Source: Trichocoleus sp. FACHB-46 (GTDB lineage Bacteria > Cyanobacteriota > Cyanobacteriia > FACHB-46). From it: a stretch of DNA of 64,000 nt. The first letter of the stretch is position 1; each line of letters begins with the position of its first letter. The stretch is taken from positions 1-64,000 of the forward strand of contig NZ_JACJOD010000033.1 in the NCBI RefSeq assembly GCF_014695385.1, read 5' to 3'. This document shows positions 1-64,000 of the stretch, one piece after another. The position numbers and the translations under genes were made by a program. The notes below the pieces were generated by a model. That model ran no database searches. It was not told the origin of the DNA and saw only the letters and a list, made by a program, of their open reading frames with translations.

Positions 1-105
1 CCACCTGACCCTCAACCTGCCATTGCTTCCAAGCGCCAATACGATGAGTCCCTAAAGCGTGAATTCATTGTCCTTAGCCATATCCCAGCTTCTTAGTTTT
101 GTCAG

Positions 106-336
106 TCAAGCAGCTTGCAAATGATGATAATCTGGATGCTTTTCGAGCTGGCTGAAGCGCTCAGCTTTGCGGTGCCCATCGTTTTTTAAGGACCCGTCAA
201 AGGCAACCGTAAAATCTGCGGCAGCTTCAATCCGAGTCATTCGTAGTCTCAAACGAGCAATATCAGCTTCCAAATTGTTCACAGCTTCAGCGGCATTAAA
301 GATAGCTTGAGGATACTGGTTGAGATGTAGCTTCAT
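106..336 (-). CDS. small helical hypothetical protein
   Basis: A 76-residue protein that I do not recognise. Residues about 14 to 40 are rich in Ala, Glu, Leu and Arg with heptad-like spacing, so a helical or short coiled-coil segment is likely. The C-terminal third is charged and His-rich. There is no signal peptide, membrane segment or cysteine cluster. It begins at an ATG without a clear Shine-Dalgarno sequence, which is common in cyanobacteria. It is the last gene of a minus-strand string with the two genes upstream of it, about 60 bases from the nearer one. The reading frame looks protein-like rather than random, but function is unknown. Confidence 0.5.
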   Translation of the reverse strand: MKLHLNQYPQAIFNAAEAVNNLEADIARLRLRMTRIEAAADFTVAFDGSLKNDGHRKAERFSQLEKHPDYHHLQAA

Positions 337-394
337 AGAAATTGAAAAGATAAGTTTGAGAATTTTTCAGCTGAATACAGTCATCACAATTGGC

Positions 395-796
395 TTAGAT
401 GTGGCGATCGCCCCCTCCGAGTAATTGCCGTCTCCAACTAAGGAGTTCTTCTGGAGAAGGTGCTAGGGCTAGTGTGGGTAGCCACGCTGCGGATTGCGGG
501 TGAACCAAGGCAGCTACTTCCTGACCGTTGTATGTAAGCCTAATGAAGTCAACGGAACTCTCTAGCCAAATTTGAACGTGCTCTCCTTGCAGCATCCAAC
601 TAGCCAAGCCGCAAAGGGGTAGAACAATAAACTCATTCAGAGGGAAGTTCTCTAACATCACCAAAGGTACGATGCAACCCAGTTCATGGTTTCTATGGGT
701 GAGAACTATCGGATCTTTACCTTGTGCCCATTGCTGGCGCTGCCGAGTCAAATGATGGGGCAGAATGCGGAGAGGGAGCGATCGCCATTGACTCAT
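395..796 (-). CDS. hypothetical protein, weakly Phd/YefM-like
   Basis: A 133-residue unknown protein. Around residues 30 to 48 a stretch of the type 'IVLTHRNHELGCIVPL' resembles the strand-turn-strand of Phd/YefM antitoxins (VxITxRGKPVAVLVPL), but the rest does not follow that family, so this is only a hint. The start ATG overlaps the stop of the upstream gene as ATGA, so the two are almost certainly translated as a coupled pair. A toxin-antitoxin pair is possible but unsupported: the upstream partner has no recognisable toxin motif. A HIP1 site lies at the 3' end. Confidence 0.5.
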   Translation of the reverse strand: MSQWRSLPLRILPHHLTRQRQQWAQGKDPIVLTHRNHELGCIVPLVMLENFPLNEFIVLPLCGLASWMLQGEHVQIWLESSVDFIRLTYNGQEVAALVHPQSAAWLPTLALAPSPEELLSWRRQLLGGGDRHI

Positions 797-1221
797 GAAA
801 GATCTCCATTGGGGCGGGAGAGAACCTCGACGTAAGCTCTTAGAAGAACTTCTATCAAGGAAGGCCCAACAAAAGCAGCATTGAACAACATGTGTTCGCC
901 AGCATAGAGCTGAGCATTGTATTCTTTACAGCCTTGTTCAATGTATGGACCGACATCGTACCCGTACTTTAGAGCTTCTAATCGTCGAGTCAGAATTAAC
1001 AACAGCCTCGCCTCATCGTCATCCGAAAGGACAGTAAGGACAGTGGCAATACCAGCTGTCATATCAATCTCAACACGAGCTAAATATTCTGGCTTACTAG
1101 GGTCATAGACTGCTAAAACAAATTTTTCATCTCCAAACTCAAAGGGATCAGCGCCTATTGGATCGCAAGCTCTGGGTTCAAGAGATACCAGCTTGTGAAA
1201 GAGCAAAGCAGGTATTGCCAA
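793..1221 (-). CDS. hypothetical protein, 5' end next to an insertion sequence
   Basis: A 142-residue unknown protein, mixed alpha/beta, with no membrane segment or known motif. The first usable start is a TTG at 1221. The frame stays open upstream to the edge of the IS701-like element, only about 15 bases away, so the original N-terminus may have been cut off by that insertion. The gene is translationally coupled (ATGA overlap) to the following 133-residue gene, so the pair was an operon whose promoter side now holds the IS. Expression may now depend on the IS or be lost. Function unknown. Confidence 0.5.
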   Translation of the reverse strand: MAIPALLFHKLVSLEPRACDPIGADPFEFGDEKFVLAVYDPSKPEYLARVEIDMTAGIATVLTVLSDDDEARLLLILTRRLEALKYGYDVGPYIEQGCKEYNAQLYAGEHMLFNAAFVGPSLIEVLLRAYVEVLSRPNGDLS

Positions 1222-1236
1222 GGGCGGGGCATGAAC

Positions 1237-1242
1237 TGATGA
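1237..1242. repeat. 6-bp target duplication, left copy
   Basis: TGATGA lies immediately outside the left inverted repeat. The identical hexamer lies immediately outside the right inverted repeat at 2722-2727. This is read as the target-site duplication of the IS701-like element. Confidence 0.75.
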
Positions 1243-2721
1243 CTGAAGTTTAGACTAACGGCAGGTGGAGATAGGCCACCTCCGCGCCGGACTTGAGCAA
1301 CCTGGCACCATCAAAGGGGGCAGAGATTAAGCAGACTTTTTAGCCCCTGCTTTGGGTTTTCGGAAGCCTTTTTTGACAGTTGGATAGCGAATGCGACGAG
1401 AACGGGGTTGCCCTGGAGTCCAACCCGGCGACTTTCCGCGAGGTTTTGGCTCAGGTGCTGGTGTGCCAATCACCGCTAAAACAGTGGCAAAGGCATTGGC
1501 TACTCGGCCGGGAGAGAGAGTGGTAGAGGAGCGTTGCCAAGGTAGAGGAGAATCGTGTACCTCAGGTCTTGCTAACCAGAGTTGCCAGGTCAACAACGGC
1601 ATTAAGTCACTCCAACGCTGGGACGCTTCAGGCGTTGCCAGCTGGGGCAGAGTCCAATGTAAGCGCTGTTTTGCGAACCGATACCAATGGTCAATCGAAA
1701 ATCGACGCAAGTATTGTTTCCAGATTGTTTTGAGCGGGGGCTGTTCCACCCCAATCCAAATCAGCCACAAGGGCTTGAGTGGGGTCGTAGAAGAGGTAGA
1801 CGTTCGCTCTACTCGAATCACAGACAGCACCTGAGTGGGCGCTTGTTTGAGGTGGAGCGAATGCCATATCTGTAAGCGCAGAGTTCCCCTCTTGACCTCC
1901 TCGACTGTCTGTTCCTCATCCGGTGGCCACCAAGTCGTCGCATCGTTGAGCTTGAAGACCTCTCCATGTTTTCGAGGTCGTCCTTTGCCAGCGTAAGCCG
2001 GAGGAGGACCGTAGAGAACTCTATTGGAGCGCAATCGAATCAGCTTGTCACAGGCAATGTCAGCGGTTTTCTGCAGGAACGGAGCACAGCCATACTCGGC
2101 ATCCCACAACGACAGGGGACGAACGTTGAGCTTCTGGCACACCTGGCGTAATTGAGCTGCAGCCTTTTCAATTGGAGTTTCGGCACTGGTAATGCGCTCA
2201 TGCAGCAGCGGTAAGGCCCAACTCCCTTCTGCTTCAGGAATCCAGGCCATCGTGCTGTAGCCATGCCCTAGTGTAATTGGCTTGGCTCCACTCATCGGGT
2301 TAGCTTGATGTTCATAGGTCCGCTCTCGCAAGGTCTGGGCCTGTAATCGTGACCAAGCGGTATGGTCTCCGGCGATCACGATTTGTGGTTGTGATCTGAT
2401 CTCTTTGCTGTAGAGTTCCATCCATTCCTCTCGAGGAGGCTGACCGTCTTGCAGCGCCTCATACAAACTTGGCCATCGCCGTCGAAAGACAGGTGATACG
2501 GACAGTTCCGCGAACGAGGAGACGCTCCGACTTACCAATACCGCATCCATCAAGTCGAACAGGGCATCTCGTCCATTGCTCATCAGGGCGTAAGCTTGGT
2601 GCCGAAATTCCCGAAGCTTGGCAAAATGACTCATAGTCAAGTGATTTGATACGTCCTTGACTATTAAGCGGTCAGATCAGCGATCCGGCCGCTTTTCTTA
2701 ACCATTTAGTCTAAACCTGAG
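1243..2721 (-). mobile_element. IS701-like insertion sequence, complete
   Basis: A 1479-bp element bounded by a 16-bp imperfect inverted repeat (1243-1258 and 2706-2721, sharing the core GTTTAGACTAA) and flanked by the hexamer TGATGA on both sides. It holds one intact transposase gene on the minus strand. Intact ends, matching duplications and an unbroken transposase suggest a recent insertion that may still be able to move. It sits beside the 5' end of a two-gene operon on its left and an istB remnant on its right. Confidence 0.8.
1327..2640 (-). CDS. DDE transposase, IS701-like (DDE_5 type)
   Basis: A 437-residue transposase that cuts and pastes its own IS. Likely catalytic acidic residues are the Asp in 'AGDHTAWSR' (about residue 92) and the Asp in 'LWDAEYG' (about residue 180), followed by a helical C-terminal half and a very basic Arg/Lys/Pro tail suited to binding DNA. 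The layout and motifs match the large family of cyanobacterial putative transposases related to IS701/DDE_5. The third acidic residue cannot be assigned by eye. The frame is unbroken and of usual length for the family. The ATG at 2640 follows an upstream leader inside the IS. Confidence 0.85.
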   Translation of the reverse strand: MTMSHFAKLREFRHQAYALMSNGRDALFDLMDAVLVSRSVSSFAELSVSPVFRRRWPSLYEALQDGQPPREEWMELYSKEIRSQPQIVIAGDHTAWSRLQAQTLRERTYEHQANPMSGAKPITLGHGYSTMAWIPEAEGSWALPLLHERITSAETPIEKAAAQLRQVCQKLNVRPLSLWDAEYGCAPFLQKTADIACDKLIRLRSNRVLYGPPPAYAGKGRPRKHGEVFKLNDATTWWPPDEEQTVEEVKRGTLRLQIWHSLHLKQAPTQVLSVIRVERTSTSSTTPLKPLWLIWIGVEQPPLKTIWKQYLRRFSIDHWYRFAKQRLHWTLPQLATPEASQRWSDLMPLLTWQLWLARPEVHDSPLPWQRSSTTLSPGRVANAFATVLAVIGTPAPEPKPRGKSPGWTPGQPRSRRIRYPTVKKGFRKPKAGAKKSA

Positions 2722-2727
2722 TGATGA
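2722..2727. repeat. 6-bp target duplication, right copy
   Basis: TGATGA directly abuts the right inverted repeat and matches the copy at 1237-1242. Confidence 0.75.
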
Positions 2728-2805
2728 AGTGTTTTGCATAAGTTAACTGAGGTGAGCGATCGCCTTACGAATCCACTGGTCAGAGTCCTCTTCGCTTCGC
2801 AGTGA

Positions 2806-3081
2806 GTCATCTTTGACCTCTTGGTGCTCGATGACTTGGGCTATGTCAAGAAGTCTGAAGTGGAGACCTCTGTCCTCTTTGAACTCATTGCCCATCGTTA
2901 TGAACGTAGAAGTCTCCTGATAACAGCCAATCAGCCCTTCAGTCAATGGGATGCGATCTTCAGCGACTTGATGATGACGGTGGCTGCCGTCGATAGGCTG
3001 ATTCATCATGCGGTCATCTTGGAAATCAAGTCTCAGAGCTACCGCAGACAGGTTGCCTCTCAGCGCTCTCCGACAACCTGA
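2806..3081 (+). pseudogene. istB: istB remnant (IS21 helper ATPase, C-terminal part)
   Basis: The plus-strand frame encodes the last third of an IstB-type ATP-binding helper protein of IS21 elements. It has the Walker B segment 'LVLDDLGY', then 'ERRSLLITANQPFSQWD', and the 'VDRLIHHAVILEI' region typical of the family C-terminus. Everything N-terminal, including the Walker A motif, is missing, and an in-frame stop lies just upstream at 2803. The istA transposase gene is absent too. This is a dead fragment left by deletion. A minus-strand frame over the same bases is only a shadow. Confidence 0.85.
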
Positions 3082-3130
3082 CCCTTCTCCAATCTCAACT
3101 ACAAACTCTTCACTCACAGCGATTCCTCGG

Positions 3131-3202
3131 TTGTCGTTGCGATCTCGGGTTGTCATTTCGATCTGTAGTTGTCGTCGCGATCCCTGATTGTCGTTGCGAT
3201 CT
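3131..3202. repeat. IS21-type terminal repeats, four copies at 19-bp spacing
   Basis: Four near-identical 15-mers of the form TTGTCGTTGCGATCT start at 3131, 3150, 3169 and 3188, exactly 19 bases apart. They lie just downstream of the istB remnant. Multiple regularly spaced repeats near the ends are a known feature of IS21-family elements, where the transposase binds them. They mark the former right end of the IS21 element, which continues past the ISL3 insertion. Confidence 0.75.
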
Positions 3203-3251
3203 GAGGTCTCGATTGACGACACCCACTCACCAAGTCTCTGTCGCGACATGT

Positions 3252-3259
3252 CTATCCTC
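3252..3259. repeat. 8-bp target duplication of ISL3 element, left copy
   Basis: CTATCCTC directly precedes the left inverted repeat. The same octamer follows the right inverted repeat at 5039-5046. ISL3-family elements normally duplicate 8 bp. Confidence 0.9.
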
Positions 3260-5038
3260 GGCTCTTCCAAGCTTTTGGTGAAGCCGAGAAAATGATTTTG
3301 CCGTTATGCAGCCATAATGAAGCGCTTGGCGAGTAGCTCTAAGTTAGCCCTGCCGTACATCTGTCGCTTTAGCATTTTCAACTTGTTGTTCAAGCCTTCG
3401 ACAGGGCCGTTGCTAAACTCTGTCATGAGGCTCGCTTTGACCGCAGCATAGTCATCAAATAACCCTTTAGCAAACGTTTGCAAAGGTTTGAGAGCGCAGC
3501 TTACTGCCTTTAGCAGCCAGTCATCAAAGGCGTCTGCCTGCCGTTGTCTGAACAGTTGCAAGAACTCATCGGCCAACTCAACCAGCAGCAACAAGTCGGG
3601 ATGCTGCTGGACGACTCGCTCTAGTAGATCAGTCTCTTCTGGCTGACGATTTTCTCGATTGAGTACGACCAAGTAGGCGGCTTGACGCGGGGTGAAGGGT
3701 GGCGACTGCGGGTCAACGACTTTTGGCAACGCTTGAGCGACTTTAATCCTCACTGGCGGTAGACCCTGTGCTTCGCGCAGTCCGCTAATGTAGCGTTGTA
3801 GAGTACGAAGAGAGCCTTCAAAGCCACAAGGTTTGAGCAATTTCATCAGGATGCTAGGCTCTCTAATACCTGAGTTCCACCAGTCTAAAAGCTGTGGTTT
3901 GTAGGGATCGAGTAGACTGTGTCCGAACGTGGGCCGGCGAGGGGGTATCTCTGGAAAGTCTGGTAAGCGACTGTAGCGTTCAATGCTCTTGAGGCTAATG
4001 CCTAACGTCTGAGCAATCGCGGTTTGAAGCCATCCCTGGGCTCGCAAGGATTTGATAGTCTTCTGTTGGTCTATTTTTCGTTGTTGATTCTGTCGTATTT
4101 GTTCTTGCGACTTCTCCGTAGCGGTTGGTTTTGGGATAGCCCAGACGGTTTCTTCAGGAGCGTCTGCGACGGTAGATTGATGCTGTGATTGTTCAGCCGC
4201 TTTTAGCTCGCTGCGGTAGCTCCCAAAAGCTTGCTCTAAGGTTTCACTCAAGTTCTTGACCAAGTGAAAACGATCTGCGACTTGAATGGCCTCAGGTGCG
4301 CCTGCGGTCATCGCACTTTTGTAGGTTTTGGAGCGGTCGCGTGAGAGCACTTCTATACCAGGGCGGGCCTGTAGCCATTCGACCAAGCTTTCTGCCTTAC
4401 GGTCTGCCAGTAAGGCAATCGGTTGATGCGTTTCCAGGTCAACCAAGATAGTGCCGTAATTGTGGCCTTTGCGGAAAGCAAAGTCATCGACGCCCAATAC
4501 CTTGGGGGTTGTAAAGTTCGGCAGCGAAAGTCGCTGAAGCTGGTTCAGCAGGGTACTGCCGCAGACAGCATAACCTAGGCAATCGCCTAATCGAGCACCT
4601 GTAGCACCCCCCAGCGCTAAGCCAATTGACTGTAAGCGCTGTATCAATCGCACAGTCTTTCTCGCCCAAGGGGCAGCCACTTCAGGCAGGCGCTCTGTGA
4701 AGATGCGGCGACGACACTCAGCGTTTGGGCAGAAAAACTTACACACTTGAAGAATTAGTCTCAGCCTGAAATGGACGCAGGGTAGGTCAGCTAGCGTTCG
4801 CTCATAGTGACTATGGATATGGTGAGTCAGACCACCGCATAGCGGGCAGGGGACTACCGTTTGTGTAGAGGAAAGATTCAGCAAGAGGCAATCGCCTGAC
4901 TCAATGGCGTAGCTTTCCAAACGTAGCAGACTGGTACTGGGCAACAGAGCTTGAAGGAATTCCATGGGCAGATCACTGAAAGGGGTGATCTACAGTTTCC
5001 TCACTATCTCTCGGCTTCACCAAAAGCTTGGAAGAGCC
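3260..5038 (-). mobile_element. ISL3-family insertion sequence, complete
   Basis: A 1779-bp element with perfect 30-bp inverted repeats (3260-3289 and 5009-5038, outer end GGCTCTTCCAAGC) and an exact 8-bp target duplication CTATCCTC. It contains one intact minus-strand transposase gene. It was inserted into the terminal region of the older IS21 remnant: removing it rejoins the sequence after the 19-bp-spaced repeats to the TTGACATTTAA stretch at 5047. Perfect ends point to a recent insertion. Confidence 0.95.
3304..4965 (-). CDS. ISL3-family transposase
   Basis: A 553-residue transposase. The N-terminus carries the zinc-finger-like cysteines of the family ('CPLCG' near residue 39 and 'CPNAEC' near residue 78), followed by a helix-turn-helix region. 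The DDE core includes 'LGVDDFAFRKGHNYGTILVD' (about 157-176), 'VLSRDRSKTY', 'VADRFHLVKNL' and a C-terminal 'SNGPVEGLNNKLK' with the last acidic residue. All of these are hallmarks of ISL3 transposases. Length is normal for the longer cyanobacterial members and the frame is intact. The start ATG is supported by the conserved N-terminal Leu-rich segment. Confidence 0.95.
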   Translation of the reverse strand: MEFLQALLPSTSLLRLESYAIESGDCLLLNLSSTQTVVPCPLCGGLTHHIHSHYERTLADLPCVHFRLRLILQVCKFFCPNAECRRRIFTERLPEVAAPWARKTVRLIQRLQSIGLALGGATGARLGDCLGYAVCGSTLLNQLQRLSLPNFTTPKVLGVDDFAFRKGHNYGTILVDLETHQPIALLADRKAESLVEWLQARPGIEVLSRDRSKTYKSAMTAGAPEAIQVADRFHLVKNLSETLEQAFGSYRSELKAAEQSQHQSTVADAPEETVWAIPKPTATEKSQEQIRQNQQRKIDQQKTIKSLRAQGWLQTAIAQTLGISLKSIERYSRLPDFPEIPPRRPTFGHSLLDPYKPQLLDWWNSGIREPSILMKLLKPCGFEGSLRTLQRYISGLREAQGLPPVRIKVAQALPKVVDPQSPPFTPRQAAYLVVLNRENRQPEETDLLERVVQQHPDLLLLVELADEFLQLFRQRQADAFDDWLLKAVSCALKPLQTFAKGLFDDYAAVKASLMTEFSNGPVEGLNNKLKMLKRQMYGRANLELLAKRFIMAA

Positions 5039-5046
5039 CTATCCTC
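5039..5046. repeat. 8-bp target duplication of ISL3 element, right copy
   Basis: CTATCCTC follows the right inverted repeat and matches 3252-3259. Confidence 0.9.
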
Positions 5047-5165
5047 TTGACATTTAATATTGGACTCCTGACATTAAAGGAGGCGCAATTGTTGAGGTTT
5101 GTTAACTACAGGGAATAGTAGACGTATCCCCTTGCTCAGCGAGCTGTGAAGTTCCCTTCCTAAGA

Positions 5166-7367
5166 ATGTTGTTAAAAGCTGTAAGTCGATATTCCGTGAC
5201 TAAGCAGGTGCCATTGCGTCTAATTCTAGTCGTGCCATTTGTGCTGCAAATTTTTGTAGCAGTAGGCTTGACAGGGTATCTGGGGATTCGCAATGGTCAA
5301 AAGTCGATTAACAACGTTGTCTCTCAACTGCGCAGCGAGACCAGCAACCGGATCAATCAGCAAATTCTGTTTTACCTAGAAAAGCCCTACCTGATTAATC
5401 AAACGATTGCAGCTGGAATTTCGGAAGGACAAATTGACATCAAAGATATTGAAGCGTTAGAGCATTTTTCCTGGCGTCTGGTGGATAAAAACACGGTAGA
5501 CTTCCTCCAAACTGGTACTCCTCAAGGAACTAGCGTTCTTGTTGAAAGGTTAGAGGAGGGGTTTATTGTGGCGCGGGCCGGAAACACCGATCTACCTAAT
5601 CGCCAGAGCCACCGCCTCGATAGTCAGGGGAAGCGAGCTGAACTGCTGGAAACTAAAAAGTTTGACCCACGAACTCGCCCCTGGTACGAAGCGGCAGTGG
5701 AAGCGGGTGAGCCAATCTGGAGCAAAATGTATGTCGGGGCTTCAGGAAAAGCGACACTTTCTCTGTCTCAACCGATTTACGGCAAGACCGGCAACCTTTT
5801 GGGTGTGCAACATAGTAATTTTCGCCCTTCACGGATTCACGATTTTTTGAAAAGCGTGAAGGTAGGACAGACTGGACAAACGTTTATTGTCGATCGCTCT
5901 GGACACTTAATTGCTAGCTCGCTGATTGAGAAACCCTACACTATTCAGGACAAAGAACTAGAGCAAATTCCAGCGACAGACAGTGAAAATCCTGTTACTC
6001 GTGCCGTAGCCAAGGCTGTACTTGAGCGCTTGGGCGATGTCAGCAGCAATAGTGATGTCAGCAATAATCAGAGCCAGCAGCTTGATGTTGTGGTAGACGG
6101 CGATCGCCATTTTGTGCAGGTTTCACCGATTTACGACGAACAAGGAATTGATTGGTTCAGCGTTGTCGTGGTGCCTGAGGCTGACTTCACGGCAGAAATT
6201 GATGCCAACACGCGTACGACTATTTTGCTTTGTCTGGCTGCACTGGTTATTGCAAGCGTTTTGGGGATTTACACAGCGCAGTGGATCGCTCAGCCTCTTA
6301 AGCGTTTAAGCCAATCATCTGAAGCAGTGGCGGATGGGACACTGGATCAAAACGTCGAACTCTCAAACGTGCGAGAGCTAAATGTGCTGGCTTGTTCGTT
6401 TAATCGGATGACGCAGCAGCTACGCGAGTCGTTTACCAAATTAGCACAAACCAATGAACAGCTAGAGGAGCGGGTGGAAGAGCGAACAGCGGATCTAAAA
6501 GATACGCTGCAAGAACTGCAACGCACTCAAAATCAGATGATTCAAGCCGAAAAAATGTCGAGTCTAGGGCAGTTAGTGGCTGGGGTCGCGCATGAGATTA
6601 ACAATCCTGTGAACTTCATTCATGGGAACGTGGTGCATGTAAGTGAATACACTCAAAATCTCTTGGCACTGGTCCATCTCTATCAAGCTGAGTTTCCAAA
6701 CTCCACTCCAGAGATTCAAAACAAGATTGATGAGATTGACTTGGAGTTTGTGAATGAAGACTCCCTGAAGCTACTTGCATCCATGAAGCTTGGCACAGAG
6801 CGGATTCGAGAAATTGTTCATTCTTTGCGGAACTTTTCCCGGCTGGATGAAGCGCAGGTGAAAGAGGTCGATATTCACGAAGGCATTGAAAGCACGATAA
6901 TGATTTTGCAGCATCGCTTGAAAGCCAAGGTGAACTCTCCAACAACTGCGCTGATCCGAGCTTACGGTGACTTGCCTCTGGTGGAGTGCCACCCTGGCCA
7001 GCTTAACCAAGTGTTTATGAATATTTTGGTCAACGCGATCGATGCTTTGGAAGAGGGCAACGCCAAGCGAACCTACCAAGAGATTAAGGATAATCCCAAT
7101 CAGATTACAATTCGCACTGCCGTGATTGATGCAGAGTGGGTGGAAATTGCGATCGCCGACAATGGTTCTGGAATGCCGGAGGAGATCCATCAATACATTT
7201 TTGACCCATTTTTTACCACCAAGCCTATAGGGAAAGGCACCGGTATGGGCATGTCGATCAGTTATCAAATCATCACCGAGAAACATGGCGGTAAACTAAG
7301 CTGTTTCTCAACTCCTGGAAAGGGTTGTGAATTTGTGATTCAGATTCCTGTACGACTAAAAGAGTAG
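5166..7367 (+). CDS. Cache-HAMP sensor histidine kinase
   Basis: A 733-residue membrane sensor kinase that would sense an extracytoplasmic ligand and pass phosphate to a response regulator. Order: TM1 about 16-40, a large periplasmic double-Cache-type domain about 45-345 (it contains 'FDPRTRPWY', typical of Cache), TM2 about 352-375, HAMP about 376-430, coiled coil, then HisKA with 'GVAHEINNPVNF' (phospho-accepting His476). The HATPase domain has an N box 'NQVFMNILVNAIDAL' (about 617), G1 'DNGSGMP' and 'GKGTGMGMSI'. No receiver domain is attached. The kinase core closely resembles that of the second kinase at 16 kb, so they are paralogues. The ISL3/IS21 pile-up ends just upstream, so its promoter region has probably been altered. 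Confidence 0.93.
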   Translation: MLLKAVSRYSVTKQVPLRLILVVPFVLQIFVAVGLTGYLGIRNGQKSINNVVSQLRSETSNRINQQILFYLEKPYLINQTIAAGISEGQIDIKDIEALEHFSWRLVDKNTVDFLQTGTPQGTSVLVERLEEGFIVARAGNTDLPNRQSHRLDSQGKRAELLETKKFDPRTRPWYEAAVEAGEPIWSKMYVGASGKATLSLSQPIYGKTGNLLGVQHSNFRPSRIHDFLKSVKVGQTGQTFIVDRSGHLIASSLIEKPYTIQDKELEQIPATDSENPVTRAVAKAVLERLGDVSSNSDVSNNQSQQLDVVVDGDRHFVQVSPIYDEQGIDWFSVVVVPEADFTAEIDANTRTTILLCLAALVIASVLGIYTAQWIAQPLKRLSQSSEAVADGTLDQNVELSNVRELNVLACSFNRMTQQLRESFTKLAQTNEQLEERVEERTADLKDTLQELQRTQNQMIQAEKMSSLGQLVAGVAHEINNPVNFIHGNVVHVSEYTQNLLALVHLYQAEFPNSTPEIQNKIDEIDLEFVNEDSLKLLASMKLGTERIREIVHSLRNFSRLDEAQVKEVDIHEGIESTIMILQHRLKAKVNSPTTALIRAYGDLPLVECHPGQLNQVFMNILVNAIDALEEGNAKRTYQEIKDNPNQITIRTAVIDAEWVEIAIADNGSGMPEEIHQYIFDPFFTTKPIGKGTGMGMSISYQIITEKHGGKLSCFSTPGKGCEFVIQIPVRLKE

Positions 7368-7394
7368 TAGCAGAAAAATGGTAGTCCTAAACTA

Positions 7395-7445
7395 GTAATG
7401 ATTTTTTGAAGCGCGGGCAAAGCCCGCGCTTCAAAAAATCATTAC
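7395..7445. repeat. perfect 24-bp inverted repeat (long hairpin)
   Basis: Two exact 24-base arms (7395-7418 and 7422-7445) with a three-base AAA loop and a GC-rich centre GCGCGGGC. The outer arms contain a T6 run on the left and an A6 run on the right that pair with each other, so there is no free U-tract after the stem and it is not a standard terminator. It lies 27 bases after the histidine kinase stop. It could be a REP/MITE-like palindrome or an RNA-stabilising structure. Confidence 0.8.
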
Positions 7446-7652
7446 CTCCAATACCACTACCGGAGAATTTTTGGTTCTTAAGGCTGAAAATTAATGGGTT
7501 AAAGCTTCTATCGACATAACCGAAACGCCTATTCCGATTAAGAATTATGAAGATTCTGGGAAGCCGATTAGTTCTATCTCCTACATCATCATACTAGGTA
7601 CAGAGAATATAAGGGCGCTCGGTGTAGCAATTGGGTCATCAAAAGTAGGGAA

Positions 7653-10600
7653 ATGGACCAACAAGGCTTTGAGCAAAGTTTGCAGCAAGAGCAAATGCTC
7701 TATGGAATTTGTGATCGGATTCGTCAATCGCTAGAGCTTCAAGATATTGTCTCAACTGCCGTAGAGGAAATCCGCGCCTTTCTCAAGATCGATCGGGTCA
7801 AGATCTATCACTTTGAGTCAGATGGGAGTGGGGCAGTGATTGCAGAGTCGATCGCCGATCAACGGTTGCCTTCACTGCTGGGCTTACACTTTCCCGCCAG
7901 CGACATTCCTGACTCTGCTTATGAACTGTTTCTGAAAGTCCGCCAGAGAGTCATTATTAACGTAGCAACTCAACATAAAATCTCAAGCCAGCTAGACGAC
8001 TCCGCCACTAGAGAGCCGTTAACGGTTGAAGATGTGCGTTACGCTCCGGTTGACCCTTGTCATATCCAGTACATGCTGGGCATGGGTGTGATGGCTTCTT
8101 TAACAGTGCCAATTCTCCATCAAAACCACCTCTGGGGCTTGCTAGTCGTTCATCATACTGAACCCTATTCCTTCTCGGAGCGGGAACTACAGATTGTACA
8201 AATGCTGGTAGATCAAGTCTCGATCGCCATTGCTCAGTCCAATCTCCTGAAGCAAGTGCAGCCGCAAGCCCACTATGAACTGACGGTCAATCGGATCAGC
8301 AGTTTGTTGTATAACCCACTCGACCTGGCGGAAATTCAGCAAACAGTTTTAGAGGAAACGGTGAAAGCGTTGGGCGGATCAGGCGGTCGGCTCTACTTTG
8401 CTGCGGAACCTGTCAGTAGTGCAGCACAACTCTATACGATCGGCGTGCAACCCACTCACGCTCGTTTAGAAGAAAGCGAGGGCTGGAAAGCGTTGATGAA
8501 CTGGTCAGCAGAGCCAAGCAGCGCCAAGCCAACCTATGAAGAAGTCATTACCGCTTGGGAGCAAGCTGGGCGGGCGCTCATCCCATCCCACACAGTTCAT
8601 CAGCATGGCTCAACTGCCAATGGCATTCCCTCACCTTACGTTCTAGATCTAGCTCAGGCTGTCCTACAGGATGAACTGGCAGAGGCATTTACAGAGACAC
8701 TCATCCGTACTGCCTTGATTGTGCCGCTTCAGTGTCAGCATCAATGTGTGGGCTGGTTAACTATCTTCCGAAATGGCTACGATACCGAAATTCTTTGGGC
8801 GGGTCGCTGTCATCCCGATGAACGCAATCAACTGCCGCGACGGTCGTTTGAGGCTTGGCGCGAAGTTAAGACGAAGCAAAGTCCGCTTTGGCAGCAAAAT
8901 GAAATTAAATTAGCGCAGACGCTCGGCATTCACCTCTACATGGCAGCAATGCGAAAGCGGGTTGAGGCGCTGCTGCGGCATGAAGCATCCCACGATCGCC
9001 TCACCGAGCTACCCAATCGGCTCCTGTTTGATGAACAACTCTCCTTGGCGCTGCTGCATGCCCAACAGCAGGGTGAGATGCTGGCGGTTGCTTTTCTGGA
9101 CTTAGACCGCTTCAAAATTGTCAACGACACGTTAGGTCATGTAGTAGGAGACCAATTGCTGAAGCAAGTCACGCAGCGACTGCAAGCCGGTTTGCGCAAA
9201 GGGGACATTGTGGCGCGTTGGGGTGGCGATGAATTTACCCTGCTCTTCCCGGACATTGCCTACGTTGAGGACATCAGCAAAATGGCTCACAGAATTCTGG
9301 AAGTGTTGAAGGCACCCTTTTTTCTGGAGCAGCAAGAGCTGTATATCAGTGGCAGTCTGGGCATTGCTTTATTTCCCTACGATGGTGAAAATGCGGCAAC
9401 CCTCCTGAAGAATTCTGATACGGCGATGTACCGCGCTAAACAGCAAGGGCGAAACAACTATCAGTTCTACTCGCCAGAGATGAACACGACGGCGCGCGAG
9501 CAATTGGAACTGGAAACCGACTTACGCAAAGCGCTGACTAAAGATGAACTGTTGCTGTACTACCAGCCTCAAGTGGACATTAACACGGGTGAGATCATCG
9601 GACTGGAAGCGCTACTCCGCTGGCAGCACCCCCAGATTGGGGTGATACCCCCCAATCAGTTTATTCCGCTCGCTGAAGAAACGGGCTTAATTTGTCCGAT
9701 CGGGGAATGGGTGATTAGAACCGCCTGCGAGCAGCATCAAGCCTGGTATGCAGCGGGTCTCCCGCTCATGCGGATCGCTGTGAATCTCTCGGCGCGGCAG
9801 TTTCAGCAGCGCGATTTGGTCAAGACGATTGTGCAAATTTTGCAGGAAACCCAGACGCAGCCGTGCTATCTCGAATTGGAAATTACTGAGAGCATTGCTA
9901 TGCAAGATGTCGAGTTTACGGTGGCAGTCTTGCAAGAACTAAGACAGATGGGTATCCAAATTGCGATGGATGATTTTGGCACGGGTTACTCCTCGCTGAA
10001 CTCAATCAAGCATTTCCCCCCACACACTCTCAAAATTGACCAGTCCTTTGTGCGGGATCTGCTGATTGATCCCAGTGACGCAGCCATTGCTAGAGCCGTC
10101 ATTGCTTTAGGGCAAGGGCTTCATTTGAAGGTTCTAGCTGAGGGAGTAGAAACCGTTGAACAACTTGAGTTTTTGCGAACCCTGGGATGCCAGAGTGCTC
10201 AAGGATATCTCTTTAGCAAGCCTTTACCCCCTGTTGCCATCACTCAGTTACTGCGAGAGAAGACGATCCCAATTCAATTGGAGTCATCCACTCGACCCAA
10301 AGAAGGACAGTCTGCTGTAGCGATCGCCTTAGCAGACGTGGTGCACTCCGCCATAGCTGAATCGATCGAGCAGCCATTAGACATGATGGTGCGGCAAACG
10401 CAAACATTAGAACTGACGATTCGAGACCAAGAACAGCAGATTGCGAAGCAAAAGCAAATTAAAGAGGCGTTGGGGCTGCAAGTGCAGCAAGAAAAACTTG
10501 CGAGTAAAATCGCTGAGCAACTGAGCCGATTACGACAGGTTGAGGAGATTCTCAATTTCACGGTGGCTCAGGCGCACCAACTCTTGCAGGTCGATCGCCT

Positions 10601-11015
10601 GATTGTTTACCGCTTTGACCCTAATTGGAGGGGCACGGTTGTAGCCGAAGCTGTGACAGAGCCTTGGTCATCACTGCTGGGTCTTGCCATTGATGATTGC
10701 TGTTTTCAGGAACAGTACGTTCAATATTATCGAGAGGGACGGACGCGAACCGTTGATGATATTTACGAGGGCATGCTGGCACCGTGCCACATTGATTTGC
10801 TTGCCCGCTTTGAGGTTCGTTCCAACATGGTCGTACCGATTCTGCAATGTGAAACCTTATGGGGGTTGCTCATTGCTCACCAATGCCAGCAACCGCGACA
10901 CTGGCAACAAACAGAGCTTGTGCTGCTTAATCGCTTAGCCGTGCAACTGGGCGTAGCAATTGAGCGGGCTGAACTCTATCAACAATTGCATCAGCAACCT
11001 CATCAACAGCCTTGA
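7653..11015 (+). CDS. GAF-GGDEF-EAL-GAF protein, probable dual bilin photoreceptor for c-di-GMP turnover
   Basis: A 1120-residue cytoplasmic protein. GAF1 (about 15-200) has the phytochrome-like 'FPASDIP' and a Cys-His pair at 136-137, the usual bilin-attachment site. A divergent GAF follows (about 210-440). The GGDEF domain (about 455-615) keeps the active 'GGDEF' (524-528) and an upstream RKGD, fitting the RxxD inhibitory c-di-GMP site. The EAL domain (about 630-875) has 'GLEALLRW' (EAL at 652-654) and 'DDFGTGYSSL'. A coiled linker leads to a final GAF (about 965-1110), cyanobacteriochrome-like, with Cys1045-His1046 in 'PCHIDLL'. It would make or degrade c-di-GMP in response to light. Both catalytic motifs look intact, so net activity cannot be told. 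Chromophore binding is inferred. Confidence 0.92.
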   Translation: MDQQGFEQSLQQEQMLYGICDRIRQSLELQDIVSTAVEEIRAFLKIDRVKIYHFESDGSGAVIAESIADQRLPSLLGLHFPASDIPDSAYELFLKVRQRVIINVATQHKISSQLDDSATREPLTVEDVRYAPVDPCHIQYMLGMGVMASLTVPILHQNHLWGLLVVHHTEPYSFSERELQIVQMLVDQVSIAIAQSNLLKQVQPQAHYELTVNRISSLLYNPLDLAEIQQTVLEETVKALGGSGGRLYFAAEPVSSAAQLYTIGVQPTHARLEESEGWKALMNWSAEPSSAKPTYEEVITAWEQAGRALIPSHTVHQHGSTANGIPSPYVLDLAQAVLQDELAEAFTETLIRTALIVPLQCQHQCVGWLTIFRNGYDTEILWAGRCHPDERNQLPRRSFEAWREVKTKQSPLWQQNEIKLAQTLGIHLYMAAMRKRVEALLRHEASHDRLTELPNRLLFDEQLSLALLHAQQQGEMLAVAFLDLDRFKIVNDTLGHVVGDQLLKQVTQRLQAGLRKGDIVARWGGDEFTLLFPDIAYVEDISKMAHRILEVLKAPFFLEQQELYISGSLGIALFPYDGENAATLLKNSDTAMYRAKQQGRNNYQFYSPEMNTTAREQLELETDLRKALTKDELLLYYQPQVDINTGEIIGLEALLRWQHPQIGVIPPNQFIPLAEETGLICPIGEWVIRTACEQHQAWYAAGLPLMRIAVNLSARQFQQRDLVKTIVQILQETQTQPCYLELEITESIAMQDVEFTVAVLQELRQMGIQIAMDDFGTGYSSLNSIKHFPPHTLKIDQSFVRDLLIDPSDAAIARAVIALGQGLHLKVLAEGVETVEQLEFLRTLGCQSAQGYLFSKPLPPVAITQLLREKTIPIQLESSTRPKEGQSAVAIALADVVHSAIAESIEQPLDMMVRQTQTLELTIRDQEQQIAKQKQIKEALGLQVQQEKLASKIAEQLSRLRQVEEILNFTVAQAHQLLQVDRLIVYRFDPNWRGTVVAEAVTEPWSSLLGLAIDDCCFQEQYVQYYREGRTRTVDDIYEGMLAPCHIDLLARFEVRSNMVVPILQCETLWGLLIAHQCQQPRHWQQTELVLLNRLAVQLGVAIERAELYQQLHQQPHQQP

Positions 11016-11064
11016 TTTCACGGTGATGTAGTGGCTGAAAACAATCAAACCCATCGCTTAAAAG

Positions 11065-11280
11065 TCAGCTTGATGCTGCCTGAGCGGAGGGTGCCATAAT
11101 TTCACCTAGGTTTTCAGTGTCGACAAGCACTGAATGGAAGTGAACCTCAAAAAGATTGAGGATAGGTGGAGTTATCACTAAGTGCGAGATCGAAAGTTGT
11201 GCAAAGCTAAGCAACTGTATATTGACGTTCATTCCATCAGGCATCTGAACCAAAGCGATCGCTGAGCAGTACGGCTGCAT
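11065..11280 (-). CDS. possible small hypothetical protein
   Basis: A 71-residue minus-strand frame in the gap after the photoreceptor gene, convergent with it. The middle is hydrophobic with beta-strand character, and no motif is recognisable. An AAGG lies about 11 bases before the ATG. Composition is plausible for protein but there is no independent support; it could be a chance frame. Confidence 0.3.
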   Translation of the reverse strand: MQPYCSAIALVQMPDGMNVNIQLLSFAQLSISHLVITPPILNLFEVHFHSVLVDTENLGEIMAPSAQAASS

Positions 11281-11538
11281 AGGAGCAAGCCTTGGATTGC
11301 AGGACTGCTAGCCAAGATTGGGGCGGGGGAATTGATAGTAGTACCAGCGCCACCAAAGGCAAGGGATAATGAGTGATTACGACTGCACTACTCAGGGCGA
11401 TCGCGCTCCTGCCAGCCTAGCCAGCATTCACCACTCATGTTTTCACAGCTACAAGCAATAAATACTTCTGTTTGTAGTTTTCATCTATGCCTCTCGGTGT
11501 AGAAAATACAGCCATTCCCTACCAGCTTTTCTACTGCC

Positions 11539-11748
11539 ATGAGCACCAAGACGACACAAGTGGCACTTTACTCCATCTACGTTGAACAAAGTGCCGTTGT
11601 GCTGTACCTCGACAATGGATTGGATGACAGACGAGGCCGTTTTCTCTCTAGCCAAGCAGACTATCAAATGGCTTATGAATTTGCCCTGCAATTAGCCAGT
11701 CAAAAAGGATTAACCTTGATCAACCAGGTTGCGGAGACTGGCAACTAA
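11539..11748 (+). CDS. small hypothetical protein
   Basis: A 69-residue protein with an N-terminal beta-rich part ('VALYSIYVEQSAVVLYLDNG') followed by a helix containing 'MAYEFALQLASQKG'. It is unrecognised. It stops 13 bases before the convergent response regulator gene. The composition is typical of a small soluble cyanobacterial protein. Confidence 0.5.
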   Translation: MSTKTTQVALYSIYVEQSAVVLYLDNGLDDRRGRFLSSQADYQMAYEFALQLASQKGLTLINQVAETGN

Positions 11749-11761
11749 CAGCGATCGCCCC

Positions 11762-12163
11762 CTACTCAGACGGCCCTAGAAGCTGGATAACAATTTCTAT
11801 CAGTGCATCTAGCAGGACTGGCTTCGTGAGGTATTGCTGAAAGCCCAGTTCTAGCGATCGCTCCCGCCATTCCTTTCCGGCATAACCCGTCAAAGCGATC
11901 GCGGGCACCTGCCATCCTAAATCTGCTTCTAAGGTGCGTAATTCTCGAATGAGTGAGAAACCATCCTCAAACGGGAGCCCAATGTCGCTAATGAGCAGGG
12001 TGGGATGCAACTCCTTAAACAGCTTAATCGCTTCTGAAGCGGAGAGTGCAGAAGACACATTGGCCCCACATTCCTCAAGCGTAAAAGTTAGCAGAAGCAG
12101 GGTGTCAATATCATCATCAACCACAAGGATTCGTTGCCCCAGCAGCAGTGACCGCTGGCTCAT
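11762..12163 (-). CDS. single-domain response regulator (REC)
   Basis: A 133-residue CheY-like receiver with no output domain. The acidic pocket is 'VVDDD' (residues 14-18), the phospho-acceptor is Asp60 in 'LLISDIGLP', the switch Thr lies in 'ALTGY' (Thr92) and the conserved Lys is Lys114 in 'YLTKPV'. It probably accepts phosphate from one of the hybrid-style kinases nearby (5.2 kb or 16.0 kb), neither of which carries a receiver. A partner is inferred from proximity only. It is convergent with the 69-residue gene. Confidence 0.92.
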   Translation of the reverse strand: MSQRSLLLGQRILVVDDDIDTLLLLTFTLEECGANVSSALSASEAIKLFKELHPTLLISDIGLPFEDGFSLIRELRTLEADLGWQVPAIALTGYAGKEWRERSLELGFQQYLTKPVLLDALIEIVIQLLGPSE

Positions 12164-12326
12164 TTTTCTGCTGCTCCTGTAAGCACCTGCAATCTACTAG
12201 TGTATTTAAGCACTAATACTTAGGGATTAGACATCTGGGAAATAGAAATAAGCAGACTCTACCTTTAGCTAGGGTAGTTTTGTATCTTAAGGTACTTAAA
12301 TAAAGCAGTTGTTATGATGAGTCTCT

Positions 12327-12662
12327 GTGGAAGAACAGTTCTCACCCACGCAGAAGCAAGAACAAAGCTATCGCGCAGAGTTGGTTAAGTGGGGAATAGA
12401 GCTTGAAAAAGCGATCCAAGTTGCCAGAATTCTGGCCTTAAACATTCCCAACGAAAACTTGAGTGCCAGTGAAGTCGAACTGGTTGAGGAAGTCTGCAAA
12501 AAGTGGTTTGAGAAACGGAAGCAGTGGGAACAGTTCAAGCAAGTCATGGCTCAGTATGGTACAAGTCTTGAACAACTCAGCTGGGAGGATTACCAAACAG
12601 CAACCCAGCGCCCTGAGAAGGACTCAACAGCCACATCCGACAGCGACGAAAAGGGGCAATGA
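12327..12662 (+). CDS. hypothetical protein, charged helical
   Basis: A 111-residue soluble protein, mostly helical, rich in Glu, Lys and Gln, with a hydrophilic disordered C-terminus (Ser/Thr/Asp/Glu from about 92). It starts with GTG at 12327; the two ATGs just upstream (12314 and 12317) are in other frames. It is followed within 90 bases by a good terminator, so it is probably a single-gene transcript. Not recognised. Confidence 0.55.
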   Translation: MEEQFSPTQKQEQSYRAELVKWGIELEKAIQVARILALNIPNENLSASEVELVEEVCKKWFEKRKQWEQFKQVMAQYGTSLEQLSWEDYQTATQRPEKDSTATSDSDEKGQ

Positions 12663-12743
12663 CGGGGTGATATTGACTCAACCGCAGGTCTGTTAGGTAT
12701 AGTGTGAGACAAAGCAAAGTAAAATCAAGTTCCAAAAGGTAAG

Positions 12744-12784
12744 CGATCGCTCCTCTAGGTAGAAGAGGGAGCGATCGTTTTTTT
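12744..12784 (+). terminator. rho-independent terminator
   Basis: Left arm CGATCGCTCCTCT (12744-12756) pairs with AGAGGGAGCGATCG (12764-12777), one bulged base, followed by T7. It ends the transcript of the 111-residue gene. A HIP1 sequence forms the base of the stem. Confidence 0.85.
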
Positions 12785-13492
12785 AGTAGCGCCCGCCCCG
12801 CCTGGGTTGGACCAGCGGGCGCGGTTGAACAGAAAGTTACAGTTTTGAATGAGGAGCGGAGCTGATATAGGGCAAAGAAGTGCAAGATGAGCTGGAAAGC
12901 TTAAACTGGCCTGGGTTTTGGAACATCGATCGCAGCAAGGTTCCGAATCAGAATGATTGCGCAGCACCTAAGTACAGATACCGTCTTGGGAGTCAAGCCT
13001 TAAATTTTGCGGTTGGAGATCGCGGGAGCCCTTTTCCTACTCAAGTGAGCAGACAAAAATGGATGAGGACAAAATTGCCTCAGTCGTTAGGCTATCCGTT
13101 ATTGGAATACCAACATTACCCCATCAGTAACCTGAAACTGGCAAGCCCTATAAGTAGTTTTTACCTGGTGCTGGGGCTGACTTAGACTACAATGGTTAGT
13201 ATTGAAGAGAAACGCTGGCTTTGAGTTCATTGGAGTGAACCTAACCAGCGCTCTCCTAGCTGCATTGCTTTGACGATCCTTCACTTCAGAACACGCCCTC
13301 TACAGCAGTCTGGAATGGTCGGTCATCGGTCGAATACAGGTATTTATACCTATTATAGGTCTATAACCCAACATTAATACTTTGTTTAGCTTAGCCAGGT
13401 GGGTAAGTTATTTCATTGCAGGGGTTTGAGGGTGATTGTGTCATCAGCACCCAACACGCCACGCAGAGCTTTTATAGAACCGATTTGAGATC
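12785..13492. other. gap without a convincing gene
   Basis: About 700 bases with no supported gene. A GC-rich hairpin (GCGCCCGC at 12789-12796 with GCGGGCGC at 12815-12822) directly follows the terminator. A 101-codon plus-strand frame at 12880-13185 has a low-complexity, non-protein-like composition and was not accepted. The right part leads into the remnant IS5 element. Confidence 0.5.
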
Positions 13493-14071
13493 TCAGGAAG
13501 TGGCTGCAAGCCGCTTCAGCATTAGCCTGGCAAAGCAGAGGTTAATTTTAGTTTTTGCATGAGATAGAGTTCGCTCAAAGTTTTTTACCAAACTTTTACA
13601 CCGCTCCATCCAAGCATTGGATCGTTCGATGACCCATCTCGCTACTGCTGGGACAAATCCAGATTTTCCTTGCGCTGCCTTCTCTGGTTTCGAGGGCGTG
13701 CTCGAAAGTACCCTTTGGGAAGCAAGCTACAAACCTGATTTTTGTCATGATCTGAGGATAAATCTTCTCCAATTCTTCAATCAAATAATCAATGTGATAG
13801 CCGTGGTCTAGGAGGAGGGTAATCTTGGGAATATTGACCGGTTTTGACTTGAAGTAGTCGATGTGGAGCCTCAACATTTCAACCAATCCCGCATCATCTG
13901 AGACATTAGCTGGAGTGCAATGGGCGAATAAGGAAAACCCAAGCGTATCAACGGCTAAATGCCTTTTAATGCCATTGGTCGCTTTGTCAAAACAAAACCC
14001 CTTTGAGTCGACACTGGCATTGCAAGTATTCTTCACAGCTTGGGAGTCAATGATGATTGACGTTGTCCACT
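13493..14071 (-). pseudogene. IS5-family transposase remnant, truncated and frameshifted
   Basis: Minus-strand remnant of a DDE transposase of the IS5 type. The first part reads 'SIIIDSQAVKNT', then 'FDKATNGIKRHLAVDTLGF' and 'LLDHGYHIDYL'. The frame then shifts by one near 13685-13700, after which the other frame reads 'VARWVIERSNAWMERCK' to the family C-terminus ending in 'MLKRLAATS'. The N-terminal third is missing: homology stops at about 14071 where unrelated sequence begins. It cannot produce a working transposase. Confidence 0.85.
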
Positions 14072-14248
14072 TTGCCTAGGGCCTAACTAAGTTCCAGGTT
14101 CAAAGGCTTCTGAGCTAGTTTGAACTCGTTAAGTTCCGGCGGTATTGCTGGAAAAATGCGTCTTGAAAACGACTCTTAAGCGATCGCTGCCTCCAGGCTT
14201 AGGCCTTTTGTGTTAGCTCTTGGGGAGAGGCGATGCGGCTCAATCTAG

Positions 14249-14557
14249 TTAGCTAGCCAATGCAGTGTAGTGAGATTCAGAGGTGATTGCTTCTGAGGAA
14301 GGGGCAGAGGTTGCTAGATGCTGAGTTCTTAAGCTGACCCACACCTTGTACTCAGTTCTCTTACAAGTGATGCAAACTTCAGCGCCATGCTCGGTTAACG
14401 ACACTGCCAAAGCAAAAGCTCTTTGCCTATCTTCAGCCCCGTATGCCACACAAAGGCGATAGATTTCCTTGTCAGAGCACATACCCTCAAGGAGTTGGTT
14501 CTGGTGCCAAAACTTGAAGGGTTGAACGAGGTCATGGGAGAGCACTAGGGGGTACAT
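14249..14557 (-). CDS. small conserved protein, paralogue of the gene at 15.5 kb
   Basis: A 102-residue soluble protein. Residues 1-78 align over their length with the protein encoded at 15501-15791, at roughly half identity, sharing 'PLV', 'EGMCSxKE', 'VCITC' and 'WVSLRT'. The CxxC-like 'CITC' plus the Cys in 'EGMCS' could bind metal or be redox active, but this is a guess. The C-terminal tails differ. The two copies are divergent and flank a tyrosine recombinase gene. Function unknown. Confidence 0.65.
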   Translation of the reverse strand: MYPLVLSHDLVQPFKFWHQNQLLEGMCSDKEIYRLCVAYGAEDRQRAFALAVSLTEHGAEVCITCKRTEYKVWVSLRTQHLATSAPSSEAITSESHYTALAS

Positions 14558-14638
14558 GAGAAACCTGTGGTGTCACAAACTCATTATTTGTTAAGTTTTG
14601 AGAACACCGTGTGTCTAAAGTCACACTTAGTCGAAACT

Positions 14639-15244
14639 TCAATTTCTGAAGGGAAAAAACATAAAGCCGAAACAAAATAACGACGCGATCGCCCCCTCCA
14701 ATTGCAACTTCGACACTTCTAGATACCGTTGAAGCGCCTGTAAGCTCCTGTGCCCGGATATCTCCTGAATCACCCGCAGCGGTATCCCTGCACTACTCAT
14801 CTGGGTCAAAGCAGTTCTTCTAAAACTGTGCGTACTCACTCCCACCAGCCCCAGACGATCGCACGTCTCCCTAAGAATCTCATCGGCTGACTTCGGATTG
14901 ATATGCTCACGCCCGTGCCGTCTGGGGAAAAGATACTGCTTACCCGCCCTACTCCGGTAAATCTCCAGGTATCCCCTGAGAACCGAATTGACCGGAATCT
15001 GCCGCGTCTCCTGTTTTCCTTTAGTGTTGGCCTTACGCAAGGTAATCTTCATCCTGACCCCGGCTGCGTCGTAAGCATCGGTAGTGAGCATCGAGCAAGC
15101 TTCACTGATGCGGCATCCGGTGTAGAGGCAGATAACCAAACAAGCACGGTCGCGATCGCTGCCAAACGCCTTAAATAATTTCCCAATTTCGTGGGGTGTT
15201 AACACCTTGGCTTGACCGTGGCCGTCTACCTTCATTCCACCCAC
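14639..15244 (-). CDS. tyrosine recombinase, catalytic domain only
   Basis: A 201-residue integrase-family recombinase that would catalyse site-specific strand exchange. The full catalytic set is visible: Arg45 in 'TGCRISEA', Lys near 75-77 in 'NTKGK', His139-x-x-Arg142 in 'THSFRR', His165 in 'SGHRSL' and the nucleophile Tyr174 in 'RYLEV'. The N-terminal core-binding (SAM-like) domain usual in 300-400 residue integrases is absent, so it is a minimal form or was cut down. The start is GTG at 15244, with an ATG at 15235 as an alternative. Its C-terminus is an unusual Phe-rich tail. It lies between two divergent paralogous small genes. Confidence 0.88.
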   Translation of the reverse strand: MGGMKVDGHGQAKVLTPHEIGKLFKAFGSDRDRACLVICLYTGCRISEACSMLTTDAYDAAGVRMKITLRKANTKGKQETRQIPVNSVLRGYLEIYRSRAGKQYLFPRRHGREHINPKSADEILRETCDRLGLVGVSTHSFRRTALTQMSSAGIPLRVIQEISGHRSLQALQRYLEVSKLQLEGAIASLFCFGFMFFPFRN

Positions 15245-15500
15245 CTTGGTTCTACCTGAAGTAAGTCAATCAGCTTTACAAGCAAGCGCAACCTAATGGT
15301 GTGGCGAACTACATTTTTTCAGGCGATCGCCTTCTAGCAAACTGAGAATTTAGGGTTAGTGCTAACTATCTCTGGTGAATTGAAATTTGTAGCTATTCAT
15401 TAAAATAAAGATTTTAATGATTTTCATTCAAGTAAGGAAGAACACATTTTTGTGATGAGAAATTAAGGAAAATAAAGTTATTACTTCTGATAGATGTTTT

Positions 15501-15791
15501 ATGTTGCCCTTAGTGGTGTCTCACGAGCTGGTCCACTTCTTTAAGTTTTTGTATGACCACGAGATTCGCGAAGGGATGTGTTCTGAAAAAGAGCTGTACT
15601 GCCTTTGGGACAGCTTTCCTGCTAGTAGCAGACAAAAAGCTTTTGCCGTAGCAATGGACTTGGCAGAGCAAGGCAGTCAAGTGTGCATCACTTGTATGAG
15701 AGCAGAGTATAAGATTTGGGTGAGCTTGAGAACGCTACCTCTGAGTTCCGCTATTGCTCCTGTGGCTCAACCCATGCCAGTGGCTGCTTGA
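15501..15791 (+). CDS. small conserved protein, paralogue of the gene at 14.2 kb
   Basis: A 96-residue soluble protein clearly related to the one encoded at 14249-14557, again with 'EGMCSEKE', 'VCITC' and 'KIWVSLRT'. The C-terminus is Ala/Pro-rich and not conserved between the two. It starts with ATG and transcribes away from the recombinase gene. The duplicated pair in inverted orientation around a recombinase is noteworthy; the role of the family is unknown to me. Confidence 0.65.
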   Translation: MLPLVVSHELVHFFKFLYDHEIREGMCSEKELYCLWDSFPASSRQKAFAVAMDLAEQGSQVCITCMRAEYKIWVSLRTLPLSSAIAPVAQPMPVAA

Positions 15792-15949
15792 AGGGCCAGT
15801 TCTAATTGCTGAAGCTTGCATGGTTGGAAGGGAAATTGTGGTGCTATTGTCCTCCTCATCGGATCGCCCGCGATCGCCTCTGTAAGATGGAGCAGTGTGC
15901 CTGATGAGTGGAACGAACGACTAACTCTACGTCTGACGGCTGTGCTAAT

Positions 15950-15975
15950 CCTGCCAAGCCTGTAGGTTTGGCAGG
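15950..15975 (+). terminator. hairpin, possible weak terminator
   Basis: An 8-bp stem CCTGCCAA (15950-15957) with TTGGCAGG (15968-15975) is followed by CTAATTT. It could end the transcript of the 96-residue gene or act in the leader of the histidine kinase that starts at 16019. The T-tract is poor, so this is uncertain. Confidence 0.4.
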
Positions 15976-16018
15976 CTAATTTCAATCTCGTCCCCTCGTA
16001 CCAAGGATCTGCTGTAGC

Positions 16019-18292
16019 ATGGTATCCCAGGAAGAACTGAAGCTCGCAGTTCCATCTCAGCAATCACCAGCCACTGAGCATGGCGAAGCCTGGTTTCGTA
16101 AGCTAGCCGATAATTTGCCGGGAATGATCTATCAGTTTCGCTTGTCTCCCGATGGGGCGTTTAGCTTTCCCTTTGTGAGCTTGGGCTGTCAAGAATTATT
16201 TGAGCTGGAACCCCATGAAATTCGAGAAAATGGCCTGCGGCTGGTGAGTCTGATTCATCCAGAAGATCTCCCTGGCTTTGACCAATCGGTGGCTCACTCT
16301 GCTCAAACCCTCAACCCCTGGCGCTGGGAAGGACGCTTTTGCTTACCCTCAGGACAAATTAAGTGGATTGAGGCTGCTTCTCGTCCAGAGCGCTACCCGA
16401 ATGGTGATATCGTCTGGGACGGCATGTTGATGGATGTGACTCGTCGTAGACAGGCAGAAGAGGCACAAGATCAGACCCAAGCAGAACTGCAAGCGCAACA
16501 GGAGCTATCCCAGCTCATTCTGAACTCGATGAATGATGGGGTGATTGTGGCTGATGAAGCAGGCAAGTTTTTGGTCTTCAACCCAGCCGCAGAGAAGCTC
16601 TTTGGCAATGGAGCCATGGAGATTGATCAAGCAGATTGGTCGGAGCACTACGGGCTGTTCCTTCCAGACACCGTAACGCCGTTTCCAATAGAAGCCCTGC
16701 CCTTGGTCCGGACACTCCAGGGTGAGGAGCCACAGAATGTCGAGATGTTTATTCGCCATGCTCAAGCACCAGCGGGGCTCTGGTTGCTCATTAGTGGCAA
16801 ACCGCTCAAAGATGCCACAGGCAACTTAAAAGGCGGCATGATTGTCTGTCGCGATGTCAGCGATCGCAAGGCGACTGAAGCCCAACTCCAGGACTATGCA
16901 GAGCGTCAGGCAATGCTCAATCGCTTAGCCACTCAGATCCGTCAGTCCCTGAATTTAGATATCGTGATTGCAACCACGCTTCGAGCCGTTCGGGACTTGC
17001 TAGAGGCTGACCACTGTACCTTTTGCTGGTTCAACCCTGAGGTGGAGCCACCGACTTGGGAAGTCGTCAAGGAATCGAAACGGAAGAGCTATTCCAGCTT
17101 TTTAGGACTTTACCCAGCTGATATCGTTGGTTCGGTAACCCGATTGATTCGCGAACAGCCAGTTATCCAAATTGACACGGTTGCACAGTTTAGTGATCCG
17201 ATTTACCGTTCACGCTTGCGAAGCTTAGGGATCAAATCTGCAATTCTACTGCCGATTCCCACCAACTCGGAGCGTATCGGTTGCTTGGCTTGTTATCATC
17301 TCAGCCAGGCTCATAGCTGGACAGCCAGTGAGATAGAACTTCTGCAAGCTGTAATCGACCAACTGGCGATCGCCCTCAACCAAGCAGAACTGTATCAGCA
17401 GAGCCAAACCAAAGCCCAAGAACTCGCCCAGACTCTGCAAGAACTCCAGCGCACCCAGTCCCAGATGCTCCACAGCGAAAAGATGTCTAGCTTGGGTCAA
17501 TTGGTGGCGGGGGTGGCCCACGAAATCAACAATCCGGTGAACTTCATCTACGGCAATCTCACCCATGCGGAGGACTACACCCAAGATTTGTTGAGGTTGT
17601 TGCATCTGTATCAAAAGCATTACTCCGCACCCCATCCAGAAATTCGAGACGAGGCAGAGACAATAGACCTGGAATTTCTCCAGGCAGACCTACCCAAACT
17701 CCTCACCTCTATGCGAGTAGGAGCGGATCGCATTCAAAAAATTGTTACTTCGCTCCGCACCTTCTCGCGTATGGACGAGGCCGAGATGAAGGAGGTGGAT
17801 ATTCATGAAGGCATTGACAGCACCTTGATGATTTTGCAGAACCGTCTCAAGGCCAAGTCGGATCGCCCGGAAATTCAGGTGATTAAGCAGTACATCAGCC
17901 CGATGAGGGTGGAATGCTACGCTGGGCAACTAAACCAAGTATTTATGAATATCTTGGCGAATGCAATCGATGCTCTAGAGGAAAGTTTTAGCAAACGCAT
18001 CCTCGATAAAGCTCCTACGATTACCATTTGCACAGAACGGGTGAACTGCGAATGGGTGAGAATTGCGATCGCGGACAATGGACCAGGCATACCATTGGAC
18101 GTGCAAAAGCAGCTCTTTGACCCCTTTTTCACCACCAAACCACTGGGGAAGGGCATCGGCATGGGGATGGCAATCAGCCATCAAATTATCATGGAAAAAC
18201 ACAGGGGCAACCTCATCTGCTGCTCTGCTGCGGGTGAAGGAACTGAGTTTATCATCCAAATTCCTAGCGCTCAGTCCGTAGTTAAGCAGTAG
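16019..18292 (+). CDS. PAS-PAS-GAF sensor histidine kinase
   Basis: A 757-residue soluble kinase. PAS1 about 24-150 (ends 'MLMDVTRRRQAEE'), PAS2 about 160-285 (ends 'DVSDRKATE'), GAF about 295-455, coiled coil, HisKA with 'GVAHEINNPVNF' (His501), then HATPase with 'NQVFMNILANAIDAL', 'DNGPGIP' and 'GKGIGMGMAIS'. No membrane segment and no receiver domain. The GAF has no Cys-His bilin motif, so it is not an obvious photoreceptor. The kinase core is a close paralogue of the membrane kinase at 5.2 kb, including the 'YTQ..L.L.HLYQ' linker and 'VDIHEGI' motif. It would phosphorylate a separate regulator such as the one at 11.8 kb. Confidence 0.93.
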   Translation: MVSQEELKLAVPSQQSPATEHGEAWFRKLADNLPGMIYQFRLSPDGAFSFPFVSLGCQELFELEPHEIRENGLRLVSLIHPEDLPGFDQSVAHSAQTLNPWRWEGRFCLPSGQIKWIEAASRPERYPNGDIVWDGMLMDVTRRRQAEEAQDQTQAELQAQQELSQLILNSMNDGVIVADEAGKFLVFNPAAEKLFGNGAMEIDQADWSEHYGLFLPDTVTPFPIEALPLVRTLQGEEPQNVEMFIRHAQAPAGLWLLISGKPLKDATGNLKGGMIVCRDVSDRKATEAQLQDYAERQAMLNRLATQIRQSLNLDIVIATTLRAVRDLLEADHCTFCWFNPEVEPPTWEVVKESKRKSYSSFLGLYPADIVGSVTRLIREQPVIQIDTVAQFSDPIYRSRLRSLGIKSAILLPIPTNSERIGCLACYHLSQAHSWTASEIELLQAVIDQLAIALNQAELYQQSQTKAQELAQTLQELQRTQSQMLHSEKMSSLGQLVAGVAHEINNPVNFIYGNLTHAEDYTQDLLRLLHLYQKHYSAPHPEIRDEAETIDLEFLQADLPKLLTSMRVGADRIQKIVTSLRTFSRMDEAEMKEVDIHEGIDSTLMILQNRLKAKSDRPEIQVIKQYISPMRVECYAGQLNQVFMNILANAIDALEESFSKRILDKAPTITICTERVNCEWVRIAIADNGPGIPLDVQKQLFDPFFTTKPLGKGIGMGMAISHQIIMEKHRGNLICCSAAGEGTEFIIQIPSAQSVVKQ

Positions 18293-18609
18293 AGGGGTAT
18301 GGCAACGATTCGTGTAAAAAAGGGCCATTTGCTCACAACAAGTATAAATGCTTATCGAGATTCCCGATTAATCAGTCAATTTATAGGTTCTAATTAATAG
18401 CTTAATGAAGTCTGCATAGTTGCCAGACACCGCAACTAATCAAACGATTTTGCGTAGTTCTAGATTTTTGGCTCAACGAGAAATCAAGGGTTTCAGACCA
18501 TAACTAAACGGTGATTTAGTTTAAATTCAGCCCCATTGCTGAACATACCCGATCCTGCAACATGTAGAAGGCTGGTCAGGGGATTCTAGAGAGTCTGTCA
18601 ACAACGCCG
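18293..18609. other. intergenic region, no gene seen
   Basis: About 317 bases between the convergent kinase gene and the 1223-residue gene. It is AT-rich, with no supported reading frame, no strong hairpin with a T-tract and no RNA gene that I can recognise. Confidence 0.5.
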
Positions 18610-21600
18610 CTAAAACAGGCTTAGTTGCCCTGTTGGCTCAATAGTGTTTGTAATTTTGCTTTTCCCGGGGCCAGACTTAGCGGACGGTGCGATCGCTTGA
18701 GGCTCGACTTTAGGAGGAGACTTGGAGTTAGCCTCTGGCTCGCGGCCCAATAGCTTGGCATATCCTCGGGTGCCTTCGTTGAAAGTTTGTTTGCAATCCG
18801 GACATGTGGCACTATCGAGTCCAATCACAACTCTTAGATGCTGACAGGGTAGTTGTGACGGCTTAGGCTCTGCTGAGGCGATCGCCTGTTCAGGAACTAC
18901 TTGAGGAGTTGGAACGGGCTGTTGCTCAATCTTTGGTAACTCTTGCGCCGAAGAGGTTGGAGGCTCCTCGTTGGGGTTTATGTCTGGTAGACAAGTAATG
19001 TCGCCTGGGCGAAGAGTTACCTTGGATCGATATCCCATCTGACCAATGTAGGACCAAACCTCACCAAACCGTCGCCAGACTTTCACGATCGGATCTCCAC
19101 TTCCTTCATCCAGATCCTTAACAGTCACTTCAGCAGCTTCGGCAGGGGAAGGGTGAGGGATGAGGGATGAAGGGTGAGAAGTGGGGAGTGAGGAGTGGGG
19201 GCTAAGGGTCGATTGCCAAGCTGTAAAGCACTCAGGGCAGAGTAAGGACCTCCCTTCAGCCTGCCACGGCGTTAAATGCGACGCCAAGTAGTATGCCCCT
19301 TCCAAAGCTCCACATAAGCGAGGCTGCTGTTTAGATAACCCAACGTGCCGTGTAGTAGCCTGACCCGCTTGAATAGGGGGTTTACCCGACTCAATCCATT
19401 GCTTAACCTGGGATACCCGCTGTCCAATGCCACCACTGCCAAAGTGAACACGTGTGGTGGGAAATAGTTCGTTGAGAAAAGTTTCTGCTGATGTTGAGTG
19501 ATCAGCGATCGCTTCTAGATAGTCCTTACCCAAGTCAACATAAATTTCCTGATAAGGGTGCTGAGCCAGCGCTTTAAGGTTAGCTCGAACCTGAAGGCGC
19601 AGGTCGTCTGCCCTGGCTTTAGACATCCGGCGATCGTAATTGGGAATTTTATGGCTGTGAGAGATCAACCCAAACTCTGCTGACAAAATCCAAATAGACA
19701 AGTCTTTAGGTAAGCGATCGCGCTCCTGAAACTTTGCCAACATCTTGTACATGGGTCCCGTGTAGCGGCAAATGGCAGGAATAGGAGCCTCACAATCATC
19801 TTTGGATTGGGAGCAACCAATGATTAGTAACTTGTTTGTTCCTGCCAGAAGTTTTGACCTCCTTGCTTGGTACACCTGAATACAAGCAGAGCAGATACCT
19901 GCTAAGTGACTCAGCCTGAAGCAGGTAGTACTGATGGCATCAGTTGTCTGTTCGCCGCATAGCGCCGTAAAAGGAGTGAGTTGAGCGGCATCGTCATCTT
20001 CAGGGAAGTCTGCTAAATGGTCACCACTAGACAGGTCTGCGGGTATTGGCTGTGGAGGTGGAGGGGGTTCTAAACCTGAATCAACTTGTTCCAGCTCCAG
20101 CTGGCAAGCAAGCACCTGCTCAGCTTTGCTGTTGTCCCACTCTACAGTTACCCACGGCTCCAGCCAATCATTGGGGCGATCGCGATGAGGAGAGAACCAA
20201 CGAACGACACCCGCTCCCTGATTGCACTTGGCAGCACGAGTATCTCGAACGCGATCGCCTACTGAGAGTTCAATCCTTGATGACAAAGTAGAACTAGGCG
20301 AGATCAGTACTGGCAGGAAGCAAAGTGTTTTAGGGACTAAGGCGTCATAGTCACCACGTTGCGCCTTATCCAATATCTGCCCGTGGCACTTCACTGGGTC
20401 ATCCGGGCTCAACATTTCCCCAGCCTCTGCACACCAGCAGGCCTTGCACTTACCCTTCAGCTCTGGCGGTGTTGCTTCATCTGGCGATTGACTGGCATTG
20501 GATATGAGAGCGGCTAGTTTGTGTTGAGCCGCTTCAAATTTCGTGCGATCGCCTTTGAAGATGTTCGACAGCACCGAGCTGTCAGAGTAGCTTGAGTGGG
20601 GAAATAGCAGTTCTTCTGCATGCACCTTTGCATAAATGCCCTGTAGAGTCTCTGGGCAGGTACCAGCCTCCAGATGGTCAGCGATCGCTCTCAGTCCAGC
20701 CTGCACCCGGATCATCCGTTCCGCATAGGCTTCGGGGTGCTGCGCTGGATGCTTGCCCCTGCGACAAACAATGGTTGAGCCAGAAATTATTTTTTGAGTA
20801 ATTTCAATATCACTACTGAGGTTGTCGGCTGCTGAGCGAAGCCTAACAATTTGCTTCTGAACTTTTTCAGATGCCGTTATACGCTTGCCTTTTATCTCCT
20901 GATTAATCTTCCAATTAGAAGGAGCACACTCAACCATCTGAACATCAATACCGGAAGTATCTACCCCAAATTTCCTTAGCTCATCCTCCGTGTACGCCCA
21001 AGCTGCCAAATACACAAACAGCCAAGGGGGCTTGGATGATTCGTCCCGCAAGGACACTGCTACCCCATCAGTAGTGATTATGGTAGTTGCTGTGTCCATT
21101 TCTGACAGTTCTTCCGCTGTCCAGCCCCGCTTATGAGCTTTATTAGGGTCATAGCCAATCCAACAAAATTGAGGTTCACCAACCTTGTATTGACGCTCTT
21201 TCAGAGTGATGGAAGTTTCTAGAGATGTCGCTTTAACCTGGTGGTATTGAGCATCTGAGTAGTCACTGTCAGACTCAAAGATTACTTCCTCTTTGGGTAC
21301 CTCAGCCTCTAGCTCTTCCTGGCAATCTTCATCTCCATACAAATCATTGGTGGCCAAAGAATCCGAAGAAGGTTCAGGAAGAACCTCGCGAATTGCATTT
21401 GACAACACTCGATATTCCCTACTCCCATCGTAGGAAAGCTCGATTCCCAACGAGTGAACCAGCAGAACATCAAACACGATGTCTTCATTTATTTCCCTAG
21501 GTTTAAGCCTGCGATCAAGAGCAGACCGACTCACGGGGATAGTGAAGCAGTGACCTGAGTAGCCTTCTATCGTTCCGTCAAAGGTTGCGTTAAATGTATC

Positions 21601-22281
21601 TTCGCCAAGCACCTCAACAATGACACCACGCTTTCCGAAGTAAAGGCCATCAGCCGTTTGAGCTGAGTAGACAACACATTCTCCAACTTCGCCCTTGACA
21701 CCGCCATTCCATTCCAGCATTTCAGGTAGAAACTCCTTGTGGAGTCGGACGCGATCGCCTGCCTTAACTTGAACCCTATTGACTGGGGGAGTGGAATTTT
21801 CGTGAAGCCTAACTACAATGTTCCAATCCTTGCTGCCAACAAAAGTATCATCACCACTGAAATGGCGCTGCATTCGCGCATGAAAATAGTCTGCTACTTC
21901 CCAGATCGATTCTGAGTCAATGACATAATGCATCCACTTAGAACCAAACGGCGATTCAAAGGTTAAATGGATACCATCTCTAAGATCAGGAGTGAGAACT
22001 CCCCTCCAATTCCCGTCCTGAATTTCTACCTTCTCTAACTCCGATTCAAGCTGTTTCTGCCGTCGCTGCAAAATCTTGATTTTGGTTTTCCCTGATTGTT
22101 GTTGCTCTAACGCTTGGATAGCGCTCTGAATGGTTAGCAAATCAGCATCAGCCAAGGCCTTTTCAAAGTCATTGAAATATCGGCTCTTTACAGGGCCTTC
22201 AATGAGCTTGCACTCATTCCAGTCCCGCTGTCGTTGGTCTTGGCGAGGCTTGAAGAATTCAGGATAAGGGCGATCACTCAT
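18610..22281 (-). CDS. large multidomain protein with DUF6884/YaaA-like domain and C-terminal clamp-binding motif
   Basis: A 1223-residue protein of unknown overall role. The N-terminus is charged with a coiled coil (about 45-85). Several short beta segments of the type 'GDRVRLH...VGECVVY' suggest small barrel domains. A domain at about 813-915 contains 'LLIIGCSQSK', 'YTGPMYKML', 'LSAEFGLI' and 'IPNYDRRM', the pattern of DUF6884 proteins related to YaaA. Cys pairs 'CPECF', 'CSACI' and 'CPDCKQTF' look like zinc ribbons. The last five residues are QLSLF, the consensus beta-sliding-clamp-binding motif, preceded by a long disordered Pro/Ser/Lys linker. This suggests recruitment to replication or repair sites. 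A low-complexity Ser/Pro/His insert lies at about 1027-1046. Its start overlaps the end of the ATP-grasp frame as ATGA. Confidence 0.75.
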   Translation of the reverse strand: MSDRPYPEFFKPRQDQRQRDWNECKLIEGPVKSRYFNDFEKALADADLLTIQSAIQALEQQQSGKTKIKILQRRQKQLESELEKVEIQDGNWRGVLTPDLRDGIHLTFESPFGSKWMHYVIDSESIWEVADYFHARMQRHFSGDDTFVGSKDWNIVVRLHENSTPPVNRVQVKAGDRVRLHKEFLPEMLEWNGGVKGEVGECVVYSAQTADGLYFGKRGVIVEVLGEDTFNATFDGTIEGYSGHCFTIPVSRSALDRRLKPREINEDIVFDVLLVHSLGIELSYDGSREYRVLSNAIREVLPEPSSDSLATNDLYGDEDCQEELEAEVPKEEVIFESDSDYSDAQYHQVKATSLETSITLKERQYKVGEPQFCWIGYDPNKAHKRGWTAEELSEMDTATTIITTDGVAVSLRDESSKPPWLFVYLAAWAYTEDELRKFGVDTSGIDVQMVECAPSNWKINQEIKGKRITASEKVQKQIVRLRSAADNLSSDIEITQKIISGSTIVCRRGKHPAQHPEAYAERMIRVQAGLRAIADHLEAGTCPETLQGIYAKVHAEELLFPHSSYSDSSVLSNIFKGDRTKFEAAQHKLAALISNASQSPDEATPPELKGKCKACWCAEAGEMLSPDDPVKCHGQILDKAQRGDYDALVPKTLCFLPVLISPSSTLSSRIELSVGDRVRDTRAAKCNQGAGVVRWFSPHRDRPNDWLEPWVTVEWDNSKAEQVLACQLELEQVDSGLEPPPPPQPIPADLSSGDHLADFPEDDDAAQLTPFTALCGEQTTDAISTTCFRLSHLAGICSACIQVYQARRSKLLAGTNKLLIIGCSQSKDDCEAPIPAICRYTGPMYKMLAKFQERDRLPKDLSIWILSAEFGLISHSHKIPNYDRRMSKARADDLRLQVRANLKALAQHPYQEIYVDLGKDYLEAIADHSTSAETFLNELFPTTRVHFGSGGIGQRVSQVKQWIESGKPPIQAGQATTRHVGLSKQQPRLCGALEGAYYLASHLTPWQAEGRSLLCPECFTAWQSTLSPHSSLPTSHPSSLIPHPSPAEAAEVTVKDLDEGSGDPIVKVWRRFGEVWSYIGQMGYRSKVTLRPGDITCLPDINPNEEPPTSSAQELPKIEQQPVPTPQVVPEQAIASAEPKPSQLPCQHLRVVIGLDSATCPDCKQTFNEGTRGYAKLLGREPEANSKSPPKVEPQAIAPSAKSGPGKSKITNTIEPTGQLSLF
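19143..19203. repeat. short-tandem-repeat insert inside a coding region
   Basis: Purine-rich, degenerate 7-8 base repeats built from GGGTGAG, GGGATGA and GGGGAGT. They resemble the short tandemly repeated sequences of cyanobacterial genomes and are normally intergenic. Here they stay in frame and encode a Ser/Pro/His-rich stretch in the 1223-residue protein. Confidence 0.6.
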
Positions 22282-22373
22282 AGAGCCTTATTGCTCTCCT
22301 CTGAATTTGGTGTGTAGCGGTAAGATCTTTCGCCCTCCGCCATATCAATGCAGACCCAGCCGCGATCGCGGGT
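22278..22373 (-). pseudogene. detached C-terminal codons of the ATP-grasp-like gene
   Basis: Directly after the TAA at 22374-22376 the same frame stays open for 31 codons. It reads 'TRDRGWVCIDMAEGERSYRY', which looks like the final catalytic segment of an ATP-grasp fold. It ends with a TGA (22278-22280) that overlaps the ATG of the 1223-residue gene as ATGA. The coupling and the sequence both argue that these codons belonged to the upstream gene before a nonsense change. Confidence 0.7.
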
Positions 22374-23000
22374 TTACAACCAATCCACTGACCAGTAACC
22401 GTCCATCACGGCTGCTACTTGCTCACTCAGGTGGGTTAAAGCTGTGAGTGTTTCTGGGGTTTCGTCATTCAGCTCTGCTAGCAGTTCTTGCCAAAGAGGT
22501 TCTTCCGTATGCCCAGCGATCGCGCCTGGAGGCCAGTAGGGCTGGTGGTGTTCTACCTTGCCGTCACGGATGAAATATCGCCGTTCTTTGGTAATAGGTA
22601 GACCATGAAAAGCGTGAAATGCGGGCTCTGTTTTGAGCAACTCACGCACGGCCCAAACACGGGTAGGCAGGCCAAAGAAGTCTACGCAGACTGAGAACTC
22701 AACGAGATCAACAATGTGTTGACCAATGACATTCGAACACGGATGGTCAAGATAACAGGTGCGGAGCCAGTCATGCTTGCCAGACGTATGTCCAGTACGA
22801 AGAAAGCAGGGATACCCTAAGCGATCGCCCGCCGCCTGAATTGCGGAAACGAACTGTGAGAACCCTTCTGGAACCGTGTTTTCTAAAAGCTGATCCAGGT
22901 CAATATCTGTGGTGATGATTTCGGTTTTAGGGACTGGAATCCCTTCAACTTCAAGCTTTGGGAACCAATAGGATAGGCAGCTTTTATTTTCTGTCAGCAT
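22374..23000 (-). CDS. ATP-grasp-like protein, shortened by an in-frame stop
   Basis: A 208-residue protein with the look of the small ATP-grasp enzymes found in phage and bacterial accessory loci. Lys-rich and aromatic N-terminal half, 'YPCFLRTGHTSGKHDW' (about 77-92, nucleotide-binding loop type), 'RVWAVRELL' and, at the end, 'YWSVDW', which usually leads into a last strand carrying metal-binding residues. The frame stops there with TAA, but continues afterwards as a convincing C-terminus (see 22278-22373). A CAA to TAA change is the simplest explanation, and the product is probably inactive. Family assignment is by pattern only and the substrate is unknown. It follows the split small gene by 14 bases and so belongs to the minus-strand string. 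Confidence 0.65.
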   Translation of the reverse strand: MLTENKSCLSYWFPKLEVEGIPVPKTEIITTDIDLDQLLENTVPEGFSQFVSAIQAAGDRLGYPCFLRTGHTSGKHDWLRTCYLDHPCSNVIGQHIVDLVEFSVCVDFFGLPTRVWAVRELLKTEPAFHAFHGLPITKERRYFIRDGKVEHHQPYWPPGAIAGHTEEPLWQELLAELNDETPETLTALTHLSEQVAAVMDGYWSVDWL

Positions 23001-23014
23001 TATGATCGCTTCCG

Positions 23015-23074
23015 CTAAAAGGGCTTGCCGTCATTGGTCAGAGCAATAGTTTGTTGCTCTAGCTGGTCTTGAAA
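23015..23074 (-). pseudogene. 3' part of small gene split by the IsrB element
   Basis: Directly beyond the right end of the IsrB element the frame reads 'FQDQLEQQTIALTNDGKPF' and stops with TAG at 23015-23017, 14 bases before the ATP-grasp-like gene. It joins in frame with the 5' part at 24436-24554: removing the element gives one reading frame of about 60 codons through 'EAALESQ' and 'FQDQLEQ'. The element has no target duplication, as expected for this transposon type. Confidence 0.7.
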
Positions 23075-23075
23075 T

Positions 23076-24221
23076 TCATAATTCCTCCGAGAAACCCCGT
23101 CCTCTTGAGGCAGGGAGGGATAGGAGGGGTGGCTGAGTGGGGTTCGATGCCCCCGAAGCGACCACCCCAGTATTTCGGGCAATCAGCATGACTTTAGATG
23201 CCGCAAACTGCCCTAATCGTTTCCAGTTGCAATCGCTCACTGAAACATGCTTTTGAGTGTCACCACTCACCCAACCGATTGACACTCTGCCAGCCATTTC
23301 CGCTTGGACTAGATCACCTTTGCGGAATCCATGACGGGTCACGGTGCCCCCATATCTGCGACGCACCCCACCTTTAGCAGGCACCATCAAATGCAATTGC
23401 CGCTTTGATATGGGTGGACGGCGAATGACTCGAAATAGCGAGGCGGTGATTTGAACAGAACCCATCCACTGATGTCCATGAGTATTAGCAGTGTGAAATG
23501 ATTCGTACTGAATAAACTCGGAACAAGCTAAGGCCAAACCATCCACAGCATGACTTTCAGGTGATTGAGATGCTTTGGCCTTGGTCTTAACTAGCCCTAG
23601 CTGAGTTCGGAGCTTAGCTGTTTCATAGCCAAGCTGCGTTTTAACGGGAGCCAGCTTTGACAGCCAATCCAGCATCACCCGTTGACCTACCATCACCGGA
23701 GAGAAGGATTTAGAACCCCTTGCCTCCACGTATTCGTAGACAATCTGGCTGACTGGAAAGAGCTTGCACAATTCAGTTACCACTCGCAATTCAAGCTGGC
23801 GATTAGCTCTGACGCTAGCGGGTAATTTACGTTGCTTGCGATTATCAAATCTGACTTGACGATGGGCGCGTTGGGAGTAGGCAACCTTGCGGTTAATTCT
23901 CCGCCCTCTGCGGCCCCGTCGCATCATACGGCGTTGCTCCATCCGGTCTTTGACCGTTTGAAATGGCAATATCAAATGAGCTAGAAACAGAGTCGCTTGG
24001 GCAGATTGCACTCCGATGCCGGAATACAATTTGCCTGGATCGACACCAACGGCAATGGGTTGAGTGTCACGGCCTGATGGCTCCTGAGTCAATTGCACAT
24101 AGAACAAACCCAAGTCAGACCAACGTTTAATGGCTTTGCCACTGGCAAGCCACTTTCTCGCTCTGGCTGGAGTGGTTGGCATGAGCGGTTGATTGTCGTG
24201 AGATATGACTGGAATTCGCAT
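23076..24221 (-). CDS. isrB: IsrB, RNA-guided nickase-type protein (RRXRR/RuvC, no HNH)
   Basis: A 381-residue relative of IscB, the ancestor of Cas9. It has the N-terminal PLMP motif (residues 12-15), RuvC-I Asp61 in 'VGVDPG', an Arg-rich bridge helix (about 98-131), RuvC-II with Glu in 'IVYEYVE' (about 163-166), and RuvC-III 'HAVDG' (His224, Asp227). Only about 60 residues separate RuvC-II and RuvC-III, leaving no room for an HNH nuclease domain. That makes it IsrB rather than IscB; characterised IsrB proteins nick the non-target strand. All RuvC residues are kept. The last 17 residues are encoded by the transposon end. An omega RNA is visible just upstream. Confidence 0.88.
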   Translation of the reverse strand: MRIPVISHDNQPLMPTTPARARKWLASGKAIKRWSDLGLFYVQLTQEPSGRDTQPIAVGVDPGKLYSGIGVQSAQATLFLAHLILPFQTVKDRMEQRRMMRRGRRGRRINRKVAYSQRAHRQVRFDNRKQRKLPASVRANRQLELRVVTELCKLFPVSQIVYEYVEARGSKSFSPVMVGQRVMLDWLSKLAPVKTQLGYETAKLRTQLGLVKTKAKASQSPESHAVDGLALACSEFIQYESFHTANTHGHQWMGSVQITASLFRVIRRPPISKRQLHLMVPAKGGVRRRYGGTVTRHGFRKGDLVQAEMAGRVSIGWVSGDTQKHVSVSDCNWKRLGQFAASKVMLIARNTGVVASGASNPTQPPLLSLPASRGRGFSEEL

Positions 24222-24435
24222 TGGTATAACCCAAATTGCTTTGTTTTAGTCCCTTCGCCCACCGCTAACAGGATGTCTTGGCTTTCCCAACGACTGAACC
24301 AATCAGCCTTAGAAATAATCCGAACTAGGGAGACATTCGGAAGTCTGTACCAGTTAGCGGCTCAATGGGCTATTCAACACTTGCGTCAACCGAATTGGTT
24401 CAGTCAATCCCCGTCCGCTCGCGACGGGGTAGTTG
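24222..24435 (-). ncRNA. omega RNA (HEARO-type) of IsrB
   Basis: The minus-strand sequence before the IsrB start has the structure expected of the HEARO/omega RNA. It holds a 7-bp hairpin CCCCGTC/GACGGGG (24409-24429), a perfect 12-bp long-range helix GACTGAACCAAT/ATTGGTTCAGTC (24292-24303 with 24394-24405), a small stem CCGAA/TTCGG (about 24320-24340), and a conserved-looking purine-rich 3' part running to the start codon. In this class the guide lies at the 5' end, so here it would be copied from host sequence just beyond 24437, inside the split gene. The exact 5' end cannot be set by eye. Confidence 0.75.
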
Positions 24436-24554
24436 AACTGTGACTCAAGGGCAGCTTCTGTACGAATAGGCCAACCTCGCCGTCGATCCAAACTTTGAAC
24501 CCGCTGAACAATATCCGGGAAAGGATAGCGCCCTGAGAGCTTCTCTGGCTTCAA
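24436..24554 (-). pseudogene. 5' part of small gene split by the IsrB element
   Basis: Starts with TTG at 24554 and encodes about 39 residues, including 'RYPFPDIVQRVQSLDRRRGW' and 'RTEAALESQ', before the element begins. The reading frame continues in the 3' part at 23015-23074. An ATG at 24561 is in another frame that closes early and was not chosen. The intact product would be a soluble protein of about 60 residues in the same transcription unit as the ATP-grasp-like gene. Confidence 0.65.
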
Positions 24555-24662
24555 CGCTCATAAATTATTTAATAGCGATATAATTTTTATATAATTTAGC
24601 AGATACAAGCATTGATTTATTGTTTTTATTTGTCATATACTTAAACTTCTTGAAAGCTTTAA
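24555..24662. promoter_or_regulatory. AT-rich spacer, possible promoter for downstream minus-strand genes
   Basis: Very AT-rich, with several TATAAT-like hexamers on the minus strand. It separates the 271-residue gene from the split small gene. It may hold an internal promoter, but no clear -35/-10 pair can be assigned by eye. Confidence 0.3.
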
Positions 24663-25478
24663 TTAAGTCAGGCTAGAGAATAGATCTCCTAAAGCGATGT
24701 CCAGATTAAGCCGAAACTGAGTGACTTGCAGGACGAGGATTGATTCAAAAGACCTACTGCTGCAAGGGTTTAGCGAACTGCGGTAAGCAACTTCAATCTG
24801 TACTTGAAGCTCTCGAATCTTCTGTTGCAACAGGGTATTAATAGGTGCCCAGTGGGCTTTGTCTAATTCAATGCCATAAATTTTGGCATGGTGCTTAATC
24901 TGATCTGGCTCGATGTTGAGTAGCCGCTGAATATAAGGCTGCAAACAGATATCAGCAAACGTCTCGTCTAGTGTCAAAGCCGCTAAAAGCAGGATATCGG
25001 GGCGTTGCTCAATCGAGAGTTTTAGAGGGTCAGCATCTAAAAAGCCCCCCTGAGAAATGGCCTCGTACAGATACTCTTCCGAGTAGAACACCTCGGCTAA
25101 CATCAGCCCTAACGGTTGTACTAAAAATTGGTCGCTGCCTGTATGGGGCTGTAAGATATAGGGCTTTAAGAGGTGACAAACATCCTTTGTTTCGATGTCT
25201 CCAAGCAACTTGCTTAGAAGTTCCAAATGAACAGCGAGAGGCAACGACTCTTCTCTTGAACCTTCAACAGCTGGCGATCGCCACTCCTCATCAACCAAGG
25301 CGGTCAGAACCACCACATCAGTACGGAAATTCATTGCTTCAATTAAAGCTGCTGAGTCAATTTGGGTACTGCCAGCAACATGAGCGGTCATCACGTCATA
25401 ACCCTCATTCATCACTCTGGCAAAGAAAAAATTGAGTGGAAACTGAAAGCGCTTGCTCTGCCTATCTTTGAAACTCAA
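24663..25478 (-). CDS. hypothetical protein, helical
   Basis: A 271-residue soluble protein, mainly helical, with many Leu/Ala/Glu residues and no recognisable catalytic motif, signal peptide or membrane segment. The ATG overlaps the stop of the preceding 89-residue gene by four bases, so they are co-translated. Tail-gene neighbours further upstream (gp25, baseplate J) are on the same strand, so a structural or chaperone role in the tail cluster is possible. It could equally belong with the ATP-grasp and large clamp-motif genes downstream. Confidence 0.6.
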   Translation of the reverse strand: MSFKDRQSKRFQFPLNFFFARVMNEGYDVMTAHVAGSTQIDSAALIEAMNFRTDVVVLTALVDEEWRSPAVEGSREESLPLAVHLELLSKLLGDIETKDVCHLLKPYILQPHTGSDQFLVQPLGLMLAEVFYSEEYLYEAISQGGFLDADPLKLSIEQRPDILLLAALTLDETFADICLQPYIQRLLNIEPDQIKHHAKIYGIELDKAHWAPINTLLQQKIRELQVQIEVAYRSSLNPCSSRSFESILVLQVTQFRLNLDIALGDLFSSLT

Positions 25479-25744
25479 TTTTCTAATTGTTTGCTCGATT
25501 TGTTGGAGTTAAGGCTCGATCGAAACATAGACTGGGTTTTAGAATTCACTTTAGCAGAAGTGATGAAACAGGGATAATCCCAGAGCATTTCGGTGATCCC
25601 CTCCTCCAGCTCCGATTCTTCCATCTCCTCTGCTTCAAAAGCCATTTGCTCTTGTAGAACTTCTACAATTTGCTGTGGGGCGATCGCGCTCAAGAGCAGC
25701 CGACACTGCTCTACTCGATTTGCGTACTCTACTGCGCTATCCAC
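25475..25744 (-). CDS. small acidic hypothetical protein
   Basis: An 89-residue protein with an acidic central stretch ('FEAEEMEESELEEG') and a hydrophilic C-terminus. It lies between two unknown genes, four bases after the upstream stop and overlapping the downstream start by four bases. The tight packing marks it as a genuine member of the operon. No function recognised. Confidence 0.6.
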   Translation of the reverse strand: MDSAVEYANRVEQCRLLLSAIAPQQIVEVLQEQMAFEAEEMEESELEEGITEMLWDYPCFITSAKVNSKTQSMFRSSLNSNKSSKQLEN

Positions 25745-25748
25745 AGGG

Positions 25749-26744
25749 CTAATCCTCCAAAGCAGCGGGAATTAGCCGAATACAGTTGAGAAATAATTCA
25801 GAGAGTAGCGGGGAAATAAACTGAATAACTTTATCGACGTTCGCTTGAGTAGTGGGGTAATGTGCCTTCAAAAGGCAAGCTGTAATTGTTGAGCGATAAA
25901 TTGCAATAACAGCAAAAATGTCTGGATGCTTCCGCAGCTCGCTAACCTTACGGATGCTTTGTTCACTACCTGCCATCCAAGTAGATGAGTGAGGGGTAGT
26001 ATCTAAGCCCAAAGGGTTATCTGGAGCAGTAATTGAGTCTTCTATCTGCTTGAAAAAATCCTGCTCTAACTGCTTAATTTGAGCCTGCACCGTAAGAGCT
26101 AAATGCTTCAATTCATTTTCAGACAAAGACTTCCCGCAAGTTGCTGCCGTCTCTTGCAAGCTAGAGTAACGAAAAGCATCAATTTGAAGAACTTCTGGAT
26201 CAGTTGCCAGTCGGGCCAGCAAGTTCTTAGGCTCCTCAAAGGGGCTAGGGTTCAACAAAAAGTTTGATGATTTAGAACTAGCTGTATCAGACCAAGGATC
26301 GGAGAGATTCCAATTGCTCTGCGGTTGAAGCATGCCTTGGCTATCTGGCTGCATCTGAATCAATTGCCCTTGGCAGCGGTTGAGGAGCCAGTTTGATACC
26401 TTCAACAACTCTGGAGATTCTGAATTTGACCAGTCAATGTAGCTCAGATACTCCTGGGCTGCTATATGCTCCTCATAGACATGGGTATCAAGGGCGGCAG
26501 CAAGCCGCTCAGCCACAGAACGGGCTGTACCATAATCAGAGTTTTCAATCAGAGCTTCATCTGTAACCGAGCCTGGTAATGTGCCTGCGACGAAGGTGAC
26601 AATGCTGCTGTCATTACCGATCGCAACGGTGTACTGGTCAGGCATACCAGCCCCGGCACCAGAAAGTTTAATGAGGCGGACTCGTTTGGCATTACGCATC
26701 CGCATTAGCTCAGCACTATCGCTGGCTAGTCCATTGGATAACAT
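25749..26744 (-). CDS. hypothetical protein
   Basis: A 331-residue soluble protein. The N-terminal part (about 25-60) is beta-rich, the middle Ser/Asn/Pro-rich and probably flexible, and the C-terminal 150 residues helical. No known motif. It is the first gene of the minus-strand string on this side of the TnpB element, whose left end lies only about 25 bases upstream. The promoter, or an upstream gene of the same operon, is therefore likely to have been displaced by that insertion. Confidence 0.6.
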   Translation of the reverse strand: MLSNGLASDSAELMRMRNAKRVRLIKLSGAGAGMPDQYTVAIGNDSSIVTFVAGTLPGSVTDEALIENSDYGTARSVAERLAAALDTHVYEEHIAAQEYLSYIDWSNSESPELLKVSNWLLNRCQGQLIQMQPDSQGMLQPQSNWNLSDPWSDTASSKSSNFLLNPSPFEEPKNLLARLATDPEVLQIDAFRYSSLQETAATCGKSLSENELKHLALTVQAQIKQLEQDFFKQIEDSITAPDNPLGLDTTPHSSTWMAGSEQSIRKVSELRKHPDIFAVIAIYRSTITACLLKAHYPTTQANVDKVIQFISPLLSELFLNCIRLIPAALED

Positions 26745-26871
26745 ATTCGGTTGTTTATAGAAAAGGCCGTAAAACCCACATGCTGTCTTTGGTGGGATAT
26801 AAGGCGGTGAGTTGTGCAGCTCGATGCCGCTAAAACGAATAATCTTATGTCAGTCATGTTAACATAAGATC

Positions 26872-28062
26872 ATGATTGTACTAGAGTTTAGGGCTTACGG
26901 TAAATCAAAGCAGTTCAGCGCCATTGATGAGGCTCTGAGAGCAGTTCAATTCATTCGTAACAAGGCTTTACGCTTTTGGATGGATGGGTTGGGCAAGTCT
27001 CAATACGACCTCAATAAATACTGTGCTGTACTAGCGAAAGAGTTTCCCTTTGCCAATGAACTCAACTCAATGGCCCGTCAAGCTGCGGCTGAACGGGCAT
27101 GGAGCGCAATCAGTCGTTTTTACGACAACTGCAAGAAGCAAATTCCTGGCAAGAAGGGGTTTCCACGGTTTCAGAAAGACAATCGCTCGGTTGAATATAA
27201 ATCATCCGGGTGGAAGCTGGCTGAAAATCGGAAGTCCATCACCTTCACTGACAAGAAAGGGATCGGCACATTAAAGCTGAAAGGCACTCGTGATTTGAAC
27301 TTCTATCAACCTGACCAAATCAAACGAATCAGGTTAGTAAAAAGGGCCGACGGGTACTATGTGCACCTCTGCGTCAGTGTGGAACGTCGCGAGAAGATTG
27401 AACCCTTCGGAAGTGCCATCGGACTCGATGTGGGACTACAGGAGTTCTACACCGACTCCAAGGGTATGACCGTTGAGAATCCGCGTTTCCTCCGCAAGAG
27501 TGAACGCAGGTTGAAACAGGCTCAAAGGCGCGTATCGAAGCGGGTCAAAGGGTCAAAGAACAGAGGCAAAGCGAGGCAGATTTTAGGTAAGCGCCACCTC
27601 AAGATAAGTAGGCAGCGTAAAGACTTCGCCGTGAAGTTGGCGAGGTGCGTAGTTCGGTCTAACGACCTGATCGCCTACGAAGACTTGAGAATCAAAAACA
27701 TGGTGCGGAATCATTGTCTTGCCAAGTCGATCAACGACGCATCCTGGTATCAGTTCCGCGTCTATTTGGAGTATTTCGGCAAAGTGTTCGGGAAGATCAC
27801 TATCGCTGTAACACCTAACGGAACGAGCCAAGAGTGCTCTAGTTGTGGAACTGTGGTCAAGAAATCGCTCAGTACCAGAACGCACGTTTGCCAGTGCGGG
27901 ACTGTGCTAGATCGTGACCACAATGCGGCTAGAAACATCCTAAGTCGAGGATTGAGTACGGCAGGGCATGTCGGAACTTTTGCGCTAGACGCAAGCAACG
28001 CTTGGGGAGAAGACACCGCTACTCTGGCTGGAGCAATCCTGCCTGAGCAAGTGACTTCGTAG
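26872..28062 (+). CDS. tnpB: TnpB, RNA-guided endonuclease of IS200/IS605 type
   Basis: A 396-residue TnpB, the Cas12-related nuclease that keeps the transposon at its site by cutting empty sites with a transposon-encoded guide RNA. RuvC Asp186 in 'IGLDVG', Glu270 in 'AYEDL', a zinc finger with Cys322/Cys325 and Cys340/Cys342, and 'DRDHNAA' (347-353) with the last catalytic Asp. All key residues are present and the length is normal. The ATG lies just after an AT-rich leader. The 3' end runs into the right-end hairpin that would form the scaffold of its guide RNA. Confidence 0.93.
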   Translation: MIVLEFRAYGKSKQFSAIDEALRAVQFIRNKALRFWMDGLGKSQYDLNKYCAVLAKEFPFANELNSMARQAAAERAWSAISRFYDNCKKQIPGKKGFPRFQKDNRSVEYKSSGWKLAENRKSITFTDKKGIGTLKLKGTRDLNFYQPDQIKRIRLVKRADGYYVHLCVSVERREKIEPFGSAIGLDVGLQEFYTDSKGMTVENPRFLRKSERRLKQAQRRVSKRVKGSKNRGKARQILGKRHLKISRQRKDFAVKLARCVVRSNDLIAYEDLRIKNMVRNHCLAKSINDASWYQFRVYLEYFGKVFGKITIAVTPNGTSQECSSCGTVVKKSLSTRTHVCQCGTVLDRDHNAARNILSRGLSTAGHVGTFALDASNAWGEDTATLAGAILPEQVTS

Positions 28063-28101
28063 AGCCAAGAATCCCACGTGCTTTAGCCGTGGGAGTGTCA
28101 A
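28063..28101 (+). ncRNA. 3' end of the TnpB guide RNA scaffold (right end element)
   Basis: Hairpin CCCACG/CGTGGG followed by AGTGTCAA. In this transposon class the guide RNA begins inside the 3' part of tnpB, ends with this right-end hairpin, and takes its guide from the flanking bases beyond the end (here from about 28102). The 5' boundary was not determined. Confidence 0.5.
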
Positions 28102-28149
28102 GATTTCAAAAGTGCAATGCGGCGATCGCAACCATACTCGTAACTCCTT

Positions 28150-28359
28150 CTATCCCAGAACCAGAAGCAACAAGGTTATCAGTCCCACAAGCGCCAACCC
28201 TTGAAGTACCAGCCATACGATTGCGAAAACAGCTTCAATTACCCACCGGAACGGAGAGAGTAGTACGTGTAGCGTGGTACTAACAATTAGGCGAATAATA
28301 TCCGCAATAATGAGGCCAAAGACAAATCCTAGGCCCAAGCCAATTAGTAATAAATCCAT
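28150..28359 (-). CDS. small two-helix membrane protein
   Basis: A 69-residue, strongly hydrophobic protein with two likely membrane segments (about 3-27 and 40-68) and few charges between them. Size and layout would fit a holin-like or small inner-membrane protein next to tail genes, but no family signature is visible. It lies downstream of the Cys/His DNA-binding-like gene on the same strand, with about 228 bases between them. The opposite-strand 64-codon frame is a shadow. Confidence 0.5.
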   Translation of the reverse strand: MDLLLIGLGLGFVFGLIIADIIRLIVSTTLHVLLSPFRWVIEAVFAIVWLVLQGLALVGLITLLLLVLG

Positions 28360-28587
28360 AGAAATTCTTTAAAGATTTTGATGTTAGACAGCAGTAACAT
28401 CACGCCTATTTAACAAGCAGAAAATTGCTGATGGCTTGCGTCAAAAAGCTACCTAAATAGAAGTAGACTCAAGCGTTCAAATGAAGAGAATAAAATGCTT
28501 AAGACTTTATTTAATTTTAATCAAAAACAAATTAAAAGTCAATATACACATAAGAATTAATTATATATTTGATGATATCAAAATTTA
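28360..28587. other. AT-rich intergenic stretch
   Basis: About 230 bases, very AT-rich, with long A/T runs. No gene or hairpin of note. It may hold the promoter of the small membrane protein gene. Confidence 0.4.
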
Positions 28588-29226
28588 TTAGACTTCATAC
28601 TTACGCTGTCGATTTATAGTCTTAGCTTGCTGCGTATCCAATCCCAAATCTCTAAGTATTTCAACTTCTGACTCTGGCAGCAAGGTTCTAATTTTTTCCC
28701 AAGTTAGTAACCGATTATCAACTAGTTTTTGAATAGATTCCTGCGGAATATTGGAAAAGCTCTGAGCGATCGCCTTTAGTTCTGCTCGATTTAAAAAATG
28801 TAAGACTTTGAACCAATACTGAGAACGTGATCGCGCTGCCTTTCCCTTGGGAGTATCAGCATAGCTTGCATAAACTTCTTGAGCTAGACCTTTGTCGTAA
28901 TATTTCTTCTGGCTAGCCCGACGTGCTTTTGCAAAAGACTTTTTTTTTGTGGGGGCTAAATTTGCTTTCCACCATTGTTGATAATGTTTCCCGCACCAAC
29001 CTCTTGCTTTTGCTAACTCTTGGCATCCTGGCTCTATACAGGTTGCATTGATAGGTAGTTCCTCTGAGGCTTTATCTACGATTTTGTATAGCAAAGGCAC
29101 ACTAACAAAATGTCGCTGTGCAATCTCAAGAACAGACTCTTTTGTCTTGTCCTTGTGCTTATAAGCTTCAATAATGGATTGATTACGTTGATAACGTTTC
29201 TGAGGAGAAAGCCGAGCGGCAGACAT
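28588..29226 (-). CDS. putative DNA-binding protein with Cys/His knuckle
   Basis: A 212-residue basic protein. The N-terminal 50 residues look like a helix-turn-helix ('VLEIAQRHFVSVPLLYKIV'). At about 62-83 a C-x4-C-x10-C-x2-H arrangement ('CIEPGC', then 'RGWCGKHY') resembles the small zinc knuckle seen in many phage DNA-binding and HNH-type proteins, followed by a Lys/Arg-rich stretch. The C-terminal half is helical. It follows the baseplate J gene by 29 bases and could regulate the tail genes or be a homing-type accessory gene. No HNH catalytic residues are clear. Confidence 0.55.
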   Translation of the reverse strand: MSAARLSPQKRYQRNQSIIEAYKHKDKTKESVLEIAQRHFVSVPLLYKIVDKASEELPINATCIEPGCQELAKARGWCGKHYQQWWKANLAPTKKKSFAKARRASQKKYYDKGLAQEVYASYADTPKGKAARSRSQYWFKVLHFLNRAELKAIAQSFSNIPQESIQKLVDNRLLTWEKIRTLLPESEVEILRDLGLDTQQAKTINRQRKYEV

Positions 29227-29255
29227 GCAGAATTAAAGTGAATATCTGTCATATA

Positions 29256-30482
29256 CTACCGCAGAGCTTCTATTTCCAGGGTATTTTGAATTTCTAATAA
29301 GTTCCACGGTTTGATATCTAACTCCGACAGAGGTTGTCCAGTTTCCGCATGCTTAAGCTGAATGAGTGGGATGGCATAGATACCTTCTGCTTGCTCCAAA
29401 GCAGTTGCCAGAGTCGCTGGAAAATTACGATCGCCCCATGTCCCGTAGGGTGGGTTCACCTGCGACGCGATCGCGCCAGCTACTAAGTTGAACACTTGGA
29501 AGTCTGCAATTTGAGGGGTCACTCGCACCTGAATCTTGCCATCAATCGGAATCACTTCAGCAGGAATCACATCGAAGCGATCGAGACTCATCGGGAGCAT
29601 TAGGGAAAAGATTAGATCTCGAACGTCCGTAGGGTAAACCACAACCGTCACTAAATCGCGGAAGGTACCTTCTGAGCCGTACTGTATCCCTTTTAAGACA
29701 TTGACCTTATCAGCTCCAAGCTGGCTAGCCCAGTAGTAATAGTCGCGATCGGTGACGCAACGGCCTTGAAAGGCAACATTTTCAGGGTCAAATGTGCCAT
29801 CAATCGTTGAGCGGCCCAAGCTGCCAGAGCGAATTCCTTCCCTAGCGCGGAGCATTGCTTCAACTAGCGTTTCGGCAGGACGGCCAGCCGAAACGACTGT
29901 GCCATCATTTTCAGCAGATTCCACAAAGCTGAGCAGACGAGGGATATCAGAGAACTCGCCGCGCCGTAAGTTTGGTAAAGCACCTAATTGGTTTAAGCGG
30001 GCTGGGACAGTTACTGTCTCGCCCAACCCTTCGATCCTGGCAGTGTAAAGCGTGTAAACCGACAACCCAGGATCAATACGACTTCTAACTTCTGTGTTCA
30101 ACGGAATTTCAACTGGAATATTGTTGAAAACTGCTTCTGTAGAACGGCGGAAGACAATATTGATGACAGGATATTTCGCAGGCTGTAACTCTACTCCCAG
30201 CATGCGGAACTGTTGAACCCAAGTACGATCCTTAGTCAGATTGAACTGGTGGGCAATTAGCCTTTGCAGGTGAACCTGTCTAGCGGTGAGGATCGCATGG
30301 GCACTCGTAGGACTTCGAGAGCTAAACGGGCTTTCTTCTCCGTTGGGCAAAGGTTGTGCCAGCCGATCCATATGCGCTGCATAAACAGCGCCATCATCAA
30401 AGTTATAGAGGTCATCTGCTTCAATGAGGCGAGATTCAACTTCAAGTCGCGCTATTAGGTCGTAATGCTGGTCGTAAGCCAT
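29256..30482 (-). CDS. baseplate J-like protein
   Basis: A 408-residue baseplate wedge protein of contractile phage tails and injection devices. Family features include the middle region 'RCVTDRDYYYWASQLGADKV', typical of baseplate J ('vTreDye.lA...gv..v'), preceded by 'DGTFDPENV' and followed by a beta/alpha domain with 'GKIQVRVTPQI'. The C-terminal part reads 'AIPLIQLKH'. In such tails it sits next to gp25 and tail protein I. Here gp25 is directly upstream (13-base gap), while tail protein I lies 7 kb away on the other strand with accessory genes in between. Confidence 0.85.
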   Translation of the reverse strand: MAYDQHYDLIARLEVESRLIEADDLYNFDDGAVYAAHMDRLAQPLPNGEESPFSSRSPTSAHAILTARQVHLQRLIAHQFNLTKDRTWVQQFRMLGVELQPAKYPVINIVFRRSTEAVFNNIPVEIPLNTEVRSRIDPGLSVYTLYTARIEGLGETVTVPARLNQLGALPNLRRGEFSDIPRLLSFVESAENDGTVVSAGRPAETLVEAMLRAREGIRSGSLGRSTIDGTFDPENVAFQGRCVTDRDYYYWASQLGADKVNVLKGIQYGSEGTFRDLVTVVVYPTDVRDLIFSLMLPMSLDRFDVIPAEVIPIDGKIQVRVTPQIADFQVFNLVAGAIASQVNPPYGTWGDRNFPATLATALEQAEGIYAIPLIQLKHAETGQPLSELDIKPWNLLEIQNTLEIEALR

Positions 30483-30495
30483 TGTCTTTCTTCTC

Positions 30496-30969
30496 CTAGC
30501 GGAGCGCTTTGAATGGTGAGCCGTCCAGGGTAATTTCGTCTAAGAAGGTATCGAAATCCCGATCCCAAATTGCTCCTTGGTAGGCGTACCAACCAAAGGT
30601 CAGGATGTGATTATCTGCTTCTTGCTTCGGTACAAAGCGAACTTCGGTGACCAGACGGTTTTTGTAATCTTCGTAGTCCACCACATCTACTGACAAGCGC
30701 TCAATGCCTGCAACCCAACGGCTGATTTCATCTTGGACGTGGTAGACCCAGTATTGCGGTGCATAGTTGGAGAGCGGTTCAAATAAATCTGGGGCCAAAC
30801 CCAAACTGGGGTGAATGGGATCTTCCCCTTTCCGAATCAGACAAACAGAGAGAATGTCTGATGCAATTTTGCGGGTACCAGATACTAAGTTCAAGCCTTC
30901 GCGATCGCTGTGGGGTGGCCACAACGACCAAGCAGAGCCGATGAAGTCGAGCGGAATAATGGGTGGCAT
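30496..30969 (-). CDS. gp25-like baseplate wedge protein (GPW/gp25)
   Basis: A 157-residue protein of the T4 gp25/P2 gpW group, which initiates sheath assembly at the baseplate. The pattern is the expected one: helix with 'ASDILSVCLIRKGED' (the conserved 'i..iL.T..GeR' region), 'HPSLGLAPDLFEPL', then 'QDEISRWV' and 'IERLSVDVVDYED', ending in a beta hairpin. A little longer than usual for the family. It is the first gene of the minus-strand baseplate pair; the divergent promoter region toward 31105 probably drives it. Confidence 0.82.
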   Translation of the reverse strand: MPPIIPLDFIGSAWSLWPPHSDREGLNLVSGTRKIASDILSVCLIRKGEDPIHPSLGLAPDLFEPLSNYAPQYWVYHVQDEISRWVAGIERLSVDVVDYEDYKNRLVTEVRFVPKQEADNHILTFGWYAYQGAIWDRDFDTFLDEITLDGSPFKALR

Positions 30970-31104
30970 ACAATCAAAATAGCCGATTTATTTAATTAAA
31001 TTATTATTTTCGTATAAATCTGTGTGGTCTGTGCTAGATTTCTAAAAGAAAAAGGGGCACCGAAGTACCCCACCGTCAAAATTCATGACAACAGCGTATC
31101 AGTT

Positions 31105-32127
31105 ATGGCTTTAGATTTGGAAGCAGCAATCACCTCAGTGATGCGAGCTGAGCAGCAAAGAATTCAGCAAGCGATCGCGGACTTCGCTACCCAAGTAAAA
31201 CACGACTTGCACGGCCCAGACAGCATTGCCATTAACGGCATCATCAACCTTTTTGATGAGCTCAAAATGGAAGGAATTTGGCTAGCCGATGATGCCAAGC
31301 CAGCTGTCAAACTCGAAGCCGATGGTCAAATATGGATTCTCACTCGTCCTTACTCAAGGGGCTACAAAATTCGCAAAGAACAATATAAGCCTATTCATGA
31401 AGATGACCTTAGTGATGAGTGTTTGGGTCAGGGGTTGTTGCTGCTAATTGGGCGCGAGCGGGAGAAACAAGCCAAGCAACAACAGGAGCAGTACGAAACC
31501 CAAAAACGGCAGGAATTAGAACGCGCATCCCAAGAGCGCCAACAGTCAGAATACCAACGAGTACTCGAATTAGAAAAGAATCAACTAGGGGCAGTCGATC
31601 AGCGAATCCGAGTTCAAATTGATCGCAAGGTTAATGAAGCACAGCAGAAGCTCTGGCAGTGGCCCCAAGGTAAAGTACTCGTTCTTTACAAGGTGGAGTG
31701 GTTCAACGGTGGCTACCGAGATAAAGATGGGGAGAGCTGCTTCAGTTACGCTTCTGGCTGGAGCCTGAGCGATCGCGTTGACAATGATGGTTACTTAAAA
31801 CTTCTGCCTGAGAAACAATTTCAGCATCCTGGCGAACCTGCGGCTTACAAAGATGAGCGCTGTATCCGATTGGTACCAGAGGTCAATTTCCCAGTATTTG
31901 AACGGCGAGAGCTGCGATCGGTGGATGATTTACCCGATTGTTTCACTGAGAATGCATACCTCCAAATTGATGAAATTTGGGAAGTTCTAGCAATGGATGG
32001 CACTCCCTACCTTTTCGATGGACCAGGCCGAGGAGATGGCTTTGTTGTTCGTCAAATTGGTGAAGTGCCAATCGCATGGATTCGAGAGTCTCTTGTCCCA
32101 GCCAATTCCTTACTTCAAGCCAGGTAA
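31105..32127 (+). CDS. hypothetical protein with central coiled coil
   Basis: A 340-residue protein that I do not recognise. An N-terminal helical region (1-30) is followed by an alpha/beta part, a long Gln/Glu/Arg coiled coil (about 120-185) and a C-terminal half rich in aromatic residues ('YKVEWFNGGYRD', 'GDGFVVRQIG'). The start at ATG 31105 is preferred over a GTG at 31024 because the extra 27 residues look non-coding. First gene of a tight plus-strand run that includes antitoxin-like and ASCH genes. Confidence 0.6.
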   Translation: MALDLEAAITSVMRAEQQRIQQAIADFATQVKHDLHGPDSIAINGIINLFDELKMEGIWLADDAKPAVKLEADGQIWILTRPYSRGYKIRKEQYKPIHEDDLSDECLGQGLLLLIGREREKQAKQQQEQYETQKRQELERASQERQQSEYQRVLELEKNQLGAVDQRIRVQIDRKVNEAQQKLWQWPQGKVLVLYKVEWFNGGYRDKDGESCFSYASGWSLSDRVDNDGYLKLLPEKQFQHPGEPAAYKDERCIRLVPEVNFPVFERRELRSVDDLPDCFTENAYLQIDEIWEVLAMDGTPYLFDGPGRGDGFVVRQIGEVPIAWIRESLVPANSLLQAR

Positions 32128-32131
32128 ACCC

Positions 32132-32452
32132 ATGAAGCGTAGACAACGACGGACCACTACCCAACCATCGTTCAGCCAAAATTTTTGGCGTTTGTTACGT
32201 TACCGAGCACTCAATGACCCATTTTTCCTCTTGGCAGGGCCAGCAATGATCGTGGGTGGAGTATTATTCGCAGTTGCTGGTGTAGTAGCTCTTGGTTTGA
32301 GCTTCTTCATCGGTCCAGTTATTTTCATCACTGGAGCAATCCTTCAGCTTTGGCGGTTACCAAAGCTTTTTGTAAGAAGGAGTAAGCGTGTCAGACCTTC
32401 ACGTCCACCCAAGCATGTCAGAAGCATCATCGATCCAAGCCGTTGCAATTAA
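32132..32452 (+). CDS. small membrane protein
   Basis: A 106-residue protein with a basic N-terminus ('KRRQRRTTT'), two probable membrane helices (about 30-75) and a basic C-terminus, so positively charged ends on both sides. It starts four bases after the preceding stop at ATG 32132. The longer frame beginning at 31997 would overlap the previous gene by 130 bases and is less likely. Its 3' end overlaps the next gene by 65 bases in another frame. Confidence 0.5.
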   Translation: MKRRQRRTTTQPSFSQNFWRLLRYRALNDPFFLLAGPAMIVGGVLFAVAGVVALGLSFFIGPVIFITGAILQLWRLPKLFVRRSKRVRPSRPPKHVRSIIDPSRCN

Positions 32453-32750
32453 TGAATTTCGCCGTAGCTATACCCGATACGCACAATTAGTCAGGTTTGA
32501 GAACAAAACGCTTGTAATTAAACGCTACGGCGAGGTGGTTGGATACTTTGTTGCACCTAACAAGCTAGACAAACTCAATCTCACTAAAACCGAGGATCGG
32601 ACAGCTCAAACCTTTCGAAATGAGATTGGTTATACCTGGGAGCGTCTTTATAGCGGTGAACTGGAGGCAATGTATGTCACCCACCACCGCCGAAGATGGG
32701 GAGCATTTATAGGACCGAAAGTTGCCGCCTCTATTGGTATCAAAGAATGA
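32388..32750 (+). CDS. Phd/YefM-like antitoxin-type protein
   Basis: A 120-residue protein. Residues about 20-57 follow the Phd/YefM pattern: 'INEFRRSYTRYAQLV', then 'TLVIKRYGEVVGYFVAP', the usual DNA-binding and dimer domain of type II antitoxins. The remainder is longer than a typical antitoxin tail and basic. It starts with GTG at 32388, chosen because an AAGGAG lies six bases upstream. Its stop overlaps the ASCH gene start as ATGA. No classic toxin (PIN, Doc, RelE) sits beside it, so it may act as a stand-alone regulator or with the ASCH protein. Confidence 0.6.
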   Translation: MSDLHVHPSMSEASSIQAVAINEFRRSYTRYAQLVRFENKTLVIKRYGEVVGYFVAPNKLDKLNLTKTEDRTAQTFRNEIGYTWERLYSGELEAMYVTHHRRRWGAFIGPKVAASIGIKE

Positions 32751-33283
32751 GAATTGTAAGATGCATTACACTTTGGCAACCTTGGGCTTCGTTGGTTGGA
32801 TTGAAGAAAAACGAGACTCGTCATTGGTCCACACAATGGCGAGGTTGGCTAGCGATTCATGCTGCTCAGCGCCCGGTGGTAGGGGCTGAAGTCGAAGTTA
32901 TCTACGAGGCAGTTCGATGCCAAAACACTGATCCCAAACTGATCCAACAACTAGATCAAGTCTTGGGAGACTACTTAGCAAAAGGGGAAGGTCTCCCGCT
33001 TGGTCAAATTGTTACCCTCACTAAATTAGTTGACTGCTTAGAGATGTGGGATTCGACCGTTTATGGCCCTCTCATGCCTCCCGATCGACGGGGAATTGAT
33101 ATTGCTAGTGTTGACCCCCTAGAAAAAGCGGTTGGCAACTGGCAGGAGGGACGTTTTGCCTGGAAGTTTGACGATTTCATTAGCTTACCTACTCCAATTC
33201 CTGCACAAGGCAGGCAGCGTCTATGGCCACCCACTATGGATGTGACAGAGCAGCTGAATACAGTCATGGGTAGTAGGGCCTGA
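32747..33283 (+). CDS. ASCH (PUA-like) domain protein
   Basis: A 178-residue protein with the ASCH/PUA-like signature at the N-terminus: 'ITLWQPWASLV', then 'KNETRHWSTQWRGWLAIHAA', where the ETR and RGxLAIHA blocks are the RNA- or nucleotide-binding core. ASCH proteins bind RNA or act on modified nucleotides, and some are nucleases or deaminases of modified cytidine. Start at ATG 32747 in an ATGA overlap with the Phd-like gene; an upstream start at 32696 was rejected because it would overlap the previous gene. The coupling suggests the two proteins act together. Confidence 0.8.
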   Translation: MRIVRCITLWQPWASLVGLKKNETRHWSTQWRGWLAIHAAQRPVVGAEVEVIYEAVRCQNTDPKLIQQLDQVLGDYLAKGEGLPLGQIVTLTKLVDCLEMWDSTVYGPLMPPDRRGIDIASVDPLEKAVGNWQEGRFAWKFDDFISLPTPIPAQGRQRLWPPTMDVTEQLNTVMGSRA

Positions 33284-33313
33284 CACAATCACAAAATTTT
33301 GCGACAACCGCTC

Positions 33314-33634
33314 ATGAAACTCCAATACGACGAAATCAACAAAACCATCTGGATGTTTACCACCCCGGAGGAGACAGCAAGACTAGCTGGACATCTACTC
33401 GATCGCCGCACTCAAGTAAAGGTAGGTCAATCTTTAACGGTGTTCAACCAAGGAGTTGAGCGGTCCGAAATGATTTTGAGGATTGTCCTTGACTCTGATC
33501 AGGTATCCATAGAACAACTCGGACTAAAAGTTGACCAGGCTTTTTATGAATTCAATGAGAATCAATCTCCTGAGAATTTAGCGAAATTTCAAGAAGCCTG
33601 GCAGCTCTTTCGTAGAACGTGGGAACAGAGCTAA
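33314..33634 (+). CDS. hypothetical protein
   Basis: A 106-residue soluble protein with an N-terminal beta segment and a helical C-terminal half. A TTG 15 bases earlier is an alternative start. Same strand and spacing pattern as its neighbours, so part of the accessory operon. Not recognised. Confidence 0.5.
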   Translation: MKLQYDEINKTIWMFTTPEETARLAGHLLDRRTQVKVGQSLTVFNQGVERSEMILRIVLDSDQVSIEQLGLKVDQAFYEFNENQSPENLAKFQEAWQLFRRTWEQS

Positions 33635-33655
33635 ACAATCTCAAGTAGTTTCACA

Positions 33656-34069
33656 ATGCCCAAAGGTAATCTTCAGGCAGTGTTGCAAACCCCACTATTG
33701 GTGCAACCTCTTTACTCTAATGGCAAGCCTCATCATGTCACCCTTCAATACAAAGTTGAGCGTAAGGCTTGGAAGCATTTAGAAGGCAGAGAGTTTGAGG
33801 TAGTCACAACTCATCTTTGCTGGAATGACCGCATTGAAGCGATCGCCGTCCAATTGCCAGAATGGGTGCCCTGTTGCAACAAGCATCCACATATCACAGT
33901 TTCTTGGATAGATGGGGCTGCTCCAGTGGAGTCAAACAGAATGTTGGCAGGACAACACAATGCCTTGGAATTCAATACCCGTGTTTCTGTCCGAATTGAA
34001 TTTAAAGAACGACGACCAAAGTGGTGGAGATTTATTTCCTCACTTCTTCAGAAGCTAATCACTGATTGA
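33656..34069 (+). CDS. putative 2H-phosphoesterase-like protein
   Basis: A 137-residue protein with two H-x-T motifs 50 residues apart: 'HVTLQY' (27-32) and 'HITVSW' (79-84), each in a predicted strand. A paired HxT/S arrangement is the catalytic mark of 2H phosphoesterases, which open cyclic 2',3' phosphates or cleave 2'-5' and cyclic oligonucleotide bonds. The second motif continues into 'GAAPVESNRML', like RNA-repair members of the group. Possible roles are RNA end processing or destruction of cyclic nucleotide signals (as phage Acb1 does). Assignment rests on motifs only. Last gene of the plus-strand accessory run. Confidence 0.55.
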   Translation: MPKGNLQAVLQTPLLVQPLYSNGKPHHVTLQYKVERKAWKHLEGREFEVVTTHLCWNDRIEAIAVQLPEWVPCCNKHPHITVSWIDGAAPVESNRMLAGQHNALEFNTRVSVRIEFKERRPKWWRFISSLLQKLITD

Positions 34070-34135
34070 CTCGTCAGAAGTATTAGTGCACGGGAAACAT
34101 AACGCCACAACAATAAATTTGCTCTTGCAGGTTAA

Positions 34136-36778
34136 CTATTTACGTTGATTTGGTCTTCTTTTCATATCACCCTTAGCATCGCTATCAGTAGTGTGAGTAG
34201 TCTCATTAGAGGTTTGAGAGTCGCCATTCGAAACTTCTCCGTCTACAGCGGTCTCATTTACTTGGGTTAACTCAGAAACTTCTTCCAATAAGATATTGCT
34301 ATCTTCTTTCTCCTGACTTGCTAACAGTCCTGCGTACTTTATTCTTTCTAAACCCATTTGAAATCCAATATAATCATCAATAGCCTTATTCATATCAACT
34401 TCAAGTTTGTAGTCACGACGTAAGTTCTGAATTGCATTCTTGGTTGCCTCAATTGCTTTATCTGAATCAATCTCTATATTAGTTTCTAAGATAGCTTCAA
34501 TCTCATCTAACAAAATAACTCCATCCTCACGTCTAGCTGAAATGGGATGGCGTGCATTAAAGCTCTTTTTTAAGCGCTCTATTTTCTGGGATAGTTTTTC
34601 ATCAGTCAACTTTTGTTGAGCACGACGCTGCATTACATTCAACTTTTTGAACAAAACTCTAAAATTTTTCTCAAAAAGTTGAATGGCATCATTCTGTTGA
34701 GGAGGAAGCTCTTGCTTTCGCCCCCACTCATTAACTACTCGAATAACATTACGGGCGAATCCTACTTTATTAATTTCTAAGCTGGCATAAGACTTTTGCA
34801 AACCTGCTTCTAAGGCATCAAGCATAGTTTTATTAGAAATTTCCTCCAAAACAACTTCTTCCGTTAAAAAGGAAATTTCCGTTGCATCTTTTTGTAAAAA
34901 TTCCTGCAAATACAATTTTGTTGCTTGCACACAAATTGGTAATGGAATGATGTCTTCTATTTCAATTTCGTCAATTAAGCTATCTGGTATAAAGCTCAAC
35001 TCTTCTTTAAGATCACCTAATTGAAGTACAAATGCTTCTTTAAGCAGAGGTCTTCTATGCTGTCCTCCTTTACCTAGTAATTGCCTTCTAGCTTCCTTTC
35101 CACTTTTGTCACTATCCAATAAAACAATTACTGCTGGTTGTTCTATATCTCTTCCACGCGCTAAATAAACTAGGTATGGAATATGCGATGCTGACCCTGA
35201 TGGAACGATAGTAATTTTATTCAAATCTAAAGTTTCTAAGTTAGGAATATTTTTTTCTCGTAGGTAGGCTGTAGCCCCTGCAATAATAATTTGATCAGAA
35301 ATACCCTCAACCATTAAATTACAGTTACCAATAAAAGTAGTTTCTCCAACATAAGGACCTACAGAAGATCTTAAAGGTTCATAATGATTTCTTGCTGCGT
35401 CTTTAACGATTCGAGTCCCTTCATCCTCATTTCCTTTCTGTAAAACTCGAATACGTTCAGCATGATTCTTATCAATTAGGAAAGGAGAGTGAGTCACATA
35501 AACTACTTGAATTGGATGCTTTAAGTGGGAACCATATTGAGGTTCTGCAAATAAATCAAATATTTTAAGTAGATCCTGTTGAGCCTGACTAGACAAATAC
35601 GTATCTGGCTCATCCATCAACAGTATTTCAGATTTGCTGAAGTGAGGTTCATGTGATCTGTACTGGATATAATAGCTAAGAAAATACCTTAGCCCTTGGC
35701 TTCGTTCATTGAAAGAGTACTCAGTTCCAGTTCGGTCAGTTATTGTAAAAACTAAATCGTAATCCCTTGCCATTACCTTCAGGCAGAAGTTTCGGTCTTG
35801 AACCCAATAATTTGGAAAGTTTAGATGAATAGCAAGCTGGCGATTTATTTTCTCAACTATTCCATTAGCATATCCTTGTCTATCATCGTTAATTGCTTGA
35901 GCCAAATCAAGTAAGGCATTAGAATCAACCAGAGCAATCTTGCAAATTAACTTATGAGCTAATTGAAATTGTTTTGCTTTGTCTTCATAATAAGAATCAA
36001 ATTTGTCTAAAGCTTTGATGATAGATTTCAATGGTCGGATTGCTTTAGAATCCACTCGTTCTATGTCTTCACCCTGAAAAGAACGAACCCTGGTAACCAA
36101 GTCTAAATCACCACTGAAATCATCAAGTGAATCTACAATTTCATTTCTTTGTGCTCTATCAAGAAGTTCAAACTTTCGATTGTCAAAAACTTTTTCCTGA
36201 TCTATCTCAACTAAAATCTTGATAGGTACACTAGATGGGAGAGCTATTTCAGATTCAATTTTCAGTATTTCAGGAAGTAGGTTTTGCAAATCTTCATGTT
36301 TCTTTCCATTGATTTTATAAAGTCTATAGTCTCCTTTCTCAGGTAGGTAAACTGTTAAGTCACTAATGTTTTGGCGAAACAGAAAAAGACTATCAAAAAT
36401 AACGTTCTCGGGAATATCTAATATCTTCTGTAGATTTAGTTTTTCTAAATCAGAAAAATTAGACCACTCCATACCAAAGTCAGGATATTTCAATTCATTC
36501 TGCTTAACTGTGAAGAAAGGCGAATAACGGCAAAAATCACTTCGCTCGATTCCTTTGCCAGTTATAGCTTTCTCAATAGCGCTCAATAAATGAGATTTAC
36601 CGGATTCGTTAGCGCCAACAACAGTTGTGATCTTGCTTTCAATAGGAATAGTAATGTATGGATAGAAAGCGCCATCTATCATTTCCCAAGGTTTAGGTAA
36701 CACACTACTATCATTTTTCCTTAAGAAGTCATCATTGAAAGACTTGTAGAACCGGACAAAGACTGTTTTAAGATGCAT
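34136..36778 (-). CDS. OLD-family ATPase with TOPRIM nuclease domain
   Basis: An 880-residue protein combining an ABC-type AAA ATPase with a TOPRIM nuclease, the layout of OLD (overcoming lysogenization defect) nucleases. Walker A 'GANESGKS' (55-62), a long helical insert, signature-like 'SQGLRYFLSYY', Walker B 'LLMDEPDTYLS' (Asp389-Glu390), H-loop 'VTHSPFLI', then TOPRIM with Glu491 in 'LMVEGISDQ' and the Asp555-x-Asp557 pair in 'LLDSDKSG'. The C-terminal 300 residues are helical and unknown. No UvrD-like helicase adjoins it, so it is not Gabija; it would be a solo class 1-type OLD. The gene is clearly more AT-rich than its neighbours, suggesting horizontal transfer. A defence role is inferred. 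Confidence 0.88.
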   Translation of the reverse strand: MHLKTVFVRFYKSFNDDFLRKNDSSVLPKPWEMIDGAFYPYITIPIESKITTVVGANESGKSHLLSAIEKAITGKGIERSDFCRYSPFFTVKQNELKYPDFGMEWSNFSDLEKLNLQKILDIPENVIFDSLFLFRQNISDLTVYLPEKGDYRLYKINGKKHEDLQNLLPEILKIESEIALPSSVPIKILVEIDQEKVFDNRKFELLDRAQRNEIVDSLDDFSGDLDLVTRVRSFQGEDIERVDSKAIRPLKSIIKALDKFDSYYEDKAKQFQLAHKLICKIALVDSNALLDLAQAINDDRQGYANGIVEKINRQLAIHLNFPNYWVQDRNFCLKVMARDYDLVFTITDRTGTEYSFNERSQGLRYFLSYYIQYRSHEPHFSKSEILLMDEPDTYLSSQAQQDLLKIFDLFAEPQYGSHLKHPIQVVYVTHSPFLIDKNHAERIRVLQKGNEDEGTRIVKDAARNHYEPLRSSVGPYVGETTFIGNCNLMVEGISDQIIIAGATAYLREKNIPNLETLDLNKITIVPSGSASHIPYLVYLARGRDIEQPAVIVLLDSDKSGKEARRQLLGKGGQHRRPLLKEAFVLQLGDLKEELSFIPDSLIDEIEIEDIIPLPICVQATKLYLQEFLQKDATEISFLTEEVVLEEISNKTMLDALEAGLQKSYASLEINKVGFARNVIRVVNEWGRKQELPPQQNDAIQLFEKNFRVLFKKLNVMQRRAQQKLTDEKLSQKIERLKKSFNARHPISARREDGVILLDEIEAILETNIEIDSDKAIEATKNAIQNLRRDYKLEVDMNKAIDDYIGFQMGLERIKYAGLLASQEKEDSNILLEEVSELTQVNETAVDGEVSNGDSQTSNETTHTTDSDAKGDMKRRPNQRK

Positions 36779-37074
36779 GCGATTGATAGTAGGTGAGGAA
36801 TTGATACATAGCCTTCTAAGTTATATCAGTAGCTTAAGAGACATGCCAAACATTAAGATACTTAAAGCGATTAATTTTTTAGGCATGCTATATCCAACCT
36901 TGCAGGAAGGCAATGCCCCTAATGCAGGCCAGAAAGTGTAGCGCTAAAAATTGTGTGTTGGCGAATAATTCCTACCTTTAGGATTTGTCTTATCTGTGTA
37001 ATCAAAGACAAATAAATAGTAGTCACAGGTCTTTTTAACTACAGATTCTTATGCATTAACTTCTTAGCCTCTTG
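36779..37074. other. AT-rich upstream region of the OLD gene
   Basis: About 300 bases, AT-rich in its first part, with no supported gene. It must contain the OLD gene promoter on the minus strand; no clear operator could be picked out. Confidence 0.4.
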
Positions 37075-37317
37075 CTAAGGAATCGCCTCATAATCACTTA
37101 GGCTTCTAGACGAAATAATTTTTACGACTAATTCATTTCCTACTGTACCTAAATGTCGCTCGGGAATATCGAGACAAAACCTAGCGCGTACGACTTCGAG
37201 ATACCAATTGTCAAACTCGTCCTGCTTTGACAGCTTAGTTTCTTGAGAGACATTCGGCTCGGCTTCATCCCCACTTCCCTGATCCTCCGATCGCGCTGGC
37301 AATGCTAAGATTCGCAC
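37075..37317 (-). CDS. small hypothetical protein
   Basis: An 80-residue acidic protein starting with GTG at 37317. The C-terminal half ('WYLEVVRARFCLDIPE', then 'VVKIISSRSL') looks like a folded alpha/beta unit, the N-terminal half disordered. It is divergent from the tail protein I gene and could share its promoter region. No known family; moderate support only. Confidence 0.4.
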   Translation of the reverse strand: MRILALPARSEDQGSGDEAEPNVSQETKLSKQDEFDNWYLEVVRARFCLDIPERHLGTVGNELVVKIISSRSLSDYEAIP

Positions 37318-37346
37318 AAAGCAATATTGAAGGCCATTCCGAAAGG

Positions 37347-37387
37347 GGAGCCATGTACCGATAAGGTCGTGGCTCCTTTTTAATTTT
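37347..37387 (+). promoter_or_regulatory. leader hairpin with T-tract just before tail protein I
   Basis: Stem GGAGCCA (37347-37353) with TGGCTCC (37370-37376), then TTTTT and a further AATTTTT, ending two bases before the ATG at 37389. No plus-strand gene lies directly upstream (the neighbour is divergent), so the hairpin appears to sit in the leader of the tail gene itself. It has terminator form and may act as an attenuator. Confidence 0.6.
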
Positions 37388-37388
37388 T

Positions 37389-38888
37389 ATGCCCTACAGC
37401 ACCCGAATCTACGACGAACTTCCACTGTATGCCCGTCTTGCCGATGAGCAAGGGGTGCTAGCGCACGTCTGTGAAGCCTATCAACCAGAGCTGGATGCTA
37501 TCCTTTCCCGCTTAGAGCGGCAGGAGTTTTTCTACAATCCAGACCTCACGCCGGAACGCTTTTTAGATTGGTTAGGACAGTTTGTAGGACTAGCTCCCAT
37601 AGGAGAGCACTGGTTGGGATTAGGCCTGAATCCTGACTGGCCTGCTCAACAAAAGCGTACCGTTATCGCGCGAGCTTGGCGCTATTGGCAACTCAAGGGC
37701 ACTGAGTGGGGCGTGCGCGAAGCTTTAGCCCTGTGGTTGCAATGGGAGGAATCTCACAGCCGCGATCGCCTCGCTATCAACTTACCTTTTGGAAAATCAC
37801 CGACTGCTCACCCGCCTAAGTGGTGGGATTACGTTACAACCTATGATGCTTGGCTGACTCAGACTTGGGAAGAGCGGCAGCAGTTTGGCAGCGGTGATTA
37901 TCCTCAAACCTACAAGCCAGATTGGTTCTCTTTAGAAAGTTCAGATTGGTTCTGGGAATATGGCAAGGTATGGACGGATCGAACACTCGATCAGGTTAAT
38001 GCAAACCCCATTGATTCACCAGGCTCAGCTTTAGGTCCAGATCGTCCTTGGATGCACTTGCACCCAGAGGTTCAGGACTGGAACCGCCTATTTCCTGATG
38101 TCCTAGATCTCAATCTTGAAATTTGGAGTGCTCAAACTCAACCCACTACCTTTGGCTGGCTGGACTTTGAGGAAACTTCTCCTGTTCTGTTACAGCGCAA
38201 TGCTAATCTACCGCAGCAACAAACAGTCCGAGAGTTTGAAATTCTTGGGTTTCAATACGATGACCTGCTGCCTTTCTCAGCTTTGGATGTGCAACCAGAG
38301 CCATTCAGTATTGCTGAGGAACAAGTCGAGTTTGGTATCTGGGGAGAGCTTGGCTGGGGAGATACCTATGAAGATGGTTGGTGGTATACAGCGCCGCGAC
38401 TCATCACCATTCAGACGATTACTACGGAATCGCCAACGGCTAATCTCTATGTCCAAGCCTCACCCCTCCAAGGTGCAGCCGAACTTGAGTTAGCTCTGGA
38501 AACAGTTAGCTCGGTGATTGAGGCCCCAGCGATCGGAGGCACTTCTGCAATAGAGCTACAGACAGCAGAGTTAGTAATTGAAGCCTCAGCGATCGGCGGG
38601 CAAGTAGGTGACCTAGAAGAAGAATTACTAACGGCTGACCAACCAGCTGAGGCGCGATCGCTCGGTGGTACTGATAGCCTTGCTCTGTCCACTGCTGACC
38701 AAGCAGCTGAGGCGCGATCGCTCGGTGGTACTGACAGCCTTGCTCTATCCACTGCTGACCAAGCAGCTGAGGCGCGATCGCTCAGTGGTACTGACAGCCT
38801 TGCTCTGTCCACTGCTGACCAAGCGGTGAACACCTCTTCATTCAACGCTCGTATCTATGACTGGTTCTTCTCTACCGCCTGCCTGTAA
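37389..38888 (+). CDS. tail protein I-like (P2 gpI type) with C-terminal repeats
   Basis: A 499-residue baseplate protein. The first 190 residues match the tail protein I pattern: 'YDELPLYARLADEQGVLAHV', then 'PDLTPERFLDWLGQFVGL' and 'RTVIARAWRYWQLKGTEWGVREAL', in which the KGTxxGV block is the hallmark. In P2-like tails this protein bridges baseplate J and the tail fibre. The middle is Trp-rich. Residues about 375-480 consist of 20-residue repeats ('EARSLGGTDSLALSTADQ') matching the 60-bp DNA repeats, possibly a fibre-attachment stalk. First gene of the long plus-strand fibre operon; ATG only four bases after a hairpin and T-tract. Confidence 0.85.
   Translation: MPYSTRIYDELPLYARLADEQGVLAHVCEAYQPELDAILSRLERQEFFYNPDLTPERFLDWLGQFVGLAPIGEHWLGLGLNPDWPAQQKRTVIARAWRYWQLKGTEWGVREALALWLQWEESHSRDRLAINLPFGKSPTAHPPKWWDYVTTYDAWLTQTWEERQQFGSGDYPQTYKPDWFSLESSDWFWEYGKVWTDRTLDQVNANPIDSPGSALGPDRPWMHLHPEVQDWNRLFPDVLDLNLEIWSAQTQPTTFGWLDFEETSPVLLQRNANLPQQQTVREFEILGFQYDDLLPFSALDVQPEPFSIAEEQVEFGIWGELGWGDTYEDGWWYTAPRLITIQTITTESPTANLYVQASPLQGAAELELALETVSSVIEAPAIGGTSAIELQTAELVIEASAIGGQVGDLEEELLTADQPAEARSLGGTDSLALSTADQAAEARSLGGTDSLALSTADQAAEARSLSGTDSLALSTADQAVNTSSFNARIYDWFFSTACL
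38634..38826. repeat. 60-bp tandem repeat, about 3.2 copies, coding
   Basis: Three nearly identical 60-bp units begin at 38641, 38701 and 38761, plus a short partial copy at each edge. They differ at only a few bases. Each contains the HIP1 site GCGATCGC and encodes 20 residues. Two older, degenerate 20-residue units precede them. Recent in-frame expansion and contraction is likely. Confidence 0.9.
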
Positions 38889-38891
38889 CTT

Positions 38892-39755
38892 ATGACCCTG
38901 GTATTCAACCAAACCAAACTCGGTCTCCTTAATCGATCGCTGGACCTAACCAGCGGTACCTTCTACTTGCAGCTAGTTACTGTTGTGCCTACAGACCCTG
39001 CTATCACCAGCGTGGCGCAGCTATTCACAGCAACTGGCGGTAACTATGCCCCTTTTATATTCAATAACCTACCAGTTCTTTCAACTAGCGGTGATGCGGC
39101 GATCGCCTCCTTTGACACAGTCCCTTACTGGCCTCAGTTAGCAACCAATGGCGCTGCCAGTATCAAGGGATCGGTACTCTGCAAGCAGGTTGGTGGAGGC
39201 CCATCTCCTTCTGATCCTATCCTTTGCTACAACGACTTGGCGATTCCCTTCAGTCCGAACGGCACAGCAAACTTCCGTGCCATCCTTGCTAACACAGGTG
39301 TCCTTCGACTTCTATTCTCGGAAGGATTAGTTTTTACTCAAACCTTACTAGGCCTGCTAAACCGAGCCCTGAATTTAACCAGCGGTACCTTCTACGCTCA
39401 TCTAGTTACCACTGCACCCACAGCCCCAGCATTCACTGCTGTATCGCAACTAACACTGGCAACTGGAGGCAATTATGCTCCGGTTCTCCTATCAGGGTTG
39501 GGATTTGGCACTAATGGCAATGCTGCGTTGTGGCAGGCAACCAACCCAACTTGGAGTAACTTAACAACCGATAATGCAGCCACCATTAAAGGCGCAGCGA
39601 TTTGTAGACAGTTAGGAGCTACCCCAGCTCCCACTGACGCACTCATTTGCTACAAGCCCCTTAATTCAACTCAGTTTCCAACTGGTTATGTCACTAACGG
39701 CTCAAACTTCACCGCTGAAATTGGTGCAACAAATGGACTATTGAGGATGCCTTAA
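38892..39755 (+). CDS. tail-module protein with two tandem domains
   Basis: A 287-residue protein made of two copies of a domain of about 140 residues. Both begin with 'LVF.QT.LGLLNR', continue with 'LTSGTFY' and 'ATGGNYAP' and end with an 'L.CY' segment. Beta-rich, no signal peptide, probably a structural or receptor-binding part of the fibre complex. It starts three bases after tail protein I and its last base overlaps the next gene's start. Family unknown to me; role inferred from position. Confidence 0.6.
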   Translation: MTLVFNQTKLGLLNRSLDLTSGTFYLQLVTVVPTDPAITSVAQLFTATGGNYAPFIFNNLPVLSTSGDAAIASFDTVPYWPQLATNGAASIKGSVLCKQVGGGPSPSDPILCYNDLAIPFSPNGTANFRAILANTGVLRLLFSEGLVFTQTLLGLLNRALNLTSGTFYAHLVTTAPTAPAFTAVSQLTLATGGNYAPVLLSGLGFGTNGNAALWQATNPTWSNLTTDNAATIKGAAICRQLGATPAPTDALICYKPLNSTQFPTGYVTNGSNFTAEIGATNGLLRMP

Positions 39756-41026
39756 TGGAACGCTGCAATCCCGGATTTGAGACAGAAGTTGTAGTTGGCA
39801 ATTCTCAACAGGTAATTCCCGACGTACCTGCAATCCCTACCAACCAATTTTTTACGGTTATAGCAGGTGAGTTTCGGCTAGAGGAACCAGTAGCGATCGC
39901 CACTCATTTCAGCAGTTTTGAGCAAGGAGATTGGTTTTATTTTGCAGGTATTCCAGCAGTGCCCGGTGATGTCGTTAATGTGCCTGTGCTTGAACGAGTT
40001 CAACTCTGCAATGTTGTTGATCAATTTAGCCGAAGACAGGCAGAGGGAATTGATTTGCCAACTCCAGTTCCTACGGCTCAATCTCTTTTTGAAATCTATC
40101 CCACCTTAGCTCGAATGAGCACAGGTGAGAATTGGCAACTTCTGCTAGAAACAGATACCGGAGTGACGGTGCTCTCACCGGTGACATTGTTTTGGACAGA
40201 TGAACTAGGGAGACGCTTCACCTCCGTTGACTTGGAGCAGGGGCGCGATCGCCTGTTACTAGAGTTTGTCTTCCAATCCTCACAGCCCACGACTTTGCGC
40301 TCAGCAAACCTGATTTTGAAAGAGGCGCCAGATGAGTCACTAGCGGCCCAATTGAGCGAATCTGCTATTCAAGGCAAACTATTCCAAATCAATCAGTGGT
40401 TGAGTTTTTACAGTCGCACTGAGTTGCCGTTTGTCATTAATGGGCAAGGGATTGCTCAAATTGTGACTGAATCCAATACTTTACCCTCTCAAGTAAGTAC
40501 GAGTTCGGGACAGTTGAGGTTGATACATGCTTGCCTGCAAGCGTACTTGACAACAAACCTGGCTCAATATCGAGAACGGTCGCTGACATTAACAGAGGCG
40601 TTGCTAAATTACTTCTACCCAGAACCAATTCCTATAGATACTCAAACTCTATGGGCACCTCACTGGTTAGTGAACGCTGGTGATTCTTTTGCTGGCCAAG
40701 GACCCGTTGCTCCACAACCAAACAACTATGGAGCTTTTGATGTAGCGATCGAGTTTTTCAATGGAGTCGGCCAACTTCCAGAAAACATAGCTGAAGTTTA
40801 CAAGGTGTATACCGGGGAACTGACTTGGGTAAATGCCTCAGCTGAGTTGGCAGAGGGCAAAAGCTACGCGATCGATTACTGGGTTGATGCGGACAGCCAA
40901 CAACGATTTCCTAACTCACAGGAGGAGGAAGACGTACAGACGGAAGGTTCTATCTTTTATGTCACAAGTCAGGAGACTCAATTCGTCTCCCCAACTTATT
41001 CAGCATTTATTTTGGGGGTTTATTGA
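39755..41026 (+). CDS. tail-module protein, unknown
   Basis: A 423-residue protein, beta-rich in the first 190 residues, then a helical stretch ('RLIHACLQAYL...LTEALLNYFY') and a beta-rich C-terminus. It is start-stop coupled on both sides (one-base overlaps), so it is translated with the fibre genes. No catalytic motif is identifiable. Likely a structural component or adaptor of the tail fibre network. Confidence 0.55.
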   Translation: MERCNPGFETEVVVGNSQQVIPDVPAIPTNQFFTVIAGEFRLEEPVAIATHFSSFEQGDWFYFAGIPAVPGDVVNVPVLERVQLCNVVDQFSRRQAEGIDLPTPVPTAQSLFEIYPTLARMSTGENWQLLLETDTGVTVLSPVTLFWTDELGRRFTSVDLEQGRDRLLLEFVFQSSQPTTLRSANLILKEAPDESLAAQLSESAIQGKLFQINQWLSFYSRTELPFVINGQGIAQIVTESNTLPSQVSTSSGQLRLIHACLQAYLTTNLAQYRERSLTLTEALLNYFYPEPIPIDTQTLWAPHWLVNAGDSFAGQGPVAPQPNNYGAFDVAIEFFNGVGQLPENIAEVYKVYTGELTWVNASAELAEGKSYAIDYWVDADSQQRFPNSQEEEDVQTEGSIFYVTSQETQFVSPTYSAFILGVY

Positions 41027-41484
41027 TGCCAATTCGAGGATTAGATGCAGTCTCAGGAGAACCGATTTTTCTTGAAACTTTTCAAGGGGATGGGACAGAG
41101 CAAGCTCCTTACCGGCTAGCCCGCGCAGATAAGATTGCTCATGACAGATTAAATGATGTCAAAACAGAAATTGGCAAACTTGTCACCATCCTCTCTCGCA
41201 CTACAACTCCCACGCCAATTAGCATTAGTGGTGCTGGCGATTCTCCGATCGTTAGCCCTACCACAGGAAAGGCTCTTCGCATCTGTGCCATTAGTTTTAC
41301 AGCCGCAAGCCTTGTCACTGTCACTTTTAAGGGTGGAACCACAGCAATTTCCGGCGCAATGCAGCTGACAGATTATTCAGAAGCATTCAATCCACCTCTT
41401 GGGCTAGCAATTGATCAACCTTTCAGGCTAAGTCTAGGCTCAGCTGTTGCAGTCAACGGATTTGTTACCTGGTATGAGGTGTAA
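41026..41484 (+). CDS. small beta-rich tail-module protein
   Basis: A 152-residue protein. The first 50 residues are polar and helical, the rest is Thr/Ser/Ala-rich beta structure resembling a small fibre-tip or adaptor domain. The ATG at 41026 overlaps the upstream stop by one base (TGATG). Three bases separate its stop from the collar-domain gene. Not recognised beyond context. Confidence 0.5.
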   Translation: MPIRGLDAVSGEPIFLETFQGDGTEQAPYRLARADKIAHDRLNDVKTEIGKLVTILSRTTTPTPISISGAGDSPIVSPTTGKALRICAISFTAASLVTVTFKGGTTAISGAMQLTDYSEAFNPPLGLAIDQPFRLSLGSAVAVNGFVTWYEV

Positions 41485-41487
41485 AAG

Positions 41488-42108
41488 ATGGGGACCATTC
41501 GTGGAGCTGCCAGTGTTCTAGTTGTGCCGATTGGCTCAATGCAAGACTATGAGGGAGATATTCCGGGAAACGGCATTATTCAAGAGAGTGGATTAACTTG
41601 GCTCCTACTTGATGGAGCAACAATTGGTAGCGCGAGTAGTGGTGCTGCCCGATATGCCACGGACAAAGCGCGCGAGCTGTTCAAAAAGTTGTGGAACAAC
41701 GTAAATCTAGTGATTTTCACAAACACTGGTGTCCCCAGCACTAGAGGGGCAACGGCAGACGCTGATTTTGATGCTGGCAAACGGCTATCTCTTCCCGATC
41801 CGCGTGGGCGAGCTGTGATTTCTGCTGGTCAAGGATCTGGACTGACTAACCGCGCTAGAGGCCAAACCGGAGGGGCGGAAACCCATACAATGAGCACCGG
41901 TGAGATGCCCACTCACGGGCACGGGGCGTACCACAACAATGAGGTCTACAAGCTTGGGGCTGGTGGAGCGGGAGAGAACGTTTCGCTCAACCCCACGTAC
42001 TACGGGTTTAACGCGGGAACCGATTTGCAAGGTTCTGGGAATGCCCACAACATCATGCAACCGTATTACGTCACGGGCGGAAAATTAATTTTGGCAGGAA
42101 GAGTATGA
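41488..42108 (+). CDS. phage tail collar-type fibre protein
   Basis: A 206-residue protein with the features of tail-collar fibre domains: N-terminal 'VPIGSMQDYEGDIPGNG', a middle 'LPDPRGRAVISAGQG' (collar domains typically read 'LPDLRGRF..G.G'), 'MPTHGH' and a C-terminal 'NIMQPYYV'. The His in THGH and the Tyr-rich end are typical of short trimeric tail fibres that bind the receptor. It overlaps the DUF4376-type gene by four bases, as fibre and chaperone genes commonly do. Confidence 0.8.
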   Translation: MGTIRGAASVLVVPIGSMQDYEGDIPGNGIIQESGLTWLLLDGATIGSASSGAARYATDKARELFKKLWNNVNLVIFTNTGVPSTRGATADADFDAGKRLSLPDPRGRAVISAGQGSGLTNRARGQTGGAETHTMSTGEMPTHGHGAYHNNEVYKLGAGGAGENVSLNPTYYGFNAGTDLQGSGNAHNIMQPYYVTGGKLILAGRV

Positions 42109-42737
42109 AATTTCAGCATCATCCGGACAACTTCATTTACCTGAATGACCTGCGTTTGCCACTGGAGGTTTTCCAGAAACAAGAGCCAGACTATTCACTG
42201 CCTAAGGGAGCAACCCACCGCCTCTATACAGGCGATCGCCATCTGCTCTACAGCAAAGATAGTCAATGGGCGGGAGAGGTCCCTTGGCAAGAAGGCGATC
42301 GCTATCTGGCCAACATCGCCAAGTACCAAGCAGATTGGGAAGCCCGCCTAGCAGCTCGTTTAGAGCCATCACCGACTACCGTTGAAGAAGCAAGAACGTA
42401 CATCGGGGGGAAAATCAATACGTTAAGAATCGAGAAGGAGCAAGCCGGAGTTGTTTGGAATAGCCATCCGGTCCAGACCCGTCCGATGGATGTCAATAAC
42501 CTCAATGCCGAAGTCTTGGCAACTCAGACAGGTGCTCGGCAAGACGGTGAAATCTGGCGAATGGGAAACAATGAAAATATTTTCTTAACGAATGCCCAGC
42601 TGCTTGAAATGGCGGCGGCGGTTCGAACTCACGTTAAGCGGTGCTATGGGGCGGCATGGCAGCATAAAGCGGTCATAGAACAGCTTCATACTGTTAATGA
42701 AATCCTGAGTTACAACTTCCAGCGTGGGTGGCCCTGA
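42105..42737 (+). CDS. DUF4376-like fibre-associated protein
   Basis: A 210-residue protein. The C-terminal 120 residues fit DUF4376 ('INTLRIEKEQAGVVWNSHPV', 'MDVNNLNAEVL', 'FLTNAQLLEMAAAV'), a domain that follows collar fibres in many phages and is thought to help fibre assembly or capping. The N-terminus is tyrosine- and His-rich. It overlaps the collar gene by four bases upstream and the next gene by one base, consistent with translational coupling and a partner relationship. Confidence 0.75.
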   Translation: MKFQHHPDNFIYLNDLRLPLEVFQKQEPDYSLPKGATHRLYTGDRHLLYSKDSQWAGEVPWQEGDRYLANIAKYQADWEARLAARLEPSPTTVEEARTYIGGKINTLRIEKEQAGVVWNSHPVQTRPMDVNNLNAEVLATQTGARQDGEIWRMGNNENIFLTNAQLLEMAAAVRTHVKRCYGAAWQHKAVIEQLHTVNEILSYNFQRGWP

Positions 42738-44782
42738 TGCCAGGCATTCCAGGCCAAATTGTTCTCAAAAACAAAGCCTTTTCAGGGATTTTGAAGGTTG
42801 CTTATTCCAGTTTTTCAGGACCTAACATTCAAAATGGGCAAGCCTTTGACATTGAGCCTATGTGGCGATCGCTGCAACCAACAGAGACAATTGTCACTTT
42901 TGAGTCTTTGGCTCAAGCAGCTGATACCTTCAGGTTGCTTTATGAGGTAACGAGGGAGGAACAGTGGAATAGAGCTTATCAGGCAACGCTCTCAACCTTT
43001 CAATCAGTTGCAAGACTCCGAAACACTGTTTATTTTTTTAGACGCGAGACAACGGGACAAGTGCTTTCGCACTGGGGCACTAGGATTCGCACTAGCAATC
43101 CTAACCCTGTATTGGCGCTACGACTGCCCAATGGCTTGGTCAGATTAGATATTCCGTTAAATCAAGGAACTGAAACGGAGCTCAAGCAGCAACGGATTGC
43201 AGTGGAGTTAGCTGCTGAATCTCGAATTCAAGCAGAAATTGGCTTGAGCACTGCTGGTAGTGTCGCTATTGTCCTTACCACAACTGACGACAACCGCTGG
43301 GAGGCAGGGTTTGTTTGTGAAGGGAACAACTCAGTTGTGGAGCAATCTTTTGGAACTCCTGATTTCTTGCAATGGACTAATGAGACAACTTGGCACGCTG
43401 GGTTGCCGTTCTATACTTTTCGGGGAGCTACAGGACTCGCTAGTTCATCTGTAAGAAACGTGGCGATCGCCGCTGGCAACTCAGTGGTTGCTACTTTTGA
43501 ACTCGCAGGAAATTTCGACTTTGCAGGGGCTGGCTTGAAGGGCAGCTTCAAAGAAGTTCCTAGCCCTCTTACCTATGCACTCAGCAATAATCCCGTACAG
43601 CTGAGACTACAGGATCAAGCGGGATGGTACTGGGAAAAACTGTTGCCAGTTACAGGTGGTCAATTTGTCACCTTGGTCCTAGCTTGGAGCGAATTTCAGC
43701 TGGCAGCCGAGCAGACTAACGTGGGACCAACACCAGGGATACCATCCATTGATGGACCCATTCAAGCCGTTGAATTCGTGGCGGGGCGGGATACTTCACT
43801 CCTTGCAATTCACTACTTGGGCGCATCTCCTCAAAGATTACTTCCCCCCGTCACGATTAAAGGCTGTAGCATTGTCAGTCGTGAGTCAGCCTTTCATAGC
43901 TTGTTGGTAGGAGATGTACAACTGCTCCCAAGCGAACAACCAAAATATACACCCGGTGTTACTCCTCACGCTGTCTCGATCCAAGGAGAGCAAGTTCAGG
44001 ATTGGCGATCGCTTCCGATTGTGGGTAATCAGCAACTGGCAATTTGGTCACTAGTCGGTCAATCAGAGGCAGCAGAGCAGGTTTACCAATTCCTCTCAGA
44101 CGCTCAGAATACCTACGCCTTAAAAACAGGAATTGATGGTCCTTTTGCACCTGCCTATATTTGGCCCAACCGTTCTAATTTCCAAGAGGAAGGTAATGAG
44201 TTTACTTGGACAGATACTAATTTTGATTTGACATGGGGGGGATGGCAGGCAAAAGCAGCCGTTTCCACCGCTTATGGCTGGTATCTAGAACCCGATGCCT
44301 CGGGACTGGCTCAAGATATCACACTCCGCTTTCTAAAATTTTTAGATGATAGTTGGGGCAGCGGAGCCATCGCTTGGGTAAGATTTTCTGAACAAGAACG
44401 ACCCGTCGCCGGTGGCGATGTGGCAATAGTGGCTTTATATGCCCAAGCAGCTGTCTATGCCAATTTGGCAGGAGGCGATCGCACTCTCACTTATCGGGTG
44501 TTGAGTAAAAGTTTGAATTATTTATTGGAAAATGCCGAGTTCCCCCTAGCAAATCCGCCAGGAGCTATTACTGGATATGAAGTAGCGGAAACAATCGAAG
44601 CCTTAGCTTTGGTGCTAAAACACAAATCTCAACTGAGCTATCCAACTCCGGCGGATTTAGGAGACAAAGATAGTGACTTTGCGGCTAAGCTAGTGAAAGT
44701 TTCCCAGTTTGCTACCCCTTTGAATTTGCCTCAGCAAGCTGCTTATGGGCTTAGGTTTACAGTTCCAGTCCAAGAACTGTAG
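42737..44782 (+). CDS. large tail-module protein, possibly glycosidase-like C-terminal part
   Basis: A 681-residue protein. The first 400 residues are mainly beta. From about 440 on it becomes an alpha-helical repeat with aromatic motifs ('GIDGPFAPAYIWPNR', 'FLDDSWGSGAIAWVRF', 'AQAAVYANLAGG') reminiscent of alpha/alpha-toroid glycosidases. It could therefore be a tailspike acting on surface polysaccharide. No catalytic pair was identified, so this is a guess. The ATG at 42737 overlaps the previous stop (TGATG); a GTG nine bases upstream is an alternative. A hairpin with T-tract begins 50 bases after its stop. Confidence 0.5.
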   Translation: MPGIPGQIVLKNKAFSGILKVAYSSFSGPNIQNGQAFDIEPMWRSLQPTETIVTFESLAQAADTFRLLYEVTREEQWNRAYQATLSTFQSVARLRNTVYFFRRETTGQVLSHWGTRIRTSNPNPVLALRLPNGLVRLDIPLNQGTETELKQQRIAVELAAESRIQAEIGLSTAGSVAIVLTTTDDNRWEAGFVCEGNNSVVEQSFGTPDFLQWTNETTWHAGLPFYTFRGATGLASSSVRNVAIAAGNSVVATFELAGNFDFAGAGLKGSFKEVPSPLTYALSNNPVQLRLQDQAGWYWEKLLPVTGGQFVTLVLAWSEFQLAAEQTNVGPTPGIPSIDGPIQAVEFVAGRDTSLLAIHYLGASPQRLLPPVTIKGCSIVSRESAFHSLLVGDVQLLPSEQPKYTPGVTPHAVSIQGEQVQDWRSLPIVGNQQLAIWSLVGQSEAAEQVYQFLSDAQNTYALKTGIDGPFAPAYIWPNRSNFQEEGNEFTWTDTNFDLTWGGWQAKAAVSTAYGWYLEPDASGLAQDITLRFLKFLDDSWGSGAIAWVRFSEQERPVAGGDVAIVALYAQAAVYANLAGGDRTLTYRVLSKSLNYLLENAEFPLANPPGAITGYEVAETIEALALVLKHKSQLSYPTPADLGDKDSDFAAKLVKVSQFATPLNLPQQAAYGLRFTVPVQEL

Positions 44783-44831
44783 GATTGAGCCAATATCAAC
44801 AATCCATCACTGCAAAGGTTAACCCTAATCG

Positions 44832-44873
44832 GAGACCGCGACTCAATCAGAGAGTGGCGGTCTCTTTGTTTTT
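44832..44873 (+). terminator. hairpin with T-tract between tail genes
   Basis: Stem GAGACCGC (44832-44839) with GCGGTCTC (44857-44864) followed by TTTGTTTTT. It lies 50 bases after one tail gene and 14 bases before the ATG of the next. It could terminate the first part of the operon or attenuate the second. The stem sequence is nearly the same as the one before the gpV-like gene at 56.7 kb. Confidence 0.7.
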
Positions 44874-44886
44874 AACTCCTACCTCT

Positions 44887-47097
44887 ATGCCTGATCCACT
44901 TGAACGTAAAGATCACGACTTAGGAATTGTCTTTGTTCCACCTGCTTCACCCACTGATCCGCGCGTACCCACAGCGGAAGAGTTGACGTTGGGGCAGCAA
45001 ATTACAAGTTCGGTGATCAGCCGCTCCCGAATTCAACAGGGGTGGCAACAGCTTCCGCAATTAAGTTTTTCCCAGAACCGACGATTAGCGATCGCCAACG
45101 GTAAGGCCCTTTTGCCTGTGTATCCAGGCATCTTGCTGCTCAACACAACGATCACTGTTCCAGTTCTAAGCAGTAGCGCTAGCACCATTAAGCAGTCCGA
45201 CTGGGTTTACTTAGCTGGCTTTGAGGCCGAGGTAGGAGCTGCTCAAGACCCAGTCTTAGGAGAATACGCTTTCCAGTACCGCGATCGCGGTACGAATCAG
45301 ATTGCTACCATCACCAAGGAGAACACTCGACGACTGCGAGCTTTTTGGGCGATCGTTCTGAGTCCTAACCCTTTATCAACAACAGATTTTCTCAACTTAC
45401 TAACGTTGGAGGGCGACAACCGTAGGCTAGCGATCGCTGATACCTCCGATCTAGGTTTCAATATCGGCTCAGCCAGGTTCTACGCCAGAGACCCTAATCT
45501 CACCCTGAACGCTGGATACACCATTTTTAGTAATTCCATCAATCTGGTTGAAGTGTGCCAGGTGCGGCGACTGCAAAACTACACTGAACGCGGCTACATC
45601 TGGGGTTATGGTGGGGAGGGGGCACTGAGTGCTGAGTATCATCTGATTTCAACCGCTCCTCGGATCGACAACCGCGACCTAGAAAATGCAATAAGGCAGC
45701 GGTGTCGAGAAATATTTGCGGGCAATTCTGGGTCTGGTTCTGGCTACGCTTTAACCGTTCAAAACCTGATTGCCAGTTCAGTGGGGGGCAATCCAGGCTA
45801 CCCAGGAGAGTCGGCAGGTAGCCCCAATGGTTCTGTTTGCTTGGCCGACGATCAGCGCGTCAGCTTTACCAACCAAGCCATTATTCAGAAATATAGTTGC
45901 CAAGTTGTAACTGCCACTAACAATGGCTCTGGTAGCCCATTGGTAACAGTTAGCTTGAATACGAGTTCTCCCACTGGGAAGTTCTTCAGTGGCAATCGCC
46001 TTGATCATCGCATCTATTCTGCCAATGGTGTGGATCAATCAGAGCGCGGAGCCTGGAGTAACCTTGGCGGGACCGGATCGCTGATTTGGGTCGGAGATGC
46101 CAATACCACCATCACACCTGGCTCTACAGTCTATGTTGTTCCAGGGATGTACTATCCAGCTGGCTCGGGATTCAGTATTCCATTTGATGCCGTGTTACAG
46201 GTTTGGCGAAACGCAACTCAGATTTCTTCAGCGAATATTCGAGCCGCTGACTCAGCTGATTTAGATGCTTACGCAGACCCAGCTAATAACGAAGACTTCT
46301 TTGTAGTAGTGGGCAAGGAGCGAGCGGCTCTGCACTATATCCTCAAACGGGTCACAATCACGACCGATGCTAACGGTGTCACAGTAATCCCAGCAACAGA
46401 GCGGGGCTGCTTCGCGTTCATTCAAGGGGTAGCAAGCCGCATTGACACACCTGTTAAAACTGGGTTAGCTGCCAACACAACTTACAAGGCGCTGGTCTAC
46501 TACCCACCTCGGGCTGATGAAACTTGGCAGCTGCTGATGGCCTATGCGGAGTATGCAGGCATTGGTACGCTGGAACCTCAATTTCTTTCAGGTGCAACTG
46601 TTGTTTCTAAGCCTCTGTTTTTCATTCACACGCAAGGTGGGGGGAGCGCAGTTCATCAGGGTGAGTCGGATACTCAGTTGGCACCAATCGCGATGCATTT
46701 GCCCGCGATCGCGGCTCCAGCCATGCCTCCCTATCGCTTCAATGCACCGGTGCAAATTCTAGGTGAGCCGTATCCAGGCCCCATCACCCTGCGAGAGTAT
46801 CCCCTCTTGCCTGCCCCTGGCTTGGCGCTACCCGCCCCCGGTCAAACGCTCTCCTTAGAGGCAGCAACTCAAGTGCAATCGCGATCGCTGCGAGCTCGCA
46901 TCATGGTGGATGGTCAGTTGATGGGCTTTCGATCCCCCATCTTGGCCAGCCGAGCTGAGTTTCAAGCAGTGTTGATGTTTGTCGTTGAGAAAGGGGGCGA
47001 TCGCCGACTTGTAATGATTGCTCGCAATACGAGTGGAGGAGAGAACATCCCCATTGACTCTGACCAGCAAACTGCTTTTGACACATTCAGGCTTTAG
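44887..47097 (+). CDS. large structural tail-module protein
   Basis: A 736-residue protein with an N-terminal helical part, then a beta-rich body with many Gly/Ser/Thr ('AVGAGNSGSGSGY'-like and 'GESAGSPNGS' segments). No catalytic motif. Such large beta-rich proteins between baseplate and fibre genes are usually baseplate-edge or fibre-hub components. The start at ATG 44887 is preferred over a TTG at 44785 because the latter would place the terminator-like hairpin inside the coding region. Three bases separate its stop from the next gene. Confidence 0.55.
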   Translation: MPDPLERKDHDLGIVFVPPASPTDPRVPTAEELTLGQQITSSVISRSRIQQGWQQLPQLSFSQNRRLAIANGKALLPVYPGILLLNTTITVPVLSSSASTIKQSDWVYLAGFEAEVGAAQDPVLGEYAFQYRDRGTNQIATITKENTRRLRAFWAIVLSPNPLSTTDFLNLLTLEGDNRRLAIADTSDLGFNIGSARFYARDPNLTLNAGYTIFSNSINLVEVCQVRRLQNYTERGYIWGYGGEGALSAEYHLISTAPRIDNRDLENAIRQRCREIFAGNSGSGSGYALTVQNLIASSVGGNPGYPGESAGSPNGSVCLADDQRVSFTNQAIIQKYSCQVVTATNNGSGSPLVTVSLNTSSPTGKFFSGNRLDHRIYSANGVDQSERGAWSNLGGTGSLIWVGDANTTITPGSTVYVVPGMYYPAGSGFSIPFDAVLQVWRNATQISSANIRAADSADLDAYADPANNEDFFVVVGKERAALHYILKRVTITTDANGVTVIPATERGCFAFIQGVASRIDTPVKTGLAANTTYKALVYYPPRADETWQLLMAYAEYAGIGTLEPQFLSGATVVSKPLFFIHTQGGGSAVHQGESDTQLAPIAMHLPAIAAPAMPPYRFNAPVQILGEPYPGPITLREYPLLPAPGLALPAPGQTLSLEAATQVQSRSLRARIMVDGQLMGFRSPILASRAEFQAVLMFVVEKGGDRRLVMIARNTSGGENIPIDSDQQTAFDTFRL

Positions 47098-47100
47098 GGT

Positions 47101-48294
47101 ATGGCAAGAAATCCTCAACTTTTTCCCACTGACTTTCCTGCCACCATACCGGGGGTTGGCTCAGAAGAGTTTGCATTAGAAAATGCAGTCACAACCATCC
47201 AGCGGCAAGCACGAGACACAGCAGTCCGGCAGGCTCATACGCGGCGGATTGGCGGACAGAATTCAATCGGCAACCAAAATAAGCTGGTCAGTGCGTCACA
47301 ATTCCTGATGCCGCTTTATCAAATTGGCCCTGTCATCCAGGCCCCTCCCTTTTTGGGAACTGCGGCTTACTTGGGTGGGGGACGTGGCTACACCAGCACC
47401 TTTGATGCGATGTACCAGCTTCCCTTTTCCAACGAAACCTTCGCTGATATGGGAGTGCGTTTAACTGAAGCCCGGATGTATTGCGGGACGGTCGGGGATG
47501 CAAGTGCTGGCAGATTTTGTGGTGGGTTCAACTCCAAATTTGGAACTTCAGTTACCAGCCTGGATGAGTTTACTTATTTAAAGGAATCAGTTCAACGACT
47601 AGGCGCTCAACTGAGCCAAGCCCGATTTGGCTTAGCTGGAGGAATTGGTGATAAGACGAAAGGGTTTCTCCTAGGTGGAGTAGCAGTAGGCTCAGTTAGT
47701 GCGGTCCGAACGGGCGATCGCCTCACTTATGCCACCAATACCATTGCAGGGCTTGGCAATTTCCTGCTCACAGACCGGATTGCCCCGCACAACGGCACTT
47801 GCAATAAGTTCTCCGGGTATATCTATGGGGGCTCGCCCGTCGCGTGGCTGGGAGGGCCGCTCTTTTCAATTGAGCGAATCACACTTACAACTGAAGCTAT
47901 TACAACAATTGGAACCACTCTTGCCCATGCTCACGTCGTTCATGGCACTTGTGGCAGTGATATCAAAGGATACCTTGCTGGAGGCAATACAAATCCTCCT
48001 GCTAGTTGGAATTGGTTTACGAACACCATCACAGCTTTTACTTATTCTGGTGAAACATCGGCTCCTCTATCAGCGACCCTGGTAGAGGGAAAGGTGTGCT
48101 TGGATGGCACTGGTAGCAGTGTTGCAGGGTACTTCGTAGGAGGTGACACTGTTGCAGCCAACTGGCAAGGTACAACCACAGCGGACAAGTTGACCTATAA
48201 CAATGAGACCACCGCCCGCTTGGGTGCTCAGCTTTCTCAACCTCAATCAGATCAAGGAGCTGTGAGCGATTATGGGGCTGGATTCTCCTACTAA
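47101..48294 (+). CDS. fibre protein with kelch-like beta-propeller repeats
   Basis: A 397-residue protein. From about residue 95 it contains roughly 50-residue repeats, each with a Gly-Gly turn ('GFLLGG', 'GYIYGG', 'GYLAGG', 'GYFVGG') and a Thr/aromatic strand ('LTYATNTI', 'FTYSGET', 'LTYNNET'). The layout is that of a kelch-type propeller. Propellers at fibre tips bind cell-surface sugars. The first 90 residues are probably the attachment domain. The downstream gene overlaps its 3' end by about 22 bases. Confidence 0.65.
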   Translation: MARNPQLFPTDFPATIPGVGSEEFALENAVTTIQRQARDTAVRQAHTRRIGGQNSIGNQNKLVSASQFLMPLYQIGPVIQAPPFLGTAAYLGGGRGYTSTFDAMYQLPFSNETFADMGVRLTEARMYCGTVGDASAGRFCGGFNSKFGTSVTSLDEFTYLKESVQRLGAQLSQARFGLAGGIGDKTKGFLLGGVAVGSVSAVRTGDRLTYATNTIAGLGNFLLTDRIAPHNGTCNKFSGYIYGGSPVAWLGGPLFSIERITLTTEAITTIGTTLAHAHVVHGTCGSDIKGYLAGGNTNPPASWNWFTNTITAFTYSGETSAPLSATLVEGKVCLDGTGSSVAGYFVGGDTVAANWQGTTTADKLTYNNETTARLGAQLSQPQSDQGAVSDYGAGFSY

Positions 48295-49000
48295 AGAACC
48301 TCTGACTAATCTGTCAATTAATTCCAAAGCAGGGGTAGAGCATGAAATTCAACGACAGGAGCGGGTTCATTGGTTTTTGGGTTTGCGTCAAGCAGAGCTG
48401 TTCATTCAAGAGAAAAGAGCAGCTCTAGAAACTAATTATCATTTGCAACGAAAACATAGCCGGCAGGTTAAGACTTGGGAGAAAGAGTTGCAAACTCTGC
48501 AAGAGCTTGAGCAGCCCAGCCTAGAACAACTGGATCAAATTGAGGCGTTGCAGGATGACATCGCTGCGGCCAAGAGCAGTCAGGAAAATTTGCAGCCTTT
48601 GATCCGAGATTGTGGGATGGAATTGCATAGCGCTGAAGATCAAAAGCAGAGAATCTTACAGGCACATCCAGAAGCAATCGACCTTTCTTACATTGAGTTG
48701 CAAACCCGGTACAGCGCAGTTGCTCTTTTGGAAAAGCAAGCTCATGTCACTGCCGCCGAAATCTGGGCCAGTCACAATGCTCTCCCTGTCTCTGTTGGAC
48801 ATTTGCTATTTGACTTGTCTCCAGCAGATAGAGACTACGTCCTAGCCCGGGAAATGGAACTGAGAAACGGCGTGAAGGTGGGTGAAGCGATCGCTCATGC
48901 TGCTCAAGTTCTAGCCACCTTATCTCCAGAGACACAAAAGCAAGTTCTTCTGCAAGCAGCCCAAACTGTTATGAACTCTTCTGCCTTGACCCATGAATAA
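48272..49000 (+). CDS. coiled-coil protein, possible fibre chaperone
   Basis: A 242-residue, strongly helical and charged protein with a long coiled coil (about 25-140). It sits between two fibre genes, overlapping the previous by 22 bases and the next by eight. Helical, soluble partners in this position are often assembly chaperones, but no family signature was seen. The ATG at 48272 opens the frame; GTG alternatives exist nearby. Confidence 0.5.
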   Translation: MGLDSPTKEPLTNLSINSKAGVEHEIQRQERVHWFLGLRQAELFIQEKRAALETNYHLQRKHSRQVKTWEKELQTLQELEQPSLEQLDQIEALQDDIAAAKSSQENLQPLIRDCGMELHSAEDQKQRILQAHPEAIDLSYIELQTRYSAVALLEKQAHVTAAEIWASHNALPVSVGHLLFDLSPADRDYVLAREMELRNGVKVGEAIAHAAQVLATLSPETQKQVLLQAAQTVMNSSALTHE

Positions 49001-51107
49001 CAACGCCACCAACTTTTCTTTAGAGGCTTCCTTCGTAGATCTCAACAGCAATGCTGTCGGCAACTTTAGCCGCTCTAGCATGGTGCATCTAGAGCGCGAG
49101 GTAGACGGTGGGGTACAGCTCTATCCGATTCCAGCTCATGCGCCTGCCTTCTATTCTGAAGATGGAGCTTTTCTACTGGAGCCAGCAGGAATTAACTTAT
49201 TGACCTGGCCTTTAGCACTGAATCAGAACGTGTGGCTTAAGGGCAGCAACGTGATAATTCAGCCAGACGAGTCCGTTGCTCCAGATTCATCGCATTTAGC
49301 CGATCGCGTCATTTGGGCACCTGGCAATGGAGCGACTCAATTGCTCAAACGTACATTGCAGCTTGACGCAAGCAAGAGCTATACCCTATCTATTTTCTTG
49401 CGATCGCGGGGCGCTACTTTCACCAACGCAGATGTTTTGCGGGTCACGGGTGATGTTGTTGGCACCCCAGCGATTAGCCTATCAGTGCTAAATCAATTCC
49501 CTAATCGCTACCGCTTGGAGGAACTGACCCTCACCTTTAAAGCCACAGGGCAAGAGCCAAAGTTACCCAATAATCCTCATGAAGCAACGGACTATGCGGT
49601 GACGGCAGTTACGAACAATACGATTACATTTATTACCGCTAACAGCATTGGGGTTAACGACCTGGTTGGAGGCCAAGCCTTCTTCAACAACGTGGTCAAT
49701 CGCTTCTTCAAGATTACGGCCAACACAGGAGGATCAGGCGGTGCTGTCACGTTGACTCTGGATGTAGCCAATCTAGTTGCTGAAGGCGTCAGCACCGCGT
49801 CCCGCGTCATCTTGGCGGCAGCTCCCAAGCAAAATGTCACGATTGAGTTTTACTGTGAATCTACAGCTGCGGTTGATTGGGGTGGAATTCAACTGGAAGA
49901 ACGGCCTTTTAGGTCATCCATGATCTATCAAGAAGGAGAGCTGAATGTACGAGCTGCAACTCAGCTATCCTTTCGTAACAGCCCGGTCGCTAACTTACGA
50001 ACTTTTGGAGTCTTTGCGGAACTAAAACTTTGGCGCGGCGACGGCAACTTATGGGATTTCGGTAACTTTAAGGCTTGGATTGCCCAAAATAAACTTTTTG
50101 TGCAAGCTGGTGCGACCACAATCAGCACGCCTGATAACTTACCAGGGCAAGGGGCCAAAATCTTTGCTCAAGTTGCTGAGGGCAGTTCTAGCTTATCGCT
50201 GTACGTCAATGGCATCTTGAAAGCTCGCTCTGCTCTCACTGGGTTTGTCGCCGATCTCAATGCCAATTTGACATTTACATCTGATGGAGTGAGAGCTTTC
50301 CAACGATTCCTCACCACAGATCAATTACTCTTAGATGGGCAACCGACGGTAGGAAGCTTAGCAGGACAAGATGTAGGCGAGATGTTCAAAAGCATTTTGC
50401 TAATTGATGCAACGGCCATCTCTGCTCACGCTCCACTTCTAAATTTGCCTCCGGTCACTGTCCCAGCTCCAGAAGCACCGATCGCGAAGAGCCCGATCAC
50501 CGCAATTAACACTGCTACAAATGTTGTCACTGTTGGGGATGGCACTGGTTTCATAATTAGCAAGCCAGTCACTGCGATGCGCGGCAACATTATTATTGTG
50601 CGGGCCACTGTGACTAATATCAGTGGAGCCAATATCACTCTGAATACAACTGCCGGCATTGTCATCGGTGACCTACTGATTTATGGAAACGTGGATCAAG
50701 CCGGACACGCTTCTGTGCGCTTCCCGTTTGATCCCGTGGATCAGCAGATTATCACTGCGATCGATGTGGCAACTAAGCGCTTAACGGTTGCCTCTACCCT
50801 CTCTTTTACGAAGCAGAGAGCCTTCATCACAATCCCCCTGTATCAGGACATTGCAGAGGTGATCATCAAAAATATTGACAACACTAATGGCTACCTCTTT
50901 GTCGATAACGTAACGAACATCGCTGTAGGTAACGTGATTCAACAGCCTTTCAATGAGCTAATCATTTCACCCGCTAACTACTTTGCTGGCTTGCTCAATC
51001 CAGTCGATAAGGTGGCGATCGCCCAAAAATGGGCCAATGGTCTGGTGATTGAAAATCGTAATCCAGTGCCAGTCACAGTCCGACCATACCTGCGGGTTTA
51101 TCTTTAA
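48993..51107 (+). CDS. fibre/spike protein with jelly-roll-like domains
   Basis: A 704-residue protein. Residues about 60-110 ('NLLTWPLALNQNVWLKGSN') match the start of phage head-spike/fibre carbohydrate-binding modules, with 'YTLSIFLRSRG' following. The 320-450 region looks like a concanavalin-type lectin sandwich ('LKLWRGDGNLWDFG', 'SLSLYVNGILKARS'). The C-terminal third consists of repeated Val/Ile/Thr strands ('VTVGDGTGF', 'ITLNTTAGI'). It probably binds host or target surface glycans. Last gene of the plus-strand fibre operon; its end overlaps the convergent LysM-like gene by four bases. Confidence 0.7.
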   Translation: MNNNATNFSLEASFVDLNSNAVGNFSRSSMVHLEREVDGGVQLYPIPAHAPAFYSEDGAFLLEPAGINLLTWPLALNQNVWLKGSNVIIQPDESVAPDSSHLADRVIWAPGNGATQLLKRTLQLDASKSYTLSIFLRSRGATFTNADVLRVTGDVVGTPAISLSVLNQFPNRYRLEELTLTFKATGQEPKLPNNPHEATDYAVTAVTNNTITFITANSIGVNDLVGGQAFFNNVVNRFFKITANTGGSGGAVTLTLDVANLVAEGVSTASRVILAAAPKQNVTIEFYCESTAAVDWGGIQLEERPFRSSMIYQEGELNVRAATQLSFRNSPVANLRTFGVFAELKLWRGDGNLWDFGNFKAWIAQNKLFVQAGATTISTPDNLPGQGAKIFAQVAEGSSSLSLYVNGILKARSALTGFVADLNANLTFTSDGVRAFQRFLTTDQLLLDGQPTVGSLAGQDVGEMFKSILLIDATAISAHAPLLNLPPVTVPAPEAPIAKSPITAINTATNVVTVGDGTGFIISKPVTAMRGNIIIVRATVTNISGANITLNTTAGIVIGDLLIYGNVDQAGHASVRFPFDPVDQQIITAIDVATKRLTVASTLSFTKQRAFITIPLYQDIAEVIIKNIDNTNGYLFVDNVTNIAVGNVIQQPFNELIISPANYFAGLLNPVDKVAIAQKWANGLVIENRNPVPVTVRPYLRVYL

Positions 51108-51373
51108 GCTTCTGGATGGGCTAAAAAGTTATTGGGGTCAGGAATTGTAACGACTCTACCGACCTGCAATTCTTCAAACGCAGAACCAATACGATTGAGC
51201 TTCAGAAATTCAGGATAACTGCTTGGATCAGCGCCGTGGTCCAGCAAAAATTTTGGTAGAGGTTGCCCGTCGTAGACTATGGTTTTAGTCTCAGGTCGAG
51301 CGATCGCGTAACCATATCGAGAGATCGGCGAGGGAATTCGCGATTGAGATTGTGAGAGTTGAGAGAGAGACAT
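51104..51373 (-). CDS. tail protein X / LysM-like protein
   Basis: An 89-residue protein. The second half reads 'YPEFLKLNRI' and 'ELQVGRVVTIPDP', the pattern of a LysM-type motif as found in P2 gpX-like tail proteins, which sit at the tube-spike junction and may bind peptidoglycan. The first 25 residues are Ser/Gln-rich and flexible. It ends the minus-strand block and starts three bases after the stop of the 46-residue gene, so they are co-transcribed. Confidence 0.7.
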   Translation of the reverse strand: MSLSQLSQSQSRIPSPISRYGYAIARPETKTIVYDGQPLPKFLLDHGADPSSYPEFLKLNRIGSAFEELQVGRVVTIPDPNNFLAHPEA

Positions 51374-51376
51374 GAG

Positions 51377-51517
51377 TTAATTGCGAGGCCATAACTGGCC
51401 CACCAGTGGAATTTCAGGGCCGGAATTTTTCTTATACAAAATCAAGCCCTGATAAATTATCCTACCCGTCTTGGGTAAATTGTATGTAGCATCTTTATTT
51501 CCCTGCAAAACAGCCAT
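51377..51517 (-). CDS. 46-residue protein in the tail operon
   Basis: A short gene with ATG at 51517 and TAA at 51377-51379. It starts three bases after the stop of the 262-residue gene (51521) and ends three bases before the ATG of the LysM-like gene (51373), so it fills the gap exactly. The product is basic with a beta-rich centre ('KTGRIIYQGLILYKKN') and ends 'GQLWPRN'. It is below usual length cut-offs. The packing is strong evidence of coding; function unknown, perhaps a small baseplate or capping component. Confidence 0.7.
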   Translation of the reverse strand: MAVLQGNKDATYNLPKTGRIIYQGLILYKKNSGPEIPLVGQLWPRN

Positions 51518-51520
51518 ACG

Positions 51521-52309
51521 TCAAACAATCCTTATGGCAATACAAGCAGCACTTCCATAGATAATTTCATACTTCTCAGTTTCGCTAACTTCTACAACAT
51601 CAAGCTTATTTGTTCCAGAACCATATAGAGCAGAAATATCTTCGGGTAGAGTGCCTAAGACAGCATTATTTAGGCTTGAGTAGATCGGCAAATTGCTAAT
51701 CAAATCCCGCTTTCCAGTAATCGGATTGGGGTTTTGCATTCTAGTAGCACTTAGTTCTAAAACTGCTTCCGACAACCCCGTATAGACTGCTGGCAGAGGC
51801 ACATAAAAAGAATTAAGACTTAGGCCACTCTGGTTGCGAGGATAAAAAACATAAGGAGATTGATTTTCATTCCACCAACTCGGCTTATTGCTAGGGCGAA
51901 TAAAACCAAGTACAACAACGTTGTTATTACTATTTCCTTGCGACAAATAAAGTAGACGATATCGATCGCCATTAACATAGGTAGTTACATATAGCTCAAT
52001 AGAACTAAGCATGTTTACAAAAGTGCTTCCTGTTCCCTCGTTGGCCAAGACTTTAGTTGATGCATTCCATGCTGTTCCCACGGCTTGAGTAACGGTATAG
52101 GTGCCGTAATAAAAACGTACCCTAAAAAATGCAGTTCCATAGGTTTTAGTGGCATCAAAGGTGTAGGAAAACACTAAAAAGCGATCGCCTGAAACATAAT
52201 CATCAACCAGAGTGAAGCCCATATCAAGGAATGCTTGTTTGATTACATTTCCAAATGAAGTGGTATCTACAGGTGCGGGAATTATCTGCTGAGTTCTTGT
52301 GGCAACCAT
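51521..52309 (-). CDS. tail-module protein, unknown
   Basis: A 262-residue protein, rich in Tyr, Asn, Ser and beta structure ('RVRFYYGTYTVTQAVG'), without a known motif. It starts three bases after the fibre gene and is followed three bases later by the 46-residue gene. It resembles phage virion proteins of the fibre-associated kind in composition. The position between the fibre and gpX-like genes suggests a baseplate or fibre component. Confidence 0.55.
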   Translation of the reverse strand: MVATRTQQIIPAPVDTTSFGNVIKQAFLDMGFTLVDDYVSGDRFLVFSYTFDATKTYGTAFFRVRFYYGTYTVTQAVGTAWNASTKVLANEGTGSTFVNMLSSIELYVTTYVNGDRYRLLYLSQGNSNNNVVVLGFIRPSNKPSWWNENQSPYVFYPRNQSGLSLNSFYVPLPAVYTGLSEAVLELSATRMQNPNPITGKRDLISNLPIYSSLNNAVLGTLPEDISALYGSGTNKLDVVEVSETEKYEIIYGSAACIAIRIV

Positions 52310-52312
52310 TAA

Positions 52313-54265
52313 CTAAGCCTCTAATAATAATTGAGTGAAAGTAACAGCGATCGCCTGAGATGTGATATCCAAATTGGTAATGGTTGCCGCGATCGCATTG
52401 CCACTGATAGCAGCAGCCCAAACCACAGGGGCTAAATCCCAATCGAGATTTCCGGCTTGTAACACCAAATCTAAAATCAACCCATGCTCACCAGACGGAT
52501 CAGTACCGATTGCTCGATTTAGATCTGCAACACGATAAGCTTCTGATCGATAGAGACGAATTCTGACAGGGGCAGAACTAGTGACATTGAGCAACAGGCA
52601 AACATTCTCTAAGTCAGGGAGCGATAAACTATCACTGGCCTTGGCAGCGATCGCCGTGGTGGTAGCCGAAACGCTAGAGCGGGTGAGTCTTGGCAATTGA
52701 GCAGCTGGGACTTTCCCCGTACCATCCAGCGTGGCAACACCGTTGGGCACACCTTTTTCGGCCGCATTAATTTTGGTAGAGATAGCAGTTGTTACCTCGC
52801 TATCTCGTGCAATACTGGCCGGAATTTGACTATCCGTAAAGACACCCGTCGTGATTTTGGCAGCGTCCAAGTCAGGGATATCAATTGCAACCAGGCTATT
52901 TTTAACCGCTAAACTACCCAAGCCTAAGTTGTTTCTCGCGGTTGCCGCACTATTAAGGTCGCTGAGGTTATTGGCGATCGCCAAGGCTCCCACCTGAGCA
53001 GCGGTGTAGTCACCCGACTGAGCATTAACCACACCACTACGACCAAACACAGAAGTTACACCTGTGGTTGGAGTTAATATCTCCTGCCAATGAGACAGAG
53101 TAGATGGTCCTGGTATCCGCAAGATGTAAGTTTTTAGAGAATCCAAACGGACAGCAACATCCCCCACCTCAGCAGTTAACGCCAACATTTCCGCTTCAGA
53201 ATTAACAGGAAAGGTGTCATTAATGGCGATCGGCGGAATTTGAGCGGTCGGGACTTTTCCTGCGCCATCTAACGTTGCTACCCCGTTAGCTATCCCCTTC
53301 TGTGCTACTGGAATTGCTCCAACCTGGTCAGCGGTCACATTGTGGGGATTACTGGTGTTAGCTAGGTGACTGGCTGTTGCTTCTAGCGTCGTCGCTGGAG
53401 TCTCCCACCAATTTGTTTTGCCTGTGATGCTCTTGATGCGATTGGCGAGCCAGCCAAACCATTGAGTCAAACTGCCAGGACCGAGATTAGTTGGTGCAGT
53501 GGTATCAGAAGCAGTGCGATTGCCAATTTTGATGTCGGTCACACTGCTATCAGGGTGATCCAAAACTGCTGCTGACTGGTGGTTTGCCAGCTCCTGTCCT
53601 GACAACTTGCTATTTAAGCTTGCTTCTAATCCAGTGATAGTGACGATCGCCTGAGTACCCTCATGATTAGCCCGATCGAGCAAACTGGCAGTGTTAGCAA
53701 TCGCCGCAGTTCCTAAACCTAGATTCGCTCTGGCTGTTGCTACATTGGCGATATCACTCAAGTTATTGGCGATCGCCAGTGCCCCAACCTGAGCAGCGGT
53801 GTAATCTCCTAGCTGTGCGACAACCGCACCAGTGCGGCCAAAAACTGACTGCACCGGAACATTAAAAGCTGGCAACTGAGAAGCGGCAACCTTGCCTGTA
53901 CCGTCCAGTGTGGCAACGCCACCGGCTACTCCCTTTTCCGTAGCACCCACAAAATCATTGACAGAAGCGAGCGCTGCTGACCCTAACCCCAGGAGCGATC
54001 GAGCCCCTGATCCAGATTGCAAAACGAAACTACTACCATTGCCAACAATAAACGCACTATTAGCTGGCGACAGGGCAGCAAGCTCATTCAACCTAGAATT
54101 TAGAGGCTGATAGCTTGCATTAAACGGAATACCGATAACCGTCTCATCAGCCTTGCCGATATAAAGTGTGTTGGTCTCTTCGACCCAGGCAGGTTCACCA
54201 AACTTTAAAGCAGTAGGAGGCAAATTGCCAGGTGAACGCTTAAGCTGAAAAATCGTTTCCACCAT
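52313..54265 (-). CDS. long tail fibre with collagen-like coil repeats
   Basis: A 650-residue fibre protein. The N-terminus 'ETIFQLKRSPGNLPPTALKFGEPAW' and '...NTLYIG' is the usual fibre-attachment domain. The shaft contains repeated blocks 'VFGRTGAVVAQLGDYTAAQVGALA', 'NNLSDIANVATARANLGLG' and 'GVATLDGTGKVPAAQLP', each present two or more times, as in many phage fibres. The matching DNA carries repeated segments with HIP1 sites. The C-terminal about 130 residues form a different beta domain, perhaps the receptor-binding tip. The start overlaps the stop of the gpV-like gene by one base. Confidence 0.85.
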   Translation of the reverse strand: MVETIFQLKRSPGNLPPTALKFGEPAWVEETNTLYIGKADETVIGIPFNASYQPLNSRLNELAALSPANSAFIVGNGSSFVLQSGSGARSLLGLGSAALASVNDFVGATEKGVAGGVATLDGTGKVAASQLPAFNVPVQSVFGRTGAVVAQLGDYTAAQVGALAIANNLSDIANVATARANLGLGTAAIANTASLLDRANHEGTQAIVTITGLEASLNSKLSGQELANHQSAAVLDHPDSSVTDIKIGNRTASDTTAPTNLGPGSLTQWFGWLANRIKSITGKTNWWETPATTLEATASHLANTSNPHNVTADQVGAIPVAQKGIANGVATLDGAGKVPTAQIPPIAINDTFPVNSEAEMLALTAEVGDVAVRLDSLKTYILRIPGPSTLSHWQEILTPTTGVTSVFGRSGVVNAQSGDYTAAQVGALAIANNLSDLNSAATARNNLGLGSLAVKNSLVAIDIPDLDAAKITTGVFTDSQIPASIARDSEVTTAISTKINAAEKGVPNGVATLDGTGKVPAAQLPRLTRSSVSATTTAIAAKASDSLSLPDLENVCLLLNVTSSAPVRIRLYRSEAYRVADLNRAIGTDPSGEHGLILDLVLQAGNLDWDLAPVVWAAAISGNAIAATITNLDITSQAIAVTFTQLLLEA

Positions 54266-56649
54266 CAGAAAATTCCTCCATCCAGGTGGAATGTAGCAGG
54301 TTCAAAATTGGGATCAGAATCAGGTTCTAGACTCTCTTCTATGGCCGTCAGCCTTGTCTCAATCACAGTTAAACTGTTCAGTCTTTCCAAAAGGTCTTTC
54401 AACAAGAAGCCATCTACAAAAATTCCGTTTGGTCCCACCATTAACTCGTGAGAAACACCGCCCTTTGTGTCTAGGGATTGAACTCGCACGAACTGCTCAT
54501 CCACTGAGATCCGAGCACTCTCATTCCCCCAGTCCGGGTCATCACTATCCGCAGACCAATTGCCATCAAAAAAACTGCTCAGTGCAACGCCTTGTTTCGG
54601 ATCAAGCCGTAACCCCACAGAGCGGCCCACACTTTGAGCTACGCGCATCGCCAGCGGCCCCTGCATAAACAAATTGCCACCCTTACCTCCCAAGCTGAAC
54701 TGGCCAAAAGGAGTTTTGATACCAGCGCCGCCCAAGCCTGCAAAGATGCCACTGCGCTTACCGCCAAGACTAGGACCTAGCATTTCAGCCGACAACTTGC
54801 TAATGCGAGCGATCGCCCCTTTGCCCGTGGCATCAGCCGCCATCTCAGCCGTGGCTTGAGTTGCGCGAACAACCGCGCTCTGTCCCTTAGCGGGAATAGC
54901 GTTCACAACTTGATTCAGGCTAGATTGACCTTGCTGTAACGCAGGCGATAACTGCTTGGAGAGTTTGGCGATAGCTTGCGGCAACACCTCCTTAGCGGCA
55001 TGTTCTGCAAGATTGGACGCTTGAGCATTGATCAAGCCTTGAAATCCATGACCTGCCAATTTTTTGAGCGCAGCTCCCACATCCCCACCTTTAATTAGGG
55101 ACTGGGACAACTCCGCCAGCGGGCCAATGGCCCCGACCCAAGGCGATGCGGCTTCCAATTGGGTGACAGCCTGATCTACCAAACCGCGACTCATATGCCC
55201 AACTAATGTCTCTAAAGGAGAGTCAAAGTCATCCCTTGGCATTGTGAGCACTGCTCGCAGTGTCTCGTCACTGAGCAGCTTTTGCTGGGGTGCTGGTAGA
55301 AGCTTTCGCAGATCACGGACACGCTGCTGAATGGCTTGCGCCCGGTCGCTTTCTAGTTCTGGGAAATCTAAATTTAGGAGCGATTGAATCTGATCGAGAT
55401 TCTTGTGCAGGCCCAAGCCAACTATGTTTTGAATTGCTGGAAAGCCACCGGGCGCGATCGCACCTAGCACCGCCTGTAGTTGTATTTCAGAGTCATGGCC
55501 AAGGCTTGTGAGGATAGGCGTAATCTTTTCTAGATCAAATCCTTTTGCTAGCTCCTCAGGTAGCAGAGCCTTAACCTGGCCAGCGATTGCGCCAAGATTG
55601 GTAGGCTGTTGCAAAATCTTTTCCACTTGGGGTACCAGAGTCGCGATCGCGCTAACGGCCCCCATTTGGGGAAACAGTGCAGCCCCTAGGAGTTGTGGGG
55701 AGACTGTTTGCAGCGTCGCTAATTGCTCCAGCCCTTGAGGGAGATAGCTACCCAGTCCTGTTTGCAATTTTCCCAGAACTGAATCTGCTCCACTAATGAA
55801 CTCCTCAATGTCACTTCCTGGAACAAAGTCTCCCGCGATACGGCTAGCTTGCTTCAGCAGCTTGCGGCCAAGGTTCAGGTGTCCACCTAAAAACGATCGC
55901 GCTTTCGTCAGGGCTTGAGAAATCTGATTAACTGGTCCTTCTAGCTTGGCCTCAGCTCCATCCAACAAAAGAGAGGCGATCGCAGATGACTTCAGTTCAA
56001 CTTTTCCATCAGCCTTGAGCGTTGACTGAGCTCCCTCTGCATTGCGCTGCACCACTGTCCCATCGGGTGAATGGGTTGTGAAAGCTTTGTCATTTTCAAT
56101 GCGGGAGGTACCATCTTGCAGCAGTTGTAAGCGAGCATTCTGAGCAGTTTGCTGGGTAATGTCTCCCTTACCAGAGACATGCTGCAACACTCCATGAGGA
56201 TAGGCGTTTAACTGGCTGGCATCAGCATCATTCTTGATCTCAAATACTTGTCCTGGTGTTGCTGATCCATACACCTCTTTGGAACGGTCCATCTCAGGCC
56301 AAGGGCTATCAACACGGCTGGGAATGCAACCCAACAAAATCATTTGTCGAGGATCACCCATCATTGGCAGTAGCGCTACTTGAGATCCCACCTTCAACAA
56401 GCGATGGGTACCTCCCGGAACAGCATTCGCGACAAATTCCTCAAGCACCCAGACCCAACCATCATTAGCATTGGGCAAGTCCGTATCTTGTTGAATCAAA
56501 TCGCAACGAACCCGGACGCGACCAAGCTTCTCTGGATCATTAAGCGAAGTAATTTCACCGGGCACCCATCCAATGATGAAGCCCTCTTCTAAATGACTCG
56601 CCAGCCCTTCCGGGCGCTCTGGTGTAAATATGCGGGAGAGAGAAGGCAT
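54265..56649 (-). CDS. baseplate spike protein (gpV/gp5/Vgr-like)
   Basis: A 794-residue spike hub protein that caps the tube and pierces the target envelope. The OB-fold start is clear: 'IIGWVPGEITSLNDPEKLGR' followed by 'VRVRCDL', the gpV/gp5 consensus 'G.V....DP..lGRVrV', then 'VGSQVALLPMMGDPRQMILLG' (about 88-108). Repeating short strands ('GTVVQRNAEG', 'STLKADGKVELKS') fit the triple-stranded beta needle. Residues about 240-690 form a long helical insertion not usual in gpV, and the C-terminus is a further beta domain. First gene of the minus-strand block; its ATG comes 16 bases after a hairpin with T-tract. Confidence 0.82.
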   Translation of the reverse strand: MPSLSRIFTPERPEGLASHLEEGFIIGWVPGEITSLNDPEKLGRVRVRCDLIQQDTDLPNANDGWVWVLEEFVANAVPGGTHRLLKVGSQVALLPMMGDPRQMILLGCIPSRVDSPWPEMDRSKEVYGSATPGQVFEIKNDADASQLNAYPHGVLQHVSGKGDITQQTAQNARLQLLQDGTSRIENDKAFTTHSPDGTVVQRNAEGAQSTLKADGKVELKSSAIASLLLDGAEAKLEGPVNQISQALTKARSFLGGHLNLGRKLLKQASRIAGDFVPGSDIEEFISGADSVLGKLQTGLGSYLPQGLEQLATLQTVSPQLLGAALFPQMGAVSAIATLVPQVEKILQQPTNLGAIAGQVKALLPEELAKGFDLEKITPILTSLGHDSEIQLQAVLGAIAPGGFPAIQNIVGLGLHKNLDQIQSLLNLDFPELESDRAQAIQQRVRDLRKLLPAPQQKLLSDETLRAVLTMPRDDFDSPLETLVGHMSRGLVDQAVTQLEAASPWVGAIGPLAELSQSLIKGGDVGAALKKLAGHGFQGLINAQASNLAEHAAKEVLPQAIAKLSKQLSPALQQGQSSLNQVVNAIPAKGQSAVVRATQATAEMAADATGKGAIARISKLSAEMLGPSLGGKRSGIFAGLGGAGIKTPFGQFSLGGKGGNLFMQGPLAMRVAQSVGRSVGLRLDPKQGVALSSFFDGNWSADSDDPDWGNESARISVDEQFVRVQSLDTKGGVSHELMVGPNGIFVDGFLLKDLLERLNSLTVIETRLTAIEESLEPDSDPNFEPATFHLDGGIF

Positions 56650-56664
56650 GCGCTATCAAGTTAG

Positions 56665-56703
56665 CTAAAAAACAAGACCGCACCCCGATTGGACTGCGGT
56701 CTC
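56665..56703 (-). promoter_or_regulatory. leader hairpin with T-tract before the gpV-like gene
   Basis: On the minus strand the stem AGACCGCA (56702-56695) with TGCGGTCT (56682-56675) is followed by TGTTTTTT, 16 bases before the ATG at 56649. No minus-strand gene lies directly upstream, so it is not ending another transcript. The stem matches the hairpin at 44832-44864. Terminator form; perhaps a leader attenuator. Confidence 0.6.
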
Positions 56704-56847
56704 CAGTTATGGATAACCCTATGACTACAAAATTGAGCGATCGCCGCTTTGAGATGCTTCCGAGAAATCAACTAGCTCTCATTTATTTAGCCTCGCTTTG
56801 ATTGATGAGCATTATATTAATCTAATAACAATAATCTTATTAGGAAA

Positions 56848-57369
56848 TTGAAGCTAAGTTATCGCAGCAGTTACAACAAGCTGATCACCAAGATGGAAGC
56901 CATGCAGCAGCGAGTTCCACGGCAAGGAATTCGTTGGGCCATGGACAATGCCAAAGCTGTAGATCAAAGCTGTCGCGATCACTTAGAAACTCAAGGGCGG
57001 GGTGGAACGCCACCGCCGTTAAGCAGCATGACGCGGCAAATTTACGCCAAGGACGGAGAACCGGATGGTTCTGGCATCGTGGATCACCTCACTTTGGAGT
57101 TCCGGAAACGAGGTGACAAGTTCTACGCCACCCTTGGCATTCCTAACGGTAAGCCTGCCATGATTGCCAAAGTGCAGGACCGAGGAACCACGGTGCGCGT
57201 AACTGAGAAGATGCGCGGTTTCTTATCGGCTCGTTATGGCATTCACCTGCGGCAAGAGACTACCCACATCAACATTCCAGGCCGACACTTTTGGGAGCGA
57301 TCGCTCCGACGTGGGCGATCTAAAGCGATGCGTGAACTGAAGCGGTTTTTCAGAGAGGTGACCCGGTGA
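56848..57369 (+). CDS. tail completion-like protein (gpS / HK97 gp10 type)
   Basis: A 173-residue basic protein. The C-terminal half has 'AKVQDRGTTVRVTEKMRGFL', then 'THINIPGRHFWERSLRRG' and a basic helix, fitting phage virion-morphogenesis proteins of the gpS/HK97 gp10 kind, whose 'IPARPFL' motif corresponds to IPGRHFW. Such proteins finish the tail or join head and tail. It starts with TTG at 56848, with AGGA five bases upstream; an ATG at 56893 is a possible alternative. Its stop overlaps the next start as GTGA. Confidence 0.65.
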   Translation: MKLSYRSSYNKLITKMEAMQQRVPRQGIRWAMDNAKAVDQSCRDHLETQGRGGTPPPLSSMTRQIYAKDGEPDGSGIVDHLTLEFRKRGDKFYATLGIPNGKPAMIAKVQDRGTTVRVTEKMRGFLSARYGIHLRQETTHINIPGRHFWERSLRRGRSKAMRELKRFFREVTR

Positions 57370-57485
57370 CCAACTACCGGATCGAGAGAGTTGGGGTCAA
57401 AGGAATACGGGTGCAATCGTTGCTAAATTTACTTGCCCCAGAACCAAAAGAAGAGGATGACGATCAGATGGAGAAGGCGGTATGA
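57366..57485 (+). CDS. 39-residue protein linking two tail-region genes
   Basis: A short frame of 39 codons plus stop, starting with GTG at 57366 in a GTGA overlap with the upstream stop and ending with TGA at 57483-57485 in an ATGA overlap with the downstream ATG. Coupling on both sides is the main evidence. The N-terminus is basic ('NYRIERVGVKGIRVQS'), the C-terminus very acidic ('EPKEEDDDQMEK'). The function is unknown; it may be a small adaptor or inhibitor. Confidence 0.65.
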   Translation: MTNYRIERVGVKGIRVQSLLNLLAPEPKEEDDDQMEKAV

Positions 57486-58282
57486 ACAGTTCGGAAATCG
57501 CGATCGCCCCTAGGCCTAGCCCGACCGCAGGTGACACCATCATTGAGGATCTAGAACGCGAGTGTGCTTGGTGGCAAAAAGTTTTGCGGTTGCAAGACTG
57601 GACCATTACTGAAATTTCAATGATCCGCCGCTGGGAGCTTCCTAATCCGAAAGCTAAAAGCAAGGTTGATTGGAACATACAAAATAAGACCGCCCAAATC
57701 AGCATTCTAGAAGCGATTGATTTGCGAGAGGAAGATCGTTTTGATTCCACTTTTGAGTTGGTCAAGCAGTTGGTCTGGTTACACTTCTCGCTGTTTTTGG
57801 TCGAAGAAGACACAATCGCCGAAATTGCTCAATGCCAAGCTGTTCACTCAATCACCCAAGGTTTGGTTTCCACCTCCAGAAACTCCAGGATAAAGGTTCA
57901 AGAACAGTCCGCATTCTTTACTCTGCAAGAGCTTCAGAAAAAATGTGAGTACTGGCAAAAAACTTTGCGCTTGCAAGACTGGCAAGTTGAGCTCAAGTTT
58001 GCACGTGCTTCCGAACTCGCTAGGCCTACTAATCTAGGTCAAGCCCACATTAATTCCACCCACAAAGCGGCTTGGATCAAACTGCTCGACCCCATTGATC
58101 AGCAAGATGGCGATCGAATGATAGCAGCAGACCATGAGGAAACCTTAGTCCATGAACTGCTGCACCTACACTTTGACCCATTCATGGACTTAACTAATTC
58201 TGCCCGCAACACTGCTCAAGAAATCGCGATCGAGATGCTTGCCCATGCACTAGTGGTCAGTCAATTATTAGTTGATGGGTAA
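57482..58282 (+). CDS. duplicated zinc-peptidase-like domain protein, 3' end altered by IS630
   Basis: A 266-residue protein made of two copies of one domain (about 22-110 and 148-240). Each starts with 'C..WQK.LRLQDW' and ends with a strand-helix. The second copy has the zincin motif HELLH (224-228) in 'TLVHELLHLHF', with a possible third ligand Glu near 247-251. In the first copy the aligned residues are Lys95, Gln96 and Trp99, so it cannot bind zinc. The last eight or nine residues come from the inserted IS630 element. Without it the frame would run CTA-GTA-AAC and end 'NLNRGAHEPLF', overlapping the next gene. A role in cleaving or binding tail proteins is speculative. Confidence 0.7.
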   Translation: MNSSEIAIAPRPSPTAGDTIIEDLERECAWWQKVLRLQDWTITEISMIRRWELPNPKAKSKVDWNIQNKTAQISILEAIDLREEDRFDSTFELVKQLVWLHFSLFLVEEDTIAEIAQCQAVHSITQGLVSTSRNSRIKVQEQSAFFTLQELQKKCEYWQKTLRLQDWQVELKFARASELARPTNLGQAHINSTHKAAWIKLLDPIDQQDGDRMIAADHEETLVHELLHLHFDPFMDLTNSARNTAQEIAIEMLAHALVVSQLLVDG

Positions 58283-59555
58283 AGTCGATGCAGTTTTATC
58301 CTGGCATCTGCGGTCGTAAATCGCCAATCAATCCAGGTCTTCTCTTGATTGCGCTGCTCTTGCCAAGCTTCTACTTCTGTCTTTAACACGCTGAGGTCGC
58401 CAATCCGACGATCTAAACATTGACGGCTCAAAACGCTCAGTTCAATTTCAGCCATGTTTAACCAACTTCCATGCTTTGGTGTCGGACAAAACTCTAAACG
58501 ACTGAGAATCCGTTGAGCTTCAGCAGGCTCAAACGCTTTGTACAACGAAGCGGGAGAATGGGTGTTGAGGTTATCTTGTACCACGGTAATCTTAACAGCC
58601 TCAGGATAGTCCTCATCGACCAGTGCTTTCAGTAAATGGGCATAATCAATCGCGGTTCGCCGTTCCGTCACTTCCACTCGTCGCCACCCGACTATCGGCT
58701 CACAAATCATAAACAAGTTCGCGGTGCCGTTGCGTTCAAACTCATAGTCCACTCGTTCGGGCTGACCGGGCTGAGCTGGAATGGGTCTGACGGTTTCTTT
58801 GACTAATTGTTTGGTAGCCTCATCAATGCAAACCACCGGGAAGGCTGAATGATAGGCACTTTGATACACCTCTAACACCGCCTCCATGCGCCAAACAAAT
58901 TCAGCATTTTGTTCTGGTGGAATCACCCAACATTCTTGCTTCCAAGGTTGCAGTTCGTTTTTTTAAAACTTGTCGCACACACTCATGGCTGAGTTCTTCG
59001 ACATACCCGAGTTCAACCATCTGGTCGGCTAACAATCGGACTGTCCACCGTCCTCTTCCCTGAGGAACCTCACTGCAACGTAAGGCAATCAAATGCGCCT
59101 CTAAGTCGCCTGTTAATTTGTGTTTTCGTCCGGCTCCTGGACGAACCTTTAAGGCCGCTTCCATGCCCTCTTCGACAAAGCGTTGACGCACGCGCTCAAC
59201 CGTTCTGATACTCACATCGAATGCCTCTTTGATATCCCCATCGCGCCAACTTCCGTTGGGTTGATTGCAGTCTGCCTTGAGAAGAATTCGAGCATGATTG
59301 ATCTGATACAGCGGTTGCCATTTGAGTAAGCCACACAGCTACCAGCTTAAAAGTTTACTGCTCGCGTTTCCCTGTGGCTTACCAATCCGAGAATTGCTGT
59401 AAGCCGCATGCTTGCCAGTGGTTATAAAGCGCTCCAGATACTGCCGTTCTATTTCAGTGAGACGCACAACGTATTTCTTGGGCATTGCCTTGGTAACTTG
59501 ATCAACTGGCTCTATCCTACTCCAGAAGCCCGTCAAGCTTTTATTGACTGACCAC
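58253..59555 (-). mobile_element. IS630-family element, degenerate
   Basis: Bounded by 16-bp perfect inverted repeats CTAGTGGTCAGTCAAT (58250-58265) and ATTGACTGACCACTAG (59543-59558). These include the duplicated TA target (58251-58252 and 59556-59557), as expected for IS630/Tc1-like elements. The ends are intact but the transposase is broken. It lies at the 3' end of the duplicated zinc-peptidase-like gene. Confidence 0.88.
58261..59485 (-). pseudogene. IS630-family transposase, two frame breaks
   Basis: The gene would start at 'MPKKYVVRL' (59485). The first frame is lost after 'GKHAAYS' near 59400. The second frame runs from 'GLLKWQPLYQINHARILLKA' through the helix-turn-helix 'RTVERVRQRFVEEG' and 'GRGRWTVRLLADQ' to a run of seven A residues at about 58960. 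One base too few there throws it out of frame. The third frame carries the DDE core: 'VCIDEATKQL', 'VVQDNLNTHS' (Asp) and 'PKHGSWLNMAEIE' (Glu). Programmed slippage could in principle bridge the A-run but not the first break, so it is taken as inactive. Confidence 0.88.
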
Positions 59556-59579
59556 TAGTAAACTTGAATCGAGGTGCTC

Positions 59580-60335
59580 ATGAGCCTCTATTCTGATCTT
59601 GAGGAAATTCAGAAGGTGTTGACCTTCTATGCCAGTCCCGACAACTACAACGAAGATGGCATTGCGGGACACTCAATTCTGTTTGGATGGGAGCATGACT
59701 GTGGCCAGCGAGCTCAAGCAGTTCTACAAAAATGCGATCGCCTGCTGCATAAGTTGGCTCAGCTAGAGCAGGCACCAAAGCAGGAGAAACAGAAAGCTGC
59801 TATCGTTACCAGTCACAACCTCCATATTGATGTTTGGACCCGTTGCTTTGCGTCTACCAACCTAATACCACTACTAGCCCAAGCTTGGCAGGGATGGACG
59901 CAATTAGGGCCAGGAGCGGTATTTATCGGCTGCTACTGGAGCTTTCAACAAGGACTTCTAAAGCATCAAGTCCAAAGCTCCTACTTAGATTTGAGCAGTA
60001 TTGAACCTCAAGCTGAAGAGCCAATCAGAAGTGAAATCATGGTGAAGGTAGCCGACTATGATCCGGTCAAGGAAGCGATTGTTGTGTTCTACGGCAATGA
60101 CCTGAGCCAAGGAGGGAGGTTCAAGCTATCCCTCAACCGTAACTTCATTAAATGCATGGCGATCGCCTCCGAGGAGTTTACAGCCGTTGAGTGCGCTGAG
60201 AAGCTAGGCATTGTGCAGGAGGCACTGAGTGCTACCAAAGCGGTGAAGCTGCCTTTAGATGAGGCACAGAAGACCCCTGCTAAGGCAGGGCACATTCTTC
60301 CATCGCTCGTAATCTCATCTATCCCAGAACTATGA
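59580..60335 (+). CDS. hypothetical protein, C-terminus altered by TnpB element
   Basis: A 251-residue soluble alpha/beta protein with no known motif. Start ATG at 59580 (a GTG at 59574 is possible). It originally overlapped the end of the zinc-peptidase-like gene, as seen when the IS630 element is removed. The final 15-20 residues appear to be encoded by the left end of the TnpB transposon (hairpin CCCTGC/GCAGGG at 60275-60290), and its stop overlaps the tnpB start as ATGA. So the native C-terminus is probably lost. Confidence 0.5.
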   Translation: MSLYSDLEEIQKVLTFYASPDNYNEDGIAGHSILFGWEHDCGQRAQAVLQKCDRLLHKLAQLEQAPKQEKQKAAIVTSHNLHIDVWTRCFASTNLIPLLAQAWQGWTQLGPGAVFIGCYWSFQQGLLKHQVQSSYLDLSSIEPQAEEPIRSEIMVKVADYDPVKEAIVVFYGNDLSQGGRFKLSLNRNFIKCMAIASEEFTAVECAEKLGIVQEALSATKAVKLPLDEAQKTPAKAGHILPSLVISSIPEL

Positions 60336-61577
60336 GACTCGCTTACCAGTACCGACTGCGATTGACCACACAACAGAAAACCACAATCGATCGGTGGCTT
60401 GAGCTTTGCCGTCGTCAATACAACTATCGGCTAGCCGAGCGATTCAATTGGTACGAGAAAAATCGTTGTGATGTCAATGCCTGTCCACTCGTCTGTCATC
60501 TGCCAGAGTTAAAAGATCGTCCTGACTTCTACAGCCAGAAACGGGATCTGGTGAACTCAAAAAAGCTTTTTCCTGAATATAAAGAGCTTCCTTCCCATAC
60601 TCTGCAAGATGTGATTGCACGAGTGGAGAAGGCGTTCGACCGATGGCTGAGCGGTGATAGCAATGGAAGGCGAAACGGTAAACCTCGATTCAAGGGTCAA
60701 GGGCGATTCCGTTCTATTGCATTTCCAGATCCAGTGAAGCCAGAACACATCGACGGGCGATTCATCCAGCTTCCGAAAATCGGCAAACTCAAGATGATTC
60801 TGCACCGTCCCATGCCGGATGGATTCAAGGTGAAAACGGCTGCAATTATCAAGAAGGTGGATGGCTATTACATCACGCTGTCTTTGCAAGATTTGTCTGT
60901 GCCCGTACTCACGCCTGATGTTCCAACACTGGAAAATACCATCGGAATTGACATGGGACTTAAGGCGTTTCTGGTAGACGATTCGGGGAAAGACGAGCCC
61001 ATCCCCCAACACTACCGGAAAGCGGAGAAGCGGCTGAAACGATTGCAGCGTTCACTGTCTCGCAAAAAGAAGGGTTCTAGCCGTCGTAAGAAGGCGATTA
61101 AGCGAGTCTCTAAGGCGCATCTGAAAGTATCAAATCAACGGAAAGACTTTCACTACAAAACCGCGAAAAAGCTTTTATCTCAAGGAAAGCATGTTGCTCA
61201 CGAAAAGTTAAACATCAAAGGGATTGCCAGAGGCAGACTGGCAAAATCAACGCATGATGCTGGATGGGGTCAATTCCTGCAAATTCTCTCAATCAAGGCT
61301 GAAAGAGCTGGGTTGATGGCAATTGCAGTGAATCCAAGTGGCACAAGTCAGAACTGTTCTGGATGCGGCACGAAAGTTCCAAAAACATTAAAGGACAGAC
61401 TTCACGCCTGTCCTAAGTGTGAGCTAACGATTGACCGTGACCATAATGCAGCAATCAACATCAAACATTTGGCGGTAGGGCATTCCGTCAATAAAGCTCA
61501 GGTAACGTCCGATGCAGTAGCAGGAGTCACTGAGAAGCCCACGTCCTATACTGACGCATAGAGCGTGGGAGTATGTC
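60274..61577 (+). mobile_element. TnpB-only transposon, second copy
   Basis: A tnpB gene with a left-end hairpin (CCCTGC/GCAGGG, 60275-60290) and a right-end hairpin (CCCACG/CGTGGG, 61538-61569) followed by AGTATGTCAC. No TnpA. The right end resembles that of the first TnpB element (both CCCACG...CGTGGGAGT). Boundaries are approximate. It lies between two genes of the tail-region operon in the same orientation. Confidence 0.7.
60332..61561 (+). CDS. tnpB: TnpB, RNA-guided endonuclease of IS200/IS605 type
   Basis: A 409-residue TnpB with an N-terminal helix-turn-helix, RuvC Asp207 in 'GIDMG', Glu291 in 'AHEKLN', zinc-finger cysteines 342/345 and 360/363, and 'DRDHNAA' (368-374). All catalytic residues are present. 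It differs considerably from the first TnpB at 26.9 kb, so they are separate lineages. The ATG overlaps the stop of the preceding gene (ATGA), making its translation dependent on the host gene. Its C-terminal codons run into the right-end hairpin that forms the guide RNA scaffold. Confidence 0.92.
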   Translation: MRLAYQYRLRLTTQQKTTIDRWLELCRRQYNYRLAERFNWYEKNRCDVNACPLVCHLPELKDRPDFYSQKRDLVNSKKLFPEYKELPSHTLQDVIARVEKAFDRWLSGDSNGRRNGKPRFKGQGRFRSIAFPDPVKPEHIDGRFIQLPKIGKLKMILHRPMPDGFKVKTAAIIKKVDGYYITLSLQDLSVPVLTPDVPTLENTIGIDMGLKAFLVDDSGKDEPIPQHYRKAEKRLKRLQRSLSRKKKGSSRRKKAIKRVSKAHLKVSNQRKDFHYKTAKKLLSQGKHVAHEKLNIKGIARGRLAKSTHDAGWGQFLQILSIKAERAGLMAIAVNPSGTSQNCSGCGTKVPKTLKDRLHACPKCELTIDRDHNAAINIKHLAVGHSVNKAQVTSDAVAGVTEKPTSYTDA

Positions 61578-62712
61578 ACCAGTGTTCATCATTCAAACCC
61601 TAGAACTCAGCCGCAAAACAGCTTTACCAGAAGTGAACAATATTGTGCGATCGCAAGGTGCATTGGTGATCGTTGCTGACCAATCTCAAGGTGAGCTGCT
61701 GACTCCTTTGCTAACACCGCGTATGGCAAGCGACTACTTAGGGTTTGAGTTACGGCCTAATGAGCAGAACATCACTGTGGCACTGCACCGGTCTCCCAAT
61801 CATTCCTATAGCTTTAATGGCAACAGTTGGGTGCCTAGTCCCGACCCAACGTTCTACACACCTGACCAAATTCGCCAAACCTTATCTGCTTGGGCTGGCC
61901 CTCTACAATTCCGCTTGAGGCTGCAACGCTATAGCAACGGCGAGTCTCCAAAATTGCAGGAGCTAAAGGTGGGGTATGAGGTACCAGGCGATCGCCTTAG
62001 CTACTTAATAGATATTGCCCTGCCCAACTTCTTCTCAGTGCCCGTGCAGCTCACCCGCTGGGTACGTCCTTCGCCAGACGGTCTATCGGTACCACTTCCC
62101 TCCAGCTTCACACCCGATCGCTTGTCGAGCGTAAAAGTTCTTTCCCCAGAACTGAGACCACAACCCGGAACAGTGGTCACCACGCCAACCCCTAGAATCA
62201 CACTCAGCAACCCGATCCCCCAACAGCCTAGCCGCCTAATCTTCAAGTTCAAACCCAAGGCTGCGCACCAGCCAGGGGTTTATCAAATTACTGAGCTACC
62301 TTGCATCGTTCTGCGCTTACTCGACGGCACGAACTATCGTCGTATGACCGCTGAAGATTCTATTCGCCTGCCAGATGGTCAATCGCGGCTATGGCAAACA
62401 ACTTATCTCTATAATCAGCCTCTTGAAGTGCTGGTAATTGCATCAGAAATGGAAGATGCAAGGGCGATCGCCAACCAACTCATGCAGCGGGTCAGTTCTA
62501 TGGGGCACATTGACGCACCTCCTTCAGCCCTAGAAATTCCCCTGCACCTGACTCAAGGCATTCGCTCAGGTGACGTGTTGGAGCAAAATAACTTGATCAC
62601 CCTCACTTTACGGGTGGTCCTGCTTAACATGACTGAGGGTGAAACGGTTAGGGACGTGCCAACTTTAATGGAGATTGAAAAGGATTTTAGTCCCAAAACG
62701 GAAGTCTTTTAG
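61573..62712 (+). CDS. hypothetical tail-region protein, start codon within transposon end
   Basis: A 379-residue protein, beta-rich with Pro-containing linkers (about 195-235), no membrane segment or known motif. Context suggests a virion or tail-associated role. The ATG at 61573 appears to lie within the last bases of the TnpB element right end, so the present start is probably supplied by the transposon. A native GTG a few codons on ('VFIIQ') may be the old start. The stop is followed by the convergent AlbA_2 gene 29 bases away. Confidence 0.5.
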   Translation: MSPVFIIQTLELSRKTALPEVNNIVRSQGALVIVADQSQGELLTPLLTPRMASDYLGFELRPNEQNITVALHRSPNHSYSFNGNSWVPSPDPTFYTPDQIRQTLSAWAGPLQFRLRLQRYSNGESPKLQELKVGYEVPGDRLSYLIDIALPNFFSVPVQLTRWVRPSPDGLSVPLPSSFTPDRLSSVKVLSPELRPQPGTVVTTPTPRITLSNPIPQQPSRLIFKFKPKAAHQPGVYQITELPCIVLRLLDGTNYRRMTAEDSIRLPDGQSRLWQTTYLYNQPLEVLVIASEMEDARAIANQLMQRVSSMGHIDAPPSALEIPLHLTQGIRSGDVLEQNNLITLTLRVVLLNMTEGETVRDVPTLMEIEKDFSPKTEVF

Positions 62713-62741
62713 GAAAAACGATCAAGATTTCCATCAGTAAC

Positions 62742-63935
62742 CTATCGGTTGCTACCAATCCAACTTCCCTGCTCGTCATAGTTTTGCGATCCACTCCAGC
62801 CCCCTGCATTCCAAACCGCATCAAACGCTGGTTTCATAATTGAAAGAAGGTGAACATCAAAACTATCAACTAAGATTTCTGGAATTAAAAGCCTATTCCT
62901 ATCAATGGGATGCACACGTCCAGAAGGTCCGTAAGAATTAGAGATGATCTGATAACCTTTCACACCGACAAAACTTAGCATGAGCACTAATGGTGGTTCT
63001 ATACCAAGCTCTTGCTGAATATCAAAAATTCGTTCCAATTTCTTGATGAGCTCTCCTTCGTAGTAAGGACGAATATATAAGCTCTCATCAGGCTGCGGCG
63101 CTACTGTAGAAGCATCAACAATTTCAAAAATCCCGTTTCTAAAAAACTGAAGATAGCCGAAAGCATGTTTCTCTTGTCGATTCCTCAAGGCACTTACAGA
63201 AGTTAGATATCCGTCAAGGTTGTACCTGCCATCCCAGCCGGAACTTCCCAATGGTCCTGGCGTTTTATTTTCTAGCAGCATCACATCAAGCTGGTTTACT
63301 AGGTCAAACGCCTCAAGTGGAATAATGTGAAACACTAATTTTGCTCCAGATATCATGGGTACTGGGCTTTCATCAGACGAAATCAAATCAAGCCGCTCTC
63401 GGCGAAAAGATCTAATACGTTCTACAAGGGACTCTGAGCGGCTGAAAGCAGCCCGAATTTCTCCTACATCCATTTGGTGCTTTCCCCCTGAATTGCGAAC
63501 ATAGAATCTTGCAGCGTTTCCAAAGGTCACCATATGAGGTGCTACCCAGCTTCTAGGTATTTGTAGAACTATAACCACTCGCTGGTTTTGAAGAGTAACA
63601 ACCTCAATATTCAGTCCTGGAATTCTAGGAGAAATCCCATCCCGAATCATGTTCTCCATTCTGAGCTTTTCTGCATCTGGATTGTCGAGCTCTAAGCCGC
63701 AGAGCTGAGTAGGTAGCCCCGCATCTTCACCCATTCCGAAGATTAGATGCCCACCTACTGTATTGGCGAACGAGGAAACATCATAAAGAAATTCTTTCTT
63801 TTTCTCATCGCTGCTAGCTAGGCGATCTCTCTTATAATCAATGATCTTCCCCTCAGGAAAGGCATTGGCGTTGTCTATTAATGCCTGAAGATCAGCCTCA
63901 GTGAGTGAGCTTATGGGTTTACCGTTAAGTAACAT
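62742..63935 (-). CDS. AlbA_2 (Schlafen-type) putative nucleic-acid-binding protein
   Basis: A 397-residue protein. The first 140 residues fit the AlbA_2/divergent AAA-4 domain: 'GKIIDYKRD', 'FLYDVSSFANTVGGHLIFGM', 'RVVIVLQIPRSW' and 'FYVRNSGGKHQMDVGEI', the last being typical of the family's 'fyvR.g..t..m...E' ending. In vertebrates and bacteria such domains bind or cut RNA, and several bacterial members are regulators or defence proteins. The C-terminal 240 residues are mixed and unfamiliar. It is convergent with the 379-residue gene and of ordinary base composition. Confidence 0.82.
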   Translation of the reverse strand: MLLNGKPISSLTEADLQALIDNANAFPEGKIIDYKRDRLASSDEKKKEFLYDVSSFANTVGGHLIFGMGEDAGLPTQLCGLELDNPDAEKLRMENMIRDGISPRIPGLNIEVVTLQNQRVVIVLQIPRSWVAPHMVTFGNAARFYVRNSGGKHQMDVGEIRAAFSRSESLVERIRSFRRERLDLISSDESPVPMISGAKLVFHIIPLEAFDLVNQLDVMLLENKTPGPLGSSGWDGRYNLDGYLTSVSALRNRQEKHAFGYLQFFRNGIFEIVDASTVAPQPDESLYIRPYYEGELIKKLERIFDIQQELGIEPPLVLMLSFVGVKGYQIISNSYGPSGRVHPIDRNRLLIPEILVDSFDVHLLSIMKPAFDAVWNAGGWSGSQNYDEQGSWIGSNR

Positions 63936-64000
63936 ACTGAGTTTCTTCTTCCAATTCAGCTATTTTTTACTAACCCAGCCTAGCTCAAGCAACCTCGCCA

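What the first reader, a model, noticed from the sequence alone, without database searches (positions are those of the whole stretch)
23015..24554. IsrB transposon inside a small gene, with the empty site reconstructable
The flanking frames join without loss into a gene of about 60 codons. Both the RuvC-only nuclease and a HEARO-type omega RNA are intact, and the guide would derive from the interrupted gene, just beyond 24437. This gives a natural IsrB with a known native target, useful for finding its target-adjacent motif.
Basis: partly seen in the sequence, partly recalled or inferred. Interest (0 to 1): 0.7.

Follow-up and report, generated by a model that had tools for sequence, protein, structure and literature searches.

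The report
IsrB transposon, empty site re-read
This is an intact, ordinary cyanobacterial IsrB jumping gene that carries its own guide RNA; comparison with dozens of relatives fixes its exact ends and the short DNA tag (ATGA) beside its native target, and shows that the two halves of the gene it seems to interrupt are out of frame by one base.

Summary
The element is real and intact. On the minus strand, 24437-23080 (1358 nt) is an IsrB transposon: a 381-aa RuvC-only nuclease (24221-23076) preceded by a HEARO-type omega RNA (24437-24222). The nearest solved protein is DtIsrB. The window RNA forms 61 of 62 pairs of a 36-sequence consensus, 49 of them with compensatory changes. Empty sites of seven related insertions show scarless insertion: the element starts at the G/T of [G/T]TCA and ends directly before NTGA (ATGA in 52 of 58 loci), the published DtIsrB TAM. 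Nothing here is a new kind of system. A side result may be new: in 21 of 49 related insertions the TAM ATG looks like the start codon of a host gene, against 5.8% of control ATGA sites.

The parts
23080..24437 (-). whole element (1358 nt), left end TTCAACTACCCC, right end ..CTCGGAGGAATT
   Evidence: boundary rule from empty sites of relatives, first-base covariation, coordinates
23076..24221 (-). IsrB, 381 aa, RuvC-only; its stop codon TGA (23078-23076) lies in the flanking TAM
24222..24437 (-). omega RNA scaffold (HEARO model 24437-24243), 216 nt up to the IsrB start codon
24438..24457 (-). predicted 20-nt guide AAGCTGCCCTTGAGTCACAG, host sequence left of the element
   Evidence: guide at the 5' end of the omega RNA as in DtIsrB (PMC9581776); not tested by RNA data
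23076..23079 (-). TAM and insertion motif ATGA (TCAT on the plus strand)
   Evidence: NTGA at all 58 curated right boundaries, ATGA at 52; empty sites
23080..23118 (-). right-end terminal region with imperfect hairpin, then GGAGG 5 bases before the boundary
   Evidence: read directly and compared with relatives
24409..24429 (-). left-end hairpin CCCCGTCGCGAGCGGACGGGG, also part of the omega RNA guide-adaptor region
24438..24554 (-). left half of the supposed small gene, 39 codons from TTG
   Evidence: coding score typical of true genes
23015..23079 (-). right half of the supposed small gene, 21 codons and TAG; one base out of frame with the left half across the reconstructed junction
   Evidence: coding score at 99th percentile of true coding

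Best explanation
This is a non-autonomous IS200/IS605-type (HEARO/IsrB) transposon that inserted without a scar at the base before an ATGA. On the other strand that is directly 3' of TCAT, the expected target of a Y1 TnpA transposase supplied in trans. It encodes an omega RNA whose guide is the host sequence just left of the element. IsrB with this RNA should nick the rejoined empty site, AAGCTGCCCTTGAGTCACAG followed by ATGA, after the element excises, which would favour restoring the element by recombination. Shown here: protein family, RNA fold, exact ends, scarless insertion in relatives, TAM. Inferred: TnpA in trans, guide use, nicking and the retention function. The insertion probably broke a small gene whose two halves are now one base out of frame.
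For: Protein. RNA. Ends and TAM: empty sites of seven related insertions, several at 91-99% identity and ungapped at the junction, NTGA at 58 of 58 boundaries. Two full-length Y1 transposases elsewhere in the genome, one with a right hairpin ending CCCCGC..GCGGGGTAGTT like this element's plus strand. DtIsrB TAM NTGA and non-target-strand nicking (PMC9581776); junction targeting for retention described for TnpB (PMC11870625). Coding scores of both halves.
Against: No empty allele of this very site was found, so its boundaries rest on the family rule. No transposase in cis. The Rfam score is below the curated cut-off. A retention role for a nickase is not shown in any paper read here. The one-base frame offset is unexplained.
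Confidence: 0.85

Rival explanations
1. One reading: the pre-insertion site was ...CACAGTATGAATTTC..., inside an intact gene of about 61 codons, and one T has been lost at the left junction since insertion (TTT to TT), or the excised junction carries one base more than the family rule says.
For: With that T the two halves join in frame. Both halves score as coding, and the right half has no start codon of its own.
Against: Empty sites of T-type relatives place the boundary exactly at TTCA and directly before ATGA; base 24437 is a paired scaffold base. No homologue containing both halves was found.
Confidence: 0.3
2. The two halves never were one gene; the element sits between unrelated coding remnants or in an intergenic stretch.
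For: Frames do not join under the family boundaries. No homologue, no Pfam match. The left ORF starts with TTG and no ribosome-binding site is evident upstream.
Against: The right half scores at the 99th percentile of true coding yet has no start codon, so its 5' part should lie to the left; the left half scores as coding too.
Confidence: 0.3
3. A dead copy: immobile and inactive, kept by chance.
For: Single copy in the genome; no tnpA in cis; nearest relatives found are about 74-76% identical.
Against: Open frame with RuvC motifs aligned to DtIsrB, near-perfect RNA fold, both ends intact, Y1 transposases present in the genome.
Confidence: 0.12

Closest known systems
DtIsrB (Desulfovirgula thermocuniculi IsrB, PDB 8dmb; PMC9581776)
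   Same: RuvC-only nuclease with N-terminal PLMP region and C-terminal TAM-binding region, upstream omega RNA with 5' guide, NTGA beside the target
   Different: Larger omega RNA in DtIsrB (284 nt with guide); about 380 aa here against 353; here the stop codon is borrowed from the TAM
HEARO RNA (Rfam RF02033)
   Same: The whole 211-position model aligns upstream of the nuclease gene
   Different: Score 47.9, below the curated cut-off of 83; lacks some sub-helices of the model
IscB (OgeuIscB and others; NCBIfam NF040563)
   Same: N-terminal PLMP and RuvC region homologous
   Different: No HNH domain here; IscB equivalog cut-off not reached
TnpB of IS200/IS605 elements
   Same: Guide taken from the flank, target is the excision junction, TAM equals the transposase target motif (PMC11870625)
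   Different: Guide at the 3' end of the RNA and TAM on the 5' side; double-strand cutter, whereas IsrB is a nickase

Membership tests
IsrB (OMEGA nickase) | RRXRR/PLMP N-terminus and RuvC motifs I-III | tested here: met
   PF14239 E 1.7e-47; collinear alignment to DtIsrB with GVDPG, an E in motif II and SHAVDG
IsrB (OMEGA nickase) | No HNH domain | tested here: met
   381 aa collinear with DtIsrB, no HNH match in Pfam or NCBIfam
IsrB (OMEGA nickase) | Omega RNA encoded directly upstream, structure conserved | tested here: met
   HEARO match E 3.7e-8; 61 of 62 consensus pairs formed, 49 of the pairs with compensatory change
IsrB (OMEGA nickase) | NTGA motif 3' of the guide-matching sequence at the empty site | tested here: met
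   ATGA directly after the element; 58 of 58 boundaries NTGA, empty sites of relatives
IsrB (OMEGA nickase) | RNA-guided nicking of the non-target strand | not testable with these tools
   needs biochemistry
HEARO RNA (RF02033) | Score at or above the curated gathering cut-off | tested here: not met
   47.9 against 83 bits, though E 3.7e-8 over the full model; so called HEARO-type, not a curated member
IS200/IS605 transposon | Scarless insertion next to a fixed short motif, hairpins at both ends | tested here: met
   relatives' empty sites; ends compared; for this very copy by rule only
IS200/IS605 transposon | Y1 TnpA transposase in the element | tested here: not met
   none in the element; two full-length Y1 matches on other contigs, so non-autonomous at best
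IscB | HNH domain and NF040563 cut-off | tested here: not met
   98.3 against 175 bits

The most novel reading that the evidence does not exclude
Cyanobacterial IsrB transposons tend to occupy host start codons: the ATGA motif that serves as insertion site and TAM is the start codon of the downstream gene in about 40% of insertions, often with the element's right end supplying a GGAGG- or AAGGAG-like ribosome-binding site. Such an element would sit in front of an intact gene, use that gene's upstream region as guide, and could take over its expression. The window copy has such a right end but did not hit a start codon.
Probability: 0.55. Interest if true: 0.5.

Novelty: new member of a known kind. 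Interest (0 to 1): 0.35.

Why it matters
It gives a cyanobacterial IsrB with a predicted guide and TAM that could be tested directly, and shows that TAMs of this family can be read from genomes without a screen. The start-codon bias of the family, if it holds, would help explain how such elements persist without killing genes and suggests an effect on host gene expression. The window copy by itself is ordinary.

Tried and rejected
Homologues of the small gene were sought by joined protein in 59 and 390 genomes, plasmids, phages and viral contigs, and by DNA in plasmids. Only weak partial matches came up, in a sigma-like protein (L004/L005, 38-39%, E 6e-4 and 5e-3 for one genome, with 390 searched, so near chance). 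The downstream ATP-grasp-like gene was used as a synteny anchor: no relative in the other 389 genomes. A 16-base stretch of the guide matched 25 viral contigs, roughly what chance would give in a collection of that size by my estimate; the right flank matched none. The idea that IsrB generally borrows its stop codon from the TAM was rejected as a family trait: true here and in 4 of 57 relatives only. The ribosome-binding site in the right end is not universal: a group with ends like CCCATTTTTCTG lacks it yet also sits at start codons. L061-L063 were left out of the start-codon count because their left ends could not be located.

Full report
OBSERVATION. The stretch 23015-24554 holds, on the minus strand, an ORF of 381 aa (24221-23076) matching RRXRR/PF14239 at E 1.7e-47. 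Its closest solved structure is DtIsrB (8dmb, E 1.2e-54, residues 2-354, collinear through the RuvC motifs). There is no HNH match, and the IscB equivalog model scores below its cut-off (98 against 175 bits). Upstream lies a HEARO match, 24437-24243 minus, covering the whole model (47.9 bits, E 3.7e-8, but below Rfam's cut-off of 83). The genome, judged cyanobacterial from the named relatives, has one copy.

THE RNA IS INTACT. From relatives in genome contigs and in 390 genomes of the class (48 with a match), 36 non-redundant omega RNAs were aligned. The consensus has 62 pairs, 49 of them with at least one compensatory change, and the window forms 61. The structure was predicted from this same alignment, which includes the window, so the pair counts lean towards it. 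The first base of the element pairs with the last base of the outer helix: T-A in 17 loci and G-C in 17, no exceptions. The T at 24437 is therefore part of the RNA scaffold and not of the host flank.

EXACT ENDS FROM EMPTY SITES. The two flanks of relatives' insertions were joined in a script and searched in their own families. Uninterrupted sites aligned through the junction. For elements beginning with G: L076->L092 (96%, 340 of 340 ungapped), L042->eight genomes (97-99%), L040->L138, and L070, which lies at the start codon of a gene I read as cyanophycin synthetase, ->L140/L142/L143. For elements beginning with T, as in the window: L084->L167/L168/L171, L068->L170, L066 (before a start I read as secF) ->L155-L157; L072->L113 at 77% agrees. 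In each case nothing is duplicated or lost, the element starts at the G/T of [G/T]TCA and the right flank begins with ATGA. L059 lies inside a gene and its flanks join in frame by the same rule (read). Over 58 curated boundaries the right flank begins ATGA 52 times, TTGA 5 and GTGA once. DtIsrB's published TAM is NTGA (PMC9581776). I placed the boundaries by eye from the terminal hairpin with NTGA in mind, and 20 of 49 loci have a second NTGA nearby; the empty sites are the independent check.

WHAT THIS SAYS ABOUT THE SMALL GENE. Applied here, the element is 24437-23080 and the site before insertion reads ...GCTGCCCTTGAGTCACAG|ATGAATTTCAAGACCAGC.... The left TTG ORF (24554-24438, exactly 39 codons) then runs on as ATG AAT TTC AAG ACC AGC TAG. 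The right half (..GAA TTT CAA GAC CAG..) is in another frame. The right half has no start codon, and the next gene starts 14 nt after its stop. One broken gene with a single base lost since insertion, for example TTT to TT at the left junction, is thus a fair reading, but unproved. If the lost base is the T at the junction, this copy's guide would miss its TAM-proximal base.

MECHANISM. Shown: protein, RNA, ends, TAM position. Inferred: single-strand transposition by a Y1 TnpA acting on the plus strand at TCAT. Two full-length Y1 matches lie on other contigs, and one has a right hairpin ending like this element's. Inferred: the guide AAGCTGCCCTTGAGTCACAG (24457-24438) with ATGA at the donor joint directs IsrB to nick the empty site, favouring restoration. 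Junction targeting for retention is described for TnpB (PMC11870625). A nickase doing the same is not shown in anything read here.

START CODONS. In the reconstructed empty sites the TAM begins an ORF of at least 60 codons with under 20 upstream in-frame codons in 21 of 49 relatives, against 90 of 1554 other ATGA sites in the same loci (odds ratio 12, p 5e-13). Against intergenic ATGA sites only, the odds ratio is 3.5, p 2e-4. With one locus per genome it is about 15 of 36; with unambiguous boundaries only, 11 of 29. Starts are inferred from ORFs, not annotation. Many right ends carry GGAGG, AAGGAG or GAGG shortly before that ATG, but one group does not. Selection against insertions inside genes explains part of this; the excess over intergenic sites suggests more. 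Searches of the held papers found no description of it, but the original HEARO (2009) and OMEGA (2021) papers were not held, so it may already be known.

VERDICT.

Noticed in passing
L006, L024, L053, L066, L068, L070, L071, L072, L084, L088 and others, right boundary: In 21 of 49 related IsrB insertions the TAM ATG appears to be the start codon of the downstream host gene, far above control ATGA sites.
   Followed up: partly
window 23076-23079: The IsrB stop codon TGA is supplied by the host TAM (ATGA); the same holds in L059, L063, L078 and L081 but not in most relatives.
   Followed up: yes
L061-L064, upstream of the IsrB match: Dolichospermum IsrB loci have a group-II-intron-like reverse transcriptase sequence directly upstream of the IsrB match, read; it may sit inside the element.
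   Followed up: no
window 37389-56649: A cluster of phage-tail-like genes (Tail_P2_I, tail proteins of phrog_2871, Phage_base_V) that may be a contractile tail or injection-type system.
   Followed up: partly
window 26872-28062 (+) and 60332-61561 (+): Two TnpB genes in the same window, without a recognised transposase gene beside them.
   Followed up: no
window 22374-23000 (-): The gene just after the insertion is weakly ATP-grasp-like (R2K clade), absent from 389 other cyanobacterial genomes searched, with relatives on very large Pseudomonas plasmids (about 34-36%) and two viral contigs.
   Followed up: partly
L059 and L064: Two Dolichospermum-group genomes (G135, G177) carry an IsrB insertion with the same right flank, so apparently one shared insertion.
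   Followed up: no
58 right boundaries: The base after NTGA is A in 42 of 58 loci (ATGAA, i.e. TTCAT on the other strand), hinting at a five-base insertion motif; partly confounded by start codons followed by Lys/Asn.
   Followed up: partly
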